DNA of 64,000 bases. Origin: Lunularia cruciata. Taxonomy: Eukaryota > Streptophyta > Marchantiopsida > Lunulariales > Lunulariaceae. Each line of letters opens with the position of its first letter. Position 1 is the first letter of the stretch. Positions 1 through 64,000 of the stretch are shown piece by piece. The notes beneath the pieces were generated by a model. The model did no database searches. It had not been told where the DNA came from and saw nothing but the letters and a program-made list of their open reading frames with translations. Location: the NCBI GenBank assembly GCA_948567375.1, contig OX419755.1, forward strand, positions 6,825,001 to 6,889,000. The letters are read 5' to 3'. The translations under genes and the position numbers were made by a program.

Positions 1-1086
1 AAACGGAGTGATCATGTTACGGGGAATTATCCGTGTATGGGCTTGAAGAAAGGGGATCGTTCAGGAAAGAAATCTCGCTGTAATGGTAAGACCAAGGCTC
101 TAAAGTTGAAGAGAGTGGAAACAGAGTGGCGTCTTTCCATGGATCTTCTACAGAGCTGCAAACGGCACATCCATAATCTTGAGATTAAGGATTGCACCCA
201 TATGACAGTAAGAGGTTATCAGCTCATAGCAGGCTTTGCCTCGAATCTGAAGTCGCTTCGGTTGGAGGCGTGCAATACAATGGACAATGCCAGCTTCGAT
301 CTGATACTGGACAGATGTTCAACTTTGCGTTCAGTTCATTTGACTGGAGTCAGTCTTACTCTAGGAAACATCGTCGAAAAGGCTCCCAGACTCCAGGAGC
401 TTCATGTACATGGATGTCGGAATGTTACTGTCAAGACACTGCTGTCTATTCTTCATGGTTTAACCAGCTTGAGATCTCTTAGTCTGACATACATGGGAGA
501 AGGTTTGCAAGACTGGGATGGAACCAGATTTGAATTTGGACCTCCTTTGAAACTTCAACATCTTCACTTGGAGAACTCTCATGCGATCACCGACCGGCTT
601 CTGTTATTACTTAGTTCTCGACTTTTAAGTTTAAAGAAGTTGGATCTCACCTTGTGCAAGTCGATCACTGACGATGGTTTGAAGGCCATACTTGCTTCAA
701 GTGGCAATACTCTGACTAAGCTGGTGATGACCCGGTGTAGACGAATTTCTGACGAAAGTATGAGTACACTGGCAAAGGTTTCAGTCAGTATGCAAGATTT
801 ATTTCTTGCAGGTTGTGCCATCAGCAATGAGGGATTAAGGATCTTGATGGAAGCTAAATGCGTTCCGAAACTGAGGAATTTGTCATTGGCATGCTGCAGT
901 AAGTTATCTGATGCAGGGTTAGAGCATTTTGTAAACAAAGAAATGCAGCTAACTAGGTTCAAAACTCTTGACTTGCAGAATTGTCCTGGAATATCAGCTT
1001 TTGTTTTGAAGTTGCTTCCAGAAAAGCTGAATGGAAAGAAGTACAAAGTCATATCAGAGAAGAAGTCTGTCATGATTTCAGAGTGA
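1..1086 (+). CDS. Leucine-rich-repeat protein of the cysteine-containing (F-box/LRR, AMN1-like) type, 5' partial
   Basis: The reading frame is open from the first base of the window to a TGA at 1084-1086. An ATG at 37 is possible, but the frame stays open upstream, so the true start is probably outside the window. The visible 349 residues hold roughly ten LRR units of the cysteine-containing kind, with repeated L..L.L..C..I(T/S)D.GL patterns such as LDLTLCKSITDDGLKAI, LVMTRCRRISDESM, LSLACCSKLSDAGLEHF and LDLQNCPGIS. This repeat class is typical of F-box/LRR substrate receptors of SCF ubiquitin ligases. The F-box itself is not visible, so it is either upstream or absent. The N-terminal part after the possible start is basic (GLKKGDRSGKKSRC). 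There are no introns and no frame damage, so it looks functional. Family is well supported; the specific function is unknown. Confidence 0.8.
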   Translation, partial: KRSDHVTGNYPCMGLKKGDRSGKKSRCNGKTKALKLKRVETEWRLSMDLLQSCKRHIHNLEIKDCTHMTVRGYQLIAGFASNLKSLRLEACNTMDNASFDLILDRCSTLRSVHLTGVSLTLGNIVEKAPRLQELHVHGCRNVTVKTLLSILHGLTSLRSLSLTYMGEGLQDWDGTRFEFGPPLKLQHLHLENSHAITDRLLLLLSSRLLSLKKLDLTLCKSITDDGLKAILASSGNTLTKLVMTRCRRISDESMSTLAKVSVSMQDLFLAGCAISNEGLRILMEAKCVPKLRNLSLACCSKLSDAGLEHFVNKEMQLTRFKTLDLQNCPGISAFVLKLLPEKLNGKKYKVISEKKSVMISE

Positions 1087-2101
1087 CAGCACTCTATCAT
1101 CATGATGGGCAAAGAGGATGTGGTATATCCTCTCGTCAGATTGTTCATAGTCTATCATATAGGTTATGTGAATCAGTTCTTTGACTGGTCACTCAATTTT
1201 GGTGGTGTCTCGACGGGAGACATTTCAAAATTCTGAAAGGTTTGCAAATCTTTTTGTTGCTAATTTTCCATACTTTCATCATTCTCCAATCCATTAGTAT
1301 GGAGGTAGCTCCCGTAGGAACTTCTGGGTATCATTCCCAACTGTCAGGATGGAGACCCCAAAAGACCATCAACAGATTCTGACTTTTTGATGATGTTGCT
1401 GGGAGTAAAGGAAAGCTTAGCTGATAGCCTGGCCATGTCCTGTGATACTCACGTGCATATTCGATTGAGTCTCTTGGGGGCCAAATGCGTCTTCTCATGT
1501 CCAGATGTCACGCCTTAGACTGAGCATTGTAGCCGTGCATAGTTTGTAAATTTACAGCATCTGTCACATGACAGAGATCAAGGTGTAGACCTCCTACATA
1601 ACAGGCTGAATTCGAAGATTAGATAAGAAGCAGTGGAGATGTGGAGGATGATTACACATTTTTCTCTCCATAGGCGCTCACTTGAGTGGGAGGTTTTGGG
1701 TTCAGGTTAGAAGTTCTATTTGTGGGCAGCATGATTTGGGTATCATTGATGGAAGACGATTATGAAAAATGAAATCTTACTTTTCAGTGTGACTTTTCAC
1801 TTTTCAGTGTGATCAAGTGATACTTTCCCTTTTCAGTTCTTGTATCCTGAATTTCCATTTCTTATTATTCATCTCCATATGCTCATTATACCTACTTAGG
1901 ATAGTATACACCCCATGAAGCATAAAAGAGTATAGACTTGTAGAATCTGATCATTAGGATTGCCTTTCCTGCAACTGTATGCCTCTGGCCACTCATGAAC
2001 AATGTTGGAAATCGTTCTAGATAATGGCAACTGCTCTCAATATTCTTGGCATGGGTAGGCACTAGATGAAGTACTCCATGGTATTGTTCAACTGAATATG
2101 A
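1087..2101. other. 3' flank of the LRR gene, no gene seen
   Basis: No long or family-like reading frame is present. The first few hundred bases probably include the 3' untranslated region of the LRR gene. A short tandem of the 17-base phrase ttttcagtgtgac/tca is visible around 1780-1815. Nothing else was recognised. Confidence 0.5.
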
Positions 2102-2239
2102 TGATAAGAATTGCTGTTTCTTTTGAATGAAGTTGAAAGTCTATTCTCAATATTTTGACTTTTGATGTATTAGAAATTCTAGTATTGAACTTTTGTGTCT
2201 CACCAAAGTAGACACTCTTGATTGCTCATAGCAGTACTC

Positions 2240-2292
<53 letters not shown>

Positions 2293-2570
2293 ATCCTTTA
2301 GAGATATCACACTAGAGCTCACTCACACAATATGATAGACCCCAAGATAACCATGTACAAGATGCTAGGGATGACCCCTGCAAGAAAATAGATGAATCTA
2401 AGCTTTGAAACATAGTTATATACACATGCAAAAGTTAGGAGGTTGTTTTGCATAACTCTAAGTATTGTTGCAGTCCACTTTACCTTAATGAGATAATTGA
2501 ACCCTAGTGGTATCTAAATAAGATAACAAAAACTAGAGATTGCATTAAACTAGAGATTAACTAAATTTTA
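2102..2570 (-). repeat. LTR-like segment at the 3' end of the copia element
   Basis: This lies directly after the C-terminus of the copia polyprotein (read on the minus strand) and follows a purine-rich aagtgaaaa tract. On the minus strand it starts TGTAAAATTTAG and ends near ATTCTTATCA. A diverged copy (about three quarters identical by eye) occurs at 35275-35740 in the same orientation but without pol sequence. That combination fits the 3' LTR of this element. Exact edges are uncertain, and no matching 5' LTR was found upstream of the protease. Confidence 0.5.
2243..2290. repeat. (TC)24 microsatellite
   Basis: Uninterrupted TC dinucleotide run of 48 bases inside the copia LTR-like segment. 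The related copy near 35420 has only a short CT-rich stretch at the same place, so the run expanded in this copy. Confidence 0.97.
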
Positions 2571-2599
2571 CATTTTCACTTGATGAAAGTTTATGACAG

Positions 2600-3281
2600 T
2601 TCCCATATCTATTTCACATATTAAGTGTTTATCTTTAGGCAATGGTTTTGTAAACACATATGTTGTCATTTCTTATGTAAGACAATAGACTAACTCAACA
2701 ACACTCTCTCTTTCTCTTCTACAAACTTTCTTCTAATTGATATATGCTTAGTCCTTGGAGGATGTAAGGGACTTTTACTAAGTGGTATACTTCTTGTATT
2801 ATCACTATACAATATTGTGAGATTTGTCTTTTCAAATCTCAACTCCTTGAGAATTCTCTTGTTCCATATGACTTCTTGAGTAGCATTTGAGGTTGCCATG
2901 AATTTGGCCTCGGTAGTAGACAATGCAACATATGTTATTTGTTATGCCAATTGATTGCTCCACCACCAAGCATAATTACACATTCACTAGTTTCTCCATT
3001 CCTTGAATGATTTCTATCCTCATATATCCAACATCCACTAGTTGATCTATTGTTACCACTATCATCTCCCCAACTAGCATCTACATATATTATTAGAGTA
3101 GAAGGTGTATTCTCTTGCTTCTGATACTCCATAAAAACATCTTGAGTGCCTTTCAAGTATTTGAACACTCTCTTTGCACCCTTCTAATGTGTTTGTGTAG
3201 GTTTGCTAGTGTATCTAGCAAGTTCTCCCATTACATAGTAGATATTTGATCTTGTATAGATGTAATACCAATAGCTAAACA
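2600..3281 (-). pseudogene. copia RNase H domain remnant
   Basis: Two open pieces carry the Ty1 RNase H signature: MFKYLKGTQDVFMEY, YVDASWGDDSGNNRSTSG and GGGAINWHNK in the first; MSTTEAKFMATSNATQEVIW, LYSDNTRSI and HPPRTKHISIRRKF(V)EEK in the second. After a stop the frame can be followed to TTYVFTKPLPKDKHL, the usual copia C-terminus. The linker YTRSNIYYVMGELARY joins it to the RT half interrupted by the 579-bp insertion. At least one frameshift separates the pieces. Confidence 0.85.
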
Positions 3282-3860
3282 TGTTATTTAGAGGTGAAAA
3301 TTGGCTTGATAACATCTAGAAGGCTGTTGTATAGGACGAGCTAATTAGATTACACAGAGGCGTCATCAAAAGAGTACTTCTACTAATAGGGTAAAAGTCA
3401 AAAATAGCCTAAAAACTTCAAAGCCAATTTCGGAGGCGTAAACAAATGAATTAGACCTCAAAAATGAAATATTTCTTACCCTTTGAGAGAAAAGGATTGT
3501 CTTCTCTTCCCCATGATTTATCTCTTTGAGAGCTTTCCAATTGTACCTCACCCATGTGATTTTGAGCTTCTTATAAGAAGATTCTTTAAAGATTCTTTTT
3601 GATCAAACCTATTTGACCAACTAGATAGGACAAGGATTGACATGTCACCCATCCGAGCAACTAATCTAAAGGTGGAGCTTGTTGACATGTCACCAATCCA
3701 TGTATCTGATCCAAGGGTGAAACTTCTTTGGAGTGGGTACTCTTTGCTATATAATAAAGAGCAAGTGCTCTTTTGGGGGCATTAGAGTATTGAGTGTGAA
3801 ATTTGTGTTTTCTCTCTTGTAGAGTTCTCTTGTCCTCTGAGTATTGCAATAGACTATGAT
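3282..3860. mobile_element. 579-bp insertion with 5-bp target duplication inside copia pol
   Basis: The copia frame breaks after GSMMF and resumes after this segment with SYWYYIYTRSNI. The pentamer aaaca (tgttt on the pol strand) stands at 3277-3281 and again at 3861-3865, as expected of a target-site duplication. The insert begins TG and has a TATA-like tatataataaag near 3750 on the plus strand, so a solo LTR is the best guess. Its right end reads ..tatgat rather than ..CA, so the identity remains open. Confidence 0.6.
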
Positions 3861-4540
3861 AAACATCATAGAACCAAGTGCACTCTCATAGAGAAATTGA
3901 AAGGTTCTATTTTGGTCTTTTACCTCTTCTTCCATGCTTCCACTCCATTTCCATCCTAGATCTAGATATGTAGAGACAAGTTTTTCCTTTGTCATTCGAT
4001 ACTTAGTAAGTATAGATTTCACATTTTGTGGTTGATTATCTGCATCCAACCTTTCTTCTTTTATGTCTCTAGTCACATTAATCCCCAAAACTATAAAAGG
4101 ATTTCAAATGATTCTTTCTGGAGAAATGAGTTTCACTAGACCAAGAATGGTCATCTCAAAGAAAGAACACAAGAAATCTATCACTCCATTGATAGATTCT
4201 CTATTTCCCAACTGTAACAAGTAGTGTACATATACAACATTATAGACATCATCCTTGCAATAGACACTCATGTTAGAGTTTGCTTGGTTCAAGCCTTGCT
4301 TTCTCATATATGACTCTAGTTTCTTATACCATGCTCTAGGAGCTTGCTTAAGATCATACAACATTTTCTTAAGAAAACATGCATTCTTTTTGCTTTCAAC
4401 ATATCCATATGGAACATCCATATAGGTGGTTTCTTTCAAATCTCTATTGAGAAAAGTTGTCTTTGAATCTAGTTGCTCCACTTCCTAATCTTTGTCTACA
4501 TCAAGTGCTAGAAGCATCTTGATTTATCCATACCTTAACA
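3861..4540 (-). pseudogene. copia reverse transcriptase remnant
   Basis: The frame shows the Ty1 RT block MEQLDSKTTFLN.DLKETTYMD, then YGYVESKKN, LKKMLYDLKQAPRAWYKKL and MRKQGLNQANSNMSVYCK. The catalytic YVDDM region is damaged: around 4215 the frame reads VYVHYLLQLG where YVDD is expected. A further piece reaches ALGSMMF beside the insertion. The missing YVDD and several stops show that it is inactive. Confidence 0.82.
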
Positions 4541-4949
4541 TTGGTGTAAAGGTTTCTATGTAATCAATTGCTACTCTTTGCAACCAATCTTACTTTGTAC
4601 TTCAAAATCTTTTGTCAAATCCATGTTTGACTCTAAATACCTATTTAGAGCCAATTACTTTTCTACTTAGTGGTAAATTAGCAAGAATCCATGTACCATG
4701 GTCTGAAGAGATTTCTTCTCTTCTGCTACAACCAACTCTCATTGATTCCAATCTTGTCTAAGCATTGGCTTGCTCTAGTGTCCCAAGATCATTATATATC
4801 TCATTGCATATGTATGATGCATTTGACATCTCTTGTATCAAATAAGATTGTTGCTTAGAAGGAAATCCAAGTTAGTCAATAGGCTTCTTCACCTTCTATG
4901 ATCTTCTTGGGCCTTCACTAAGATGTTTCATGTCAGCTCTTGACCTTTT

Positions 4950-5800
4950 TGGAATCTCATTCAATGACTACATTTTAGATTCCCTTTTGGGAGTCTTCTC
5001 CTTCTATGGTACTAGGATTAGAAACCACGACCTGCTTTAGGTGCCTTCTATGTATCTTTCAAGTCTCTAAAAGATTCATCCTTCCAGCTTTCTTTGTGAA
5101 CTTTCTCTTTTTCTCTTTAGCAATATGAGCACGGGTAGGATAGCCAAAAACTCTCAATTAGGCTTCTTCCCACTCCAACACACTTTTGGAACTTTCCTTT
5201 ATAAAAAAATGGTACCATTGAGATTTATCAAGAAATTTTTAGGACTAATAACTACACCCCAAAATTTCCTCTTTTTCTTTGCATGTTGAAGCATTGCTAA
5301 TGCTTTATCCACCAATGTACCATTTAACCTTTCTACAACTCCATTTTTTGTTAGACTATCTCTAATAGTTCTATCAAGAAGAATTCTTTTTTATTAGAAA
5401 GATAGAAATTTCTCATTCTTATATTCTATGCATCCTTTTTTCTTTACTCTCCTCTAGTTTGCAACTTAGCCATAGCTACAAACTTCTGGAATTTTTGCAA
5501 AAATTCTTCCTTGTTCTTCATGAGATAGACAAAAAGGAATTTATTATAGTCATCTACAAATGAGATATATTATATTGCTCCACTTAGTGACTTTTCAGTC
5601 ATGTTTCCCCATGCATCTACATGTATGACATCTAGGAAGCCAAAAGCTCTAGTTAATGACTTCTTGGGAATTGAAACCTTGTGTGCCTTTCCTTCTACAC
5701 ACCCATTACAAAATTCAAGTTTCCCTTTGTGATCTAGTTTCAATCCCCCACTATCTTTTTTAGAGTAGGGATATTTGGCTTTAATAGACGTCCTAACCTT
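4950..5800 (-). pseudogene. copia integrase remnant
   Basis: On the minus strand the zinc-binding region ends with CNGCVEGKAHKVSIPKK, followed by FLDVIHVDAWGNMTEKS, whose aspartate corresponds to the first residue of the D,D35E triad. The frame continues with YNKFLFVYLMKNKEEFLQKF and, after shifts, with LNGTLVDKALAMLQHAKKK and KKPN.EFLAILPV, the copia phrases around the conserved E and behind it. Several stops and frameshifts are present, so only domain identity is claimed. Confidence 0.75.
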
Positions 5801-5879
5801 ACATGTCAGAAATAGATATCATTGCAATTTTTTGCAACCAATATTAAATCTGCAATTAAGTTCCATCAACTTGAACAAC

Positions 5880-6235
5880 TTGCCTTTTGTAGTTCCATAC
5901 CCAACAACCAACCCTCCTTTCTTTAGAATGCATTGCTTTCCATTACTCTAGAATAGAACATGCACTCCATTCAAGCAAACGGTGTACTAATATTAAGTTC
6001 TTGGTATATTCATGAACATAGAGAACATTTTCCAAATAGCCCTTACAAGAACTTGTGTTAGGTCCTCCCATGAAGACACTAGGAACTTTATCAATTACTA
6101 ATATCCCATGTCCACAACAAACAATCTTGTGAGTCTTCAGAGGTTGAAGAGTTAAGAACAACTCCTTCTAGTAGTCGATGTGAGAAGTAGCTTCAAATTC
6201 CAAGAACCACTATGGGCTATTTGAGCACTTTTTTG
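5880..6235 (-). pseudogene. copia protease / GAG-pre-integrase remnant
   Basis: The piece begins with WFLEFEATSHI, a decayed form of the copia protease active site W.LDSGAT.H in which D-S reads E-F. It then runs through FLTLQPLKTHKIVCCGHG and SCKGYLENVLYVHEYTKNLI to LVHRLLEW, the conserved stretch between protease and integrase. The element ends abruptly just upstream, so the gag half and CCHC knuckle are lost. Confidence 0.75.
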
Positions 6236-7336
6236 TTGGCAGACTATTGAGTGATAGATCAAGTATTGATCTTATTGTGTGTGATTCAAGTTGTGTAAAC
6301 AAACTAATTATATCAGAGAAGTGAGGTTAGGGGGAAATCAAGTGCAAGAATTGAGAGTGTTGGTGGTATCTCCAAGACTTATTGATCATTGGTAGCTCAA
6401 TTGGAGTTTTGATTTTCCCTAGTGAATAGAAGTTTGTTCAATTGATGCAAATTTGGCAGTGAGGTAGACAATGTACAGAAGCGCTGGCCAAATTGTGAGC
6501 AAAGAGAAGCAATTTTCAAGCAATAGTTGTGATTTTGATCTCAAGGGATGAATGCAAGACCAATTTGGGGCGAGTTGAGCTCAAAAAGTGAAATTGAAGG
6601 TGGAGTTGGGAATGCATGCCCATGAATTTATGATTTGGAGAAACTCATCATTTCAACTTCAATTTGGCTCAAGTGAAGAGTTAGCGGAGGATTGACAATT
6701 TGCTAACCTTAGGGATTTATGTCAAATTTTTGTTGGATTGGTAGAATTTTGGTGTTTAGAGGCTTCGAGATATTGGGTATGAGAGGCTACAAAGGCCTAG
6801 AATGGCCAACTTGTTGGCATGAGGCTAGCTAGTTTAGAGTAAATTTTGGTCATTATTTGGCAAAATCTACCCACCCTGCTAGATTGTGCACAATAGGGTT
6901 TGACCTCGAGATCTTTGGTTTGTAGACTGATGCCCTAGCCAACTAGTCCACATTCACTTGTTGTCCTTGTGACTGCTCTACTATTATCTATACACCTTTA
7001 GCTTTAGCTAAGAAAGACAATTTGATCTCATTTTTGGTGATCTTGGTAGCATAGGAAATAGATAACTCATATTATGTCAAATGCCAAATGGTGGTAGAGT
7101 TATTCCAACATTGATTTATGAGATAGAGGGTTTTTGTTTAGATTTTAGATGATTGGAACTCCCTACATTCTCTTCTTCTTGTTTGTGCACCATGTTTGTG
7201 TGAAGTGTAGTGACTTTAGAGCATTGGTGCTCTGGTGTGCTCTTTATAGTGAGGTTGGAGTGATGAACAGTTAGACTATCTATGTTTCTCTTTGGTGAGA
7301 TAAGAAGTGATGACCTATAGATTATGAGAGTGCATG
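6236..7336 (-). repeat. LTR-A family copy, inverted and 3'-truncated
   Basis: The reverse complement of this segment matches 33666 to about 34660, including the shared beginning TGCACTCTCA at 7336 and the phrase atctataggtcatcacttcc. The last ~460 bases of the full LTR-A copy (which ends at 35121 before a PBS) are missing here, and copia protease sequence follows. It is either a truncated LTR or part of a rearranged element. No gene is present. Confidence 0.7.
6895..6945 (-). other. tRNA-like motif inside LTR-A (left copy)
   Basis: On the minus strand the text resembles the middle of a tRNA: an A-box-like GTTGGCTAGGGCATC, then about 30 bases, then a B-box-like GAGGTCAAACCC. The B box lacks one base of the GGTTCRANNCC consensus, and there is no acceptor stem, so it is not a functional tRNA. 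The same motif is conserved in the right LTR-A copy. It may be an old tRNA-derived SINE or a chance resemblance. Confidence 0.35.
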
Positions 7337-8317
7337 TTGTGATGGTAGATTATAGGTTGCCCTTCCTCCTAGTGTAGTTGTCATCATTAGAGCTACATTA
7401 GTTAGTAATGTTCAGTTGGTGGTGTTGGCACTTGGTGGTGATTTTTGGTGGGGTACTTGCAATGGTTCCGATTACGGGTTGTAGTTCTTGGTTACTTTGT
7501 CACGATAGTGTTCTTTGGGGATTTTGGAAGAGATAGCACTGCAATACATATTGGGTTTACTCAAGGTGGTGCTCATTATCAGCTTGTTTCTTAGGTCCCA
7601 ATGAGGGAGGAGATTGACTATGAGTCGGAGTTTGACATAGGAGCTGATTTAGTTGAGAATGCACTTGGTTTGTTTGCATTGTTATTGTGGGACATGGACA
7701 AGATTTGTGGAGCCTCCAAAGGTCCTAGATGTTATTCTAGTATAGTGGATACCATTGAGTTGGATAACTTCATCCAAGAGTTTGTTAGTTGGTGTGATTT
7801 GCAATAGATTCAAAACTTGACTTTGTTCACACTCTTCATGGAAGAGGTTGTTTCAGCATTTGGAGGGTCCACCAATGGACAACTACCATGAGTTTAGGAG
7901 AGCTCACTTGGAGGAGATTGAGCTAAGGAGATAGTATTGGTCTTTGAACTATGTCTCCATTACTTGAGGCTTGGTTTCTAGGGGTAGATTGATAGTACCC
8001 ATGAGTTCTAGCTCTAGTAGCATTGGTGGATCTCTTGGAGATGGTGCTACTACGAGTGGAGGTACTACTATATGAGGTGGTGTAATACCAGGGTTTAACC
8101 CCATGATGGAGTTCTTTTATTGTACGAGTTACAACTACCAAGGAGTACGGATTGACAAGTTGAGGAGCTTGCAAGAGTTCCAATGGAAGGCTAAGAGAGC
8201 CTATGCAAGGCATACACTCGCATGAGATGGCTGATCAGTTTTACTCAGGGAATTATTGAGGCCCAAGCAATCCAATTTTGGTATGGTACTTGATAGGGAG
8301 TTGCAACATAGAGTTTT
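7337..8317 (+). pseudogene. Host Ty3 element, gag N-terminal part
   Basis: A 68-residue open piece (EEIDYESEFDIGADLVENALG ... ELDNFIQEFVSWCDLQ) is followed, across stops, by phrases typical of a retrotransposon gag core, such as LYELQLPRSTD near 8120 and GIIEAQAIQFWYGT shortly before the break. Gy1 interrupts the frame at 8318 and the sequence continues at 13967. The assignment rests on position ahead of protease and on the WYGT-like core, so it is moderate. Confidence 0.5.
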
Positions 8318-8728
8318 TGTAAAAGACCAAAACCAAGGAGAGAAATAGGAGAATGGAAGTTCACATTGGGACGCTTGAATGTGAGAAAACTTTGAATGCC
8401 TAGCATGAGCTTTGGCTTTGGTATTTATAGGTAGCATACAAGGCCCTTGATAAGCTTCTCAAGAAGCTTTCTTGAACCTCTTTCTTAGAGTGCAAGCCAA
8501 GTTAACCAGGAAGTTTCTCAAGAAGCTTCCTTCTAGAAGCCGCCTACTTGGTGTGCAAGCTAAACTAGTTAGAAGCTTCTAGAAGCTGCTTGCTTGGGGT
8601 GCAAGTTAACTAGTCAAGAAGCTTCACAAGAAGCTTCCTAGATGCTTCTAGAATATTATAGGCTAATTTGGCTTATTCTCTACTTCATTAGCCTTACTAA
8701 CTATGTTGCTAAACTCCATATTGTTACA
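8318..8728 (-). repeat. Gy1 3' LTR
   Basis: 411 bp, TG...CA in element orientation (starts at 8728, ends at 8318). It contains the TATA box (tatttata on the plus strand at 8422) and several GAAGCTTC palindromes upstream of it. It is about 29 bp shorter than its partner, and the two differ at many positions, which marks an older insertion than Gy2. Confidence 0.92.
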
Positions 8729-8759
8729 TATTCCCCCACCGCTAGTTGGTGACGTCCTC

Positions 8760-8965
8760 ATCTCCATTGAAGCTTCAAACTCCTGGATGGCCGTTTGTGC
8801 ATTTTGGAGGTGAGAAAGAGGTTCCCATGTGGCATCATGAAGGGGATACCTTTTCCAAAGGACCTTGTACTCCGTATGTTGGCGGCATCCTCGTTGGATG
8901 TGGCGATGTGCAAGGATACAATCAACTTCATACTCCTCATGATCATTGATAGGGATAGGGGGAGG
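8760..8965 (-). pseudogene. Gy1 chromodomain, frameshifted
   Basis: At the end of integrase the minus strand encodes HEEYEVDCILAHRHIQ, then HTEYKVLWKG, and after loss of one base DATWEPLSHLQNAQTAIQ. The aromatic cage pattern Y...W.....W matches chromodomains of chromoviruses, which guide integration to modified chromatin. The single-base deletion lies at the WKG-YPLH position. In Gy2 the same domain is intact. Confidence 0.85.
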
Positions 8966-9070
8966 AGGAGGTTGGACTCAAGAGGAGAAGGAAGACGGGT
9001 TAGGAACAAAGGGTTTTAACTCAGAAATATGAAAGATAGGATGGATGCGCATATGAGAAGGCAAAGCATG

Positions 9071-9829
9071 TCAATAAGCAACAAGAGAGACAATTTGGGT
9101 GATATCAAAAGGTCCTATCCAATTAGGGGCAAGTTTACAAACTTGGGTATGAAGTGGGAGGGGTAGGTTACTAGAGGATAGCATAACTTTATCACCAACT
9201 TCAAAGGTGAGATCACGATCATGATGGTCCGCATATTGTCTTTGACGATTTTGAGCAACAAGGAGGTGAGATTTGGCTTGTTGGAGAGATTCGAAGATGG
9301 TGGTCAAGAAGTTTGAAGTATGGGGGAACTGAGACCGAGGAGGAGCAAGAAGAGAATCTAGGACAAGAGGATCTTGGCCAAAATTGAGAAAGAAAGGAGA
9401 GAATTTGGTGCTTGCCTGTTTAGAATTGTTGTATGAAAACTTTATAGCTACAAGACATTCATCCCAATTGGTATGGTGAATGTTGACGAAGGCACAAAGC
9501 ATATCTTCCAAGGTGCAATTTGCAAGTTCAGTTTGTCCATTAGTTTGAGGATGATAGGCTATGGAAAAAGCAAGCTTGGTGCCAAGTATCTGGAAGAGGG
9601 CTTGCCAAAACTTTCTAGTGAAGCAAGGATCACGATCGGAGATGAGTACACATGGCATCCCATGATGTTTGAATATATTATCAAAGTAGAGTTGCGCCAA
9701 CGTTGGAGCATCCACAATATCAACCGTTGGTGCCAAATGGATTTGCTTACTAAGCTTATCTACAAATACCACAATTGTTGTGTGACCTTGTTGTGTCTTG
9801 GGCAAGGAGGTGATGAGATCTAAGCTCAC
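9071..9829 (-). pseudogene. Gy1 integrase catalytic core and C-terminal region
   Basis: This is the longest open piece of Gy1 (252 residues). It starts inside the core at SLDLITSLPKTQQGH (first catalytic D), then has VFVDKLSK, LISDRDPCF (second D) and HPQTNGQTELAN (E). Exactly 35 residues lie between the second D and the E, so the D,D35E triad is intact. After the core come LNFGQDPLVLDSLL, ADHHDRDLTFEVGDKVML and KLAPNWIGPFDITQ, the usual GPF/Y module before the chromodomain. The frame upstream is closed, so the protein could not be made complete. Product role in an active element: insertion of retroelement cDNA. Confidence 0.88.
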
Positions 9830-9879
9830 ATGCTCCCAACAAGTAGTTGGAATGGGAAGTAGTTGAAAGAGTCCACTCG

Positions 9880-10430
9880 GCTTCTAGTTATTGGCCTTGT
9901 TGTAGTGACAACTCTCACACAATCGGACAACCTCCCAAACATCTTGTGTCATGTTGGGCACCACCATTGGCATTGGAGGGTACCCAAGGTCTTGTCCACC
10001 TCCATGTGACCAGCTATTGGTAAATCATGGGCTTCCTGTAGGTGCACAAGTCGGAGATCACCTTTGGCTAGCACATAGATCCGGTCCGCATGGAATAGAG
10101 GCTTTCCTTGAAGGAGAAGGTGTTGTACTCCTTGTCACCTGTTGTTAGACGACCATGTACCATTTGGAAGAAGGGATCTTGTTGTAGAGCTGACCGAAAC
10201 TCGTTATGGACCTTGGGATCAATTGACACCGTCGTAATTGCCGCCGTGATGACAGGAAGAGACTTCAAATCTAGTCGTCGTGATAGAGCATCAAGGATGA
10301 CAAGGAACCAACCTGGTTTGTACTCAAGTTTGATGTCAACCACTGGAGTTGCCCTTCCTATCAATGATGTCGACTCTTCATGTATTCCAAGTGTAAGGTC
10401 TGCAACAATGGCTTGTGATCAATTTGCATG
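9880..10430 (-). pseudogene. Gy1 RNase H end and integrase zinc-finger region
   Basis: The minus strand carries VDIKLEYKPGWFLVILDALSRR (end of RNase H, usual form N..ADALSR), then HNEFRSALQQDPFFQMVHGRLT and KEYNTFSFKESLYSMRTGSM. In Gy2 the matching stretch continues YVPTKGDL, as in the region before the HHCC finger. The finger itself is only partly readable because of frameshifts around 9900-10060. Confidence 0.75.
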
Positions 10431-10499
10431 ATCACTTGTTTTCCTAAGAGATAATGCCTCCATTCCTTGTTGGCCTATACCATTGCAAGTTGTTCCTAA

Positions 10500-11950
10500 T
10501 TTTGAGCAAAGTAATTTCTTTTAGTTGTATTTAGTCGGTGAGACACAAAGGCAATGGGATGTAGTCCATTTGGGAATTCCTATTGCAAGACAGCTCCAAT
10601 TGCAAAGTTAGAAGCATCAAAATCAACCACACAAGATAGTTGAGGATCATATGGTTGAAGAATGGGTCTTGAAGACACCATATGCTTTAACTTCTAGAAT
10701 GCTTCTTCATGCTTGGTGGTCCACTGGAAGCTTGAGTTCTTTCCCAAGAGGTCAGTTAATGGTGTAGCGACATGAGCATAATAGTGGATGAACCGTTGGT
10801 AAAAACTGGCCAATCCATTGGATGCCCATACTTTTGTAGCATCCGTCGGAGTAGGCCAATCAGTAATGGCCTTGATTTTCTCTTCTTCTATCTTGATCCC
10901 CTTTGATGAGATCTTATGACCCAAGAAGGTAACCTCCTTATGTCAAAAGGCACACTTCAACTTCTTGCAGTAAAATTTCCATTGTCATAGTCGTCTTAGG
11001 ACTTCTTGCACATGATTCACATGTTCTACCTCTGTCTTGCTATAGATTAAGATGTCATCCAAGAACACCACCATGGACCAATCCAATAGTCCATCCATCA
11101 CCCGATGCATCTGATCCATGAAGATTACTTGAGCATTAGTGAGTCCAAAAGGTAGAACTCTCCACTCAAAATGCTCATACCTTGTGCAAAAGGCAGTCTT
11201 TTGCACATCTTCTCTATCAATAGGGATTTGCCAATAGCCGCTATGAAGATCCAACTTGGAAAATTATCATGCTCCACTTAATTGATCAAGCAAGTCGTCA
11301 ATCCGAGGCAAGGGATATGCATTCTTCATAGTTTGCTTATTGAGCCCACGGTAATCAATATAGAAATGAAGTTATACATCCTTCTTTGGAACAAATAGTA
11401 CCAATGCTCTCCAAGGAGAGGTACTATGTCATATGAAGTCCTTCTCCAACAACTCTATAAGTGTTGTTTGCAATTCCTCCAACTCCTTTGGTGAGAGTCG
11501 ATAGATCGGTCTACTCATTGGAGTACTCCCAAGCAATAACTTGATCTTGAAGAGCATACCTCAATCGGAGGGTAATCCCTTTGGCAGATTATTTGGAAAT
11601 ATGTCCACAAACTCTTGTACTATCCAATCAACCATTGCTTGATGAGGCTCTTGGTCCTCCCCCGATTATTCTTGTGCAATCAGCTTGATCCACACCGTGA
11701 ATATAGACTTATCTTCCTCCAAAGCTTGCTCTATGGCTACTTCACTAACAAACTTCCCTTCTAGGGACTCATCTCTCTTGCAAGCTTGCTCCATGGTTGC
11801 CTTCTTGGCAAACTTCCCATCTTGGGACTCATCTTCCTTCAAGGTTTGCTTTATGGCTACCTTCCAACAAACTTTGCATCTTGAGACTGACTATTCTTAG
11901 GTGCCTTACTTAGAGGTGCCAAGCAACCTAATCGGAAATTTCTACCTTGG
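10500..11950 (-). pseudogene. Gy1 reverse transcriptase / RNase H
   Basis: Open pieces show MDLHSGYWQIPIDREDVQ, LPFGLTNAQVIFMDQM and the catalytic VVFLDDILIYS (FLDD form of YxDD), then MGHKISSKGIKIEEEKIKAI, FYQRFIHYYAHVATPL and LTDLLGKNSSFQW. Upstream, the fingers domain corresponding to Gy2 ([22 protein letters not shown]) is present in broken frames. Premature stops separate the parts. The function in the live ancestor was cDNA synthesis. Confidence 0.87.
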
Positions 11951-11970
11951 TGTTATACTTGAATTTGTCA

Positions 11971-12270
11971 TCAAGTCCAATCAAATTGAATCTTATGAAG
12001 TTCAAGCCAAGGTAGACCTAGAATGATATCATAGTGTAGAGGTGCCACTACAAACCTCATACACTCCAAATACTCCTTCCCAATCTTGAAGGTAACAGGA
12101 TGTGAGGTACTAAATGCAGAACCTTTTCTACCATCCACCATCATCAATCTATTTCCAATTACTAGCTTGATAAGAATACCCAATTCCTTTGCCACTTGTA
12201 TTGACATACAATTTTTGGAACTTTTGGAATCAACCAAAATCTTACAATCTCGATTAGATATTGTACCTTA
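11971..12270 (-). pseudogene. Gy1 aspartic protease
   Basis: The open piece begins MVDSKSSKNCMSIQVAKELG, matching the retroviral-type active site VDSGSS.N with G changed to K. It continues [20 protein letters not shown] and [12 protein letters not shown], the ILG.PWL motif of Ty3 proteases. The changed active-site glycine and nearby stops indicate loss of function. Confidence 0.82.
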
Positions 12271-12399
12271 CAAGTGAAGCAAACTTGCATAGGTCAGCCT
12301 TCAATCCCATTGGAACTAATCAAGCTCCCAATAGGCAGCTTGAGATCTCCTATTGGGATTCCTTGTTTCCCTGATCATTTTGCTCCACAACATCCTCTT

Positions 12400-13254
12400 A
12401 GGCAACTTGTTGAGGTTGCCCATTCTTGAGTGAACATTCAACAATATGATGCCCTAATTGGCAACAATAAAAACAACCACCATTTTGTCATAGTTTCTCT
12501 CTATATACAATGCCAAGTGGTCTTTGTTGAATGGCATCAATCTCCATTGATGCTGGCTCTTCCACTTATGTGTAGTGTGTTGATAGGCTCTATGGAGGTT
12601 GAGGTCAAGATCAAGTTGTTGCCACCAAGGAATCAAAATGTTTGGCCAACTGCATGGCTTCCCCCAAGTGTTGTGGCTCTTGCATGGTTACCTCTAATTT
12701 GGTTCTTGCCTTCAAGCCCCTTACAAATAGATCTAGAGCTTCACCTGCCAATATATCTAGAATTTACATGATTGTGTTTTGGAACTACGTGATGTAACTT
12801 CTTATAGAACCAATCTGTTTCAACTTTGCCAACTTTCTTGTGCAGCTCATATGGCATTTATAGCTTGGAATCGACTAATTATTGCACTCTTGAATTCTGC
12901 CCATGTCAAGATTGGTGCAACAATTTGTCATTCAGCGCGCTCTACTTGGAATCTCCACCATAGCTTTGCTACTCCATCCAAGTGGTTAGAAGCCAAGAGA
13001 ATTTTTTTTTGCTCGTCTTGTTGATTGGTTGCTTCAAAATAACATTCACAATCAAACACAAAATTCTCCACTACACTCGAGAGATTCTTACCTTCAAATA
13101 CCTTGGATTTAGGGAATCTAATCCAATCTTCTCCTTCTTGAATTGGTACTCTCTCCACATGCTCTTGTTGTTGAAGAACTTGTTCATCCAACAATAGAGT
13201 AAGGTGCTCAATTTGTTGCTACATAGCAAGGATAACATCAAGTATTGCCGCCAT
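12400..13254 (-). pseudogene. Gy1 gag
   Basis: The frame starts at an ATG at 13254 (MAAILDVILAM) and hits a TAG eleven codons later, where the sister copies read a glutamine. It then runs LTLLLDEQVLQQQEHVERVP and EGEDWIRFPKSKVFEG, ILLASNHLDGVAKLWWRFQ (the retrotransposon gag core with LDG.A..WW), and ends with a CCHC knuckle CFYCCQLGHHIVEC (C-x2-C-x4-H-x4-C) near 12440-12480. Stops between the core and the knuckle show decay. Confidence 0.82.
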
Positions 13255-13267
13255 GGTTGCTACTCTA

Positions 13268-13504
13268 TCACGCCACCCTTAATCTATCTAATTTGTTAAC
13301 ATATAGAAATAGCACGTCCACCGTTCTGCATAAGTTATAATTGGACAGTACCAAGGGTTCCTCAAATATGGTGATCATATGGAAAAAATCTTGTCCAAAG
13401 TGTGAGGTGATGAACTGTGTGAAACAATGCTTGGGGAATACTTGGACACAAAAATCCCAATGGTTTGGTGGAAGTGGATTTGGTGGTCCATAAATTCCAT
13501 CCAT
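13268..13504 (-). CDS. Gy1 leader ORF between PBS and gag
   Basis: An open frame of 78 codons begins 22 bases inside the 5' LTR and reads MDGIYGPPNPLPPNHWDF, then FGQDFFHMITIFEEPL and VNKLDRL. It is upstream of and separate from gag. The same text begins at the same distance from the LTR in Gy3, and in decayed form in Gy2. I know no family for it. It could be a small protein, or a conserved leader whose protein-coding look is accidental. Confidence 0.45.
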   Translation of the reverse strand: MDGIYGPPNPLPPNHWDFCVQVFPKHCFTQFITSHFGQDFFHMITIFEEPLVLSNYNLCRTVDVLFLYVNKLDRLRVA

Positions 13505-13526
13505 CCCATTCCTGCTTTGATACCAA
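13505..13526 (-). other. Gy1 primer binding site (initiator tRNA-Met)
   Basis: Directly inside the 5' LTR the minus strand reads TTGGTATCAAAGCAGG. TGGTATCA.AGC is the complement of the 3' end of plant initiator tRNA-Met, the usual primer of plant Ty3 and Ty1 elements, with one mismatch to the common TGGTATCAGAGC form. Confidence 0.88.
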
Positions 13527-13966
13527 TGTAAAAGACTGAAACCAAGAAGAGAAATAGGAGAATGGAAGTTCACATTGGGACGCTTGAATGTAGGAGAACT
13601 TCAAATGTCTAGCATGAGCTTTGGCTTTGGTATTTATACGTAGCATACAAAGCCCTTGAGAAGCTTCTCAAGAATTTTCCTTGAGCTACTTTCTTAGAGT
13701 GCAAGCCAAGTTAACCAAGAAGCTTCTCAAGAAGCTTTCTTCTAGAAGCCGCCTACTTGGTGTGCAAGCTAAACTAGTAGGAAGCTTCTAGAAGCTTCCT
13801 TCTAAAAGCTACTTGCTTGGGGTGTAAGTTAACTAGTCGAGAAGCTTCCCAAGAAGCTTCCGAGATACTTTCGGAGTATTCTAGGCTAATTTCTAGGCTT
13901 TATTCTAGGCTTATTCTCTACTTCATTAGCCTTACTAACTATGTTGCTAAACTCCATATTGTTACA
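13527..13966 (-). repeat. Gy1 5' LTR
   Basis: 440 bp, TG...CA in element orientation. U3 contains several GAAGCTTC palindromes and one uninterrupted GAAGCTTCTAGAAGCTTC, followed (on the minus strand) by a TATA box (tatttata on the plus strand at 13631) and the U5 end CTTTTACA. Confidence 0.92.
13781..13798. promoter_or_regulatory. Heat-shock-element-like array in Gy1 5' LTR
   Basis: GAAgcTTCtaGAAgcTTC is four alternating GAA/TTC units with exact two-base spacing, matching the nGAAnnTTCn consensus bound by heat shock factor trimers. It lies about 145 bp upstream of the LTR TATA box on the element strand. Function is inferred from the motif only. Confidence 0.5.
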
Positions 13967-15240
13967 GTTTGGTATGCTACGTTGTTATAGGCTACTTTGG
14001 CAGTGGTCTTTGGCTTGGCTTTGGCAACATATTGAGCTGAACATGGTGGAGGAGAGAGTAGTGACATCTGGAGTTGGTAGAGAGACCTTGTCCATAGTTG
14101 TTACTTCTTCTAGAGTGCAGTAGAGTGCACCATGCCATGTTGGTTTCCAAGGACAAGGTGGATAGCCTAGATCCTATGGAGTGAGGAGAGGGCTTAGTGT
14201 GGCCAAACCTTTACCTTAATTTTTGGGTCAACAATAGCCAATGAGTGGTGGTGTTGCTTGTTGGACTTGTGTTGGACTTGATCATAAGAGATAGTGCACT
14301 TAAAGTAGTGGACCTAATACCTCTAGTGCATCACAACTAACACAAAGATAGTGTGAGCATTGCCACAAATTTGATGACACCAATGACCAATGCTTTGACT
14401 TACACTCAGAGTTAGGGAGTGGTAGAGTTGCTATGGTAGGTGGTACAGGAGCTCCATGTCATGGAGGACTAAGTGGTTGAGGTGGTGGTAGAGGATCCAC
14501 ACCTAGTAGAGGTGCAGTACCTGCCCTTACTTCTAATACAACCATGGCTACTCAAATTGACCAATTGGAGTAAAGATTAGCTAGAATGGCCATAGCTTAG
14601 AGGAGATCAGATTTGGGTGCTGAGGTTTCTACCTCATATGCAGGTGATAGAGATGTCTTAAACCTCATGTACAAAGCAGCACAAGTGGATGTATCTGCCA
14701 TAGTGACTAGGAATGCAATACGTGCTCCAGAGCCTAGAGGAGCATCAATGGAGTTGGATCCACAAAGAGGAGAGATTGGTAGACAAGTCAAACTTCCCTA
14801 GTCTTTTACACTCTTTGAACCACTACAGACAACATCCATGGCTCCTAGACGTCCTATTGCAAGTGTGGTAGGTGGTGATGGGGTGTATGATGGACTATCT
14901 ACTAGTTAGCTACCTACTACTACATAGACTAAGTCTAGCATAATGTTGGAGATGGCTCAGTTGATTATGCGCTTTCTATTATTCTTAATGAGTGACATGT
15001 GTATATTGGGAGTTGATCCAGCCCTAGTGTTTTGGTTGGTTGCCATGCTTTTTGACAACAAGGATGATGTGGTTCCTATCACTAGATCAGAGGTGGTTGA
15101 TAGTGGAGTTGACTTGGTTGAGGAGCATGGATCCACTCAGCAACCAATGGTTCATGGTAGGCAATAAAGGGTAGATTGGAGGAGTTACCAACTAGACCGA
15201 CCTTTGAGCGAGCACGGTTTACACCTAGAGTTGTCCTATT
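13967..15240 (+). pseudogene. Host Ty3 element, gag C-terminal part
   Basis: After the Gy1 break the + strand holds decayed gag sequence. A cysteine-rich knuckle-like stretch CEHCHKFDDTNDQCFDLH begins at 14352. Gly/Arg-rich phrases and a 62-residue open piece (GAEVSTSYAGDRDVLNLMYK ...) follow. I could not align the rest with a family. The position directly before protease supports the gag label. Confidence 0.45.
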
Positions 15241-15269
15241 GGATAACCAAAGGGGGATTTTTCATTTGG

Positions 15270-15610
15270 TGGGACCTTAGGGAAGGTCTATACACCACAG
15301 AGGGTCTTACTAGACTCTAGGGCACAACCTCTTATGTTGGAGAAGGTTGCAGTTGTTGGTCAAGAGTTACGGAAGACCGGTGTGGAGAGGTGTCCATTTT
15401 AGATCTAAACATCTTTAGGTGGTGATTCTACACAATACATCACATATGAAGAGCTTGTTGTTCAAATTCAGCTTGATCATCCAACTGATAGCTCTATGGT
15501 GAGAGTTCATGCCATTGCAAAGGCTGAGTTATATGATGTGTTAGTTGGGGGAGAAATGTTATACCCCATGGGTTTCAGTATTGACTATTGGGAGGAGATA
15601 ACCTCCTATA
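15270..15610 (+). pseudogene. Host Ty3 element, aspartic protease
   Basis: The frame reads RVLLDSRAQPLMLEKVAV, matching the pepsin-like active site LLDSGAQP with G changed to R. It continues with IQLDHPTDSSMVRVHAIAKA and ELYDVLVGGEMLYPMGFSID, where (D/Y)vLvG.e.LyP is the second protease landmark of this Ty3 group. The altered active site and the stops around it show loss of function. Confidence 0.7.
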
Positions 15611-15891
15611 GACCAGGTTAGCAATCAGGTGAAGAACAAGTATGTCACCTACTTGTACGCTTTAGTAGTGGTAGCTTGGCTCATTACAGTCCCGGACCAT
15701 GGCAACATCAGTTTCAATGGGTTTGTTACTTGGCTTGGTGATTTATTGGAGGGAAACGCCCATGCAGAGGATACTCCAATACCAAAGGAGATCTCTTGGA
15801 TTTGGAGGACAAATGGGATTGTTTCATCCATCTTGGATATTTCTTTGTGGAGTTCAGAGGAGGCATTACAATGCAATAGCATGAAAATCAG

Positions 15892-16960
15892 TTGGTGCAA
15901 CAGGTTTGGAGTGGAGCCTTTGTACCACAAGGTGACCAGTGTGAGGATGAGCCTCCAAAGTTGATTACCTTGACACCTTTGGATACCACACTCATTGCTT
16001 GGCAATATCTAGTAGAGGGATTATGTCTATTGGAGTTGTTTCGTGGGATTAGTATTGAGCTAGTTGCAGTACTACAAGTAAGTATAGGAGTACAGAGATA
16101 CTTGTATGTGGAGAGACATGAGACTACTAGGCAAGTCTCTCTACATCATGTAGCACACATTGGTATCCTAAGTTATTACCAATGTCAATTGTCAAGGGTT
16201 ACCAAAAGACCTTACAAGTAGATATTTCCTTGTTGGGGGTGCAAGATTTGGAGAGACATGGTCCCATTCATTTGGTGATTTTTGGATGGCCATGTTAGGG
16301 ACGTACATGCATTGGCCAATGTTTGGGTCTTCAAGATCCTTGTTTTGGTGTATTTTGGGAGATGTTATGGACACTACAACATCTCCATGTTCATCAATCT
16401 ATTTCTCCAACTTACATTTTGGAGAACATCCCTTTGATGGTTGATTCTTGCATTAGGGTAGTGGTGAGCACACATCGAGTGCATTCTTGGATGGGACCTA
16501 CCGTGTTGTTGGATGCAACCAGAGTGGGATCACGGGCTCATCATCTTTGTCTTTGGTGGACAAACCTCTTACCTATAGAGGTTCTACAATGTACTTATGA
16601 TGGGATTCAACTACTAGACCACATAATTGTTGATGACATCTTGGATGTTGGGCATCAGTCTTAAATGGTGTTAGTGGTTGATAGGTCACCTATGGTAGTG
16701 GTGAACCTAGTTGGATAGCCTCAAGTTGCTTTTCCCACAATTATGAGTTTCCTATGCTCCCATGCTTTTTGAGAGGGAAGTCTTGGATTGGTTTGGGACT
16801 CTCAATTACAACAATTGGTGGAGCTCATGCTAAGGAAAGAGAGCGGGCAATGGGTTTTTGCATAGGTATTATTGTTGTTCCAATAGTGTCAAAGGCATCT
16901 AAGAATTAGGTGTTAGGTTAGGCTATGGACCTAAACTATTTGACCTGGATTGTGAGCCTT
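15892..16960 (+). pseudogene. Cytosine-5 DNA methyltransferase-like domain in the host Ty3 pol
   Basis: Between protease and RT there is a domain not found in ordinary gypsy polyproteins. One frame shows LCLLELFRGISIELVAVLQ at about 16024 (motif I, usual F.G.G.G), RRYLYVE-like QRYLYVERHE (motif II), IFGWPC followed by a TAG at 16296 (motif IV PC, whose Q codon became a stop), YILENIPLM at 16416 (motif VI ENV/ENI), and GSRAHHLCLWWTNL (motif VIII/R.R with the (F/W)W.NL seen in the DNMT3/DRM type). The motif order and spacing fit a C5-MTase. Motif I is damaged (FRGISIE in place of F.G.G) and stops occur at the PC motif and after 16664, so it is inactive here. Capture of cytosine methyltransferases by retrotransposons is known from a few eukaryotic lineages. 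The DNMT3-like subtype is inference. Confidence 0.72.
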
Positions 16961-17279
16961 GGTTGGCAGGGCAGCGTGGGATGTGCTTGATAGGCATCAC
17001 CACTCTAACACTTGTGAGTTTTGTGCCTATTAAGACAATTCAGGCACATGTTAGGGGCAATGGACCAAGTGGACAAGGTATTCTTGGGACACAACTAGTG
17101 GCTACTAGGGAGAGTGGTCTACTTGGAGTCAATCTAAGTGAGCATGGTCTACTTGGATTACACCCTTGGTCTACTTGGGATGCAACTAGAGGACATGTGG
17201 AGCTTGTAGCCAAAGTAGAGGGAGTTTTTCACACTGAGGTTAGGACCTCGAGTGCTTGGGGGCATGACACTACTACTCC

Positions 17280-17828
17280 CAAAGGCCCAATGTAGCAGCC
17301 CGTCAGTATGTCTTCCACTCCTATGACAATTACAAAGGATACTTGGGAGCTAGATCTGGGACCCAAGCTTACAAGAGAAGAAAGATGGAGAGTTTGGAGG
17401 TTCTTGAGGAGCTACATGAGTTGTTTTGCCTTTAGTATGAAGGATTTGGGTGCTCTAAAAGGACTTGGTAATCAGATTGAGCTTACTAGCAATACACCAA
17501 ATTTTTGACATCCTATCAATATAGTGACATGGAGAGAACATTGGTTCAGAGTTGGAGTAGTGACCTTTTTGAGACTGGTTTGGTGGAAATTTCACATGGA
17601 GAGTATGCATCAACTACAATGATGCAAGCCAAGAAGGATATGCATGGAAACTACACAGATAGGCGGATGTGTGGAGATTACCGTCCTATCAACCAATAGA
17701 CTAGGGTTGATTGGTATGTCATGCCTGCACTGGAGCAGATCTTTGATGTGATTGGACATGCAAAGGTCTTCAGCACTTTGGATCTTCAAGTAGGATATCA
17801 TTAGTTCTTGATCAAGGAGGAGGATAAG
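17280..17828 (+). pseudogene. Host Ty3 element, RT N-terminal half
   Basis: The open stretch WELDLGPKLTREERWRVW, FLRSYMSCFAFSMKDLGALKG is the linker found before gypsy RT. After one stop and shifts come MCGDYRPINQ (the R..DYR.LN motif), MPALEQIFDVIGHAKVFSTL and LDLQVGYH. The reading frame is cut at KEEDK by insertion of Gy2 and resumes at 23239. Confidence 0.82.
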
Positions 17829-18253
17829 TGTAAAAGACCGAATCCGAGGAGAGAAATAGGAGAATGGAAACTCACATTGGGACACTTGAATAAGGGAAAA
17901 CTCCGAATGCCTAGCATGAGCTTTGGCTTTGGTATTTATAGGTAGCATACAAGGCCCTTGAGAAGCTTCTCAAGAAGCTTCCTCAAGCCGCTTTCTTAAA
18001 GTGCAAGCCAAGTTAACTAGGAAGCTTCTCAAGAAGCTTCCTTCTAGAAGCGCCTACTTGGCATGCAAGCTAAGCTAGTTGGAAGCTTCTAGAAGCTTCC
18101 TTCTAGAAGCTACTTACTTGAGGTGCAAGCTAAGCTAACCATGAAACTTCCTAAGAAGCTTCCTAGATACTTCTGGAATATTCTAGGCTACTTTGTCTTA
18201 TGTGCTACGTCGTAAGCCCGACTAACTTCATTGCTAAACTCCATATTGTTACA
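17829..18253 (-). repeat. Gy2 3' LTR
   Basis: 425 bp. Contains the TATA box (tatttata on the plus strand at 17933) and, 20 to 220 bp upstream on the element strand, a dense run of GAAGCTTC palindromes. A cggcagggga purine tract and ata triplet precede the LTR on the element strand, the probable polypurine tract. Confidence 0.95.
18082..18108. promoter_or_regulatory. Heat-shock-element-like array in Gy2 3' LTR
   Basis: GAAgcTTCtaGAAgcTTC (18082-18099) is four perfect alternating units, directly followed by another TTCtaGAA. In the 5' LTR a 14-bp deletion removed one repeat, leaving GAAgcTTCtaGAAgc at 23076. The repeats lie upstream of a TATA box, as expected of a promoter element. Motif-based only. 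Confidence 0.52.
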
Positions 18254-18289
18254 TATTCCCCTGCCGCTAGTTGGTGACGTCCTCGTCGC

Positions 18290-18589
18290 TAGTGAAGCTT
18301 CGAATTCCTAGATGGCCATCTGTGCATTGAAGAGGTGAGAAAGAGGTTCCCAGGTGGTATCATGAAGGGGATACCCTTTCCAAAAGACCTTGTACTCCGT
18401 ATGTTGGTGACAGTCTCGTTGAATATGGCGATGCACAAGGATATGATCAACTTTGTACTCCTCATGATCATTGATAGGGATAGGAAGAGGGAGAGGTTGG
18501 ACTCGAGAGGAAAAGGAAGAGGGGTTAGGAACAAAGGGTTTCAACTTGGAAACATGAAAGACAGGATGGATACGCATGTGACAAGGCAA
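18290..18589 (-). pseudogene. Gy2 integrase C-terminus with intact chromodomain
   Basis: The frame reads HVSKLKPFVPNPS, then EEYKVDHILVHRHIQRDCHQ, HTEYKVFWKGYPLHDTTWEP and LSHLFNAQMAI. This is a complete chromodomain with the Y, W and W/E.TWEP landmarks, about 50 residues long. Chromodomains mark the chromovirus branch of Ty3/gypsy and direct integration toward chromatin with particular histone marks. It is linked to integrase only through a frameshift here. Confidence 0.9.
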
Positions 18590-19360
18590 GGCAAGTCGAT
18601 AAGCAACAGGAGAGACAATTGGGTGATATCAAAGGGTCCTATCCAATTAGGGGCAAGTTTACGAACTTGGGTATCAAGTGGGAGAGGGAGGTTACTGGAG
18701 GATAGCATGACTTTATCACCAACTTCAAAGGTGAGATCACGACGATGATGGTCTGCATATTGTTTTTGGCGATTCTGAGCAACAAGGAGGTGAGACTTGG
18801 CTTGTTGGAGAGATTGGGATATAGTGGTCAAGAATGTGGAAGTATAAGGAACTTGAGATGGAGGGGGAGCAAGAAGAGAATTTGGAACAAGCAGATCTTG
18901 GCCAAAATTGAGAAAGAAAGGAGAGAATCCGGTGCTTGCCTGTTTGGAATTGTTGTAGGCAAATTCTACAGCGGCAAGACATTCATCCTAATTGGTATGG
19001 TGGACATTGACAAAGGCACGCAACATATCCTCCAATGTACAATTTGCACGTTCGGTTTGTCCATCAGTTTGAGGGTGATAGGCCATGGACAAAGCAAGCT
19101 TGGTGCCGAGTATCTGAAAGAGTGCTTGCCAAAACTTCCTGGTAAATCAAGGATCACTGTGAGAGATGAGTACGCATGGCATCCCATGATGCTTGAAGAC
19201 ATTGTCGAAGTAGATTTGCACTAAGGTTGGAGCATCCATGATATCACAAGTTGGTGCCAAGTGGATTTGCTTACTAAGCTTATCCACAAACACCACGATG
19301 GCGGTGTGTCCTTGTTTTGTCTTTGGCAAGGATGTGATGAGATCCAAGCTCACATGCTCC
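18541..19360 (-). pseudogene. Gy2 integrase core
   Basis: The core starts SLDLITSLPKTKQGHTAIVV (first catalytic D) and VFVDKLSKQIHLAPT. At the second catalytic position it reads LISHSDP in place of SDRDP, so the aspartate is replaced by histidine, and a TGA follows two codons later. The frame then recovers through FTRKFWQALFQILGTKLALS to the GQTERAN glutamate and on to VGDKVMLSSSNLPL and LAPNWIGPFDIT. Loss of the second aspartate alone would abolish strand transfer. Confidence 0.85.
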
Positions 19361-19900
19361 TAGCAAGCTGATGGAATGGCAAGCGGTTGAAGGAGTTCAC
19401 TCGGATTTTGGTTGTCAGCCTTGTTACATTGGCAACTCTCACACGATCAGACAAATTCTCAAACATCTTGTGTCATGTTGGGCCACCACCATTGATGTTA
19501 GAGGGTACCCAAGGTATTGTCCACACCCTTGGGACCAATGATGGGTAAATCATGGGCTTCTTGAAGGCGCACAAGTCAAAGATCACCTTTGGTTGGGACA
19601 TAGATCCGGTCCACATGGAATAGAAGGCCTTCCTTGAAGGAGAAGGTGTTGTACTCCTTGTCACCTATTGTTAGACGACCATGTACCATTTGGAAGAAGG
19701 GATCTTGTTGTAGAGCTAACCGAAACTTGTTATGGATCTTGGGGTCAATTGACACCGTCGTAATTGCTGCCGTGATGAGAGGAAGAGACTTCAAATCAGG
19801 TCATTGTGATAGAGCATCAGGGATGACATGGAACCAACTTGGTTTGTACTCAAGTTTGATGTCAAACAATTGGAGTTGCTCTTCCTATCGATGATGTCGA
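19360..19900 (-). pseudogene. Gy2 RNase H end and integrase zinc-finger region
   Basis: The minus strand shows IHNKFRLALQQDPFFQMVHG, RLTIGDKEYNTFSFKEG, LLFHVDRIYVPTKGDL and, after frame changes, phrases around CESCQ.NK of the HHCC finger. The sequence parallels Gy1 and Gy3. Frameshifts prevent a continuous protein. Confidence 0.75.
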
Positions 19901-20022
19901 CTCTTCATGTGCTCCAGGTGTAAGGTCTACAACAATGGCTTGTGATCAGTTCGCATGATCACTTGTTTCCCCGAGAGATAATGCCTCCATATCTTGGTGG
20001 CATATACCATTGCAAGTTGTTC

Positions 20023-21851
20023 TTAATCTCGAGCAGAGTAATTTCTTTCAATTGTAATTAGTTGGCGAGACACAAAGGCAATGGGATGTAGTCCATCTGG
20101 GAATTCTTGTTGCAACACAGCTCCAATTGCAAAGTTAGAAGCATCAAAATCAACCACACAAGGTAGTTGAGGATCATATGGTTGAAGGATAGGTCTTGAA
20201 GACACCATATGTTTTAACTTCTGGAATACTTCTTCATACTTGGTGTTCCATTGGAAGCTCGAGTTCTTTCCCAAGAGGTCAGTCAATGGTGCAGCCACAT
20301 GAGCATAATAGTGGATGAACTGCTGGTAAAAACTGGCCAATCCATTGAATCCCCGTTCTTCTATAGCATCCTTCGGGGTAGGCCAATCAGTAATGGCCTT
20401 GATCTTCTCTTCTTCCATCTTGATTCCCTCTAAGGAGATCTTATGACCCAAGAAGGTAACCTCCTTCTGCCAAAAGGCACACTTCGACTTCTTGCAGTAA
20501 AATTTACATTGTCGTAGTCATCTTAGGGCTTCTCGCACATGATTCACGTGTTTTGTCTCTATCTTGCTATAGATTAAGATATCATCCGAGAACACCACCA
20601 TTGAGCGGTCCAATAGTCCATCCAACACCCGATGCATCTGATCCATGAAGACTCCTGGGGCATTAGTGAGTCCAAAGGTAAAACTCTCCACTTGAAATGC
20701 CCACACCTTGTGCGAAAGGCAATCTTTTGCACATCCTCTCTATCAATCGAGATTTGCCAATAGCCGGTGCGAAGATCCAACTTGGAAAAGTAACGTGCTC
20801 CACTTAGTTGATCAAGCAAGTCATCGATCCGAGGCAAGAGATATGCATTCTTCACAGTTTGTTTATTGAGCCCACGATAATCAATACAGAAACAAAGTCC
20901 TCCATCCTTCTTTGGAACAAATAGTACCGGTGCTCCCCAAGGAGAGGTACTATGTCGTATGAAGTCCTTCTCCAACAACTCTGTAAGTATTTTTTGCAAC
21001 TCCTCCAACTCCTTTGGTGAAAGCCGATAGATCGGACTACTCATTGGAGTACTCCTTGGCAATAACTCGATCTTGAAGGGCATACCTCGATCAGAGGGTA
21101 ATCCCTTTGGCAGATCCTCCGGAAACACGTCCGCAAACTCCTTAACTATCCAATCAACCATTACTTGATGAGGCTCTCGGTCCTCCACAGATTGGCCTTG
21201 TGCAATTGGCTTGATCTGCACCGCAAATACAGACTTATCTTCCTCTAAAGCTTGCTCTATGGCCACTTTACTAACAAACTTCCCTTTTAGGGACTCATCT
21301 TTCTTCCAAGCCTGCTCCATGGTTGCCTTCTTGGCAAACTTCCCATCTTGGGACTCCACTTCCTTCAAGGTTCGCTCTATGGCTACCTTCTTGACAAACT
21401 TCCCATCTTGGGACTGACTATTCTTAGGTGTCTTACTCAAAGGTGCCAAACAACCTAATCGGAAATTCCTACCTTGGTGTTGTACTTGAATTTGGCGTCG
21501 GGTCCAATCAAATTGAACCTTATGACGTTCAAGCCAAGGTAGACCCAGAATGATATCATAGTGTAGAGGTGCCACTACAAACCTCATACACTCCAAATAC
21601 TCCTTCCCAATCTTGAAGGTAATAGGATGCGAGGTGCGGAATGCAGAACTCTTTCTACCATCCGCCATCATCAAACTACTTCCAATCACCAGCTTGATAG
21701 GAATACCCAATTCCTTTGCTACTTGCATAGACATGCAATTCTCTGAACTTCCAAAATCAACCAAAATCCTACAACCCCAATTAGATATCATACCTTGCAA
21801 GTGAAGCAAACTTGCATAGGTTGAGCCTTCAATCCCATTGGAACTAATCAA
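20023..21851 (-). pseudogene. Gy2 protease - reverse transcriptase - RNase H
   Basis: A 425-residue open frame starts in protease ([20 protein letters not shown]; active site D-S-G changed to [14 protein letters not shown]). It passes through a linker with three 20-residue repeats, then the RT fingers and palm: [59 protein letters not shown] one-base deletion in the LPFGLTNAP codons (about 20675) shifts the frame; RT goes on as [11 protein letters not shown] (catalytic DD kept). RNase H follows: MGHKISLEGIKMEEEKIKAI, VDFDASNFAIGAVLQQEF, PIAFVSRQL. It would need one frame correction to read through PR and RT. Confidence 0.9.
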
Positions 21852-21865
21852 GCTCTTAGTAGGCG

Positions 21866-22567
21866 GCTTGAATTCTCCTATTGGGATTTCTCGTTTCCCT
21901 GATCATTCCGCTCCACAACCTCCACTTGGGCAACTTGTTGAGGTTGTCCATTCTTGAGTGGACATTCAGCAATGCGATGCCCCAATTGGCGACAACAAAA
22001 ACAACCACCATTTTGTCGTAGTTTCTCCCTATCTGCCATGCCAAGTGGTCTTCGTTGAATTGCATCAATCTCCATTGGTGACGGCTCCTCCACTTGTGTG
22101 TAGTGTATTGGAAGGCTTTGTGGAGGTCAAAGTCGAGACCAAGTTGTTGCCACCAAGGAATCAAAATGTTCGGCCAAACGCATGGCTTCCTCCAAATGTT
22201 GTGGCTCTCGCATGGTTACCTCTAATTTGGTAACCATTTTTCATTTGGCTCGCTCCTTTCGGAATCTCCACCATAGCTTTGCTACTCCATCCAATTGGCT
22301 AGAAGCCAAGAGAATCTGTTTTTGCTTGTCTTGTAGATTGGTAGCTTCAAAATAACGCTCACAATCAAACACAAAATTCTCCACTACACCCGGGAGATTC
22401 TTGCCTTCAAATACCTTGGGTTTAGGGAATCTGATCCAATCTTCTCCTTCTCGAATTGCTACTCTCTCCACCTGCTCTTGTCATTGAAGATCTTGTTCAT
22501 CCAACAATCAAGTAAGGTGCTCGATTTGTTGTTGCATAGCAAGGATAACATCAAGTATTGCCGCCAT
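21866..22567 (-). pseudogene. Gy2 gag
   Basis: Starts MAAILDVILAMQQQIEHLT at 22567. Two TGA codons follow where the family probably had CGA arginine codons. The core reads VERVAIREGEDWIRFPKPKV, VFDCERYFEATNLQDKQ and ILLASSQLDGVAKLWWRF. The C-terminal part has SPMEIDAIQRRPLG and a clean CCHC knuckle CFCCRQLGHRIAEC. Gag would form the virus-like particle and bind RNA through the knuckle. Confidence 0.85.
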
Positions 22568-22799
22568 GGTTGCTCCTCTATCACACCACTCCCAATCTAT
22601 CTAATTTATTAACACATAGAAATAGCATGTCCACTGTTCTCCATAAGTTACAACCGGAAGCACCAAGGGTTCCTCAGATATGGTGATCATATGCAAAAAA
22701 TCTTGTCCAAAGTGCGAGGTGATGAACTGTGTAAAATGATGCTTGGGTAGTTTTTGGACACAAAAATCTCAATGGTTTGGTGGAAGTGGATTTGGTGGT

Positions 22800-22821
22800 C
22801 CCATTCCTGCTTTGATACCAA
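22800..22821 (-). other. Gy2 primer binding site (initiator tRNA-Met)
   Basis: Inside the 5' LTR the minus strand reads TTGGTATCAAAGCAGGAATG, the same initiator tRNA-Met complement as in Gy1. Confidence 0.88.
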
Positions 22822-23233
22822 TGTAAAAGACCGAATCCGAGGAGAGAAATAAGAGAATAGAAACTCACATTGGGACACTTGAATGAGGGAAAACTCCGAA
22901 TGCCTAGCATGAGCTTTGGCTTTGGTATTTATAGGTAGCATACAAGGCCCTTGAGAAGCTTCTCAAGAAGCTTCCTCAAGCCGCTTTCTTAGAGTGCAAG
23001 CCAAGTTAACTAGGAAGCTTCTCAAGAAGCTTCCTTCTAGAAGCCGCCTACTTGGCATGCAAGCTAAGCTAGTTGGAAGCTTCTAGAAGCTACTTACTTG
23101 AGGTGCAAGCTAAGCTAGCCGAGAAGCTTCCTAAGAAGCTTCCTAGATACTTCCGGAATATTCTAGGCTACTTTGTCTTATGTGCTACGTCGTATGCCCG
23201 ACTAACTTCGTCGCTAAACTCCATATTGTTACA
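22822..23233 (-). repeat. Gy2 5' LTR
   Basis: 412 bp with TG...CA ends, TATA box (tatttata on the plus strand at 22926), and GAAGCTTC palindromes at 22956-23142. It differs from the 3' LTR at roughly a dozen sites, mostly transitions. Confidence 0.95.
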
Positions 23234-23238
23234 ATAAG

Positions 23239-24392
23239 TTCAAGATAGCATTTTGGGCTATTGATCCTCACGGTAAGGATGTGTTATATTAGTGAAAGTT
23301 CTTACCATTTGGGTTAAAGAATGCTCTTGTTGAGTTCTAGAGGATCATGGAGAGGATCCTAGCTGGATTGGGTTTTGCTTAGTGCTATATTGATGACATT
23401 TTGGTCTATAGCATTATGATGGAGGAGCATGAGAGAGATTTGTTGGAGGTGTTTTAGACATTGAGATCTAATGGACTCAAATTATATCTTGGGAAGTGTA
23501 GGTTCTTCCACAAGTAGGTTGAGTATTTGGATCACACTATCTACCCTAGAGGATTTGATGTTCAGCAAGGTGGAGGTTATTGTGCATATTCCTTGGCCTA
23601 CGGATGTGAGTAGAGTGCAAGCATTCCTTGGGTTGGCAAACTTCTATCTTGCCATGGTAGAGGATTTAATGCCATTGCCAAGGCCTTGATAAAGCTGACC
23701 AAGCTTACATAGGAGTGGTGTTAAGGAGATGAGCAAGAGAGAGCTTTTGTAGAGCTCAAGGAGAGGTTGATATCTACTCCTATTTTGAGGAGACCAATTA
23801 GAGGATCACCATTTCATGTTCACACTGATTGGAGTATGTTGGGGCTTGGAGTAGTACTCACCCAACATGATGATGAGGGGAAGGAGTTTGTGGTAGCCTA
23901 TGCTAGTCACTCCAATAACTCATTGGAGGCAAAGTATAGTTCATATGAGGGAGAATGCTTGGCTACAGCATGGGCAATAGCACATTTTGGATATTGCCTA
24001 TTTGGTAACCCTTTTACTCTCATCACCAATCATCAACCACTAAAGTGGTTGATGATATCCAGCAAGCTTTCAAGGAAGTTTGCACGATGGGCTCTGATTT
24101 TACAAGAGTATGATTTCATGGTTATTCTTAGACTTGGAATGGTGAACCATGATGTAGATGGGTTGAGTAGAAACCCATGTCCTAGCCAGCAAGATCAAAC
24201 TAGAGCACGTTGGCATGGTGAGATAGATGAGGAGATAGTGCCATATTGGCATGCATTTACCTTTCTCTGTATATTTTTTGAGGCTTTGGTGGTACCTCTC
24301 TCAGTGCATATAGGAGGAGTTATTGAGGTCACAAATCTAGAGAGTGCAGATAGTGGTACAATTTAGCAAAATATTCATGATAATGTCTTAGT
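23239..24392 (+). pseudogene. Host Ty3 element, RT C-terminal half and RNase H
   Basis: The RT resumes at KIAFWAIDPHGKDVLY, then FLPFGLKNALVEF, CYIDDILVYS (catalytic YIDD intact) and GLKLYLGKCRFF. RNase H follows with a 199-residue open stretch: ISTPILRRPIRGSPFHVHTD, GLGVVLTQHDDEGKEFVVAY, LEAKYSSYEGECLATAWAIA, FTLITNHQPLKWLM and MVNHDVDGLSRNPC. The RNase H catalytic carboxylates (D in HTD, E in YEGECLA) are kept, while ITDHQPL reads ITNHQPL. Frame stops occur in the RT half. Confidence 0.88.
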
Positions 24393-24818
24393 TGTAACAA
24401 TATGGATTTTAGTAATGAAGTTAATCAAGGCTAACAAAGTAGTGAATATGCCAAATTAGCATAAAATATCCTAGAAGTATCTAGGAAGCTTCTTGAGAAG
24501 CTTCCCACTAGCTTAACTTGCACTCCAAGTAAGTTTTTTCTAGAAAGAAGCTTCTAAAAACTTCCAACTAGCTTTGTTGGCATGCTAAGTAGGTGGTTTC
24601 AAGAAGGAAGCTTCTTCAGAAGCTTCTTGGTTAACTTGGCATGCACTCTAAGAAAACGGTTGAAGGAAGTTTCTTGAGAAGTTTCTCAAGAGCCTCGTAT
24701 ACTCCTTATAAATACAAGAGCCAAAGCTCATGCTAGGCATTTAGAGTTTTCCCATATTCAAGTGTCCCAATGTGATCTTCCATTCTTCTATTTCTCTCCT
24801 TGGTCTCGGTCTTTTACA
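24393..24818 (+). repeat. Gy3 5' LTR
   Basis: 426 bp starting TGTAACAATATGG and ending CTTTTACA. TATA box tataaata at 24707; GAAGCTTC-type dyads (for example ggaagcttcttgagaagc at 24484) lie upstream of it. The downstream R/U5 part contains the conserved phrase gagccaaagctcatgctagg. Confidence 0.94.
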
Positions 24819-24838
24819 TTAGTATCAGAATAGGAATA
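24819..24838 (+). other. Gy3 primer binding site, mutated
   Basis: TTAGTATCAGAATAGGAA directly after the LTR corresponds to TTGGTATCAAAGCAGGAA in Gy1 and Gy2, with several substitutions. It is the initiator tRNA-Met site in decayed form. Confidence 0.75.
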
Positions 24839-24840
24839 GG

Positions 24841-25047
24841 ATGGATGGAATTTATGGACCACCAAATCCACTTCCACCAAACCATTGGGATTTTTGTGTC
24901 CACGTACTACCCAAGCATCATTTCACACAATCCATCACCTCACGCTTTGGACAAGATTTTTTGCATATGATCACCATATTTGAGGAGCCTTTGGTACTTC
25001 TAATTGTAACTTATGGAGAATGGTGGACTGCTACTTCTATATGTTAA
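24841..25047 (+). CDS. Gy3 leader ORF between PBS and gag
   Basis: Begins MDGIYGPPNPLPPNHWDFCV and continues FGQDFLHMITIFEEPLVL, the same text as in Gy1 at the same place, then diverges after one frame change. 68 codons. Unknown function; see the Gy1 copy. Confidence 0.4.
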   Translation: MDGIYGPPNPLPPNHWDFCVHVLPKHHFTQSITSRFGQDFLHMITIFEEPLVLLIVTYGEWWTATSIC

Positions 25048-25097
25048 TAAATTAGATAGATTAGGGGCGGCGTGATAGAGTAGCAACTAGGGCGGAA

Positions 25098-25990
25098 ATG
25101 CCCAAGGTTATCATTATTATGCAACAACAAATCAAGCACCTTACTTGATTGTTGGATGAACAAAATCATCAATGATAGGAGCATGTAGAGAGGGTACCAA
25201 TTCAAGAAGGAGAAGATTGAATCTGATTCTCTAAACCCAAGGTATTCAAAGGCAAGAATCTTTGGGTCGCAATAGAGAATTTTTTGTTTGACTGTGAATG
25301 TTAGTTTGAAGCTACTAATCTTCAAGATGAGTGAAAATAAATTTTCTTGGCTTCTAGCCAATTGGATGGAGTAGTAAAACTATGGTGGCAATTTTGAGTG
25401 GAGCAAGTTGAACAACAAATTATTGCACTAATCTCAATGTGTGCAGAATTCAAGAGTGCAATAATTAGTCAATTCCAAGCTATAAATGCCACATGAGCTC
25501 CATGGGATAGGTTGGCAGAGTTAAAATAGATTGGCTCTATAAGAAGTTACATCATGCAATTCAAAACACCATCATGCAAATTCAAGATATATTGGAAGGT
25601 GAAGCTCTAGATTGATTTATGAGGAGATTGAAGTCAAGAACCAAATTAGAGGTAACCATGTGAGAGCCACAACACTTGGAGGAAGCCATGCGGTTGGCCA
25701 AAGGTTTTGATTCCTTGGTTGCAACAACTTGGTCTTGGTCTTGATCTTGATCTCTACAAAATCTACCAATACACTATACACAAGTGGTGGAGCTGATACC
25801 AATGGAGATTGATGTCATTCAATGGATACTACTTGGCACTACAAATAGAGAAAAATTGTGACAAAATGGTGGTTATTTTTTTGTTGCCAATTGGGATATT
25901 GCATCGCTGAATATCCACTCAAGAATGGACAATCTTGACAAGTCGCCCATATGGAGTTTGTAGAGTAGAATGATCAAAGAAACAAGGAAT
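25098..25990 (+). pseudogene. Gy3 gag
   Basis: Homologous to Gy1 and Gy2 gag in broken frames: QQQIKHLT, stop, LLDEQ, then EHVERVPIQEGED with a stop at the W position, and FLASSQLDGVVKLWW-like sequence near 25350-25390. The CCHC knuckle is destroyed: the first cysteine codon reads TAT, and a one-base slip precedes the rest (around 25875). Confidence 0.75.
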
Positions 25991-26029
25991 CCTAGTAGGA
26001 GATTTTGAGTTGCCCATTGGGAGCTTGAT

Positions 26030-27815
26030 TAGTTCCAACGGGATTGAAGGCTCAACCTATGCAAGTTTGTTTCACTTGCAAGATAAGATATCTAATCGAG
26101 GTCGTAGGATGTTGGTTGATCTTGGAAGTTTAGAGAATTGCATGTTTGTGTAGGTGGGAAAAGACTTGGGTATTCTTATCAAACCAATAATTGGAAGTAG
26201 ATTGATGATGGCTGGATGGTAGAAAGGGTTCTGCATTCCGTACCTCACATCCTATTACTTTCAAGATTGAGAAGGAGTATTTAGAGTGTATGACGTTTTT
26301 AGTGGCACCTCTACACTACAATGTCATTCTAGGACTACCTTGACTTGAACTTCATAAGGTTCAATTTGATTGGACCCGATGAAAAATTCAAGTACAACAC
26401 CAAGGTAGGAATTTCTTATTAGGTTGTTTGGCACCTTTGAGTAAGACATCTAAGAATAGTCAATCTTGGGATGGAAGCTTCTCAAGAAGATAGCCATAGA
26501 GCAAGCCTTGAAGGGAGATGAGTTCAAAGATAGGAAGTTTGCCAAGAAGGCAACCATGGAACACGCTTTGGAGAGAGATGAATCCCTAGATGGGAAGTTT
26601 GTTAGTAAAGTAGTCATAGAGCAAGTTTTGGAGGGAAATAAGTATGTTTTTGCAGTGTGGATCAAGCCGATTGCACAAGGACAAGTTGAGGAAGGTCAAG
26701 AGCCTCATCAAGCAATAGTTGATCAGATATTTCAAGAGTTTATGGATGTGTTTCCAGATGATCTGCTGAAGGAATTACCCTCCGATTGTGGTATGCCCTT
26801 CAAGATTGAGTTATTACCAAGGAGTACTTTGGTGAGTAGACCAATCTATTGGCTCTCACCAAAGGAGTTGGAGGAGTTGCAAACAACACTTACAAAGTTG
26901 TTAGAAAAGGATTTTATAGGGCATAATACCTCTCCTTGGGGAGCACTGGTACTATTTTTTCTGAAGAAGGATGGAGGACTTTGTTTCTGTATTGATTACC
27001 ATGGGCTCAATAAGCAAACAATGAAGAATGCATATCCCTTGCCTCGGATTGATGATTGCTTGATCAATTGAGTGGAGCATGATACTTCTCCAAGTTAGAT
27101 CTTCATAGCGGCTATTGGAAAATCCCCATTGATAGGGAGGATGTGCAAAAGACTATCTTTTGCACAAGGTATGGGCAGTTTGAGTGGAGAGTTCTACATT
27201 TTGGGCTCACTTATGCTGCAAAGGTCTTCATGGATTAGATGCATTGGGTGTTGGATGGACTATTGGATTGGTATGTGGTGTTGTTCTTGGATGATATCTT
27301 AATCTATAGCAAAACAAAGGCAGAACATGTGAATCATGAGTGAGAAGTCCTAAGACGACTATGACCATGGAAATTTTACTATAAGAAGTTGAAGTGTGTT
27401 TTTGGCAAAAAGAAGTTATCTTCTTGGGTCACAAGATCTCATCAGAGGGGATCAAGATGGAAGAGGAGAAAATTAAGGCCATTATCGATTGGTCTACTCC
27501 AAAGGATGCTACAAAGTATGGGCATTTAATGGATTGGACAGTTTTTACCAACTAGTTTTCATCCACTAGTATGCTCATGTAGTTGCACCATTGATTGACC
27601 TCTTGGGGAAGAACTTGAGCTTTCAATGGACCACCAAGCACAAAGAAGAAATCCAAAAGTTGAAACATATGGTGTCTTCAAGACCCATTCTTCAACCATA
27701 TGATCCTCAGCTATCTTATGTGGTTGATTTTGATGCTTCTAACTTAGCAATTGGAGCTATGTTGCAGCAAGAATTCCCAAATGGACTACATCCCATTGCT
27801 TTTGTGTCTTGCCAA
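26030..27815 (+). pseudogene. Gy3 protease - RT - RNase H, 5' part
   Basis: Protease is visible in broken frames around 26100-26350. A 201-residue open frame then carries the repeat linker and [62 protein letters not shown]. After shifts come FGLTYAAKVFMD and VVLFLDDILIYS (catalytic DD kept) and RNase H VDFDASNLAIGAMLQQEF, PIAFVSCQ, where the foreign insert begins. Confidence 0.85.
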
Positions 27816-28289
27816 TGTTTTCAAGAAAAAGATTATCGGCTATCATTGGTGCTATTTGGTGAGAGCTAGAGTTTCCTTCCATGAGACCTTAGCTTGAGAG
27901 TCTCTTTGCATTACTTGGAGCTTAATTTTGTGATACACCAACCGTGGCTTTGTTTATGGTATTGGAATCTTGAGAATATGCTTTGAGTGTCATTTGAACA
28001 AATAAGACATGTAAGAGTATTTTAGTTAGGACATTATTTTCATGAGCCAAAAAGTCTCGGAAGTTTATTTGATGTTTTGATCAAATAAGCTTTTGAGCAT
28101 TTTATGTTGAGTAATGAAGAAAAGAAGAAAAAGGGTTTTGAAAGGGTTTTTTTTTTTGCAAAAGGAAAGAATTTTTGAGAAATGTTTTTCGGGAGATCTT
28201 TGCTTCAGGAAGGCTTCAAAGGAGCCTTGACGGATAACATGATAGAAGTTTTGGAGAAGAAAGAATTCGAGAGAAGAAGGGATTTCTTG

Positions 28290-29960
28290 ACATGAAATGA
28301 ATTCAAGAGATCAGTAGGGTTTTGAGAGGAACTGCGAGTGGACAAAGATTCTTGCAAGGGATGTTTTGGGAGAGCAATAGATGTTGAGAGGAACTTTGAG
28401 TAGAGAGGTTCTTGGCAGAAATTTTTTGGAAGATCAGTAAAACCGGAGAGGAGTTTTGAGAAGTGACAGAGGGATTGTGAAAGAGGAAATATTTTTCAAG
28501 AGACAAGCTTGGGATAGTGAGGGTTTCGTGAAGAAGCTTGAAGGTTGACAGAGAGGTTCTTGATAAGAAATGAATTCAAGAGATTAGTAGGATTTTGAGA
28601 GGAACTGCGAGTGGAGAGATTTTGGCAAGAGATGTTTTGGGAGATCAAAAAAACTGGAGAGAAACTTTGAGTGACAAGGGTTTGAAGTAGAAATGTTTCA
28701 GGAGTTTTGACAATTGATAATTTCAGGAAGGAGTTGAAGGTTTGATAGAGATTCTTGCAAGGGATGTTTTGAGAGAGCAGTAGATGTTGAGAGACACTTC
28801 GAGTAGAGAGGTTCTTGGCAGGAAGTTTTTGAAAGATCATTAAAGCTGGAGAGAAGTTTTGAGAAGTGATAGAGGGATTGTGAAAGAGGAATTTTTTTTC
28901 AAGAAATGAGCTTGGGACAAGGAGGGTTTCAGGATGAAGCTTGAAGGTTGACAGAGAGGTTCTTGGCAGGAAATGATTTCAAGAGATCAGTAGGATGTGG
29001 AGAGGAACTTTGAGTAGAGAGGTTCTTGGCAGGAAGTTTTTGGAAGATCAGTAAAGCAGGAGGGGAGTTTTGAAAAGTGACATAGGGATTGTGAAAGAGA
29101 AAATGTTTTTCAAGAGACGAACTTGGGACAATGAGGGTTTCGGGAAGAAGCTTGAAGGTTGACAGAGAGGTTCTTGGCAGCAAATGATTTCAAGAGATCA
29201 GTAGGATGTGGAGAGGAACTTTGAGTAGAGAGGTTCTTGGCAAGAAGTTTTCAGAAGATTAGTAAAGCTAGAGAGGAGTTTCGAGAAATGATAGAGGGAT
29301 TGTGAAAGAGGAAATGTTTTTTAGGAGACGAGCTTGGGACAATGAGGGTTTTGGGAAGAAGCTTGAAGGTTGATAGAGAGGTCCTTGGTAAGAATGATTT
29401 TGAGAGATCAGTAGGATGTGGAGAGGAACTTTGAGTAGAGAGTTTCTTGGCATGAAGTTTTAGGAAGATCAGTAAAGTTGGAGAGGAGTTTTGAGAAGTG
29501 ACCGAGGGATTGTGAAAGAGAAAATATTTTTCAGGAGATGAGCTTGGGACAGTGAGGGTTTTGGGAAGGAGCTTGAAGGTTGATGGAGAGGTTCTTGACA
29601 GGAAATGACTTTGAGAGATTGGAAGGTTTTGAGAGGAACTTCAAGTAGAGAGGTTCTTGGCAGGAAGTTTTTGGATGGAGAGAAACTTTGAGTGACAAGG
29701 GTTTGAAGATCAATAAAACTGGAGAGAAACTTTGAGTGATAGGGGTTTGAAGTAGAAATGTTTCAAGAGTCTTGAAAATTGAGGATTTTGGGAAGGAGTT
29801 GAAGGTTTGACATAGATTCTTGCAAGGGATGTTTCGGGAAAGCAGTTGATGTTGAGAGGAACTCTGAGTGGAGAGATTCTTGTAGGAGATGTTTTGGGAC
29901 ACCCGAAAGGCTGGAAAGAAGCTTCAAGTGACAAAGGTTGAAGTAGAAATGTTTTGAGGC
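28290..29960. repeat. Minisatellite of ~211-bp units inside the Gy3 insert
   Basis: Phrases such as gattgtgaaagaggaaat, gagaggttcttggcagg and gaagcttgaaggttgacaga recur. The first one starts at 28473, 28876, 29087, 29298 and 29508, giving steps of 403, 211, 211 and 210 bases. The first and last parts carry a longer variant with an extra block (gagtgacaagggtttgaagt). Similarity among units is high. Open frames on the minus strand (S/L/P/T-rich) are a by-product of the repeat. Confidence 0.92.
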
Positions 29961-30610
29961 AACGAGCTTTTGACAGTGAGGATTTTTGGAAGGAGTTTGA
30001 AGGTTGATAGAGTTTTGCAGGAAGGATCCGAGAAGTGTCAGAGGGTTTGGAAGAAGAAATGTTTTAGGAGAAGAAAGAGCAATTTTGGAGGAGCTTCAAG
30101 TAATGGAAGGTTAGGAGAAGAATCAAGAGCAAGGCAGGGGAGCAAACAAGAAGTATTGAGTGAAGAAGGGAGAGAGTTTGAGAAAAAGTACAGGAATAGT
30201 ATCAAAAGAAGATAAGAAGAAAATCAGACAACAAGAGAAGGCAGATTGAGGAATCAAAAGCAGAGTACAACAATAGAAGGAAAGAAAAATTAGAGAATGG
30301 TTTTGGACCATTGAAGAGCAAAGAGTGAAGGGCATCGAGAGGAAGAGAGAAGAAAGGAACAAAAAAATCAAAGAGTGTCTTGGACAACCAAAAGGAAGAG
30401 AGAAAGGTGGTTTCTTGGAGGAAAAGAAAAGATCAAGGGAGGTCAGGAATTGGAGTGTGAGGAGAGAAATACTTGAGGAGGAGACTGTATGGACTCATAG
30501 TGATAGGAGGGAGAAACCAAAGGAATTTTGCAGAACAATGAAGACTTGGAGATGTCATGCGGAGACGGCAAGCAGGAAGTCAAAGACTATAAGGGATAGG
30601 AGTTAAGACC
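29960..30610. other. Strongly purine-biased tract
   Basis: The plus strand is mostly A and G over several hundred bases downstream of the minisatellite, for example agagagaagaaaggaaca and gagaaagg repeats. The bias already begins in the repeat array. No protein family was recognised in either strand. Confidence 0.75.
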
Positions 30611-31157
30611 AAGCTGACTTCATGTTCTATACATGCTTGACTAGGCAATGTGCTTAGATGCAAATGTTTTGCAGTCAGATCTGCTTGATCATCTTAAAAA
30701 GTTATGAATTTGAAACTTGGTGTATAGATGGAAGTGATTTTCCTTGTTATTGAATGTGTGTGTAAAAAAATAAGAAACAATAATAAGAATGGAATAAACA
30801 CCATAGTATTTAGCTAGGCTGTGAAATTCAAACAGGACATGGAACAAAATTTTGGAGTTGAGTCAATTGCATGACCTATGGACTAGTCCTTGAATCCTTG
30901 AGTCTGTGCTTGGGCCAGACCTGATGCTACAACAAAAACCCAACACCCATCTAAGAAGGTCAGAGTGAGAAATAGTCTAGAACGATAGCTCAGGAATATT
31001 AGGCATGAAATGGCAGCAAAAAGTCTACCAAGAGAGGCTATTGTCACAAAGTTAGAAAACATAACGAGTGCCAAGACTATGATGAATAAGCCAGCATAAG
31101 CACAAGCAGCCATGTGCTTGGTGCAATCTCGAGAGCTTACAATCCCCATGACATTGA

Positions 31158-32940
31158 CTAAATATAACTGAAATAAATTATTATGCTCAAGATTAGGAAG
31201 AACTTGCAATGGTATATGCAACCAAGGTATGGAGGCATTACTTCTTGGGGAAACAAGTGATCATGCAAACTGATCAAAAACCGTTGTTGCATACCTTACA
31301 CTTGGAACACATGAAGAGTTGACATCATTGATGGGAGGAGCAACTCCAATTGTTTGACATCAAACTTGAGTACAAACTAGGTTGGTTCCATGTCATCCTT
31401 GATGCCCTATCACAACAACCTGATTTGTAGTCTCTTCCTCTCATCAAGGCGGCAATTACAACAATGTCAATTGACTCCAAGATCCAAAATGAGTTTTGGT
31501 CAACTCTACAACAAGATCCCTTCTTCCAGATGGTACATGGTCGTCTTACAGCATGCAATAAAGAGTACAACACCTTCTCCTTCAAGGAAGGCATTCTATT
31601 CTTGAGGACTAGATCTATGTTCCAACCAAAGGTGATCTACAACTTGTGTGCCTTCAAGAAGCCCATGATTTACCAATTGCTGGTTACATGGGTGTAGACA
31701 AGACCTTGGGTACCCTCCAATGCCAGTGGTGGTGGCCAAACATGGCACAAGATGTTTGAGAGTTTGTCCAATCATGTGAGAGTTGCCAACGCAACAAGGC
31801 CAGTAACTAGAAATTGAGTGGATGCCTTCAACCACCCTCCATTCCATCTACTCATTGGGAACATGTGAGCTTAGATCTCATCACCTCCTTGCCCAAGACA
31901 AAGCAAGATCACACAACAATTGTGGTATTTGTGGATAAGCTTAGTAAGCAAATCCATTTAGCACCAATTGTTGATATTGTGAATTCTCCAACTTTGGTGC
32001 ATATCTACTTTGACAACGTATTCAAGCATCATGGGCTGCCATGTGTACTCATCTCCAACCATGATCCTCACTTCATTAGAAAGTTTTGGTAAGCACTCTT
32101 TTAGATACTCAGCACTAAGCTTGCTTTGTCCACGGCTTATCATCCTCAAACTGATAGAAAAATTAAACATGAAAATTGCACCTTGGAAAATATGCTTTGT
32201 GCATTTTTCAACACTCACCATAACAATTGGGATGAATGTCTTGCAGCTAAGTAGTTTGCATACAATAATTCTAAATAGACAAGCACCGGATTCTCTCTTC
32301 TCTTTCTCAATTGTGGCCAAGACCCACTTGTTCCAGATTCCCTTCTTGCTCCTCCTCCATCTCATTTCCCTCATACTTCCACCTTCTTGACCACCATCTC
32401 CCAATCCCTCCAACAAACCAAATCTCATCTCCTTGTTGCATAAAATCAACATACAATATGCGGGTCATCATCATCATGATCTTAGTTTTCAAGTTGGTGA
32501 TAAGGTCATGCTCTCATCCAATAACCTCCCTCTCTCACTTGATACCCAAGTTTATAAACTTGCCCCTAATTGGATAAGACCCTTTGATGTCACCCAAATT
32601 GTGTCTCTTGTTGCTTATCAACTTGCCTTGCCTTGTCATATGTGCATCGATCTTGTCTTTCATATTTCCAAGTTGAAACCCTTTGTTCCTAACCCATCTT
32701 TTTTTTCCTCTTGAGTCCAACCTCCTCCTCCTCCTATCCCTATCAATGATTATGAGGAATATGAAGTTGATCATATCCTTGCATGTTGCCACATTCAATG
32801 AGGTCGTGACAACATACAGAGAACAAGGTCCTTTGGAAAGTGTATCCCCTTCATGATGCCACATGGGAACTTCTTTCTCATCTCCAAAATGCACAAATGG
32901 CCATCCAAGAGTTCAAAGCTTCATTGGCAATGAGGATGTC
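31158..32940 (+). pseudogene. Gy3 RNase H end, integrase and chromodomain
   Basis: After the insert the text continues with RHYLLGKQVIMQTDQKPLLH, then FDIKLEYKLGWFHVILDALS. Integrase follows: HVSLDLITSLPKTKQDHTTI, VFVDKLSKQIHLAPI, with CVLISNHDPHFIRKFW at the second catalytic position, where SDRD reads SNHD, and a stop soon after. A later piece has FQVGDKVMLSSNNLPL and KLAPNWIRPFDVTQIV. The chromodomain region (EEYEVDHILA near 32755) is broken by a stop and a shift. Confidence 0.83.
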
Positions 32941-32962
32941 ACCAACTAGTGGTGGGGGAATA

Positions 32963-33388
32963 TGTAACAATATGGAGTTTAGCAATGAATTTAGTCAAGG
33001 CTAATGAAGTAGTGAATATGACAAATTAGCATAAAATATCCTAGAAATATCTAAGAAGATTCTTGGGAAGCTTCCCACTAGCTTAACTTGCACTCCAAGT
33101 AAATATTTTCTAGAAGGAAGCTTATAGAAACTTCCAACTAGCTTAGTTTGCATGCCAAGTAGGCGGATTCAAGAAGGAAGCTTCTTGAGAAGCTTCCCGA
33201 TTAACTTGGCTTGCATTCCAAGAAAGTGGTTGAAAGAAGCTTCTTGAGAAGCTTCTCAAGAGCCTTGTATTCTCCCTATAAATACAAGAGCCAAAGCTCA
33301 TGCTAGGCATTCAGAGTTTTCCCACATTCAAGTGTCCCAATGTGATCTTCCATTCTCCTATTTCTCTCCTCGATCTCGGTCTTTTACA
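32963..33388 (+). repeat. Gy3 3' LTR
   Basis: 426 bp, TGTAACA...CTTTTACA, TATA box tataaata at 33277, preceded by the polypurine tract ggtgggggaa at 32951. GAAGCTTC dyads are kept at several sites upstream of the TATA box. Confidence 0.94.
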
Positions 33389-33393
33389 TTAGC

Positions 33394-33665
33394 AATGGAC
33401 TATCTTTGCACTAGTATTGTGGGTGGTATAGTTGGGGCCAAGGAGAGAGAGCATGTTCAGATTTTAGCAAGCTAGACAGTTAAGATTGGAGGGCAGACAC
33501 CTTCTATGTGTGTGAGAAGATGGTAAAGTGCAGGTAGTACAACTTCTATCTTAGAGACCACAATTTATCTATCATATTCATGAGGAACTAGGACATTTTG
33601 GAGTAAAGCATACATATAGCTTACACCAGAGTCATTGTTGGTGGCGCGGTATGCAGACCTATGTA
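33394..33665 (+). pseudogene. Host Ty3 element, integrase zinc-finger fragment
   Basis: A frame near 33530-33665 gives DHNLSIIFMRN-like text and, in the adjoining frame, HEELGHFGVKHTYSLHQSHC and WWRGMQTYV. This is the H-x3-H part of the HHCC finger at the start of Ty3 integrase. The sequence then changes abruptly into LTR-A, so the rest of integrase is lost. Confidence 0.72.
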
Positions 33666-35121
33666 TGCACTCTCACGATCTATAGGTCATCACTTCCTAC
33701 CTCACCAAAGAGAAACAGAGGTAGTCTGATTGATCATCACTCCAGCCTCACTACCAAGAGCACACCATAGCACCAATGCTCTAAAGTCAAGGCACCTCAC
33801 ACAAATGTGATGCACAAACAAGAAGTAGAGAATGGAGAGAGTCCAATCACAAGAAATCTAAACAAAAATCCTCCATCTCAAAAATAACACTAGATTGACT
33901 CTACCGCCATTTGGCATTTGATATAATATGAATTATCAACTTCCTAAGCTATCAAGATCACCAAGAATGGGATCAAATTGTCTCTCCTAGCCAAAGCTAC
34001 AAGTGTATAGATAATAGTGGAGCAGTCACTAGGACAACAAGTGAGGGTGGAAAAGTTGACTAGGGCACCAATCTAGGAACCAAAGATCTAAGGTCAAACC
34101 CTATTGTGCACAATCTAGCAAGATAGACAGATTTTTGCCAAACAAATCTACTCTAAACTAGCTAGCACTTCTGGCCTTTGTAGCCTTTCATAGCCCACAG
34201 CCCTATACCTTGAAGCCTCTAAATGCCCAAATGAGGCCTTTCTTCTTGCGCTTTGAACCCTCTCTCAATTTGGCAAACAAGCAAAACTCCTCCAAATTTG
34301 GCCAAAATCTGACATAAACTCCAGCAAAAATCTGACATAGATCCCTACAGTTGGCTAACTGCCAACTCCTTTGCTAACTCAGAAATTGCTTCTCTTTGCT
34401 CAAAATTTGGCCAGCACTTCCGCACACCGTATGTCTCATTGCCAAATCTACATCAATCCAACGAGCTTTTTCACACTAGGGAAAACTTGAACTCCGATCG
34501 AGCTACCAATGATTAGCAAGTCTTGGAGATACTACCAACACTCTCAATTTGTACACCCGATTTCCCCTTGACTTCACTTCTCTGGTGCAATCAATTTGTT
34601 TACACAACTCAAATCACACTCAATCGGATCAATATTTGATCTATCACTCAATAATCTACCAAAAATTGGGCACTAATTATTGTCAAGCCACATCCATTCT
34701 AGCTAAGAGAATTCATGGAACGCTCGTTGGCCTCTATCCACCATAACCAAGAACTCAAAGGTTCAATATGAGAGAAGTGAGCTCTCTGGAGCTGCACTTT
34801 GAAACTATACTCCTTGGACTTGAACTAGTTCTCAAACCAACCCTAATGGTTTTGTTGATGGCACACCTGACGTTCAAAATGATGCAAGTGACGGTGGGCC
34901 CCACCATGTAGTCAGTACCTCAAACACAAAATCTGTCCGTCAACAAGTAGTCTATGAGTAACAACCAAAATACTCTTGACTACGAACACAACTATTTCAG
35001 AGTCCAAGCAATCTTGATGCAACGTTACAAATGGCATGACATTTGCTCTTGTAGAGCATAAGAGAGAAATCTCCTAAGTGTAAAGTGCTTCGCTCTCTCC
35101 ACTTTGTTGGACTCTAACTCA
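33666..35121 (+). repeat. LTR-A, full copy
   Basis: 1456 bp starting TGCACTCTCA and ending ..CTAACTCA, immediately followed by a tRNA-Met primer binding site. The first ~1 kb occurs inverted at 6236-7336, and the part from about 34590 to 35050 occurs again at 63385-63815. It includes a tRNA-like motif at 34055-34101. The downstream internal region is only about 150 bp before a copia LTR-like segment begins, so gag and pol are absent. Confidence 0.68.
34055..34101 (+). other. tRNA-like motif inside LTR-A (right copy)
   Basis: GTTGACTAGGGCACC followed after 24 bases by AAGGTCAAACCC, matching the left copy apart from a few substitutions. No cloverleaf can be closed, so it is not called a tRNA. 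Confidence 0.35.
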
Positions 35122-35136
35122 TTGGTATCAGAATCT
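35122..35136 (+). other. Primer binding site after LTR-A
   Basis: TTGGTATCAGAATCTC directly follows the CA end of LTR-A. TGGTATCAGA is the standard complement of initiator tRNA-Met. It fixes the orientation of LTR-A as plus. Confidence 0.75.
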
Positions 35137-35274
35137 CTAATACCATGTCCAACAATCATAATTGTCTAGGATAGGTTTCACATCACTAGACCATGACATA
35201 TAATTGTACTCACTAAATTTCTCTAGCTCTTTGAGTTCTCTCATCAAAGCCAATACAAATGTGTGCTCATAACC

Positions 35275-35740
35275 TGATAAGAATTATTGTTCTCACTAAA
35301 TGAAGTTGAAGTTCTATCCTCAATCATTCCGACTTCTGATGTATAAGACATCTTAGCACTCAATTTTCCTTATTATCTCACCACAATAGACACTCTTGAT
35401 TGCTCACCACAATACTCAGCTCTCTTTCTCTTACCCTCTCTGACCTTTTAAAGATAGTATACAACAATTCACTCGTGCAACATGATCGACACCCCAAGAT
35501 AAACAGCATAGAAAACACCTTAAACCATACACAAAGAACACCCCATGTTAGAGAACGCACTTTTCCAAACTCTGAAACACAAATTTATACACAGATTTAA
35601 AAGCTAGAATGCTACTTTGCATAGTCCTACGTGTGATTGCACTCCACTTTACACTAATAAGATAATGAACCCTAAAAGTACCTGAACTAGAACCACAAAA
35701 CTAAAGATGATATTGAAGTAAAAATTAACTAAATCTAACC
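35275..35740 (-). repeat. Copia LTR-like segment, second copy
   Basis: Diverged copy of 2102-2570 without adjacent pol sequence, so a solo LTR is likely. The pentamer taacc precedes it (35270-35274) and recurs at 35736-35740, which may be its target duplication. The right edge does not show a clean TG/CA end, so the limits are approximate. Confidence 0.5.
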
Positions 35741-36398
35741 GAGTATAACAATCCTGCCTCGTCTTTTGAATGTTTCCCAGACTTATTCGGCCTAATCCAC
35801 GCTGATATAATCACGTTGATATATTCTAGTCTCTCCGTAGAACTTTTTGTTCTTTCCTTTGACATTGCCACCACTAACTTTCGATGTCCTTTTACTTCAA
35901 GCGACTCATGGCCCTACGGTTCTCTCTCGGCATTGCTTCTTTGCACTATTAATCACCCATTACTGTGTTATTTATAGTTAGTGCCTAATCCTATACCTTA
36001 AATCAAGTGTTTTTATACCGTCTAGATTTAACAGGGCCAGGTGAGCAGTAATGTTTTGTGGAAGTGTCATCTTTTCATTAATGCGTTTTATATTGCACAA
36101 ATACATTCTCTCGTTTGGTTGACGTGGTTTATATGGAAATGTGGTGACAAGTAGTGCCCAAAATTCAAAGAACTATTTCCCAGTGTATTCTTAGAACCTG
36201 AATAATATTTTGTATTTTGATATACATATACCATAGCGGTTTCATTTCCAACAAATGAATAATGTCTTCGTGTTAAGAGAGCTAACTTTAGAGAATCTGT
36301 ACCATGATAATATTCATTTTCCACCAGTGGACGGGATCTTCTTGTTAAGAAGGCTGACGGACACTTTATGATAAGCGAAATAAAACACTAGAGGACAG

Positions 36399-36488
36399 AG
36401 GCCCTTAGATATCTAGAGATGTTTCTATGAGATTCATTTTCATAGGCCCTTAGACATCTAGAGGTGTATCTATGACATTCATTTTGAT
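36399..36488. repeat. 45-bp tandem duplication
   Basis: Two adjacent copies beginning aggcccttaga(t/c)atctaga and ending attcatttt(c/g)at, with about five mismatches. Confidence 0.9.
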
Positions 36489-36745
36489 ATTCGAATACTC
36501 TGGTTCTAAACTGCATCTGGCCTTCCTCGCGTCGGAGTCCGCAATCACTCGTGGGTGCGTATCCTCCGTTCGAAGAACAGCTTCTACACACCATTGCCCA
36601 TCTATCCATCCACGATGCACTTTTTGCTTCTCCATATGCATCCACCATTATGGTTTTGGAGGCAATTTCATCTTTGGTCCTCAAACATACAACTAAAACC
36701 TGAAAAGAAGAAGATATTCATGAACAGGAGCCCTCCGAATCTTTG

Positions 36746-36796
36746 AACTCATGGTTTCATAAGTTACGTAAAAATTAACTTATGAAACCATGAGTT
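36746..36796. repeat. Perfect 21-bp inverted repeat, 9-bp loop
   Basis: AACTCATGGTTTCATAAGTT(A) at 36746-36766 is the exact reverse complement of 36776-36796, separated by cgtaaaaat. It would form a perfect hairpin in DNA or RNA. Confidence 0.95.
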
Positions 36797-37800
36797 AACT
36801 GTGTTAACGCACATGAAGCGTTTACTGTGGAGTAACCAACACTCTATTCTATACCTGAAAGTCTAGTTAGTGACACTAGTATAGTACATCCTACGTATCA
36901 TGCTATCGTTATATGCGTGATCTTATACATATACAGACTATATACGTTACTCATGACCCACCTCGTCATCCACCGTACATACTATCTAAGCTAATGAAAT
37001 AAAAAAGTCTTTCTAACATTCACCTCAAGTAATTATAACATTTTGGTCATTTCTTGTTATGTACCTCTGTTGGGAAAATGGAACTTAAAATCATCGAAGA
37101 GCTTTTAGAGTTCTTGTATTTGGTTGTTCTTAGTCGATATTGATGATCTTTGCCTCCGGACTTACATTCTCAAGATGTCGAATTTGTCTTCCATAACTTT
37201 GCTGAACAGATTTTCATTCTTTATAATTTTTATTGACATCTAACTAACCCCCCTTTTGCAAATCTTGAGGACTCGCTTGCCTCTTCGGAAATCCTAAATC
37301 ATGAAATGAAACACGAGTATTCGCTATTTGAAAGAGAATCTACATAACGTTAAAGGAATATAGAATATCTAATAATTGACTTTAGTCTTCAGGGTCCTCT
37401 CTCTTTTTACTTTCAAACTAGAGAACTTCACTAAAGATCAGAACTGGAGTAGATTTCAAGTGCCAAGACCATGACAAGGGTGACAAAGCAGCACCTGGAG
37501 GACCTGGAGTTACCTCCTTACACTCTCTAACATCGCCTCCGCGTGGAGCCTTGCTGGAGAAACACAGAGGAAAGACTGTAGGTTCTGTCGAATCAGAGTC
37601 GGGCTTCTGACTGATCACGTGGTCTGTACCCGGTCATCAGAAAAGCACACAGTCCTTGTTGGCAGAATCAATACTTGATTTGAGTGGACTTTCTATCCAC
37701 GTCAGATGAATCACTGAATTTGATTGGCGAAAATATCCAGGTCACTGGTACAACTCGGCGATTAAGTCAAAGGAGTTGTATGGAAGAAACATAACCTCCC

Positions 37801-38614
37801 TCACTTCGTGGGCCGTGAACATCTCTATCCCTTTTCCTTTTCCTCTGAGCTTTCGGGAGAGACATACAGACAGAGGGGAAGGAAGTGATGGCGGAGGGGA
37901 GGCCTTGTTTTGTCACTTCCTAATCCATGTAGATTGTACCGGTGGCTTCATTTAATTCAACACTCAAGCAATCAGATCAGCCCGAGGGAAGACGGAGGGG
38001 AAGAGAGGAACGGTGAATTACACAATTTCGGTGTTGCGTAAGGGCATTCTAACTGCCTATGAGATAGTGTAGTCCTCGGTGGAGAGAGGGAGGAGGGGTT
38101 GGGGGGAGAGAGAGAGAGACAGGAGAGGTGGGGGAAGTAGTCCGAGGGGTAATGGAAGGAATTGAAGATCTGCAGCGCTTGTGCGTATAATGTGGATTGT
38201 GTTTTGGAGTGTTTAGGAGTCGGGCGTAAATTTTCTCTTATCTCTCCCTCTTCCTCTTTTGTATCTGATTCGGTCAGGTTCTCTCTCTGCCTTTGTCTAG
38301 GGTGTCCGGGGCTTTTCTCAAGAGTTAGTGACGGTCTCCCGTCGCTGCGTCTGTTTGCCGATGTAATTGTGTTCTGGCCGTCTGCTTACAATTCGGTGTC
38401 GAAGATAGGTAGGTGATAGACACCATTGAGGTTGCAGGGGGCCTTGTTGTTGACAGTTAGTCTTTGATTCTCCCGTTGGGCGAAGGTAGCGGGTGAAGAA
38501 AATTTTGGTACGCTGGAGCAGGTTTATTGAGCAAATGTGTTGATGATGCGGGGCGGAAGTTGAGTTGAGTGACGCAAGAACGTGTATCCCGTATTCGACA
38601 TCCAAATTGTCAGA
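37801..38614 (+). promoter_or_regulatory. Probable ClpX promoter and 5' untranslated region
   Basis: The stretch before the ClpX start is rich in GA on the plus strand (gggagagagagagagagaca at 38104) and in CT further down (tctctctctgcc), a composition common near plant transcription starts. No clear TATA box stands out. A stop in frame at 38570-38572 shows that the coding region does not extend upstream. Confidence 0.5.
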
Positions 38615-41600
38615 ATGGCGTTAGTCCGCTGGAGGAAGCTGCAAGCTGCCATGATTATGGCAGCTGGTAATCAGGCAAAACAAAGCGGAAATGGACTTCT
38701 ATTTTCTAGGCTCACTACCCCAACCCTAATTCCCTTACTACCTCTGTCCTGCGCTAGTCCAGTGGCTCCCGCTTGTTTCCATCCCTCAATTGTACATAAT
38801 TCAATTGGCTTTCATACCCTGCCTCAGATGTCCCAGAAGCATAATGACTCCAATATTTCTTCTTGGGAGAATAGAAAGTTAGGCCAATCACGAACTGCGA
38901 CCATGAAGAAGATGCAGACTTCGTCATTACAAGATGGCAAGAGAGAAGAAAGAAGTGTATCGGCCACTCCTATTGGTACTGATGCTAATCAAGATCAAGG
39001 TAGGGGTGACAACTTCAAGCCTTCTGCTGGAAATAGCTTGGTTCCTGCTACCACTATAGATAAGATTCAACTCGATAATTTGATATTGGAGTCCGCAAGA
39101 TGGCAAGCCTCTAGAAGGCATGGTCATGGGGATATACCTCAGCACTGGCACCAGGGACCTGGCATCACTCTCCCACCCGCAGTTGCGATCCAAGCACCAC
39201 CTAACCCGCCTTTCCCTCCCAACACCACTTTAATTCGAACTCAGCCTGGAACAGGTGGTTCTGGAGGTGGTGGTGGTTTTGGATCCAGAGAAAACTGGGC
39301 TGGAACTGGAATCGGCAAAGAGCTCCCTACTCCCAAGGAAATATGTGCCGCACTCGACAAGTTTGTCGTTGGGCAAGAGCGAGCGAAAAAAGTGAGTCCG
39401 AGTTTCCTGCGTCTTGAATATCTATGGGTGTGCAGACTATATGTACCATGCTCCACCTGTGTTTTGGCATTAGGTTGTTAACCTGTCAGAATTACCAGAT
39501 TAACCTGTCCAGAAATGCGGATCTATACCGTGCGTTTATCTACCTCACTATCTCATCTCATTTTTCACTGTCTATAAGAAACATGACGTCAGTTGTTTGG
39601 TGAAAATAATTGCCATACTCTAGTCTGCACCTTGAACTAACATTTCTGTATCCTTCCAGATCCTTGCGGTGGCTGTGTACAACCATTACAAGCGTATCTT
39701 GTTCGAGTCCATGCGGAAAGCCAACTTCAAGCCTTCAACTGCCGAGGGGTAATGGTCTTACCTTGTTAAAGTATGTGTAGGAGACGAGTTTTGATAATTT
39801 CAGCCCCAGATAACGTTATATGAGGCTGTTTTGAACCTCATATGCCCCTTATTTTTCAGAGTGTATTGTATTTTGAGTCATTAGTAAAATCTGGTTGTTA
39901 TTCTACAGTTCAACAGGAGTTCTTTATGAAGAGGAATGTGAGGAGAATGACGGTGTTGAACTGGAGAAAAGCAACGTTCTGTTAATGGGTCCTACAGGAT
40001 CTGGTATATCCTCAATTCTTGATTTCTTATGAATTGAGTTTCGCTGAAGATATAGCCTATCCTGCTCTGGATCCACCGTTCTTCGAACGGCTTCTGCTCT
40101 CTTCTCCTAATATCCTGATCTGGCAAGGACTAGAACAAAACTTTTTTATCAAGTTTACATTTCTGCAGAGAATCAACCAGTAATGTGTATCCTGTTCCAC
40201 AGTTATCTATATTGTTGCAGGACACCTTGGTACTCTTGTTACCCGGCTGCAATTCTACGGATGATTCTAACATGTTTTGTTTTGATCAATTGAACAGGAA
40301 AGACGCTTCTAGCCAAAACTCTCGCTAGGTTTGTCAACGTTCCATTTGTGATTGCAGATGCCACCACCCTCACCCAGGTACACAACGTGATACAGAACAT
40401 TGCCTGTAAAAGTCCGGTGAACTGTCCTTAATTGATGATAAGTTGTGGAGTTTGCATCGGGGATATAAAGGTCATTGTACTCAGAAGCTCCCAAGTCGCT
40501 TCTCTTTTGCAGCTGGCTTTCTAACTTGACTCGTACTTTGTTCTTTCTCAGGCTGGATACGTTGGAGAAGATGTGGAGTCTATTCTTTACAAGCTTCTTA
40601 TGGTACGTGTTAGATACTTCTGTGTGCTTTGTCTGGAAGCGTTCACACCTGTATTTATTACGGAATGTTAGAACCCCCCAACTCCTGGGCTAGTCAGGAG
40701 TTTGTGATAAATGGAGAACATCAAACTGATAATTTGTCTCTCCTTCGGATTTTCCTCAGGCCGCCGAATTTAATGTTCCAGCAGCACAGCAGGGCATTGT
40801 GTATATTGATGAGGTGGACAAAATCACCAAGAAGGTCCGTACGTCTTGCCCAACCGTTTTTGGATGAATTAGTCCAAGCATGTTCTGTACTGGACCGAGA
40901 ATTGGCAAGTCTACTGATTCTTTCATAATAAAACTATGGCCAACTGAGTAAAAGAAGAGAGCATATATGCCCTGCTGACGTTGATGCATATGGTCTCATC
41001 TTCCCGCCTGGAACTCTTGCTCAGCAAGTAAAGTGACATACTGGTCTTCGTTAATCTTGCAGGCAGAAAGCCTGAACATTAGCAGGGATGTTTCTGGAGA
41101 AGGCGTGCAACAAGCACTTTTGAAGATGTTGGAGGGAACGGTAAGTTGGATATAGAAGTTGCCCCGCTCGCTAAATCTGATGATCACTTTTCAAGTATGT
41201 TTGCATAGTCATGGTTAGCATATACAGTGGTCAGAGGGATTGTATATATCTGCAGCAAGGCTTGCGTTCTCTCTAAATTGGGGGCTCTGAAAATGGGAAT
41301 TAAGTATTGAGTCTGCTTTCTTCGGAACAACGCTGGAGCATTCGGCAACTGGTCTGCGTACGGCCCAATGTGGATGTATCACAGTAAATATCCTGGCCTT
41401 TGGTTATACTTTGATACTGATCACGCTCTTTAACGCAGCAGGTTGTAAATGTACCCGAGAAGGCCCAATGTGGATGTATCACAGTAAATATCCTGGCCTT
41501 TGGTTATACTTTGATACTGATCACGCTCTTTAACGCAGCAGGTTGTAAATGTACCCGAGAAGGGAGCTCGCAAGCATCCAAGGGGCGATCATATTCAGGT

Positions 41601-44600
41601 ACTTCTTCGACATAGGTGAAGCATGTGCAATGTTGAATAAAACCCTCTCTAGTCCTTCTCACAGGTAGTATGGAGTTTGACGAGGTGAAGTTCTTGTAGG
41701 AGAGGATTCTAAACTGTCATTTCGCATCGTTTTAAGTAGTCCTTGAACCGGAGTGACCAGCGTGTTCATCCTGACTAACAAATCCAGTCCAGCCACTCGA
41801 CCTATTGGCTCTGAATGAAGTCCTTGTAGCCGCTCTCATGTTTCTCCTATTTTCTCTTTTGCCCTTGCCCTCACTTTGAGTTCTGTGGCAATCTACCCTG
41901 CGACCATTGCCCACCTCTTTGGGCTTCTATATATGGCAAAATCCTGATGCTTCGAGAGCAAAATTTTAAGCTGCATTTGGATATGTTTGGTGTAGTACTC
42001 TCTTTATTAGGGGATATGAATCCTCTTTGTTATCCACCTTCCCTTACTCTTCCGCTTTTGTGCTTAACTACGAATTAGTAGCAACCTCAGGAACAAATAT
42101 ATGAAGAATCGCGTTCCCCTTTGCTTGGTGATTTCTCTCCCAAGAATTAATTGGATAAGAAAAGTGTCATCAGCGTTGCTCCTTCCAACCTTCAACATGT
42201 ATATTCCGGAGATAGGAAATTGCTTTGATCGGCTGATTGGAACCTACTTTCTCGTTGCAGGTGGACACCAAGGATATTCTTTTCATTTGTGGAGGAGCGT
42301 TTGTGGAGCTAGAAAAAACAATTGCGGAAAGGTATGAATGTTTCTCATTATAAAGAGCTTTTTATCTTTCTATCCACATGGAGTACAGTAGTTCAGGTCA
42401 TGAACTCATTGGGTCTCTGTCCTCTGTTTTTTTCTTTTTTTGTAGGAAGCAAGACTCATCCATAGGTTTTGGAGCACCTGTTCGAGCCAGTATGAGAGGC
42501 AACAGGCCTACGGATGCTGCAGTGACTTCATCATTACTCGAAACGGTAATTATGACGTAGGACTTTGCATGTGCAAAGCACCACTTTGATATTACTAGCT
42601 TGATCGTCTTCCTTCGCTCAACAATTGTTAAGAGATGAAAGTTGAATGAAGTACAGGCTATTTAAATGATATCTTTCGAGGTAGACCTGGTACATCTGCA
42701 GATGGTTTCTGACATTATTTTGTGGAATGCTTCGCTTCTCTATGTAGGTGGAGAGTAGTGATCTCATTGCGTATGGCTTGATCCCGGAATTTATTGGACG
42801 GTTTCCTGTTCTTGTTAGTCTTTCGGCTTTAAATGAGGACCAGCTTGTGCAGGTTGGACTTCCATCACAAGCTTTTTCATTTGGTTAGGTTCTCTTCCAC
42901 TCTCTACTAGCAAGCTTCAGCTTCTCTTAAATCTGTCATCATGGAATGCTAAGTTCCATTTGCTTTGGTTGGTTTGACAGGTCCTTACGGAACCAAGAAA
43001 TGCTCTTGGCAAGCAATACAAGAAAATGTTCTCAATGAACAGTGTAAGGGTTACCTTTCGGAGCAATACGTTTCGAGTTGCCAGTTCTCGTGTCTTCCTC
43101 ATTTTCGTTGTACACAGTAGGAAAGGATAGATCGTAACTGATGTTTGTTGTCTCAACACTCTAGTTGTTAGATCCCTCTGTGTCGAGTATTAAGTGGTAA
43201 AAGGTCATTGGCTCTAGCTGACTATGGCAGCATCCATTTCTCTCAGGTTAAGCTTCACTACACTGACGGAGCACTGCGCAAGATTGCTCAAAAGGCTATG
43301 GTGAAAAACACGGGTGCTCGTGGACTGCGCTCAATCATGGAGAACTTGCTAACGGAAGCAATGTATCAGGTTAGTTGTGGAGCAAAGTCATGTTGCTCCT
43401 TACTGAAGAGATACGCGCTGGTTAAGTCATCTGGTTTATGAGCTGAGTGAAACTGCTGGATATTGTTCCAAGTTTTGTTCCAGTTTCACCAATATGAAAC
43501 CACGATAGTCCTTGTGATCAATTATGTGGTCAACTGAATTAATTTGTCGGGTGCACTTCTAGGTTCCGGATGTAACGGGAGTGCAAGGTAAGATAGATGC
43601 AGTGGTTCTTGATGAGGATGCAGTTGGTCGCCCCGACGAACAAGGAGCTGGTGCAAAGATTTTGCGAGGAGAGGGTGCTCTAGAGCATTTCTTGTCAAAG
43701 TCCAAGAAACAAAAGGAACAGCAGGTAATTGAAGTAATGGAGCTGCTTGGAATTGGTACAGCATAAGAGAAGAGCTTCTGAGTGCTCGAGTTGTTCAAAC
43801 CTTGACACTGATTGGATTCTTGGCGGAGGACCCATCTATGCGCCTAACTGCCCTTGTCCTCCATCGCATTATCCAATTTACCGAATGAGCTGGTGAAGTT
43901 GTGGACCGTGCCCATGTGGGTGTAGTTGCCCCTTAGTAGTGTCAATGATCCAATCTGTACCAGTCTTTTCAACAAAGTGACTTTTCTAAAGAATGTCCTG
44001 AGTGTGCTATCTCCCAGAGTTGCGCCATTTTACCACTTGAGGATCACTTTAAGTGGAGAAATGCATAAACATCGGAAATATAGTGAGTGGGTCAATTTCT
44101 CCTACACGTAAAGACAGCTCTTCGGCAAGGCCCTAGAATGGATGTGTCCTTTAGTGGTAGCGGGTCCGCCTTCTCAGTTTCTTTGGAGGTAGTTGCTTGT
44201 GTACCTTCTACCTGTGACCTTTTACCTTCTACCAACATTGAAGAGCTCCATTTCCTTGGGAGTTTATGATTGTTGAGACTGGAGATCACTCCACTATTAT
44301 TCTTGAGATGGGAGTAATTTAACGGAGGTCCAATATAGTGCTTCCGGCAGACTTACCATGAAATGACTGCTCTTCCTTCTTGTGTTTGGTACTGCTCCCT
44401 CCCGTCTTATGCTGACATAGAGCATACAGGGTTAATCCCAGTGCTCATACACTCGCTCCGGGGAAGTCTCATAATTTTTGAGACGCGGGCAGTTCATGTC
44501 CTATGCGCTAACATCCTCATGCTGTCACCACGTCATGCTTCTTTCACAAGGTTACACTTGCTCGTACTCACAATGTACTGCACGTACCTATGCATCACAA

Positions 44601-46363
44601 ACCCTCTATACTCACCCCTGTATGCAGAATTACGCATGCATCTCAATATAACTGATAGCTATGACGATCTCTACTGGTTATCATCGGATGTCAGAGTCAG
44701 TCCAGTCACACGTGGGTATGGAACCGGGGTCTTTACATCGGGTTCTGTGTCCTATTTCACAATATAGTACTTCCGGTGGCCCTCGAAGTCAAGCAATTCT
44801 GTACTGTAGTTCTCTTCTTCAACTTTGTAAAATACATTCTTTACTGTATTTCTTGAATTGTATTCCGCAAAATACGGAGGGTACGGTTTTCTGCACGGGA
44901 CCACTTGTTACTGGTCCCTGTTCCACAATCGATTTCTCGCACACTACCTCTCCATTCTCTCGCACTCTTCTTATACTATTTCTCGGCTCTTCCTTCTGCT
45001 CCCGATGTTTCTCGTCTGCTTTTACCTCTTTTGCTTCTTATCTTCTTATCATTCCCATGTTGCATTTCTGTGTTGCTCGTCTTTCCCACAGTACTAGTCG
45101 ATGGTTTTGCAGGTATTGCCAAGGTCTGTTTCCTATCCTTTCTGTGACATGCTTCCAATTCTGCATCTTCTATGACCTTTATTTTCACGCTCTTTCATCT
45201 TTCCATTAGATACCTTTCATCCTCTCTGCCGTACAGCTTTTCCTCTATGACCTGCTGCTTCCAGCACACCTCACTCCGACCATTCCTGAGCGGCACTGTG
45301 GTAAGCAACCGAGTTTGCCTCGGCTCATGAGCGTTTGTGAACAGAAACTCCGTACGAGGGGTACTGGCATTTGCCCAGTTACTTCGGCACATCGTGGGAC
45401 ATTGATGAAGTCGGATGTGCTTTCGTGCAGGCTTACTATCCTTCTAGTGTTCCGTGTTTGGGAACTCATCCCGTCGTAGAGCATGATGCGATATATAATA
45501 TCCAGTCCTCATTTCTCTATATCCAGTCCCGTCACACTTCGCCCCAGCCCAGTATTCTTCTTACCTGTTCGGTGGGTTTCCCTTGCTTTCCCTTGGCTTA
45601 GTATCTTGGGTTAGTAATCTGCTTGACAGACAGGGCTCGCTTCTTTTCTGACTTGAATGTTGTGGAAGACCATAATGATTTCAGTGTACATGCTACTGAA
45701 GGGCAGGCATCAAATTTCCTCTCTGTTTTGTTTTCCAACGATTGGGTGTTGTACGATAATCATGGAATGTATCTACTTTTCGCTCCTGTTTTCTAACGGT
45801 TTCAACTATGTTCGTCCCTGAATTTACGTGCTTACCTCGCATTCTTCGCATCCCTTGCTTGCTTGCTTGCTTGCTTCTTTTCTTCCTTGCATCTCCCATA
45901 TCCATGTGTCCTGTTCAGTGCTAAGTGGTTCTGGATCTCCCGTTCATGGAACGGCTTCTGCTCCCGTTGGTCAAATATAGTGCTTCCGGCAGGTCTAAAC
46001 AGTCTCGATAATGTGTGGATCCCCCTGCACTTAGGTGCATTAGAAACACGTCCCGATCTGATAATGAGATCTTGGGTTGTAAATATGAACATCTCCGGTT
46101 TTGGACGCTTACTCCCTACAGGCATCACTGCTGTAATGCACTTCGTTCGACCCCCATTCAGATCTTCTGTCTATTTTTCTATTCCACCGTAAAGAAAGAT
46201 GAAGCTTCACAGTTGCTTCCAGTTGGTCCACCAACTCAAAATCATTCTGAAGTTTTCTCTAACGAGATTTTTGTTGTGCTTCCAGGGTGGCTCAGGAAAG
46301 AATGGAGATGAGGAAGAAGTGGATAGTGATCCAGACGTGCCAGCAAGGGCAGTGAATTTGTAA
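38615..46363 (+). CDS. CLPX: Mitochondrial ClpX, ATP-dependent unfoldase of the ClpXP protease (15 exons)
   Basis: AAA+ unfoldase that feeds proteins into the ClpP chamber. Exons by GT-AG and frame: 38615-39391, 39660-39748, 39909-40003, 40298-40377, 40552-40602, 40760-40834, 41063-41140, 41542-41598, 42261-42331, 42446-42545, 42748-42852, 42981-43043, 43247-43369, 43563-43724, 46286-46363; 667 residues. Landmarks: Walker A GPTGSGKT (316-323), pore loop GYVG (349-352), Walker [10 protein letters not shown] (D381, E382), RKH (425-427), ClpP-docking IGF (464-466), arginine finger region EFIGRF (R509), sensor 2 GARGL (R572). The N-terminus [18 protein letters not shown] looks like a mitochondrial presequence. 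The ~250-residue N-terminal part is low in complexity and shows no CxxC pair, so the zinc-binding domain of bacterial ClpX seems absent. The last exon (acidic [19 protein letters not shown]) after a 2.6-kb intron is less certain; retention of that intron would end the protein ELLGIGTA at 43765. Confidence 0.93.
40066..40100. repeat. CCGTTC/GAACGG dispersed motif, ClpX intron 3 copy
   Basis: Centre CCGTTCTTCGAACGG (40076-40090) is a palindrome apart from its middle base, followed by cttctgctc. A 34-bp relative with the same flanks is in intron 14 at 45930-45963. Confidence 0.6.
41362..41561. repeat. Exact 100-bp tandem duplication across the ClpX intron 7 / exon 8 junction
   Basis: 41362-41461 and 41462-41561 are identical. 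Each copy contains the polypyrimidine-acceptor stretch ctttaacgcagcag and the first 20 bases of exon 8. The second acceptor (41540-41541) gives the in-frame protein; the first (41440-41441) would add 100 bases and shift the frame. Confidence 0.97.
43725..46285 (+). other. ClpX intron 14 (2.56 kb), with scattered repeats
   Basis: Begins GTAATT and ends TTCCAG. It is some four times longer than any other intron of the gene. It contains three copies of a phrase aatatagt(g/a)cttccgg(c/t), at 44332, 44762 and 45974, and one CCGTTC/GAACGG motif, which suggests transposon-derived filling. A (cttg)n run, gcttgcttgcttgcttgctt, is at 45857. No protein family was seen in its short open frames. Confidence 0.6.
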
Positions 46364-47200
46364 ATTTGTTTCCTGTACAGGTCTATTGGGAGGTTAGTCT
46401 CTAGCAAGAGTTGCTTCAGATGTCTGCATGAGTGTAGATGTTGAAGGATAACCATTTCTTCACAGAACACTCAGTATGCTTTGTGTAGTTCGCAGAAAGC
46501 AAGCACGCTATAAAGTGACAGTACAAAGGTCGCGTAGTAGATTGGCCAGTGGATACTTGGCTGGCCGTAAAGGTTCAGGATAGAATCGTCTTACTAGATC
46601 CTAATGCATTATGTTGTCCCGAAGAAGGATACAAAATGAGGGATCTTGAAGTAGTTCTTCACATTTGTGAAGCATATGTAAAGTTGCGTATCTCAGCTCT
46701 AGGTATAGGAATCATTCAATCCTTCCGGATGTGTATCATCAAAAATGCATTCGCGAATTGTAAAACATCTTACAAAGACAGCACCAGGATAACCTTAAAT
46801 GTGCTTTAAGGAAGATTTCATTTAAATGATGCTTCAGGTGGATGCATGATTTCCTTATATTATCTTTAGAAACAAACGCCGAAATCCAGTTTATCAATTT
46901 AGTTTGCATATTGACTGCTACACCTTCAAAAGATCGAGAGTCTTTATCTTTAGCAGCAGGACATTGCCTGCACTTGCGTTCTATGTGCGTCCTTCAGTAG
47001 GTGTTCATCCCTAACTTGGAATCAAAAGCGAAGATAGAACTCCATGGGTGTCCGCTATTTAACAACCTTGTGGTACTCGTTGTACTAGTTCGCAATCGGT
47101 ACTTTCTTGGAGAAAATATGGCCTGAAAGTGTGAATCATACAGTAGCCTCTTACGCGATTCACATGGCTCTTTGGGTTCCGCCGGGCCCACTAAAAGAGA
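46364..47200. other. 3' flank of ClpX, no gene
   Basis: Contains the probable 3' untranslated region and an open 86-codon frame at 46549 without recognisable features. Confidence 0.5.
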
Positions 47201-47209
47201 AAGTTTGGC

Positions 47210-47370
47210 AATTACAATTTTGATGGAGTTCATGTGCACGTCAAGTCTGCCTGACGTTAAACCCTCTGCCGGAGCTTGACGTTTGCAAAGATAAAGTTTG
47301 GCAATTACAATTTGACGGAGTTCATGTGCACGCCAAGTCTGCCTGACGTGCAAACCCTCAGCCGGATCTT
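47210..47370. repeat. 83-bp tandem duplication
   Basis: aaagtttggcaattacaatt begins at 47210 and 47293. The copies share ggagttcatgtgcacg and caagtctgcctgacg with a few substitutions and small indels. Confidence 0.9.
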
Positions 47371-47409
47371 ATACGTTAGGCAGCTCTAGCTCTGTTTGAG
47401 TCTTTTCGA

Positions 47410-47670
47410 ACCGAAAATTTTCTAAATTAATGGGTCGGGTGATACAACGTTCAATAGAACTGTCGGAAATTTTTTAGATTAATAGCTCGAGTGATACAAC
47501 GTACAAATAGAACTATCGAGAATTTTTTGGGTGATACAACGTTCAATAGAACTATCGGAAATTTTTTAGATTAATAGCTCGAGTGATACAACGTACAAAT
47601 AGAACTATCGAGAATTTTTTAGATTAATAGGTCGGGGTGATACAACGTGCAATAGAACTATCGGCATTCC
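47410..47670. repeat. Short tandem repeat cluster (gatacaacgt family)
   Basis: Five copies of (g/a)gtgatacaacgt(t/a/g)caa(a)tagaact follow each other, separated by (g)aattttttagattaatag-type spacers. A roughly 92-bp higher-order unit is duplicated. Confidence 0.88.
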
Positions 47671-47711
47671 CTTTCTATGACAGGTTTAAATTTTCCCTAG
47701 AATGAACCTGC

Positions 47712-47990
47712 CGAACTTCTTTAATCTTTCCAAGTAAATGCAGCTTCGACTTTAATTTTTGAACTTCGAGACTGGATGCAGATGTAATATGTTCTACTTT
47801 TTTCATTTTTGGATCGTTATTTAATGTTGGTCATGTTCTTTAATCTTTATTTAATGTTGGTCATGTTCTTTAATCTTTCCAAGCAAATATATCTTCGATT
47901 TTAATTTTAGAATTTCAAGACCGGATGCAGATGTAATTTGTTTTACTTTTTTCATTTTTGGATCGTCATTTAATGTTGGTCATGTGTGAC
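47712..47990. repeat. ~165-bp tandem duplication
   Basis: ctttaatctttccaag...cttttttcatttttggatcg...tttaatgttggtcatg is present twice, with a short extra copy of tttaatgttggtcatgttc between the units. Confidence 0.88.
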
Positions 47991-47999
47991 TTAAGAATG

Positions 48000-49370
48000 A
48001 AAAAAAATTATTAATAGTTTTCTTTGAGATAAAAAAAGAAATTATTTATCAATGAGAACTAATTCCAGTACTCGTGTGTAATATTATTTTTTTTTCATAA
48101 TTTTTTTGTCTCTTTACTAATGTGATTAATTCTATAAGATTTTTTGTTTGAAACTCCAATAATCAAAAATATAAAATCATAAAAATTCAACTATATATAT
48201 AAAAGAACTAAAAGCTTAATTTGATGAGCACTCCTTTGTTAAAAGAGAATGTGAAAAACAAATTTATTGATTTGTAAACCTCGATCTCTTTACTTTACAT
48301 AACCTAATCCAAGAACTGGTTACCTATTAGCGCCAAAGTGACCTGTAATCACAAGTAGACATATGAGATTGACGTACGTCCAACTTAACTGCCGGACCTC
48401 CGCACTCCCATGGACATATGATTATACGCTTTCCGTCAATGTTTTGGAGGTTGACGGGAGTCAAAACTGACGTACATCATTGAGCCATGTGAACTGACGT
48501 ACATCATTTAGCCATGTGAAGTGGCCCTCTACCAGAAACGAATTCGAATCCGTCCAACGTCATTCTGTTCTCAAAATAGCGTGATCCGTCCATGATATAC
48601 AGTAAGCGCCCACTTATAGAAGCAGCGAGAGACGTAAAGGACGTTGCTGTCGCGGAGTAGGCATTTTAGGCCAACGTGCTGTTTATGAGTAGCTCAAACT
48701 TTGAAGATTAAAACCTTTCGACTCTATACTACTAGTGCTTTGTAACACTGCGAATCTTTCCACCTGAAGGGCCAATCTCTCAAACCTCAACCTCTTAACA
48801 AATCCAGCTCACATGGACACCATCAGGACATACGCCAAGACTCTAGTAGGGGCTATCGAGCACAGAAGACCGTCACCTCGTTTGACTTCATCTAGGATCT
48901 CGGGCACAGTCTAGGTGCGGGGTATGCGCTCTTTAAAGAACAAACGAGAGCCGGGTGATTCCACACACTGAATTGCTAGTGACATGGATTCCTTCCAGAG
49001 GAGAGCAGACTGTTAGTTCCAGGCATTCCCGGTATCTGGACACTGACTGCCATGTACTTTACATGCAGGTAACAGCGCAACTTGTGCGTGGTGAATAGTA
49101 ACGATCTCCATAGGTCAGAGCTCCTCGTCCCTTTACCAGCGGGTAAGTATTAAGCGCCAGTGTTCTTGAAAGGCCGGTTTGGACGCCGTACACAGGGCAG
49201 GTCAGAGTAAATCTAGTCTTCACTCACGAACTTCCGGAGGCAGAGCTCGTGATCCCGGCTTTAGACAGTATCCCCCAGGACGCAATGCTTGGAGTGCCAA
49301 TATGCTTCAGATATTGTGAGAGGGCACATTCCCCCTCAAATTATGAACACTGCTAACTTGGGCAGTCCAA
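48000..49370. other. Non-coding region with TGACGTAC-type motifs
   Basis: AT-rich to about 48330. Then TGACGTACGTCC at 48370 and two copies of a 26-bp unit ctgacgtacatcatt(g/t)agcc at 48468 and 48494. TGACG is the core of plant as-1/bZIP sites. No protein family could be seen. Confidence 0.5.
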
Positions 49371-49593
49371 GCACATGCCAGTGAAGCAAATAACTCAGAA
49401 GACAACCCCGACCAATTCTACAAACAGCTCACCCGCGGTTCCGGAGCTGTGCAATCATCTTTATTCCTTGGTACAACTCCTTGCCTCACACGCGAAGAAA
49501 GGAACTCAAAGCCTATCGTACTTTTGGTGCCCTGACCAACAAACAGCACTTACCCAAAGATAGATATGTCACATTCTTCATGCATATAACACA

Positions 49594-49986
49594 TTGAAAC
49601 AAGTCACATTGGCCAAAAGTTGTCATCAATGCGGCCGTTCGAATACAGTAATAACCTGGCTGAGACATCGAGCACTTCCTCTACCATCACCTGTTTGCGC
49701 TGCAGGAACCTGTGAAAATTTCAAATCCCCTTGTCTACACTTTTCCCGCAATGATTCCATAGGAGAGATCGAAAAGAGGTTACAAGGAAAGCATTCTGGC
49801 GCAGCTGAATTCTCTCCGGAAAGGGTGGACATAGGAGAGATCGAAAAGAGGTTACAAAGAAAGAATTCTGGCGCAGCTGAATTCTCTCCGGAAAGGGTGG
49901 ACAAAGGAGCGAACGACTATCGTGGCGTTCATGCCTGTCCAACGGAAACGACTACCACGCCTCCAGTTGCACTCATGCCATTTTAG
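49594..49986 (+). CDS. Doubtful ORF with a CxxC pair and two 24-residue repeats
   Basis: An open frame of 130 codons, starting at ATG. The N-terminal part has KSCHQCGRSN, which recalls the first CxxC of the CDCA7-type zinc domain, but the remaining cysteines of that domain are not present in order. The C-terminal part is two nearly identical 24-residue units (IGEIEKRLQ...GAAEFSPERVD) encoded by an exact-period 72-bp tandem repeat. The minus strand is also open over most of this stretch, so coding is not certain. It could be an exon of an unrecognised gene, or a chance ORF in repeat DNA. Confidence 0.3.
   Translation: MKQVTLAKSCHQCGRSNTVITWLRHRALPLPSPVCAAGTCENFKSPCLHFSRNDSIGEIEKRLQGKHSGAAEFSPERVDIGEIEKRLQRKNSGAAEFSPERVDKGANDYRGVHACPTETTTTPPVALMPF
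49759..49902. repeat. 72-bp tandem duplication
   Basis: Copies 49759-49830 and 49831-49902 differ at three bases or so. The period is a multiple of three. Confidence 0.97.
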
Positions 49987-50199
49987 CTAGACTAAGTTTC
50001 TAGCTAGACTAGTTTCTGAAATGAACTCATATGCTTCGGGCCCATGTTTAGTTACCCAAAGCATTATAAGAGTTGAGAGAATCAAGACCAATGTACCATA
50101 TGAGATACCTCCATCCAAGGTATGAAATTAGCAACTCCTCCACAAGATAAGCTGTTGAGTGAATCAGCCCTTAGTTACAAGAATTACCCTTAAGCCGTG

Positions 50200-51188
50200 T
50201 CAGACAACAGCAGTTTCTGGAGTAGCTGATGGAGGCACTGGGGGAGTGCGTTGACGCTTCCATTGAGTCTCTAACAGGCGATGAGGGACTAGTCTCTGTT
50301 CACTTCGCGACATCCTGGTCCCTGCCTTTCTCAAAACCCTTAATCTAGCTAAATCCGCTTCTGTTTCTTGTGACATTTCTTTCACAACCACGGTCAATCG
50401 TGATCTCGCATGCTCCATTTTACCAGATTTCCCCTTTCCATGAGGCATCACACGTTTCAAAAATCTGTGAAGTCAAAAGGGATAAATTCATTAGGCTTGA
50501 ATTATCCATCCACAGCAGACTAAATCTACAGCAATTCAGAGTCTTCCGTGGAAGCAATCTGGAGAGGAAGAGGTAATTACATCAAAGTCAAGGTTGCAGA
50601 ACATGTTCAATCTACTCACTTGTCTTTGCCAACAAATGCTTCAGCGACAACAAGACGATCTTTCGTCAAGCCGTAGTTATGGACAGCATTGGCCTGAGCT
50701 GAATGCACTACTTTACTGACTGTCTTCGCAGCTCGCTTGAGTGACACAGTTAGCTGATTCAGAGCATCCTCAACACGCATACCCCGAACCATCTCTGCCA
50801 TCATATTCAATTTCTGCGGACTCTGCCTAATTCCAGTCAAAACTGCCTGAGCCGTCTTGTCCTCAGAGACTCCAAGCTTTCTCCCGGTAGGTCCCAGCAG
50901 AGGTCCAGGAGCCTGTGAAAGAGGAGACCTAACTGCCACATCCTCCTCATCAGCACGATAAGCTGTCGTCGAAATTCCAAATCGGTACTTCAAACTATGA
51001 AATCCTGCACAATCAATATTCCCTCCCCGATCCTTCGGTTCCAATCCATGTGGATTCAAAAAACTCCCGCATTTTGAAGAAAATGCCCTACAAATCACAG
51101 GCAATTGTGCATCCGATCGACCACCACCGCATGCCTGCCGCAACAATGCAGGAAGAAATCGCCGCTGCACCTGCCTGAAGACTGACAT
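50200..51188 (-). CDS. Mitochondrial large-subunit ribosomal protein uL22m (two exons)
   Basis: uL22 lines the polypeptide exit tunnel of the ribosome. The coding sequence is complement(50200-50464, 50620-51188), with donor GTGAGT and acceptor TTCACAG; 277 residues. The ATG at 51188 is the first in frame (SVFRQVQRRFLPALLRQA), and the arginine-rich, acid-free N-terminus fits a mitochondrial targeting peptide. The uL22 domain starts near residue 120: RQSPQKLNMMAEMVRGMRVE, ALNQLTVSLKRAAKTVSKVV, HSAQANAVHNYGL, RLVVAEAFVGK across the splice into FLKRVMPHGKGKSG and SRLTVVVKE. The C-terminal extension RLVPHRLLETQWKRQRTPP resembles plant mitochondrial L22. The frame is undamaged. It converges on ClpX. 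Confidence 0.93.
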
Positions 51189-52900
51189 TGCGATCCGCTC
51201 ACCAATCCCTTCTCCACATTCACAGCCGATCCAATTCACCCTTCATTCTTCTCACCACCATCGACCCCTCGCTCCCACTCTCGATCCTGCCACTGTACAT
51301 TCCACTCCATTCTTCGTCTCCTCCAATTTCCTCTCAGTCCCGATCGTTTCCCGATCTTCCCCTCGTTCTACTCGTTAGGGTTTCATTTCCCCGACATCCA
51401 TCAGAATTCTCCATTCGGAGATAACTTCATGCGCAGAGACCTCCATCAATAAGAAGCTAAGTAGGAATTAAGGTGTCATTACATCGACTAATTTACTTAC
51501 TGAGGATGTAATCATTTGCATCTGCTTATATTACTGAACCCACATTGATATAGTTCCTACAAGATTCAGTGGAGTTGAGATTGGAAATACCACTGGCAGG
51601 AAGTCTAGATTACCGTAGAATATTTGCTTAATTAGACTTCACTTAGTTCATATAGCCGTGGTTTATGCTATGAGTGAAAGAAAGGGACGCAGAATTAGGG
51701 CGGTGATTAGAGTCTAGATTTATGAGGTAGAAAGGGGAATAAATTGATGAATCTAAATGTGTCCGCGTACTTTTCTTTTGCATAATGAGTGGTACATATG
51801 TATGAAACCCATGGTGACAACTGTTGGACAGTTCAATTTTTCGCTGGGAAATACCAATACCAAGTGAGGAGAGGAAACTAAGCCTGTTTAGACAATAGGC
51901 AAATAACCTTAGACAGGACCATTAGAATCTATCCTTCATCTTAAGTGATAAGCTCTATTTATAATCAAAAAGAGCTAATGGAACTATTAATCTCTCTATA
52001 CCAGGTTATAGCCCCGTTTGGAACCAAAGATTCTTGGAAATTAGGTTTCAAATTATTTACCATAAGAGGCCAATATAAGAGGATCAAACCGTTCAAAAAC
52101 AATAAAGCGTTCTATTTTGATAACATGTAAATGTATAGAATGATGTTTGATATGGAACGTTCAAATTATCATCGAACATTTATAATCAAAATTAACACTA
52201 ATTTAATAATAATAATAATAATCCCAATCAAAAAGATACAGTTGTCAAATAATCATTCATTATAATGATTTGCTTACAATGCACACAATGACTATTCAAC
52301 ATACTTGTTGTGAATACATATTAATGGAATTCAATGCGGGGGAGAATGCCTCCTAGGTGTTTCATTCTGGAATTATAGATTGTTTTTGAAGTCTGAAATT
52401 GTATCGCATAATTGGGACGTACCCTTAAATGATAAGAGACATACCCTTTGTAAATCCGCTTTTTCAATTCTATGGTGACCCTAACTTAATAGTACCACAC
52501 AATAATAAGAGCTAGGGTTATATCCTAAACCCTAGCTCTAATTGAAGTGAGCTCTTATATGTGCACCTTTATTATTTTTTGACTCCAGGTTAGCAATCAT
52601 TAGAAAAAGAAGGGTGAAGTCCTTCCATACTATATAGTATAACGAGTATATTCATTAAAGACATCATGTTGGACAAAGAGTATAGACGAGTATATTCACA
52701 AAGACAGCACGTCGGACAAAGAGCGTTGAAATGAATATGGGGATTTAGTAGATCGATGTACTCCAACTCTAACAAAGACTTGACTGTCAAAAAATTTTAT
52801 TCTTCAGACAGAGCACAGAATTATACTACTGAATTTATGACAGAAAGAAGTCCAGAACATAGAATTTTGTTCCAGAACATAGAATTTTCTAGTTAAATTG
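51189..52900. other. uL22m promoter region and AT-rich intergenic DNA
   Basis: The first ~240 bp upstream of uL22m are C/T-rich on the plus strand (so A/G-rich in gene orientation) and contain ttagggtttc at 51376, an inverted telo-box-like motif common upstream of plant ribosomal protein genes. Beyond it the DNA is AT-rich with an (aat)n run near 52204 and a short direct repeat (cgagtatattca at 52644 and 52688). No gene was seen. Confidence 0.5.
52508..52539. repeat. 12-bp inverted repeat with telomere-like core
   Basis: agagctagggtt (52508-52519) and aaccctagctct (52528-52539) are exact reverse complements around an 8-bp loop. The second arm lies in cctaaaccctag, which resembles the plant telomere unit and telo-box. 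Confidence 0.9.
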
Positions 52901-52904
52901 TATC

Positions 52905-53060
52905 TTTGGGCAGATTTCTCATATAGGCTCTATTGGAGCTTAGCACCATTTTACCTTTTTTTTTCTCCCCCTTGTACGGACTTGATGGGGTCTTCTCATC
53001 CTTCGTTTTTTCTAAGCGGTCTCCTTTTCCATCTTTGTTTGGATTCTTAGAAGGTATTGT
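52905..53060 (+). mobile_element. 5'-truncated LINE, 3' end only
   Basis: cttgatggggtcttctcatccttc, tagcaccattttacct and the following text match 60940-61070, the sequence behind the LINE reverse transcriptase further right. Its position and lack of coding sequence fit a 5'-truncated insertion of the same LINE family. Confidence 0.55.
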
Positions 53061-56000
53061 TCTACTTAGTTAAGTTGATTTATTTCAAGATGGTTTCTCT
53101 ATCATTTATATTGATTTTTTGGAGTTGTATTTGGATATAAAAATTTATGAAACAAATAAATAAATAAATATCTCTATATTTTATCTATTTTTATATTCTA
53201 AATTTAAATTTAATTTAAACCATAAATATTTTAATTTATCTTTGATAATTAAAATTAATAACAAGATAATTTTCTGGATTAGTATAGTAAAAATTTCATA
53301 ATGTAGAAATAATATATTCCACAATTAATTCTTATAGGAATAATTATAATTATTTAAAATGAAAAACTAAGCCAATTATACCTCAATATGAAATAGAACA
53401 AGAAAATTGAAACTCAAAGAAAGTAAAGAAAAGGGCGACCGCATGAAAAACATGAAGGACCACTCAAGCCTTACAAGGAAGAGACAAATAGATCAAATGG
53501 GCTAAGCCCCAAAGAAAAGAGGAAGAAGGAGCATAAGGAACTTAAGAAATAAGCAAAACTCCGAACCAACTAGCAATAGCCACAACACCCAACTAGAAAC
53601 AAAGCAATTTATTTATGTATATATATAAAGTCCTTTAAAAGTCTATCAGTTAAGAAACGTGGAAATGATGTCTAAGTGAGTGGAGTTCCCTATGCCTGAA
53701 TACCTAAGTAACCTTAAGGATTGCAGAGATTTATTGCATACACTTATTAGCTCCTCTAAAGTTTGCAAAGCGACTTACTAATACACCGTGGAATTAGTCA
53801 GTCCGTGTCAGCACTAAGCTTTTTAAAGAGCTGAATTTTATACTTATGAACTTTCATTATTGCATAGCTAAGCAAATTATGCAAAGATCTATTTCGTAGT
53901 TTGAGGAACTCTCATATATCTAATGTATCAAGAAACAATCCCACGTTGCACAAAATATGGCTAAATCAGTCTCACATTTGCTGCAAACTAGGACAGTAAG
54001 TTGCAACATTTATATTCATTCAAGTTGCCAACTAAGACACAAAATTACCATGTTGGTAAAATTCAAGCTTTTGCGGACTATTAAGTCTTTTTGCTAACTT
54101 AGGATACTATTAAATCTAAGTGCTAAAGTTGGAGATAGTGTTAAGTGCATCTTCGCAAAACCTACAAGTGCTCTACAAAGCCTATTTGTGCTAAAGGTTT
54201 GAGACACTTTCTCTATAAATATAAGGGAATTTGACAAAACCACCATAATTTGTTACTTTGTAAAGATCTTTGTCTTACCTCTAAACATTACCATAAAAAT
54301 GATGATAAAAATGCACAAAAATCTCCAATGCAAATAGTATGAAGGTACTTGAGGCTAGTCATGGTCTGTGGTGGTACACCTTGCCTTTAGAGGCAATAGT
54401 TACCATTGCTCTTGCTCAAATAGCTACTTGTACAAAAGACTTTATATGGGTGAGGTTAGCAACTACTACAACATAGGTCTCTCATTTGTAAAAGTCATAA
54501 TATTTTCACTCACTTCCAAAGCAATTGTATCTAGTAAATTGTAGCAATTTTTATCTAGTAACAACTACTCAATCTCAACTTAGTAACTTATAGACCATAA
54601 GATCTATGCCATTGTATTTCAAATAGCATCATAAAATATTATACGCTCTCTACCAATGACACATTGTAAGATGTTTCTTGCTCATGAGCCATATGGGATC
54701 TACAAGCACAATCATCTGATATACCCAAAAGCATTGGATGTGGTAAACCCCAACTATAGATAGAGTGTTGCAATAAACACCTTAGAAGGGGAAACAAAAA
54801 TTTCAATCAAGGGAGAAGTATGAAGCTAAGCTCTAAAAGTCTCACTTCTACAAGAGACACTAACTAAGATCTAACTCAATCTGGAACAAGTGCATCTTTG
54901 AGATACTAATAAGAGTATGAAAGTCTATATGCTCACTAAGATTCAATTGTTTCTTTCTAGAGTCTATGGATACAAATTCTATGAAAGTAGTGAACATCTA
55001 ACAAGCTATGATAAACAATAGATCACAAGCAAACAACAAGTATGATTGAAAGTCACCAAATCTATTGTTGTAATATGTGCAAGAATAAAAGGATTACCAT
55101 GTTATACAAACCTACTAGATTGCAAGAGAGCCATTCAAGCCATATCCCTAAAAATGTGCATGGTATTATAAGTTGTAAGTAAGGTCACGTCCTCCTAAGA
55201 CTACTATGAGAGAGCTTTTTAACTTACACCACTCATTGGAGTGATAGATCCTCCTAAGACTACTATGAGAGCGCTTTTTAACTTACACCACTCATTGGAG
55301 TGATAGATGAGCATATTTAGCCCTAAAAAAGTAGAGAATTTGTGATAAATAATACTATCAAATTTATGTAGATAAGATAAGAATATATTTATGAGAGGAT
55401 AGGCATATGCCAAATAAGATACCATAGGCACATAACAACTTGTCAAAATAGAAAAGAGGATTTTATACTCCACAAATAGGTAATTAAATTAGCCATAGCT
55501 TGTAATAGTGCATTTGAGATGAAAGAGTGTCTAAACTCATCAACTCCTAGGAGGGAGTCCAAATCTCTCAAACCTTGTCTTAAAAAAAAAAAACTTGGGA
55601 GAAAATCTAAAGGATCAAGTACAAGTTGTGGAATCCTAGCTTAGCATTTATAAGTCTATACTCATAAACCTAAGTAGTTGTAGATATGGAGAAGCTTCAA
55701 AAATGTCCTCCAAAGGGTATAAAATATGAGTATCATTCCAAAAGTGATAAGAAGAGACATGATGGGAAAGTAACCACTACTTCTCTCAAAGCTATAAGTG
55801 AGTTATGGCTAAAAAAAGGTCCACCTAAAAGATCTCCTTATATATTACTCTTGATAGATGCAATCTGGATGAAACTCTTGTGATAATATCATTATTATAC
55901 AATAAAGGTAACTCTAAAATCATGAAACTATGCATAAATATGATAAAGGAAAACATTGATTCCTTGTTGAATAGCAACACAAAACAATATGTAACAAGAG

Positions 56001-58550
56001 ATGGCATTGAAAGTATCTAAGATATTGACTTGGAAATCCACCTAATTGGGATGAAGGTCTAAGGATGCTCTAATGCCAACAATAATCATCTCATACCCTC
56101 CAAGGGTAGCTATAGCAAATTAGTATATGGACAAAATATGCTAAAAAAGACTATTGAGACTATAGACAAAATAGTATATGGGATAAAATGTAGGAAAATA
56201 TCTTCAATAGAAATAGGATCAACCCCAAAGGTATCATGTGAGAGTGCAAAAAGACACGAGACACCAAACAAGTATACAACTCCAAGTGACACTAGGCCAC
56301 ATGCTACAAAGACAAACAAAAAGGGGAAACCTAAATTTGGTGTATGAAGTGAAATACCATCATATAGATGCTCAAAGACAAAACCCAATAGTCCACCTAC
56401 AAAAAAACATGAAGAATGAACAAAGAAGAGCATGAACAAAGAGTGACTTCATTAGCTATAGCTCCTCATTAGAGTAGAAATCTTGAAGGAAAGAAGGAAG
56501 TAGATCAACAACAATAAGATGTAGATTTTAGAAAGCAATTAAAGTGTTCATGGAAAAAGAGATTGTTTAGAGGTTGAGAATGCTTGAATTCCACATGTAT
56601 ACTCTCTTGCTTGTTCTAGCATCAAAAAAATGGTGGTATTTATACTTTGGAGATAGGGGTGGGATTGTAGAAAGACATAAGCTTAGTGCTTGTTGCTTGG
56701 CCCATGTGGTACAGTCATCTTATCAAGATGATGAATCTTCTTGAAGAAACATGTGAAAAGTCTTAAAGCACCTCCATGGGCTAATAAAAAAAGATCTATT
56801 ATGAAAAGAGAGTAAGTAAGCTCCAAGGAAAAAATTTATACCAAAGTAACAAAAAAATGATAACCCACAATAGTATACAGAGCATAGATCCCACCAAGTG
56901 ATAGAAGAATATAATTATATTCATGTGCATATATGGTCTTGTAATCCAAGAAGAAAGACATGAATAAAGTTAAGAGAATAAGTGTGAATCTTGTAGAGCC
57001 TCAATAGGAATGCACATGATCTTTGTAATCCAAGAAGGAAACCTTGAATAAGGTCAAGAGGATGTAAATATGAGTAAGGTCTAAAGGGAATTCAAAACAA
57101 AGGACTAGTATGCATCAAGGATCTCAAGGAGTAGAAGATGATGTGGCATTAGCTCTCACCTATATTCATCTTAATTATTTTTTATGGTGTGCTAATCCTA
57201 CTCACCCAAGGGTAATTTAGACAATATAACGTGAGAAAATGATGATGGAGTGCAATGTAAGACACTAATGTAAAGGTAAGCAATAGAAGGAGAATATGGT
57301 CCAAATAGAGTGGTAAGGAGAGGATATATTGGGAAGAACAACCATGGAAGAAGCATGAACAAGTATAAGATATGTCATGTGGACATAGACAAATATAATA
57401 TATTAGTGCAAGGGATATGGAGTAGGATAGAAGAAACTATATCAAGGTTTACATTAGCAACTATGCGAGTCAACTGGATTGGAAGAGCTATTGGCCGGAG
57501 TGGATAAAAGATCTCCTATGAGGAAAGGGAGATGGTAGATGAGGACTGTTATCTAAGGTAATACAATTATGTCTCATGCTAAGAAACAAAGAAGAGGTAT
57601 CTTAAATTTTTTTTTTCAGTATAAGTATATCAAATCCTAACCATAAACATAAATATAAAATCATTACCTTTAAATACATAAAATATAGCATATAATAAAA
57701 TTTAGAAAAATAATATTAATACACCACAAGTAGAAGAGTCAGAGAATGTGGAAGATGGATGTGGAAGAGGAAATAGAAAGCGAGATAAATAAGAGGAATA
57801 ATCCATCTACATCCTAAGAAGATCACTCTTCATGAAAGAAATGAATAGCTAGAGTGGAGATCAGCTATGCAGTGTCCGTAATCTTGACTTCAATGACACC
57901 GTTATTTTTTATGTTGTGATTAAATATAGGCTATATATGGTTTTTGGTTTAATTGTACAGAACTTCAATTTTAATCCATTTATCTCTAATACTTTAGTTG
58001 TATTAAATTTTTTTTGATCTCTTCATACTCTAATTGTACTTAAAATTGTCATTTTCTAGTTTTCAAAATTTTATTCAATTCACATTTAACTTATGCTTAA
58101 AAACATCTAATTTGGAAGTACCATAACAAAACTCTGGTTTCTAATTCTAATTTGAAGGCATGGTAGCATAGCTCTTCTTTTTGAAATCTGTATTTACCAA
58201 AGAAGCTACTTCTTACTTTGCTTTGTTTTTCACTCCTCTACTTTTACTCTTATGAAAATCCAAATCTATACCAATAAATTTAGATGTAGTAATCTTTTAA
58301 TTGAAGTAATTATGTTAGCACATATAGAAATGAACCAAGTTAAAGTTTGTTAACTAAAATATATTACAATACAATTTCCAATACTTTTAGACTGAGATGG
58401 ACATGAATTTTTACACCACCCATGCAACTTTTCCCTTCAAGTTTTAGACCATTAATAAAACTCTAAACTCCCATCACAACAATAGAAGTTTTCAAGTTGC
58501 CTTCCTCACACGCTACAATATCCTATACTGAATTGGAGTAAGGTATAGAA
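53061..58550. other. AT-rich intergenic region, no gene recognised
   Basis: Composition is strongly AT with short frames only. An aaataaataaataaata run is near 53155, atatatata near 53622, and a tandem duplication at 55191. Frames around 55690 and 56140 (lysine-rich) and 57310 showed no family features. Some of the region may be further decayed retroelement sequence, possibly the 5' part of the LINE, but I cannot support that. Confidence 0.45.
55191..55308. repeat. 59-bp tandem duplication
   Basis: cctcctaagactactatgag...cattggagtgatagat occurs twice in a row with one mismatch. Confidence 0.95.
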
Positions 58551-61080
58551 CCTTGACCTATTTTATCTCTTACAATGGGAAGCACAAGATGCAAAATACC
58601 AAAAAACTTATTTTTGCACAAAATTTGGCAAGAGAGGGAGTACCATTAGAGGTCTTAGATTATCAGCCTAAGCAACTTTTATATCTTGATAGGTCACTTT
58701 TTGCACAAGCGTTGTGCACTACCTCTTCGCTTCTCCTCAAGAGGCTTGTCAAAGATGGTATATGAGCATCTTAGAAATTGCTTTCAGGTAAATGATCCTT
58801 CTAATGTATTTACCAAGCTATTTCAAGTGGCTGCAATAGTAGCAAGGAGAGATATTCCTATATCAATTAGTCGACTATTAGGAGCTAGTAGACTTCTCAT
58901 GATGGAAAAGAGCACAAGGAGCATTAATAGATAGCTATTAGAGAGATCCTTTTATGCTTTGGTTGGCCACACCATTGTCCTTTAGCACTGATCTCACGTT
59001 TGAGAGCACCTCAATCCATATCCGTTTAGAGTAGCTACACCTAGAGGTTGCAAGGATATCTTTATAAGCACTAGGGCATTCCTAGATATCCATCTTGAGT
59101 GGATGTTGAGAATACTTTTAATAGCATCTCTTAGGCATCCATCTTTAGAGAGCTTAGGGAGGCCGATCGATCCTCATGTTTTCCTTTACTACGAACATGG
59201 GTGGTCATAGGAAGGAGTCATAGTCTTGGAGTCAATTGTTGGTATATGATAGAGAGATCCTTTAGGGAGACCTTTGTTTGCCATGGCTCACTTTAGAGCA
59301 TCCTTGTCTACTACTTTGACCAAGCTAGGTTGTGTATTTCCCTTGTAAGCAAACAATACACACATTGTGTGCCCCATAGATCAAATTAGGCAGGCCTTTG
59401 ATCACTTGACCACCAAGTTACATCTTGTAGGCTTGAGAGTCAAGGTATCAAAGTGTGGAGCATGGTTCCCTTCAAGTATCTCTCTCCACCTTGAGCTTCT
59501 AGAGGGGTGTGTCACATCTACATATAGACTATGCATCCTTGGAGTGTTAGTAGGATATAAGGATTTTGTCATGTGCTTCTTATATACTACCCTTGCAAAG
59601 GATATTCTCTATATGGATGACCTTCCTCTACTAGGAGATCCGTAGGTGGCATTTGGTAAACTCTCCCCTAGTATTGCATATCAACCAACTTACCTTCTCT
59701 GCACAGTTCCTCCTTCCTTGACTTTCCTATCACATCTAAGAGCTTTTGATAGGAGGATTATAAGAGTCTTTGATGATTTCATTGGACTAGGGACATTTGA
59801 GTGTGTGATGGAGGATTTGGCACATAGACAAAAATCCCTACCTATCTTGTGCAGAGGGGTAGGCCTATTATCTAAGGAGGATATGGCACCTATAGCATTT
59901 TTGGGTAGGGCTCTCTTTACATCCCTACTTTCCTCCCATTTTGTGGTTGCTAATAGGCCAATTTTGGAGACATATGTGACCAAGGTGGAGGAGGGATCGT
60001 TTTCTCTTTAGGTGTTATTACGGCATACAAGAGATGGTTTATCTCTACATGCATGAGAGGACCTTCTATCCTTTGTTTCACTACCATCATTTTGGACCAA
60101 AGTGTTACAATCTTCCTTGATGCAACAACAATGTCAACATATGTTATATTATTTCTTAATTGACTTGTCCATTCCTTGAGCCACTAGAGCACATCTTCAC
60201 TCTTGCTCCAACAAGGATGCAAGCTCTTGAATCCTAGCTCAATCATACATTAAGGCAACTTGCACTAGCCACTTTCTCTATATCAACAAGGTTCCGCCTC
60301 GTTTTGGTCCAACCGTCTACATCTTCATTACTCACTTGTGAGTGTGGTTCTACACTAGATGCAGTAGTGGTCCATATGACATGATGTCCTTATGGAGGAT
60401 AGAGGATAACTACCCATGATACCATTAGGGATATAGTGTTTGCAATGGTATGAGAGAGTGGATACCTTGCTTGGAGGGAGTTTTCATGGTCTTTGCAGTA
60501 GACACATGTCAAAGAAAACTTATACTTGGTCTAAGATGATCAGGTGACAATGGCGGATGTTGTGGTAATAGACCTTATGCGTGATGCAATTTTGGAGGGA
60601 ATGATTACTCATCTTCTTGGATGGGCAACAAGCGGAGCAACAACATGTAATATAGAGGTCACCTATTTGTTCCTCTAGCCTTGGAGTTATATGGAGCAAT
60701 GGACAAAACATTTGTTAGTGAATGCGTGAGAGCTTATCATATTAGATGCCAAGGGGTACCAATTGCACTCTCATACTCTGTAGCATACTTTAGGCAGTAT
60801 GTGTCCATTGCTCTAGAGAGAGGATTGGTTGCTGCAAGCCATAGGAGAGTAATCACTCTAGGTGATGCTTCTTCGTATGTTCCAATAGTTTGTAGACCTT
60901 CCAACTTGCATAGCTCAAATATCTTAGGTGCGATAGGGAAAATTTCTTATATCAATACTATTTTGGGGCCTAGCCACATTTTACCTCTTTTGTCTCTCCC
61001 TTGTATGGCTTGATGGGGTCTTCCCATCCTTCTTGTGTTCCATGTGGTTGCATTTCTCTTTCTGCAAGAAATTAGGTATT
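58550..61080 (+). mobile_element. Decayed non-LTR retrotransposon (LINE)
   Basis: A long LINE reverse-transcriptase relic followed by its 3' untranslated region. The part before 58750 (KLIFAQNLAREGVPLEVLDY ...) may be the linker between endonuclease and RT; no endonuclease could be read. Several stops and shifts make it inactive. The 3' end phrase cttgatggggtcttcccatcc recurs near 52985. Confidence 0.75.
58750..61010 (+). pseudogene. LINE reverse transcriptase with mutated catalytic pair
   Basis: Readable parts in order: VYEHLRNCFQVNDPSNVFTK, LFQVAAIVARRDIPISISRL, LGASRLLMMEKSTRSINR (RT blocks 0-1); RDPLGRPLFAMAHFRASL near 59253 (the QG.PLGP.LF block); ANNTHIVCP at 59349, corresponding to the (Y/L)ADDTHI active site, with both D codons reading N and a stop one codon before; then QAFDHLTTKLHLVGLRVKVS and KCGAW. 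The C-terminal region has FGKLSPSIAYQPTYLL, LRAFDRRIIRVFDDFIGLG, LPILCRGVGLLSKEDMAPIA and, near 60770, VAYFRQYVSIALERGLVAAS. Motif order is that of plant LINE-type RTs. The frame is shared from 59349 to 60011 except for one stop. Confidence 0.8.
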
Positions 61081-63259
61081 TTATGTACATAAATAAAGCC
61101 TTTATCCTCTATTGTCACATATAACCCCGTTACCATGAACAGGTTGCTCTTAAGATGACAGCATATAAATACAGTAGTGCAGAGTACAGCAGGGATAATG
61201 CATAACGTGGTTGCAGGTACTTAATAGAGGGTCTCCGTTCAGTGGACAATGGTCAGTGAGACAATGGTCGTGGTTGGTTCCGGTGAGTTCTCGCGACTAT
61301 TTCACTCGACCCTCATTCGTAGATAAGGCGACCCGCATGTGATAACAAGAAGGATGGGACGACCTCATTAAGCCATACACAGGGGGGGTAACATAGGGGG
61401 TAAAACGGGGCTAAAACCCAATAGTATTGGGAAGACGATCTTAGGTCAAAATCACATGCGTAGATGAAATTTTGTGTTTTGGGGGATGCTGTCCATATTC
61501 ACTTAAACGAAAAGGCCTTTCACTGGCAAAGTCGCGACAGTGTGACAACGGAATTCGGCGTCGCTAGAGTGTTCCAGGTTCGATTTGACTCGCATTAGCG
61601 GGTCACTTACAGTGGCACCCAATATAGAAGGTTGATAATACTGGCCGACCAGACGCGTGGATGTCAGAGAATGTGACTTCACCTTTCTACAGTTAGAGGC
61701 TTACTGCGTCGCGTGTTTGCTGGCTACCGGTTTTGTGGGTCTGGCAGAAAGCATTCTTGGTATTCTCCCGATCGTCAATCACGGCATGGAACCCGGCGTC
61801 GGCGTTCCGTAAGTTTGCTGCCTCCCACTCCGAGTCGCAGGAGAAGAGAATTTCGAATTCTAAAATAAAGAAACGTTCATTGAATGGACCTAACAAAGAA
61901 CATCTACTCCACCTTCCACTATCATTATATCCCTGGTCTTTCAGGATGACTTAAATACTTCACAAGCGTGTCGTCGTTGAATGTAGACAACCTGAAATTT
62001 GAACGACCCTTTCATTCAGCAATTACTCTATTATGAAAGTCTCAATTGTTGCGTTTTGAAGCTTTTGTTGGCTTCGTATAATACAACGGCCACTTCCCAA
62101 GAAAGACTTTGACTACATGTAATCGAATGGCATGCAGACCAGATAAACAACAAAAATGCATCTCTTTCTAACGTCCTTGAAATACTACGAAAGGTTTATC
62201 CGAATATTTTATAGGAAATGGAAGGTTAGTTAATTCATGTTAGAGGTTCCCTCAGCGTTACTCCCAATGTGAAACTAATGGATCCTATTTAAAGTGCAAA
62301 TTGTGAATAACTTTTACCCTAAGCTTTGCAAGAGGTACCTTGCAATCCCGAAGCCATGGAGATGAAGCACCTTTCCTATCCAACATCGTGGACGCGGGAA
62401 CTGTGGAGTGTCAAATTTGGTTGACATTGGAACTAGATCTTCTAGAATAGCAATAATACTATGGATGCATAGCTGCCATGTGAGGTTGAAGAATGTATCA
62501 CTCAAGGTCAATTCCCATCTTGCAAATTTGTCGTTTCTCGCAATCGTACATCCATTTCTTCGGTCGTCTACGGTTGTCTCCGTTTGTTTCTCCGTTCGCC
62601 TCTGTTGGCTTCCCTTGCCTGCCGAAATCTATTCTGCGGTCGACAAAAGTGCAGATGCGGTGACGCACGACAAAAATAGCGAGTGATTTCCGAGTTTTGT
62701 AATGATAAGACGAAATCAACGAGACTAACAAGAAAAATTAAACATCGTATCTGTGTCACAGTAATTTGTCTGTCTCGTGATTACTGTATATAATGTTTTG
62801 TGGTAGCACTTTCCCGAACCGGAATATGTTGACCATCGAAAGCAATTAGCATATATAATGGAGTGTAAATATCAAAAGTAGAATTTTAAACATGAAATTA
62901 GCATTGTTTTGCAAGTAGATCCATAAGATACTATAAGATACTATGACAGTTTGATGCAAAATTACAAAAAGGCATAAGCTTGTAATTCGATTTTTCACAT
63001 TCTCCAACCTCATCGTTTCAAGTCCTAAATGATAGTACTTGTGTACTATTATGGGAGATTACCCATACAAAATCATTGAACATCAGGAGGTTTCAGAAAT
63101 AGTTTTATGATGCACTCTATATTTTCATATAGTTTATTACAAAGCGTTGACTAAATCGGTACGGGTGCGGGCCGAGGAAGAAAGGGTTCCACTATGGAGT
63201 TCCGGCCAATTAGCACACTTCATAAGAGGTGGTTAGTAGAAAATAAAGGATATGGTGTC
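61081..63259. other. Intergenic region, no gene recognised
   Basis: GC content rises around 61230-61850 and 62550-62700, but the open frames there (67 codons minus at 61693-61896; 92 codons plus at 62408) show no family features. A g-rich run (aggggggggtaacataggggg) lies at 61381. Confidence 0.45.
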
Positions 63260-63913
63260 GTGCGTATATACATCGCTACACAACATACATCGCTACACAA
63301 CATCATCCCCTATAGAAGCACAACTCACATATAAATCATACATAGACTCTAAAGTGCCACAATAATCAGATCATTTACTATTCTCAAATCAACTCAACTC
63401 AGATCAATACTTGATCTGTCACTCTATAAATTGCAAACAAGTAGGCACTGATTACACTCAAACCGCATCCACTCTAGCTAAGAGAATCCATGTGACGCTC
63501 ACCGGCCTCTATCCACCATAGTTAGGAACTCTAAGGCTCAACATCAGAGAAGTAAGCTCTTTGGAGCTGCACTTTGAAAGTATACCCTTGGACTCAAGCT
63601 AAGTCGAAAACCTTAACGGTCCCGTTGATGGCCAATTCAAGGGTGAAAATGGTGCAAAGTGACGGTGAGCCCCACGGTGAAGTCAATACCTCAAACACAA
63701 AATCTAACCATCAGAAAGTAGTCTATGGGAAATTGCTAAAATACCTCTAACTACTATCACTACAACTCTAGTGTCCGAGCAATCTAGATGCCACACTAGA
63801 AATGGCATGACAACTATTGTGCGTATATATATATCGCTACACACTATACATTGTTGTACACTATAGAAGCACAACTCACACATAAGTCATACATAGACTC
63901 TAAAGTGCCACAA
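63260..63913. repeat. Direct repeats flanking an LTR-A-like segment
   Basis: gtgcgtatat...cgctacaca...ctatagaagcacaactcaca...tagactctaaagtgccacaa occurs at 63260-63363 and again at 63819-63913. The segment between, from about 63385, matches the LTR-A copy at 34590-35050 (for example ggagctgcactttgaaa and aaatggcatgac). The arrangement suggests a ~559-bp tandem unit or a small element with related ends, cut by the window edge. Confidence 0.7.
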
Positions 63914-64000
63914 TCGCCTCCCTAGCTAGCAATTAGGTCCTCTAACTCTAGATAGCCATCTACTCCAAGTATATGGTATACCCTATGATGGGTAAAGATC

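Follow-up and report, generated by a model that had tools for sequence, protein, structure and literature searches.

A decayed DNMT3-like cytosine methyltransferase domain in an old plant copy of a Ty3/gypsy retrotransposon

Retrotransposons are normally silenced by host methylation, and an element that carries a methylation writer of its own is therefore a paradox. The described cases include KnitGypsy-Dnmt3, an already published DNMT3-bearing Gypsy element of the charophyte alga Klebsormidium nitens, and the dinoflagellate SymbioDIRS-Dnmt3 and SymbioLINE-Dnmt, which likewise are retrotransposons bearing a C5 cytosine methyltransferase, but belong to other retrotransposon classes and are judged unrelated to the Gypsy case (PMC5890265; this paper, PMC6338049 and PMC6453930 are cited throughout from the parts of their texts that were available). 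SymbioDIRS-Dnmt3 was reported to methylate CG in yeast (PMC5890265). For K. nitens, DIRS-like repeats have been reported. For land plants, the available text of PMC6338049 states that such elements are absent, and no report of a land-plant element with a DNA methyltransferase was found in the open literature, judged by titles and the beginnings of abstracts of the hits listed.

Here we analysed a stretch of 64,000 nucleotides of DNA, probably of plant origin (the window), of which 15994-16987 is, by its sequence, almost certainly a decayed C5 cytosine methyltransferase domain lying between the protease and the reverse transcriptase (RT) of an old Ty3/gypsy element. Like KnitGypsy-Dnmt3, this is a streptophyte LTR element of the Gypsy type whose polyprotein includes a DNMT3-type methyltransferase, although the hosts are liverworts, peat mosses and the plant of the window rather than a charophyte alga, and the two are likened by published description; Klebsormidium does not occur among the names of the 86 relatives collected below, 58 of which carry no organism. 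As far as the open-literature search shows, the new point is the land-plant occurrence in liverworts and peat mosses, as opposed to the statement in PMC6338049, so that the paradox of a self-carried writer, until now known from a charophyte and dinoflagellates, extends to land plants. According to the initial annotation, such enzymes have been captured by a few lineages of eukaryotic retrotransposons, in agreement with PMC5890265.

The old element was mapped by tblastn with the 86 relative proteins as queries, considering the matches listed only, and its gag, protease, RT, RNase H and integrase pieces are colinear over 7478-33665 in the Ty3/gypsy order, interrupted by three nested LTR elements as follows.

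7478..8317, plus strand: old element, first part of gag; protein matches at 7478-8284, e.g. Marchantia P0004, P0005 and P0007 and Sphagnum P0027 (tblastn); ends at nested insertion 1
8318..13966, minus strand: nested LTR element 1, inside gag; LTRs 8318-8728 and 13527-13966, K2P 0.089 (self-BLAST)
13967..15137, plus strand: old element, gag continued; matches at 14019-15137, P0004 with 154 bits over 14019-15050 (tblastn)
15152..15890, plus strand: aspartic protease and linker of the old element, spread over more than one frame; P0002 at 15250-16161, 44% identity (tblastn)
15880..16218, plus strand: methyltransferase piece 1, motif I region; model positions 1-56 at 15994-16161, 49 bits, E 4.9e-14
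16131..16295, plus strand: methyltransferase piece 2, with motif IV GWPC at its end, followed by a stop; model positions 58-103, 46 bits, E 4.6e-13
16299..16661, plus strand: methyltransferase piece 3, motif VI (ENI) and motif VIII region (GSRAHH); model positions 107-224, 121 bits, E 5.8e-36
16668..16987, plus strand: C-terminal part of the methyltransferase, motif IX/X region, in several frames; 12.8 and 10.9 bits, tblastn match 16668-16963
17080..17828, plus strand: old element, linker and first part of RT (GDYRPINQ); P0027 67% and P0009 64% identity over 17502-17750; tblastn matches reach over 17080-17834
17829..23233, minus strand: nested LTR element 2, inside RT; LTR K2P 0.030, target duplication ATAAG
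23234..24306, plus strand: old element, rest of RT and RNase H; P0016 55% identity over 351 columns, E 1e-112; tblastn matches reach over 23233-24306
24393..33388, plus strand: nested LTR element 3, downstream of RNase H; LTR K2P 0.103, flanks TTAGT/TTAGC
33468..33665, plus strand: old element, zinc-binding part of integrase; ORF2 of L001 38%, E 9e-10; P0085 43%

Nested element 1 ends in TGT...ACA, has the flanks GTTTT/GTTTG and carries its RT on the minus strand, while the end of nested element 3 at 33388 was read from the sequence letters, the LTR alignment having run to 33392; the five-base flanks are identical in one of the three insertions and one base off in the other two. Since all three are inserted into the old element, it is older than each of them, which bears out its description as the oldest element in the initial annotation. 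LLDSRAQP of the window's protease aligns with LLDTGAQP of P0002, in whose protease part the matches to PF13650 and PF13975 each stay under the curated cut-off. The integrase core and a PHD finger were not found in 33390-64000 with 10 proteins as queries and an E limit of 0.05, and the termini of the old element were not found in the window. Two stretches, 6233-7335 outside the first gag piece and 33665-34665 directly after the integrase piece, are about 81% identical in inverted orientation and may be another repeat or unusual terminal repeats. Inside nested element 3, a repeated region at 28241-30019 shows a strong GC skew (0.62 in 28001-30000).

The methyltransferase had initially been proposed from four landmarks in a single frame, and all four, ELFRGIS, IFGWPC, YILENIP and GSRAHHLCLWWTNL, were found where they had been placed, but they occupy two frames, ELFRGIS that of base 15601 and the other three that of base 15600. 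A stop codon stands directly 3′ of the PC of IFGWPC; the window copy is dead, as had been claimed. Pfam gave no methylase in any of the six translations covering the stretch and likewise none in three translations of the protease stretch, its sole signal in the decayed pieces being the unrelated, sub-threshold PF22983 (E 0.11), and phmmer against the PDB with single window pieces as queries did not find a methyltransferase. When 16269-16661, with its stop as X, was searched against about 5.8 billion proteins, 2 of 35 candidates matched: P0002, with 58% identity (E 3.2e-40), and P0003 (Marchantia polymorpha MARPO_0024s0079), with 48% identity (E 1.4e-23). Both carry PF00145 (E 5.8e-12 and 1.2e-7, respectively), in P0003 together with RT_RNaseH, and because of this we read the missing direct Pfam match as decay; thus a methylase profile fails on the fragment itself but is matched through its relatives. 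A profile was then built from 34 relatives, with the window left out, and scored against all 2093 six-frame ORFs with 20 or more residues, yielding three pieces at 121, 49 and 46 bits that are colinear with the DNA, and two C-terminal scraps, also colinear, at 16685-16906 (12.8 bits) and 16922-16987 (10.9 bits). The remaining listed matches (E up to 10) scored at most 3.8 bits, compared with a noise level of 7.3 bits, the best score among 20 residue-shuffled sets, and nothing within the three nested LTR elements rose above this noise. With the best piece at E 6e-36 and the domain at the same place in relatives, the first annotation of a C5 methyltransferase within the polyprotein of a Ty3/gypsy element is upheld. 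The element may, as further conjectured there, have written CG or non-CG methylation on itself or in imitation of the host.

In a further protein search 35 of 7697 candidates matched, and in another, which scored only candidates that shared most words, 71 of 7993 did; all searches summed gave the 86 relatives, whose names comprise 21 Marchantia polymorpha, 2 Calypogeia fissa, 3 Sphagnum, 1 Closterium and 1 bacterial MAG, in addition to the 58 without organism. One of the 86, P0087 (E 2e-4), looks like a bacterial-type enzyme. The methyltransferase was accompanied by an RT and/or integrase match in 25 of 89 sequences examined, and three arrangements occur among them: methyltransferase before RT (n = 12), methyltransferase between RNase H and integrase (n = 7) and integrase only (n = 6). 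A PHD finger was listed in 6 of 7 of the second type and in all six of the third, and in 0 of 12 of the first, most of which end before the integrase. Marchantia P0009 and P0016 and Sphagnum P0027 share the domain's place between the protease region and RT. For P0009 (MARPO_0091s0058) and P0016 (Mp_2g26090), a single gene model, which may hide breaks, spans the protease region, the methyltransferase, RT and RNase H, the RT/RNase H being 53-55% identical to that of the window; they are named 'hypothetical protein' or by family names, and the element is undescribed in the names returned. Marchantia being a genetic model with long gene models that include a full methyltransferase domain, the question becomes testable there if a live copy is found.

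L001 (CADCWO010000201.1, 9285 bases) has the methyltransferase-before-RT arrangement in open ORFs, with RT, RNase H and integrase in ORF2 and a PHD finger after the integrase. It is filed under a Synechococcales MAG, and a true cyanobacterial gene was rejected for this free-standing 9.3 kb contig with identical 127-base ends and an LTR-type gene set; eukaryotic contamination, that is, a misbinned LTR element, is the likely source. P0044, named as a DNA cytosine methyltransferase and filed under a MAG of Candidatus Obscuribacterales, falls within the retroelement family and is likely contamination as well. In the metagenomic polyproteins P0030, P0032 and P0033 the order is RT, RNase H, C5 methyltransferase, integrase and PHD, and P0030 and P0032 have an extra C-terminal stretch after the PHD finger, which in P0032 resembles a D12 adenine methyltransferase model below the cut-off (E 0.16); possibly, two DNA methyltransferases and a histone reader are combined here in a single element. 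Viral contigs scanned with the window piece gave seven pattern matches, none of which was confirmed, and a search with the family alignment yielded C5 methyltransferase-like ORFs at 28 viral and 5 bacterial loci.

The methyltransferase of the relatives is DNMT3-like by sequence and predicted fold. DNMT3 is the nearest among solved methyltransferases in both sequence and structure comparison, scoring far above DNMT2; the catalytic domain of DNMT3A/3B is the best match and shares the linear motif order, although identity is 21-28% in the structure comparisons and the domain here is embedded in a Ty3/gypsy polyprotein. The structure prediction had a mean pLDDT of 73 and a pTM of 0.59, with pLDDT mostly at least 90 in the blocks from 340 to 675 and dips at 441-450 (73) and 591-600 (64). 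Catalytic residues are largely kept in the relatives, Cys in 70 of 73 rows, Glu in 76 of 77 and two Args in 71 of 75 and 73 of 74, the residues of motifs IV, VI and VIII. Neither ADD nor PWWP was reported by Pfam in the relatives scanned. DRM, DNMT1 and CMT chains were absent among the 50 structure matches listed, which excludes none of them; the rearranged motif order of DRM (PMC6453930) is not seen in P0002 and the window, where the motifs run I, IV, VI, VIII, X.

The methyltransferase tree held 58 element rows (57 proteins and ORF1 of L001, all with a single stretch covering 266 model positions or more, shorter ones being dropped), 8 outgroup rows (7 of the 33 viral and bacterial loci, and P0087) and one DNMT3A row. 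All seven proteins of the RNase H-integrase type fell into one clade with four others (99.7/100). The largest methyltransferase piece of the window belongs to a 13-row group that includes P0002, P0013 (Calypogeia) and rows from Marchantia (92.8/97). The single partial DNMT3A row lay inside the element rows, with weak support, in a tree without host plant DNMT3; as it sits there on a long branch (2.5), nothing was drawn on the source of the domain. In an RT tree of 10 relatives, the window piece and one outgroup, the two arrangements separated (86.7/85 and 97.3/80), the RT/RNase H piece from the window grouping with Marchantia P0009 and P0016 (96.9/99). Because the deeper order differs between the two trees, these sequences may reflect either one capture with a move of the domain or two captures.

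Taken as a whole, we consider it probable that the window holds a dead copy of a plant Ty3/gypsy element with a DNMT3-like C5 methyltransferase between protease and RT, and that in live copies this enzyme methylated the cDNA or the DNA of the insertion. It would have been made and delivered with the Gag-Pro proteins of the particle and would have methylated either the cDNA of the element, at integration or earlier, or the DNA near the insertion, by which new copies would gain the methylation state of resident silent DNA; in relatives with a PHD finger after the integrase, this finger could link methylation to a histone mark at the target. Methylation of cDNA has been proposed for DIRS elements, with alternatives listed (PMC5890265). 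That methylation of cDNA or of the element itself was the main role is an evenly balanced proposition, and elements lacking the domain also insert here, which is a point against a methylation role. More speculatively, and with low probability, a Ty3/gypsy lineage may have kept a de novo methyltransferase, partly with a PHD reader, from streptophyte algae to liverworts and mosses, with writer and reader placing copies pre-marked as host heterochromatin; if true, such a retrotransposon would bring its own silencing with it when it arrives.

Alternatively, the enzyme could serve restraint by methylating the element's copies or its competitors, keeping transposition low enough for the host to survive, from which the element gains too, an option listed in the available text of PMC5890265. 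As expected of long-methylated DNA, the CpG observed/expected ratio is 0.09-0.18 in the old element versus 0.67 in 37.5-52 kb. However, the nested elements without the domain (0.19-0.45), 1-6 kb (0.25) and 52-64 kb (0.42) are CpG-poor too, so ordinary host silencing explains the depletion, and we regard restraint as unlikely. Somewhat less likely still, the domain may be a nucleic-acid binding or RNA-modifying part of Gag-Pro that no longer methylates DNA. It lies in the protease ORF and not the RT ORF of L001, and only the SymbioDIRS enzymes were reported active among the retroelement enzymes tested in yeast in the available text of PMC5890265, which would suit such a part, whereas the retained catalytic Cys and Glu and the DNMT3 scores far above DNMT2 argue for a DNA methyltransferase. 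Old repeats collect insertions, three in this case, and a host DNMT3 gene or pseudogene might by chance have fallen into the decayed element without ever being part of it; this is contradicted by the shared place of the domain in Marchantia and Sphagnum, and Pfam found DUF3444, the C-terminal domain of streptophyte host DNMT3 (PMC6453930), in 0 of 13 relatives or relative ORFs matching the methyltransferase model (several truncated, P0087 left out), making it highly improbable. Chance motif resemblance in decayed sequence, for which the direct Pfam scans without methylase might speak, is contradicted by the match to a profile built without the window, far above the shuffled sets, and is of negligible probability.

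Apart from the element, the window showed neither tRNA genes nor Rfam matches. A ClpX-type gene with short introns has its exons at 39323-43375 on the plus strand. Part of a gene for the mitochondrial ribosomal protein uL22m lies at 50619-51242 on the minus strand and makes a plant host likely, with its best matches in plant mitoribosomes (9evs_1T, 107 bits; Arabidopsis AT1G52370, 104 bits; next match, 53 bits).
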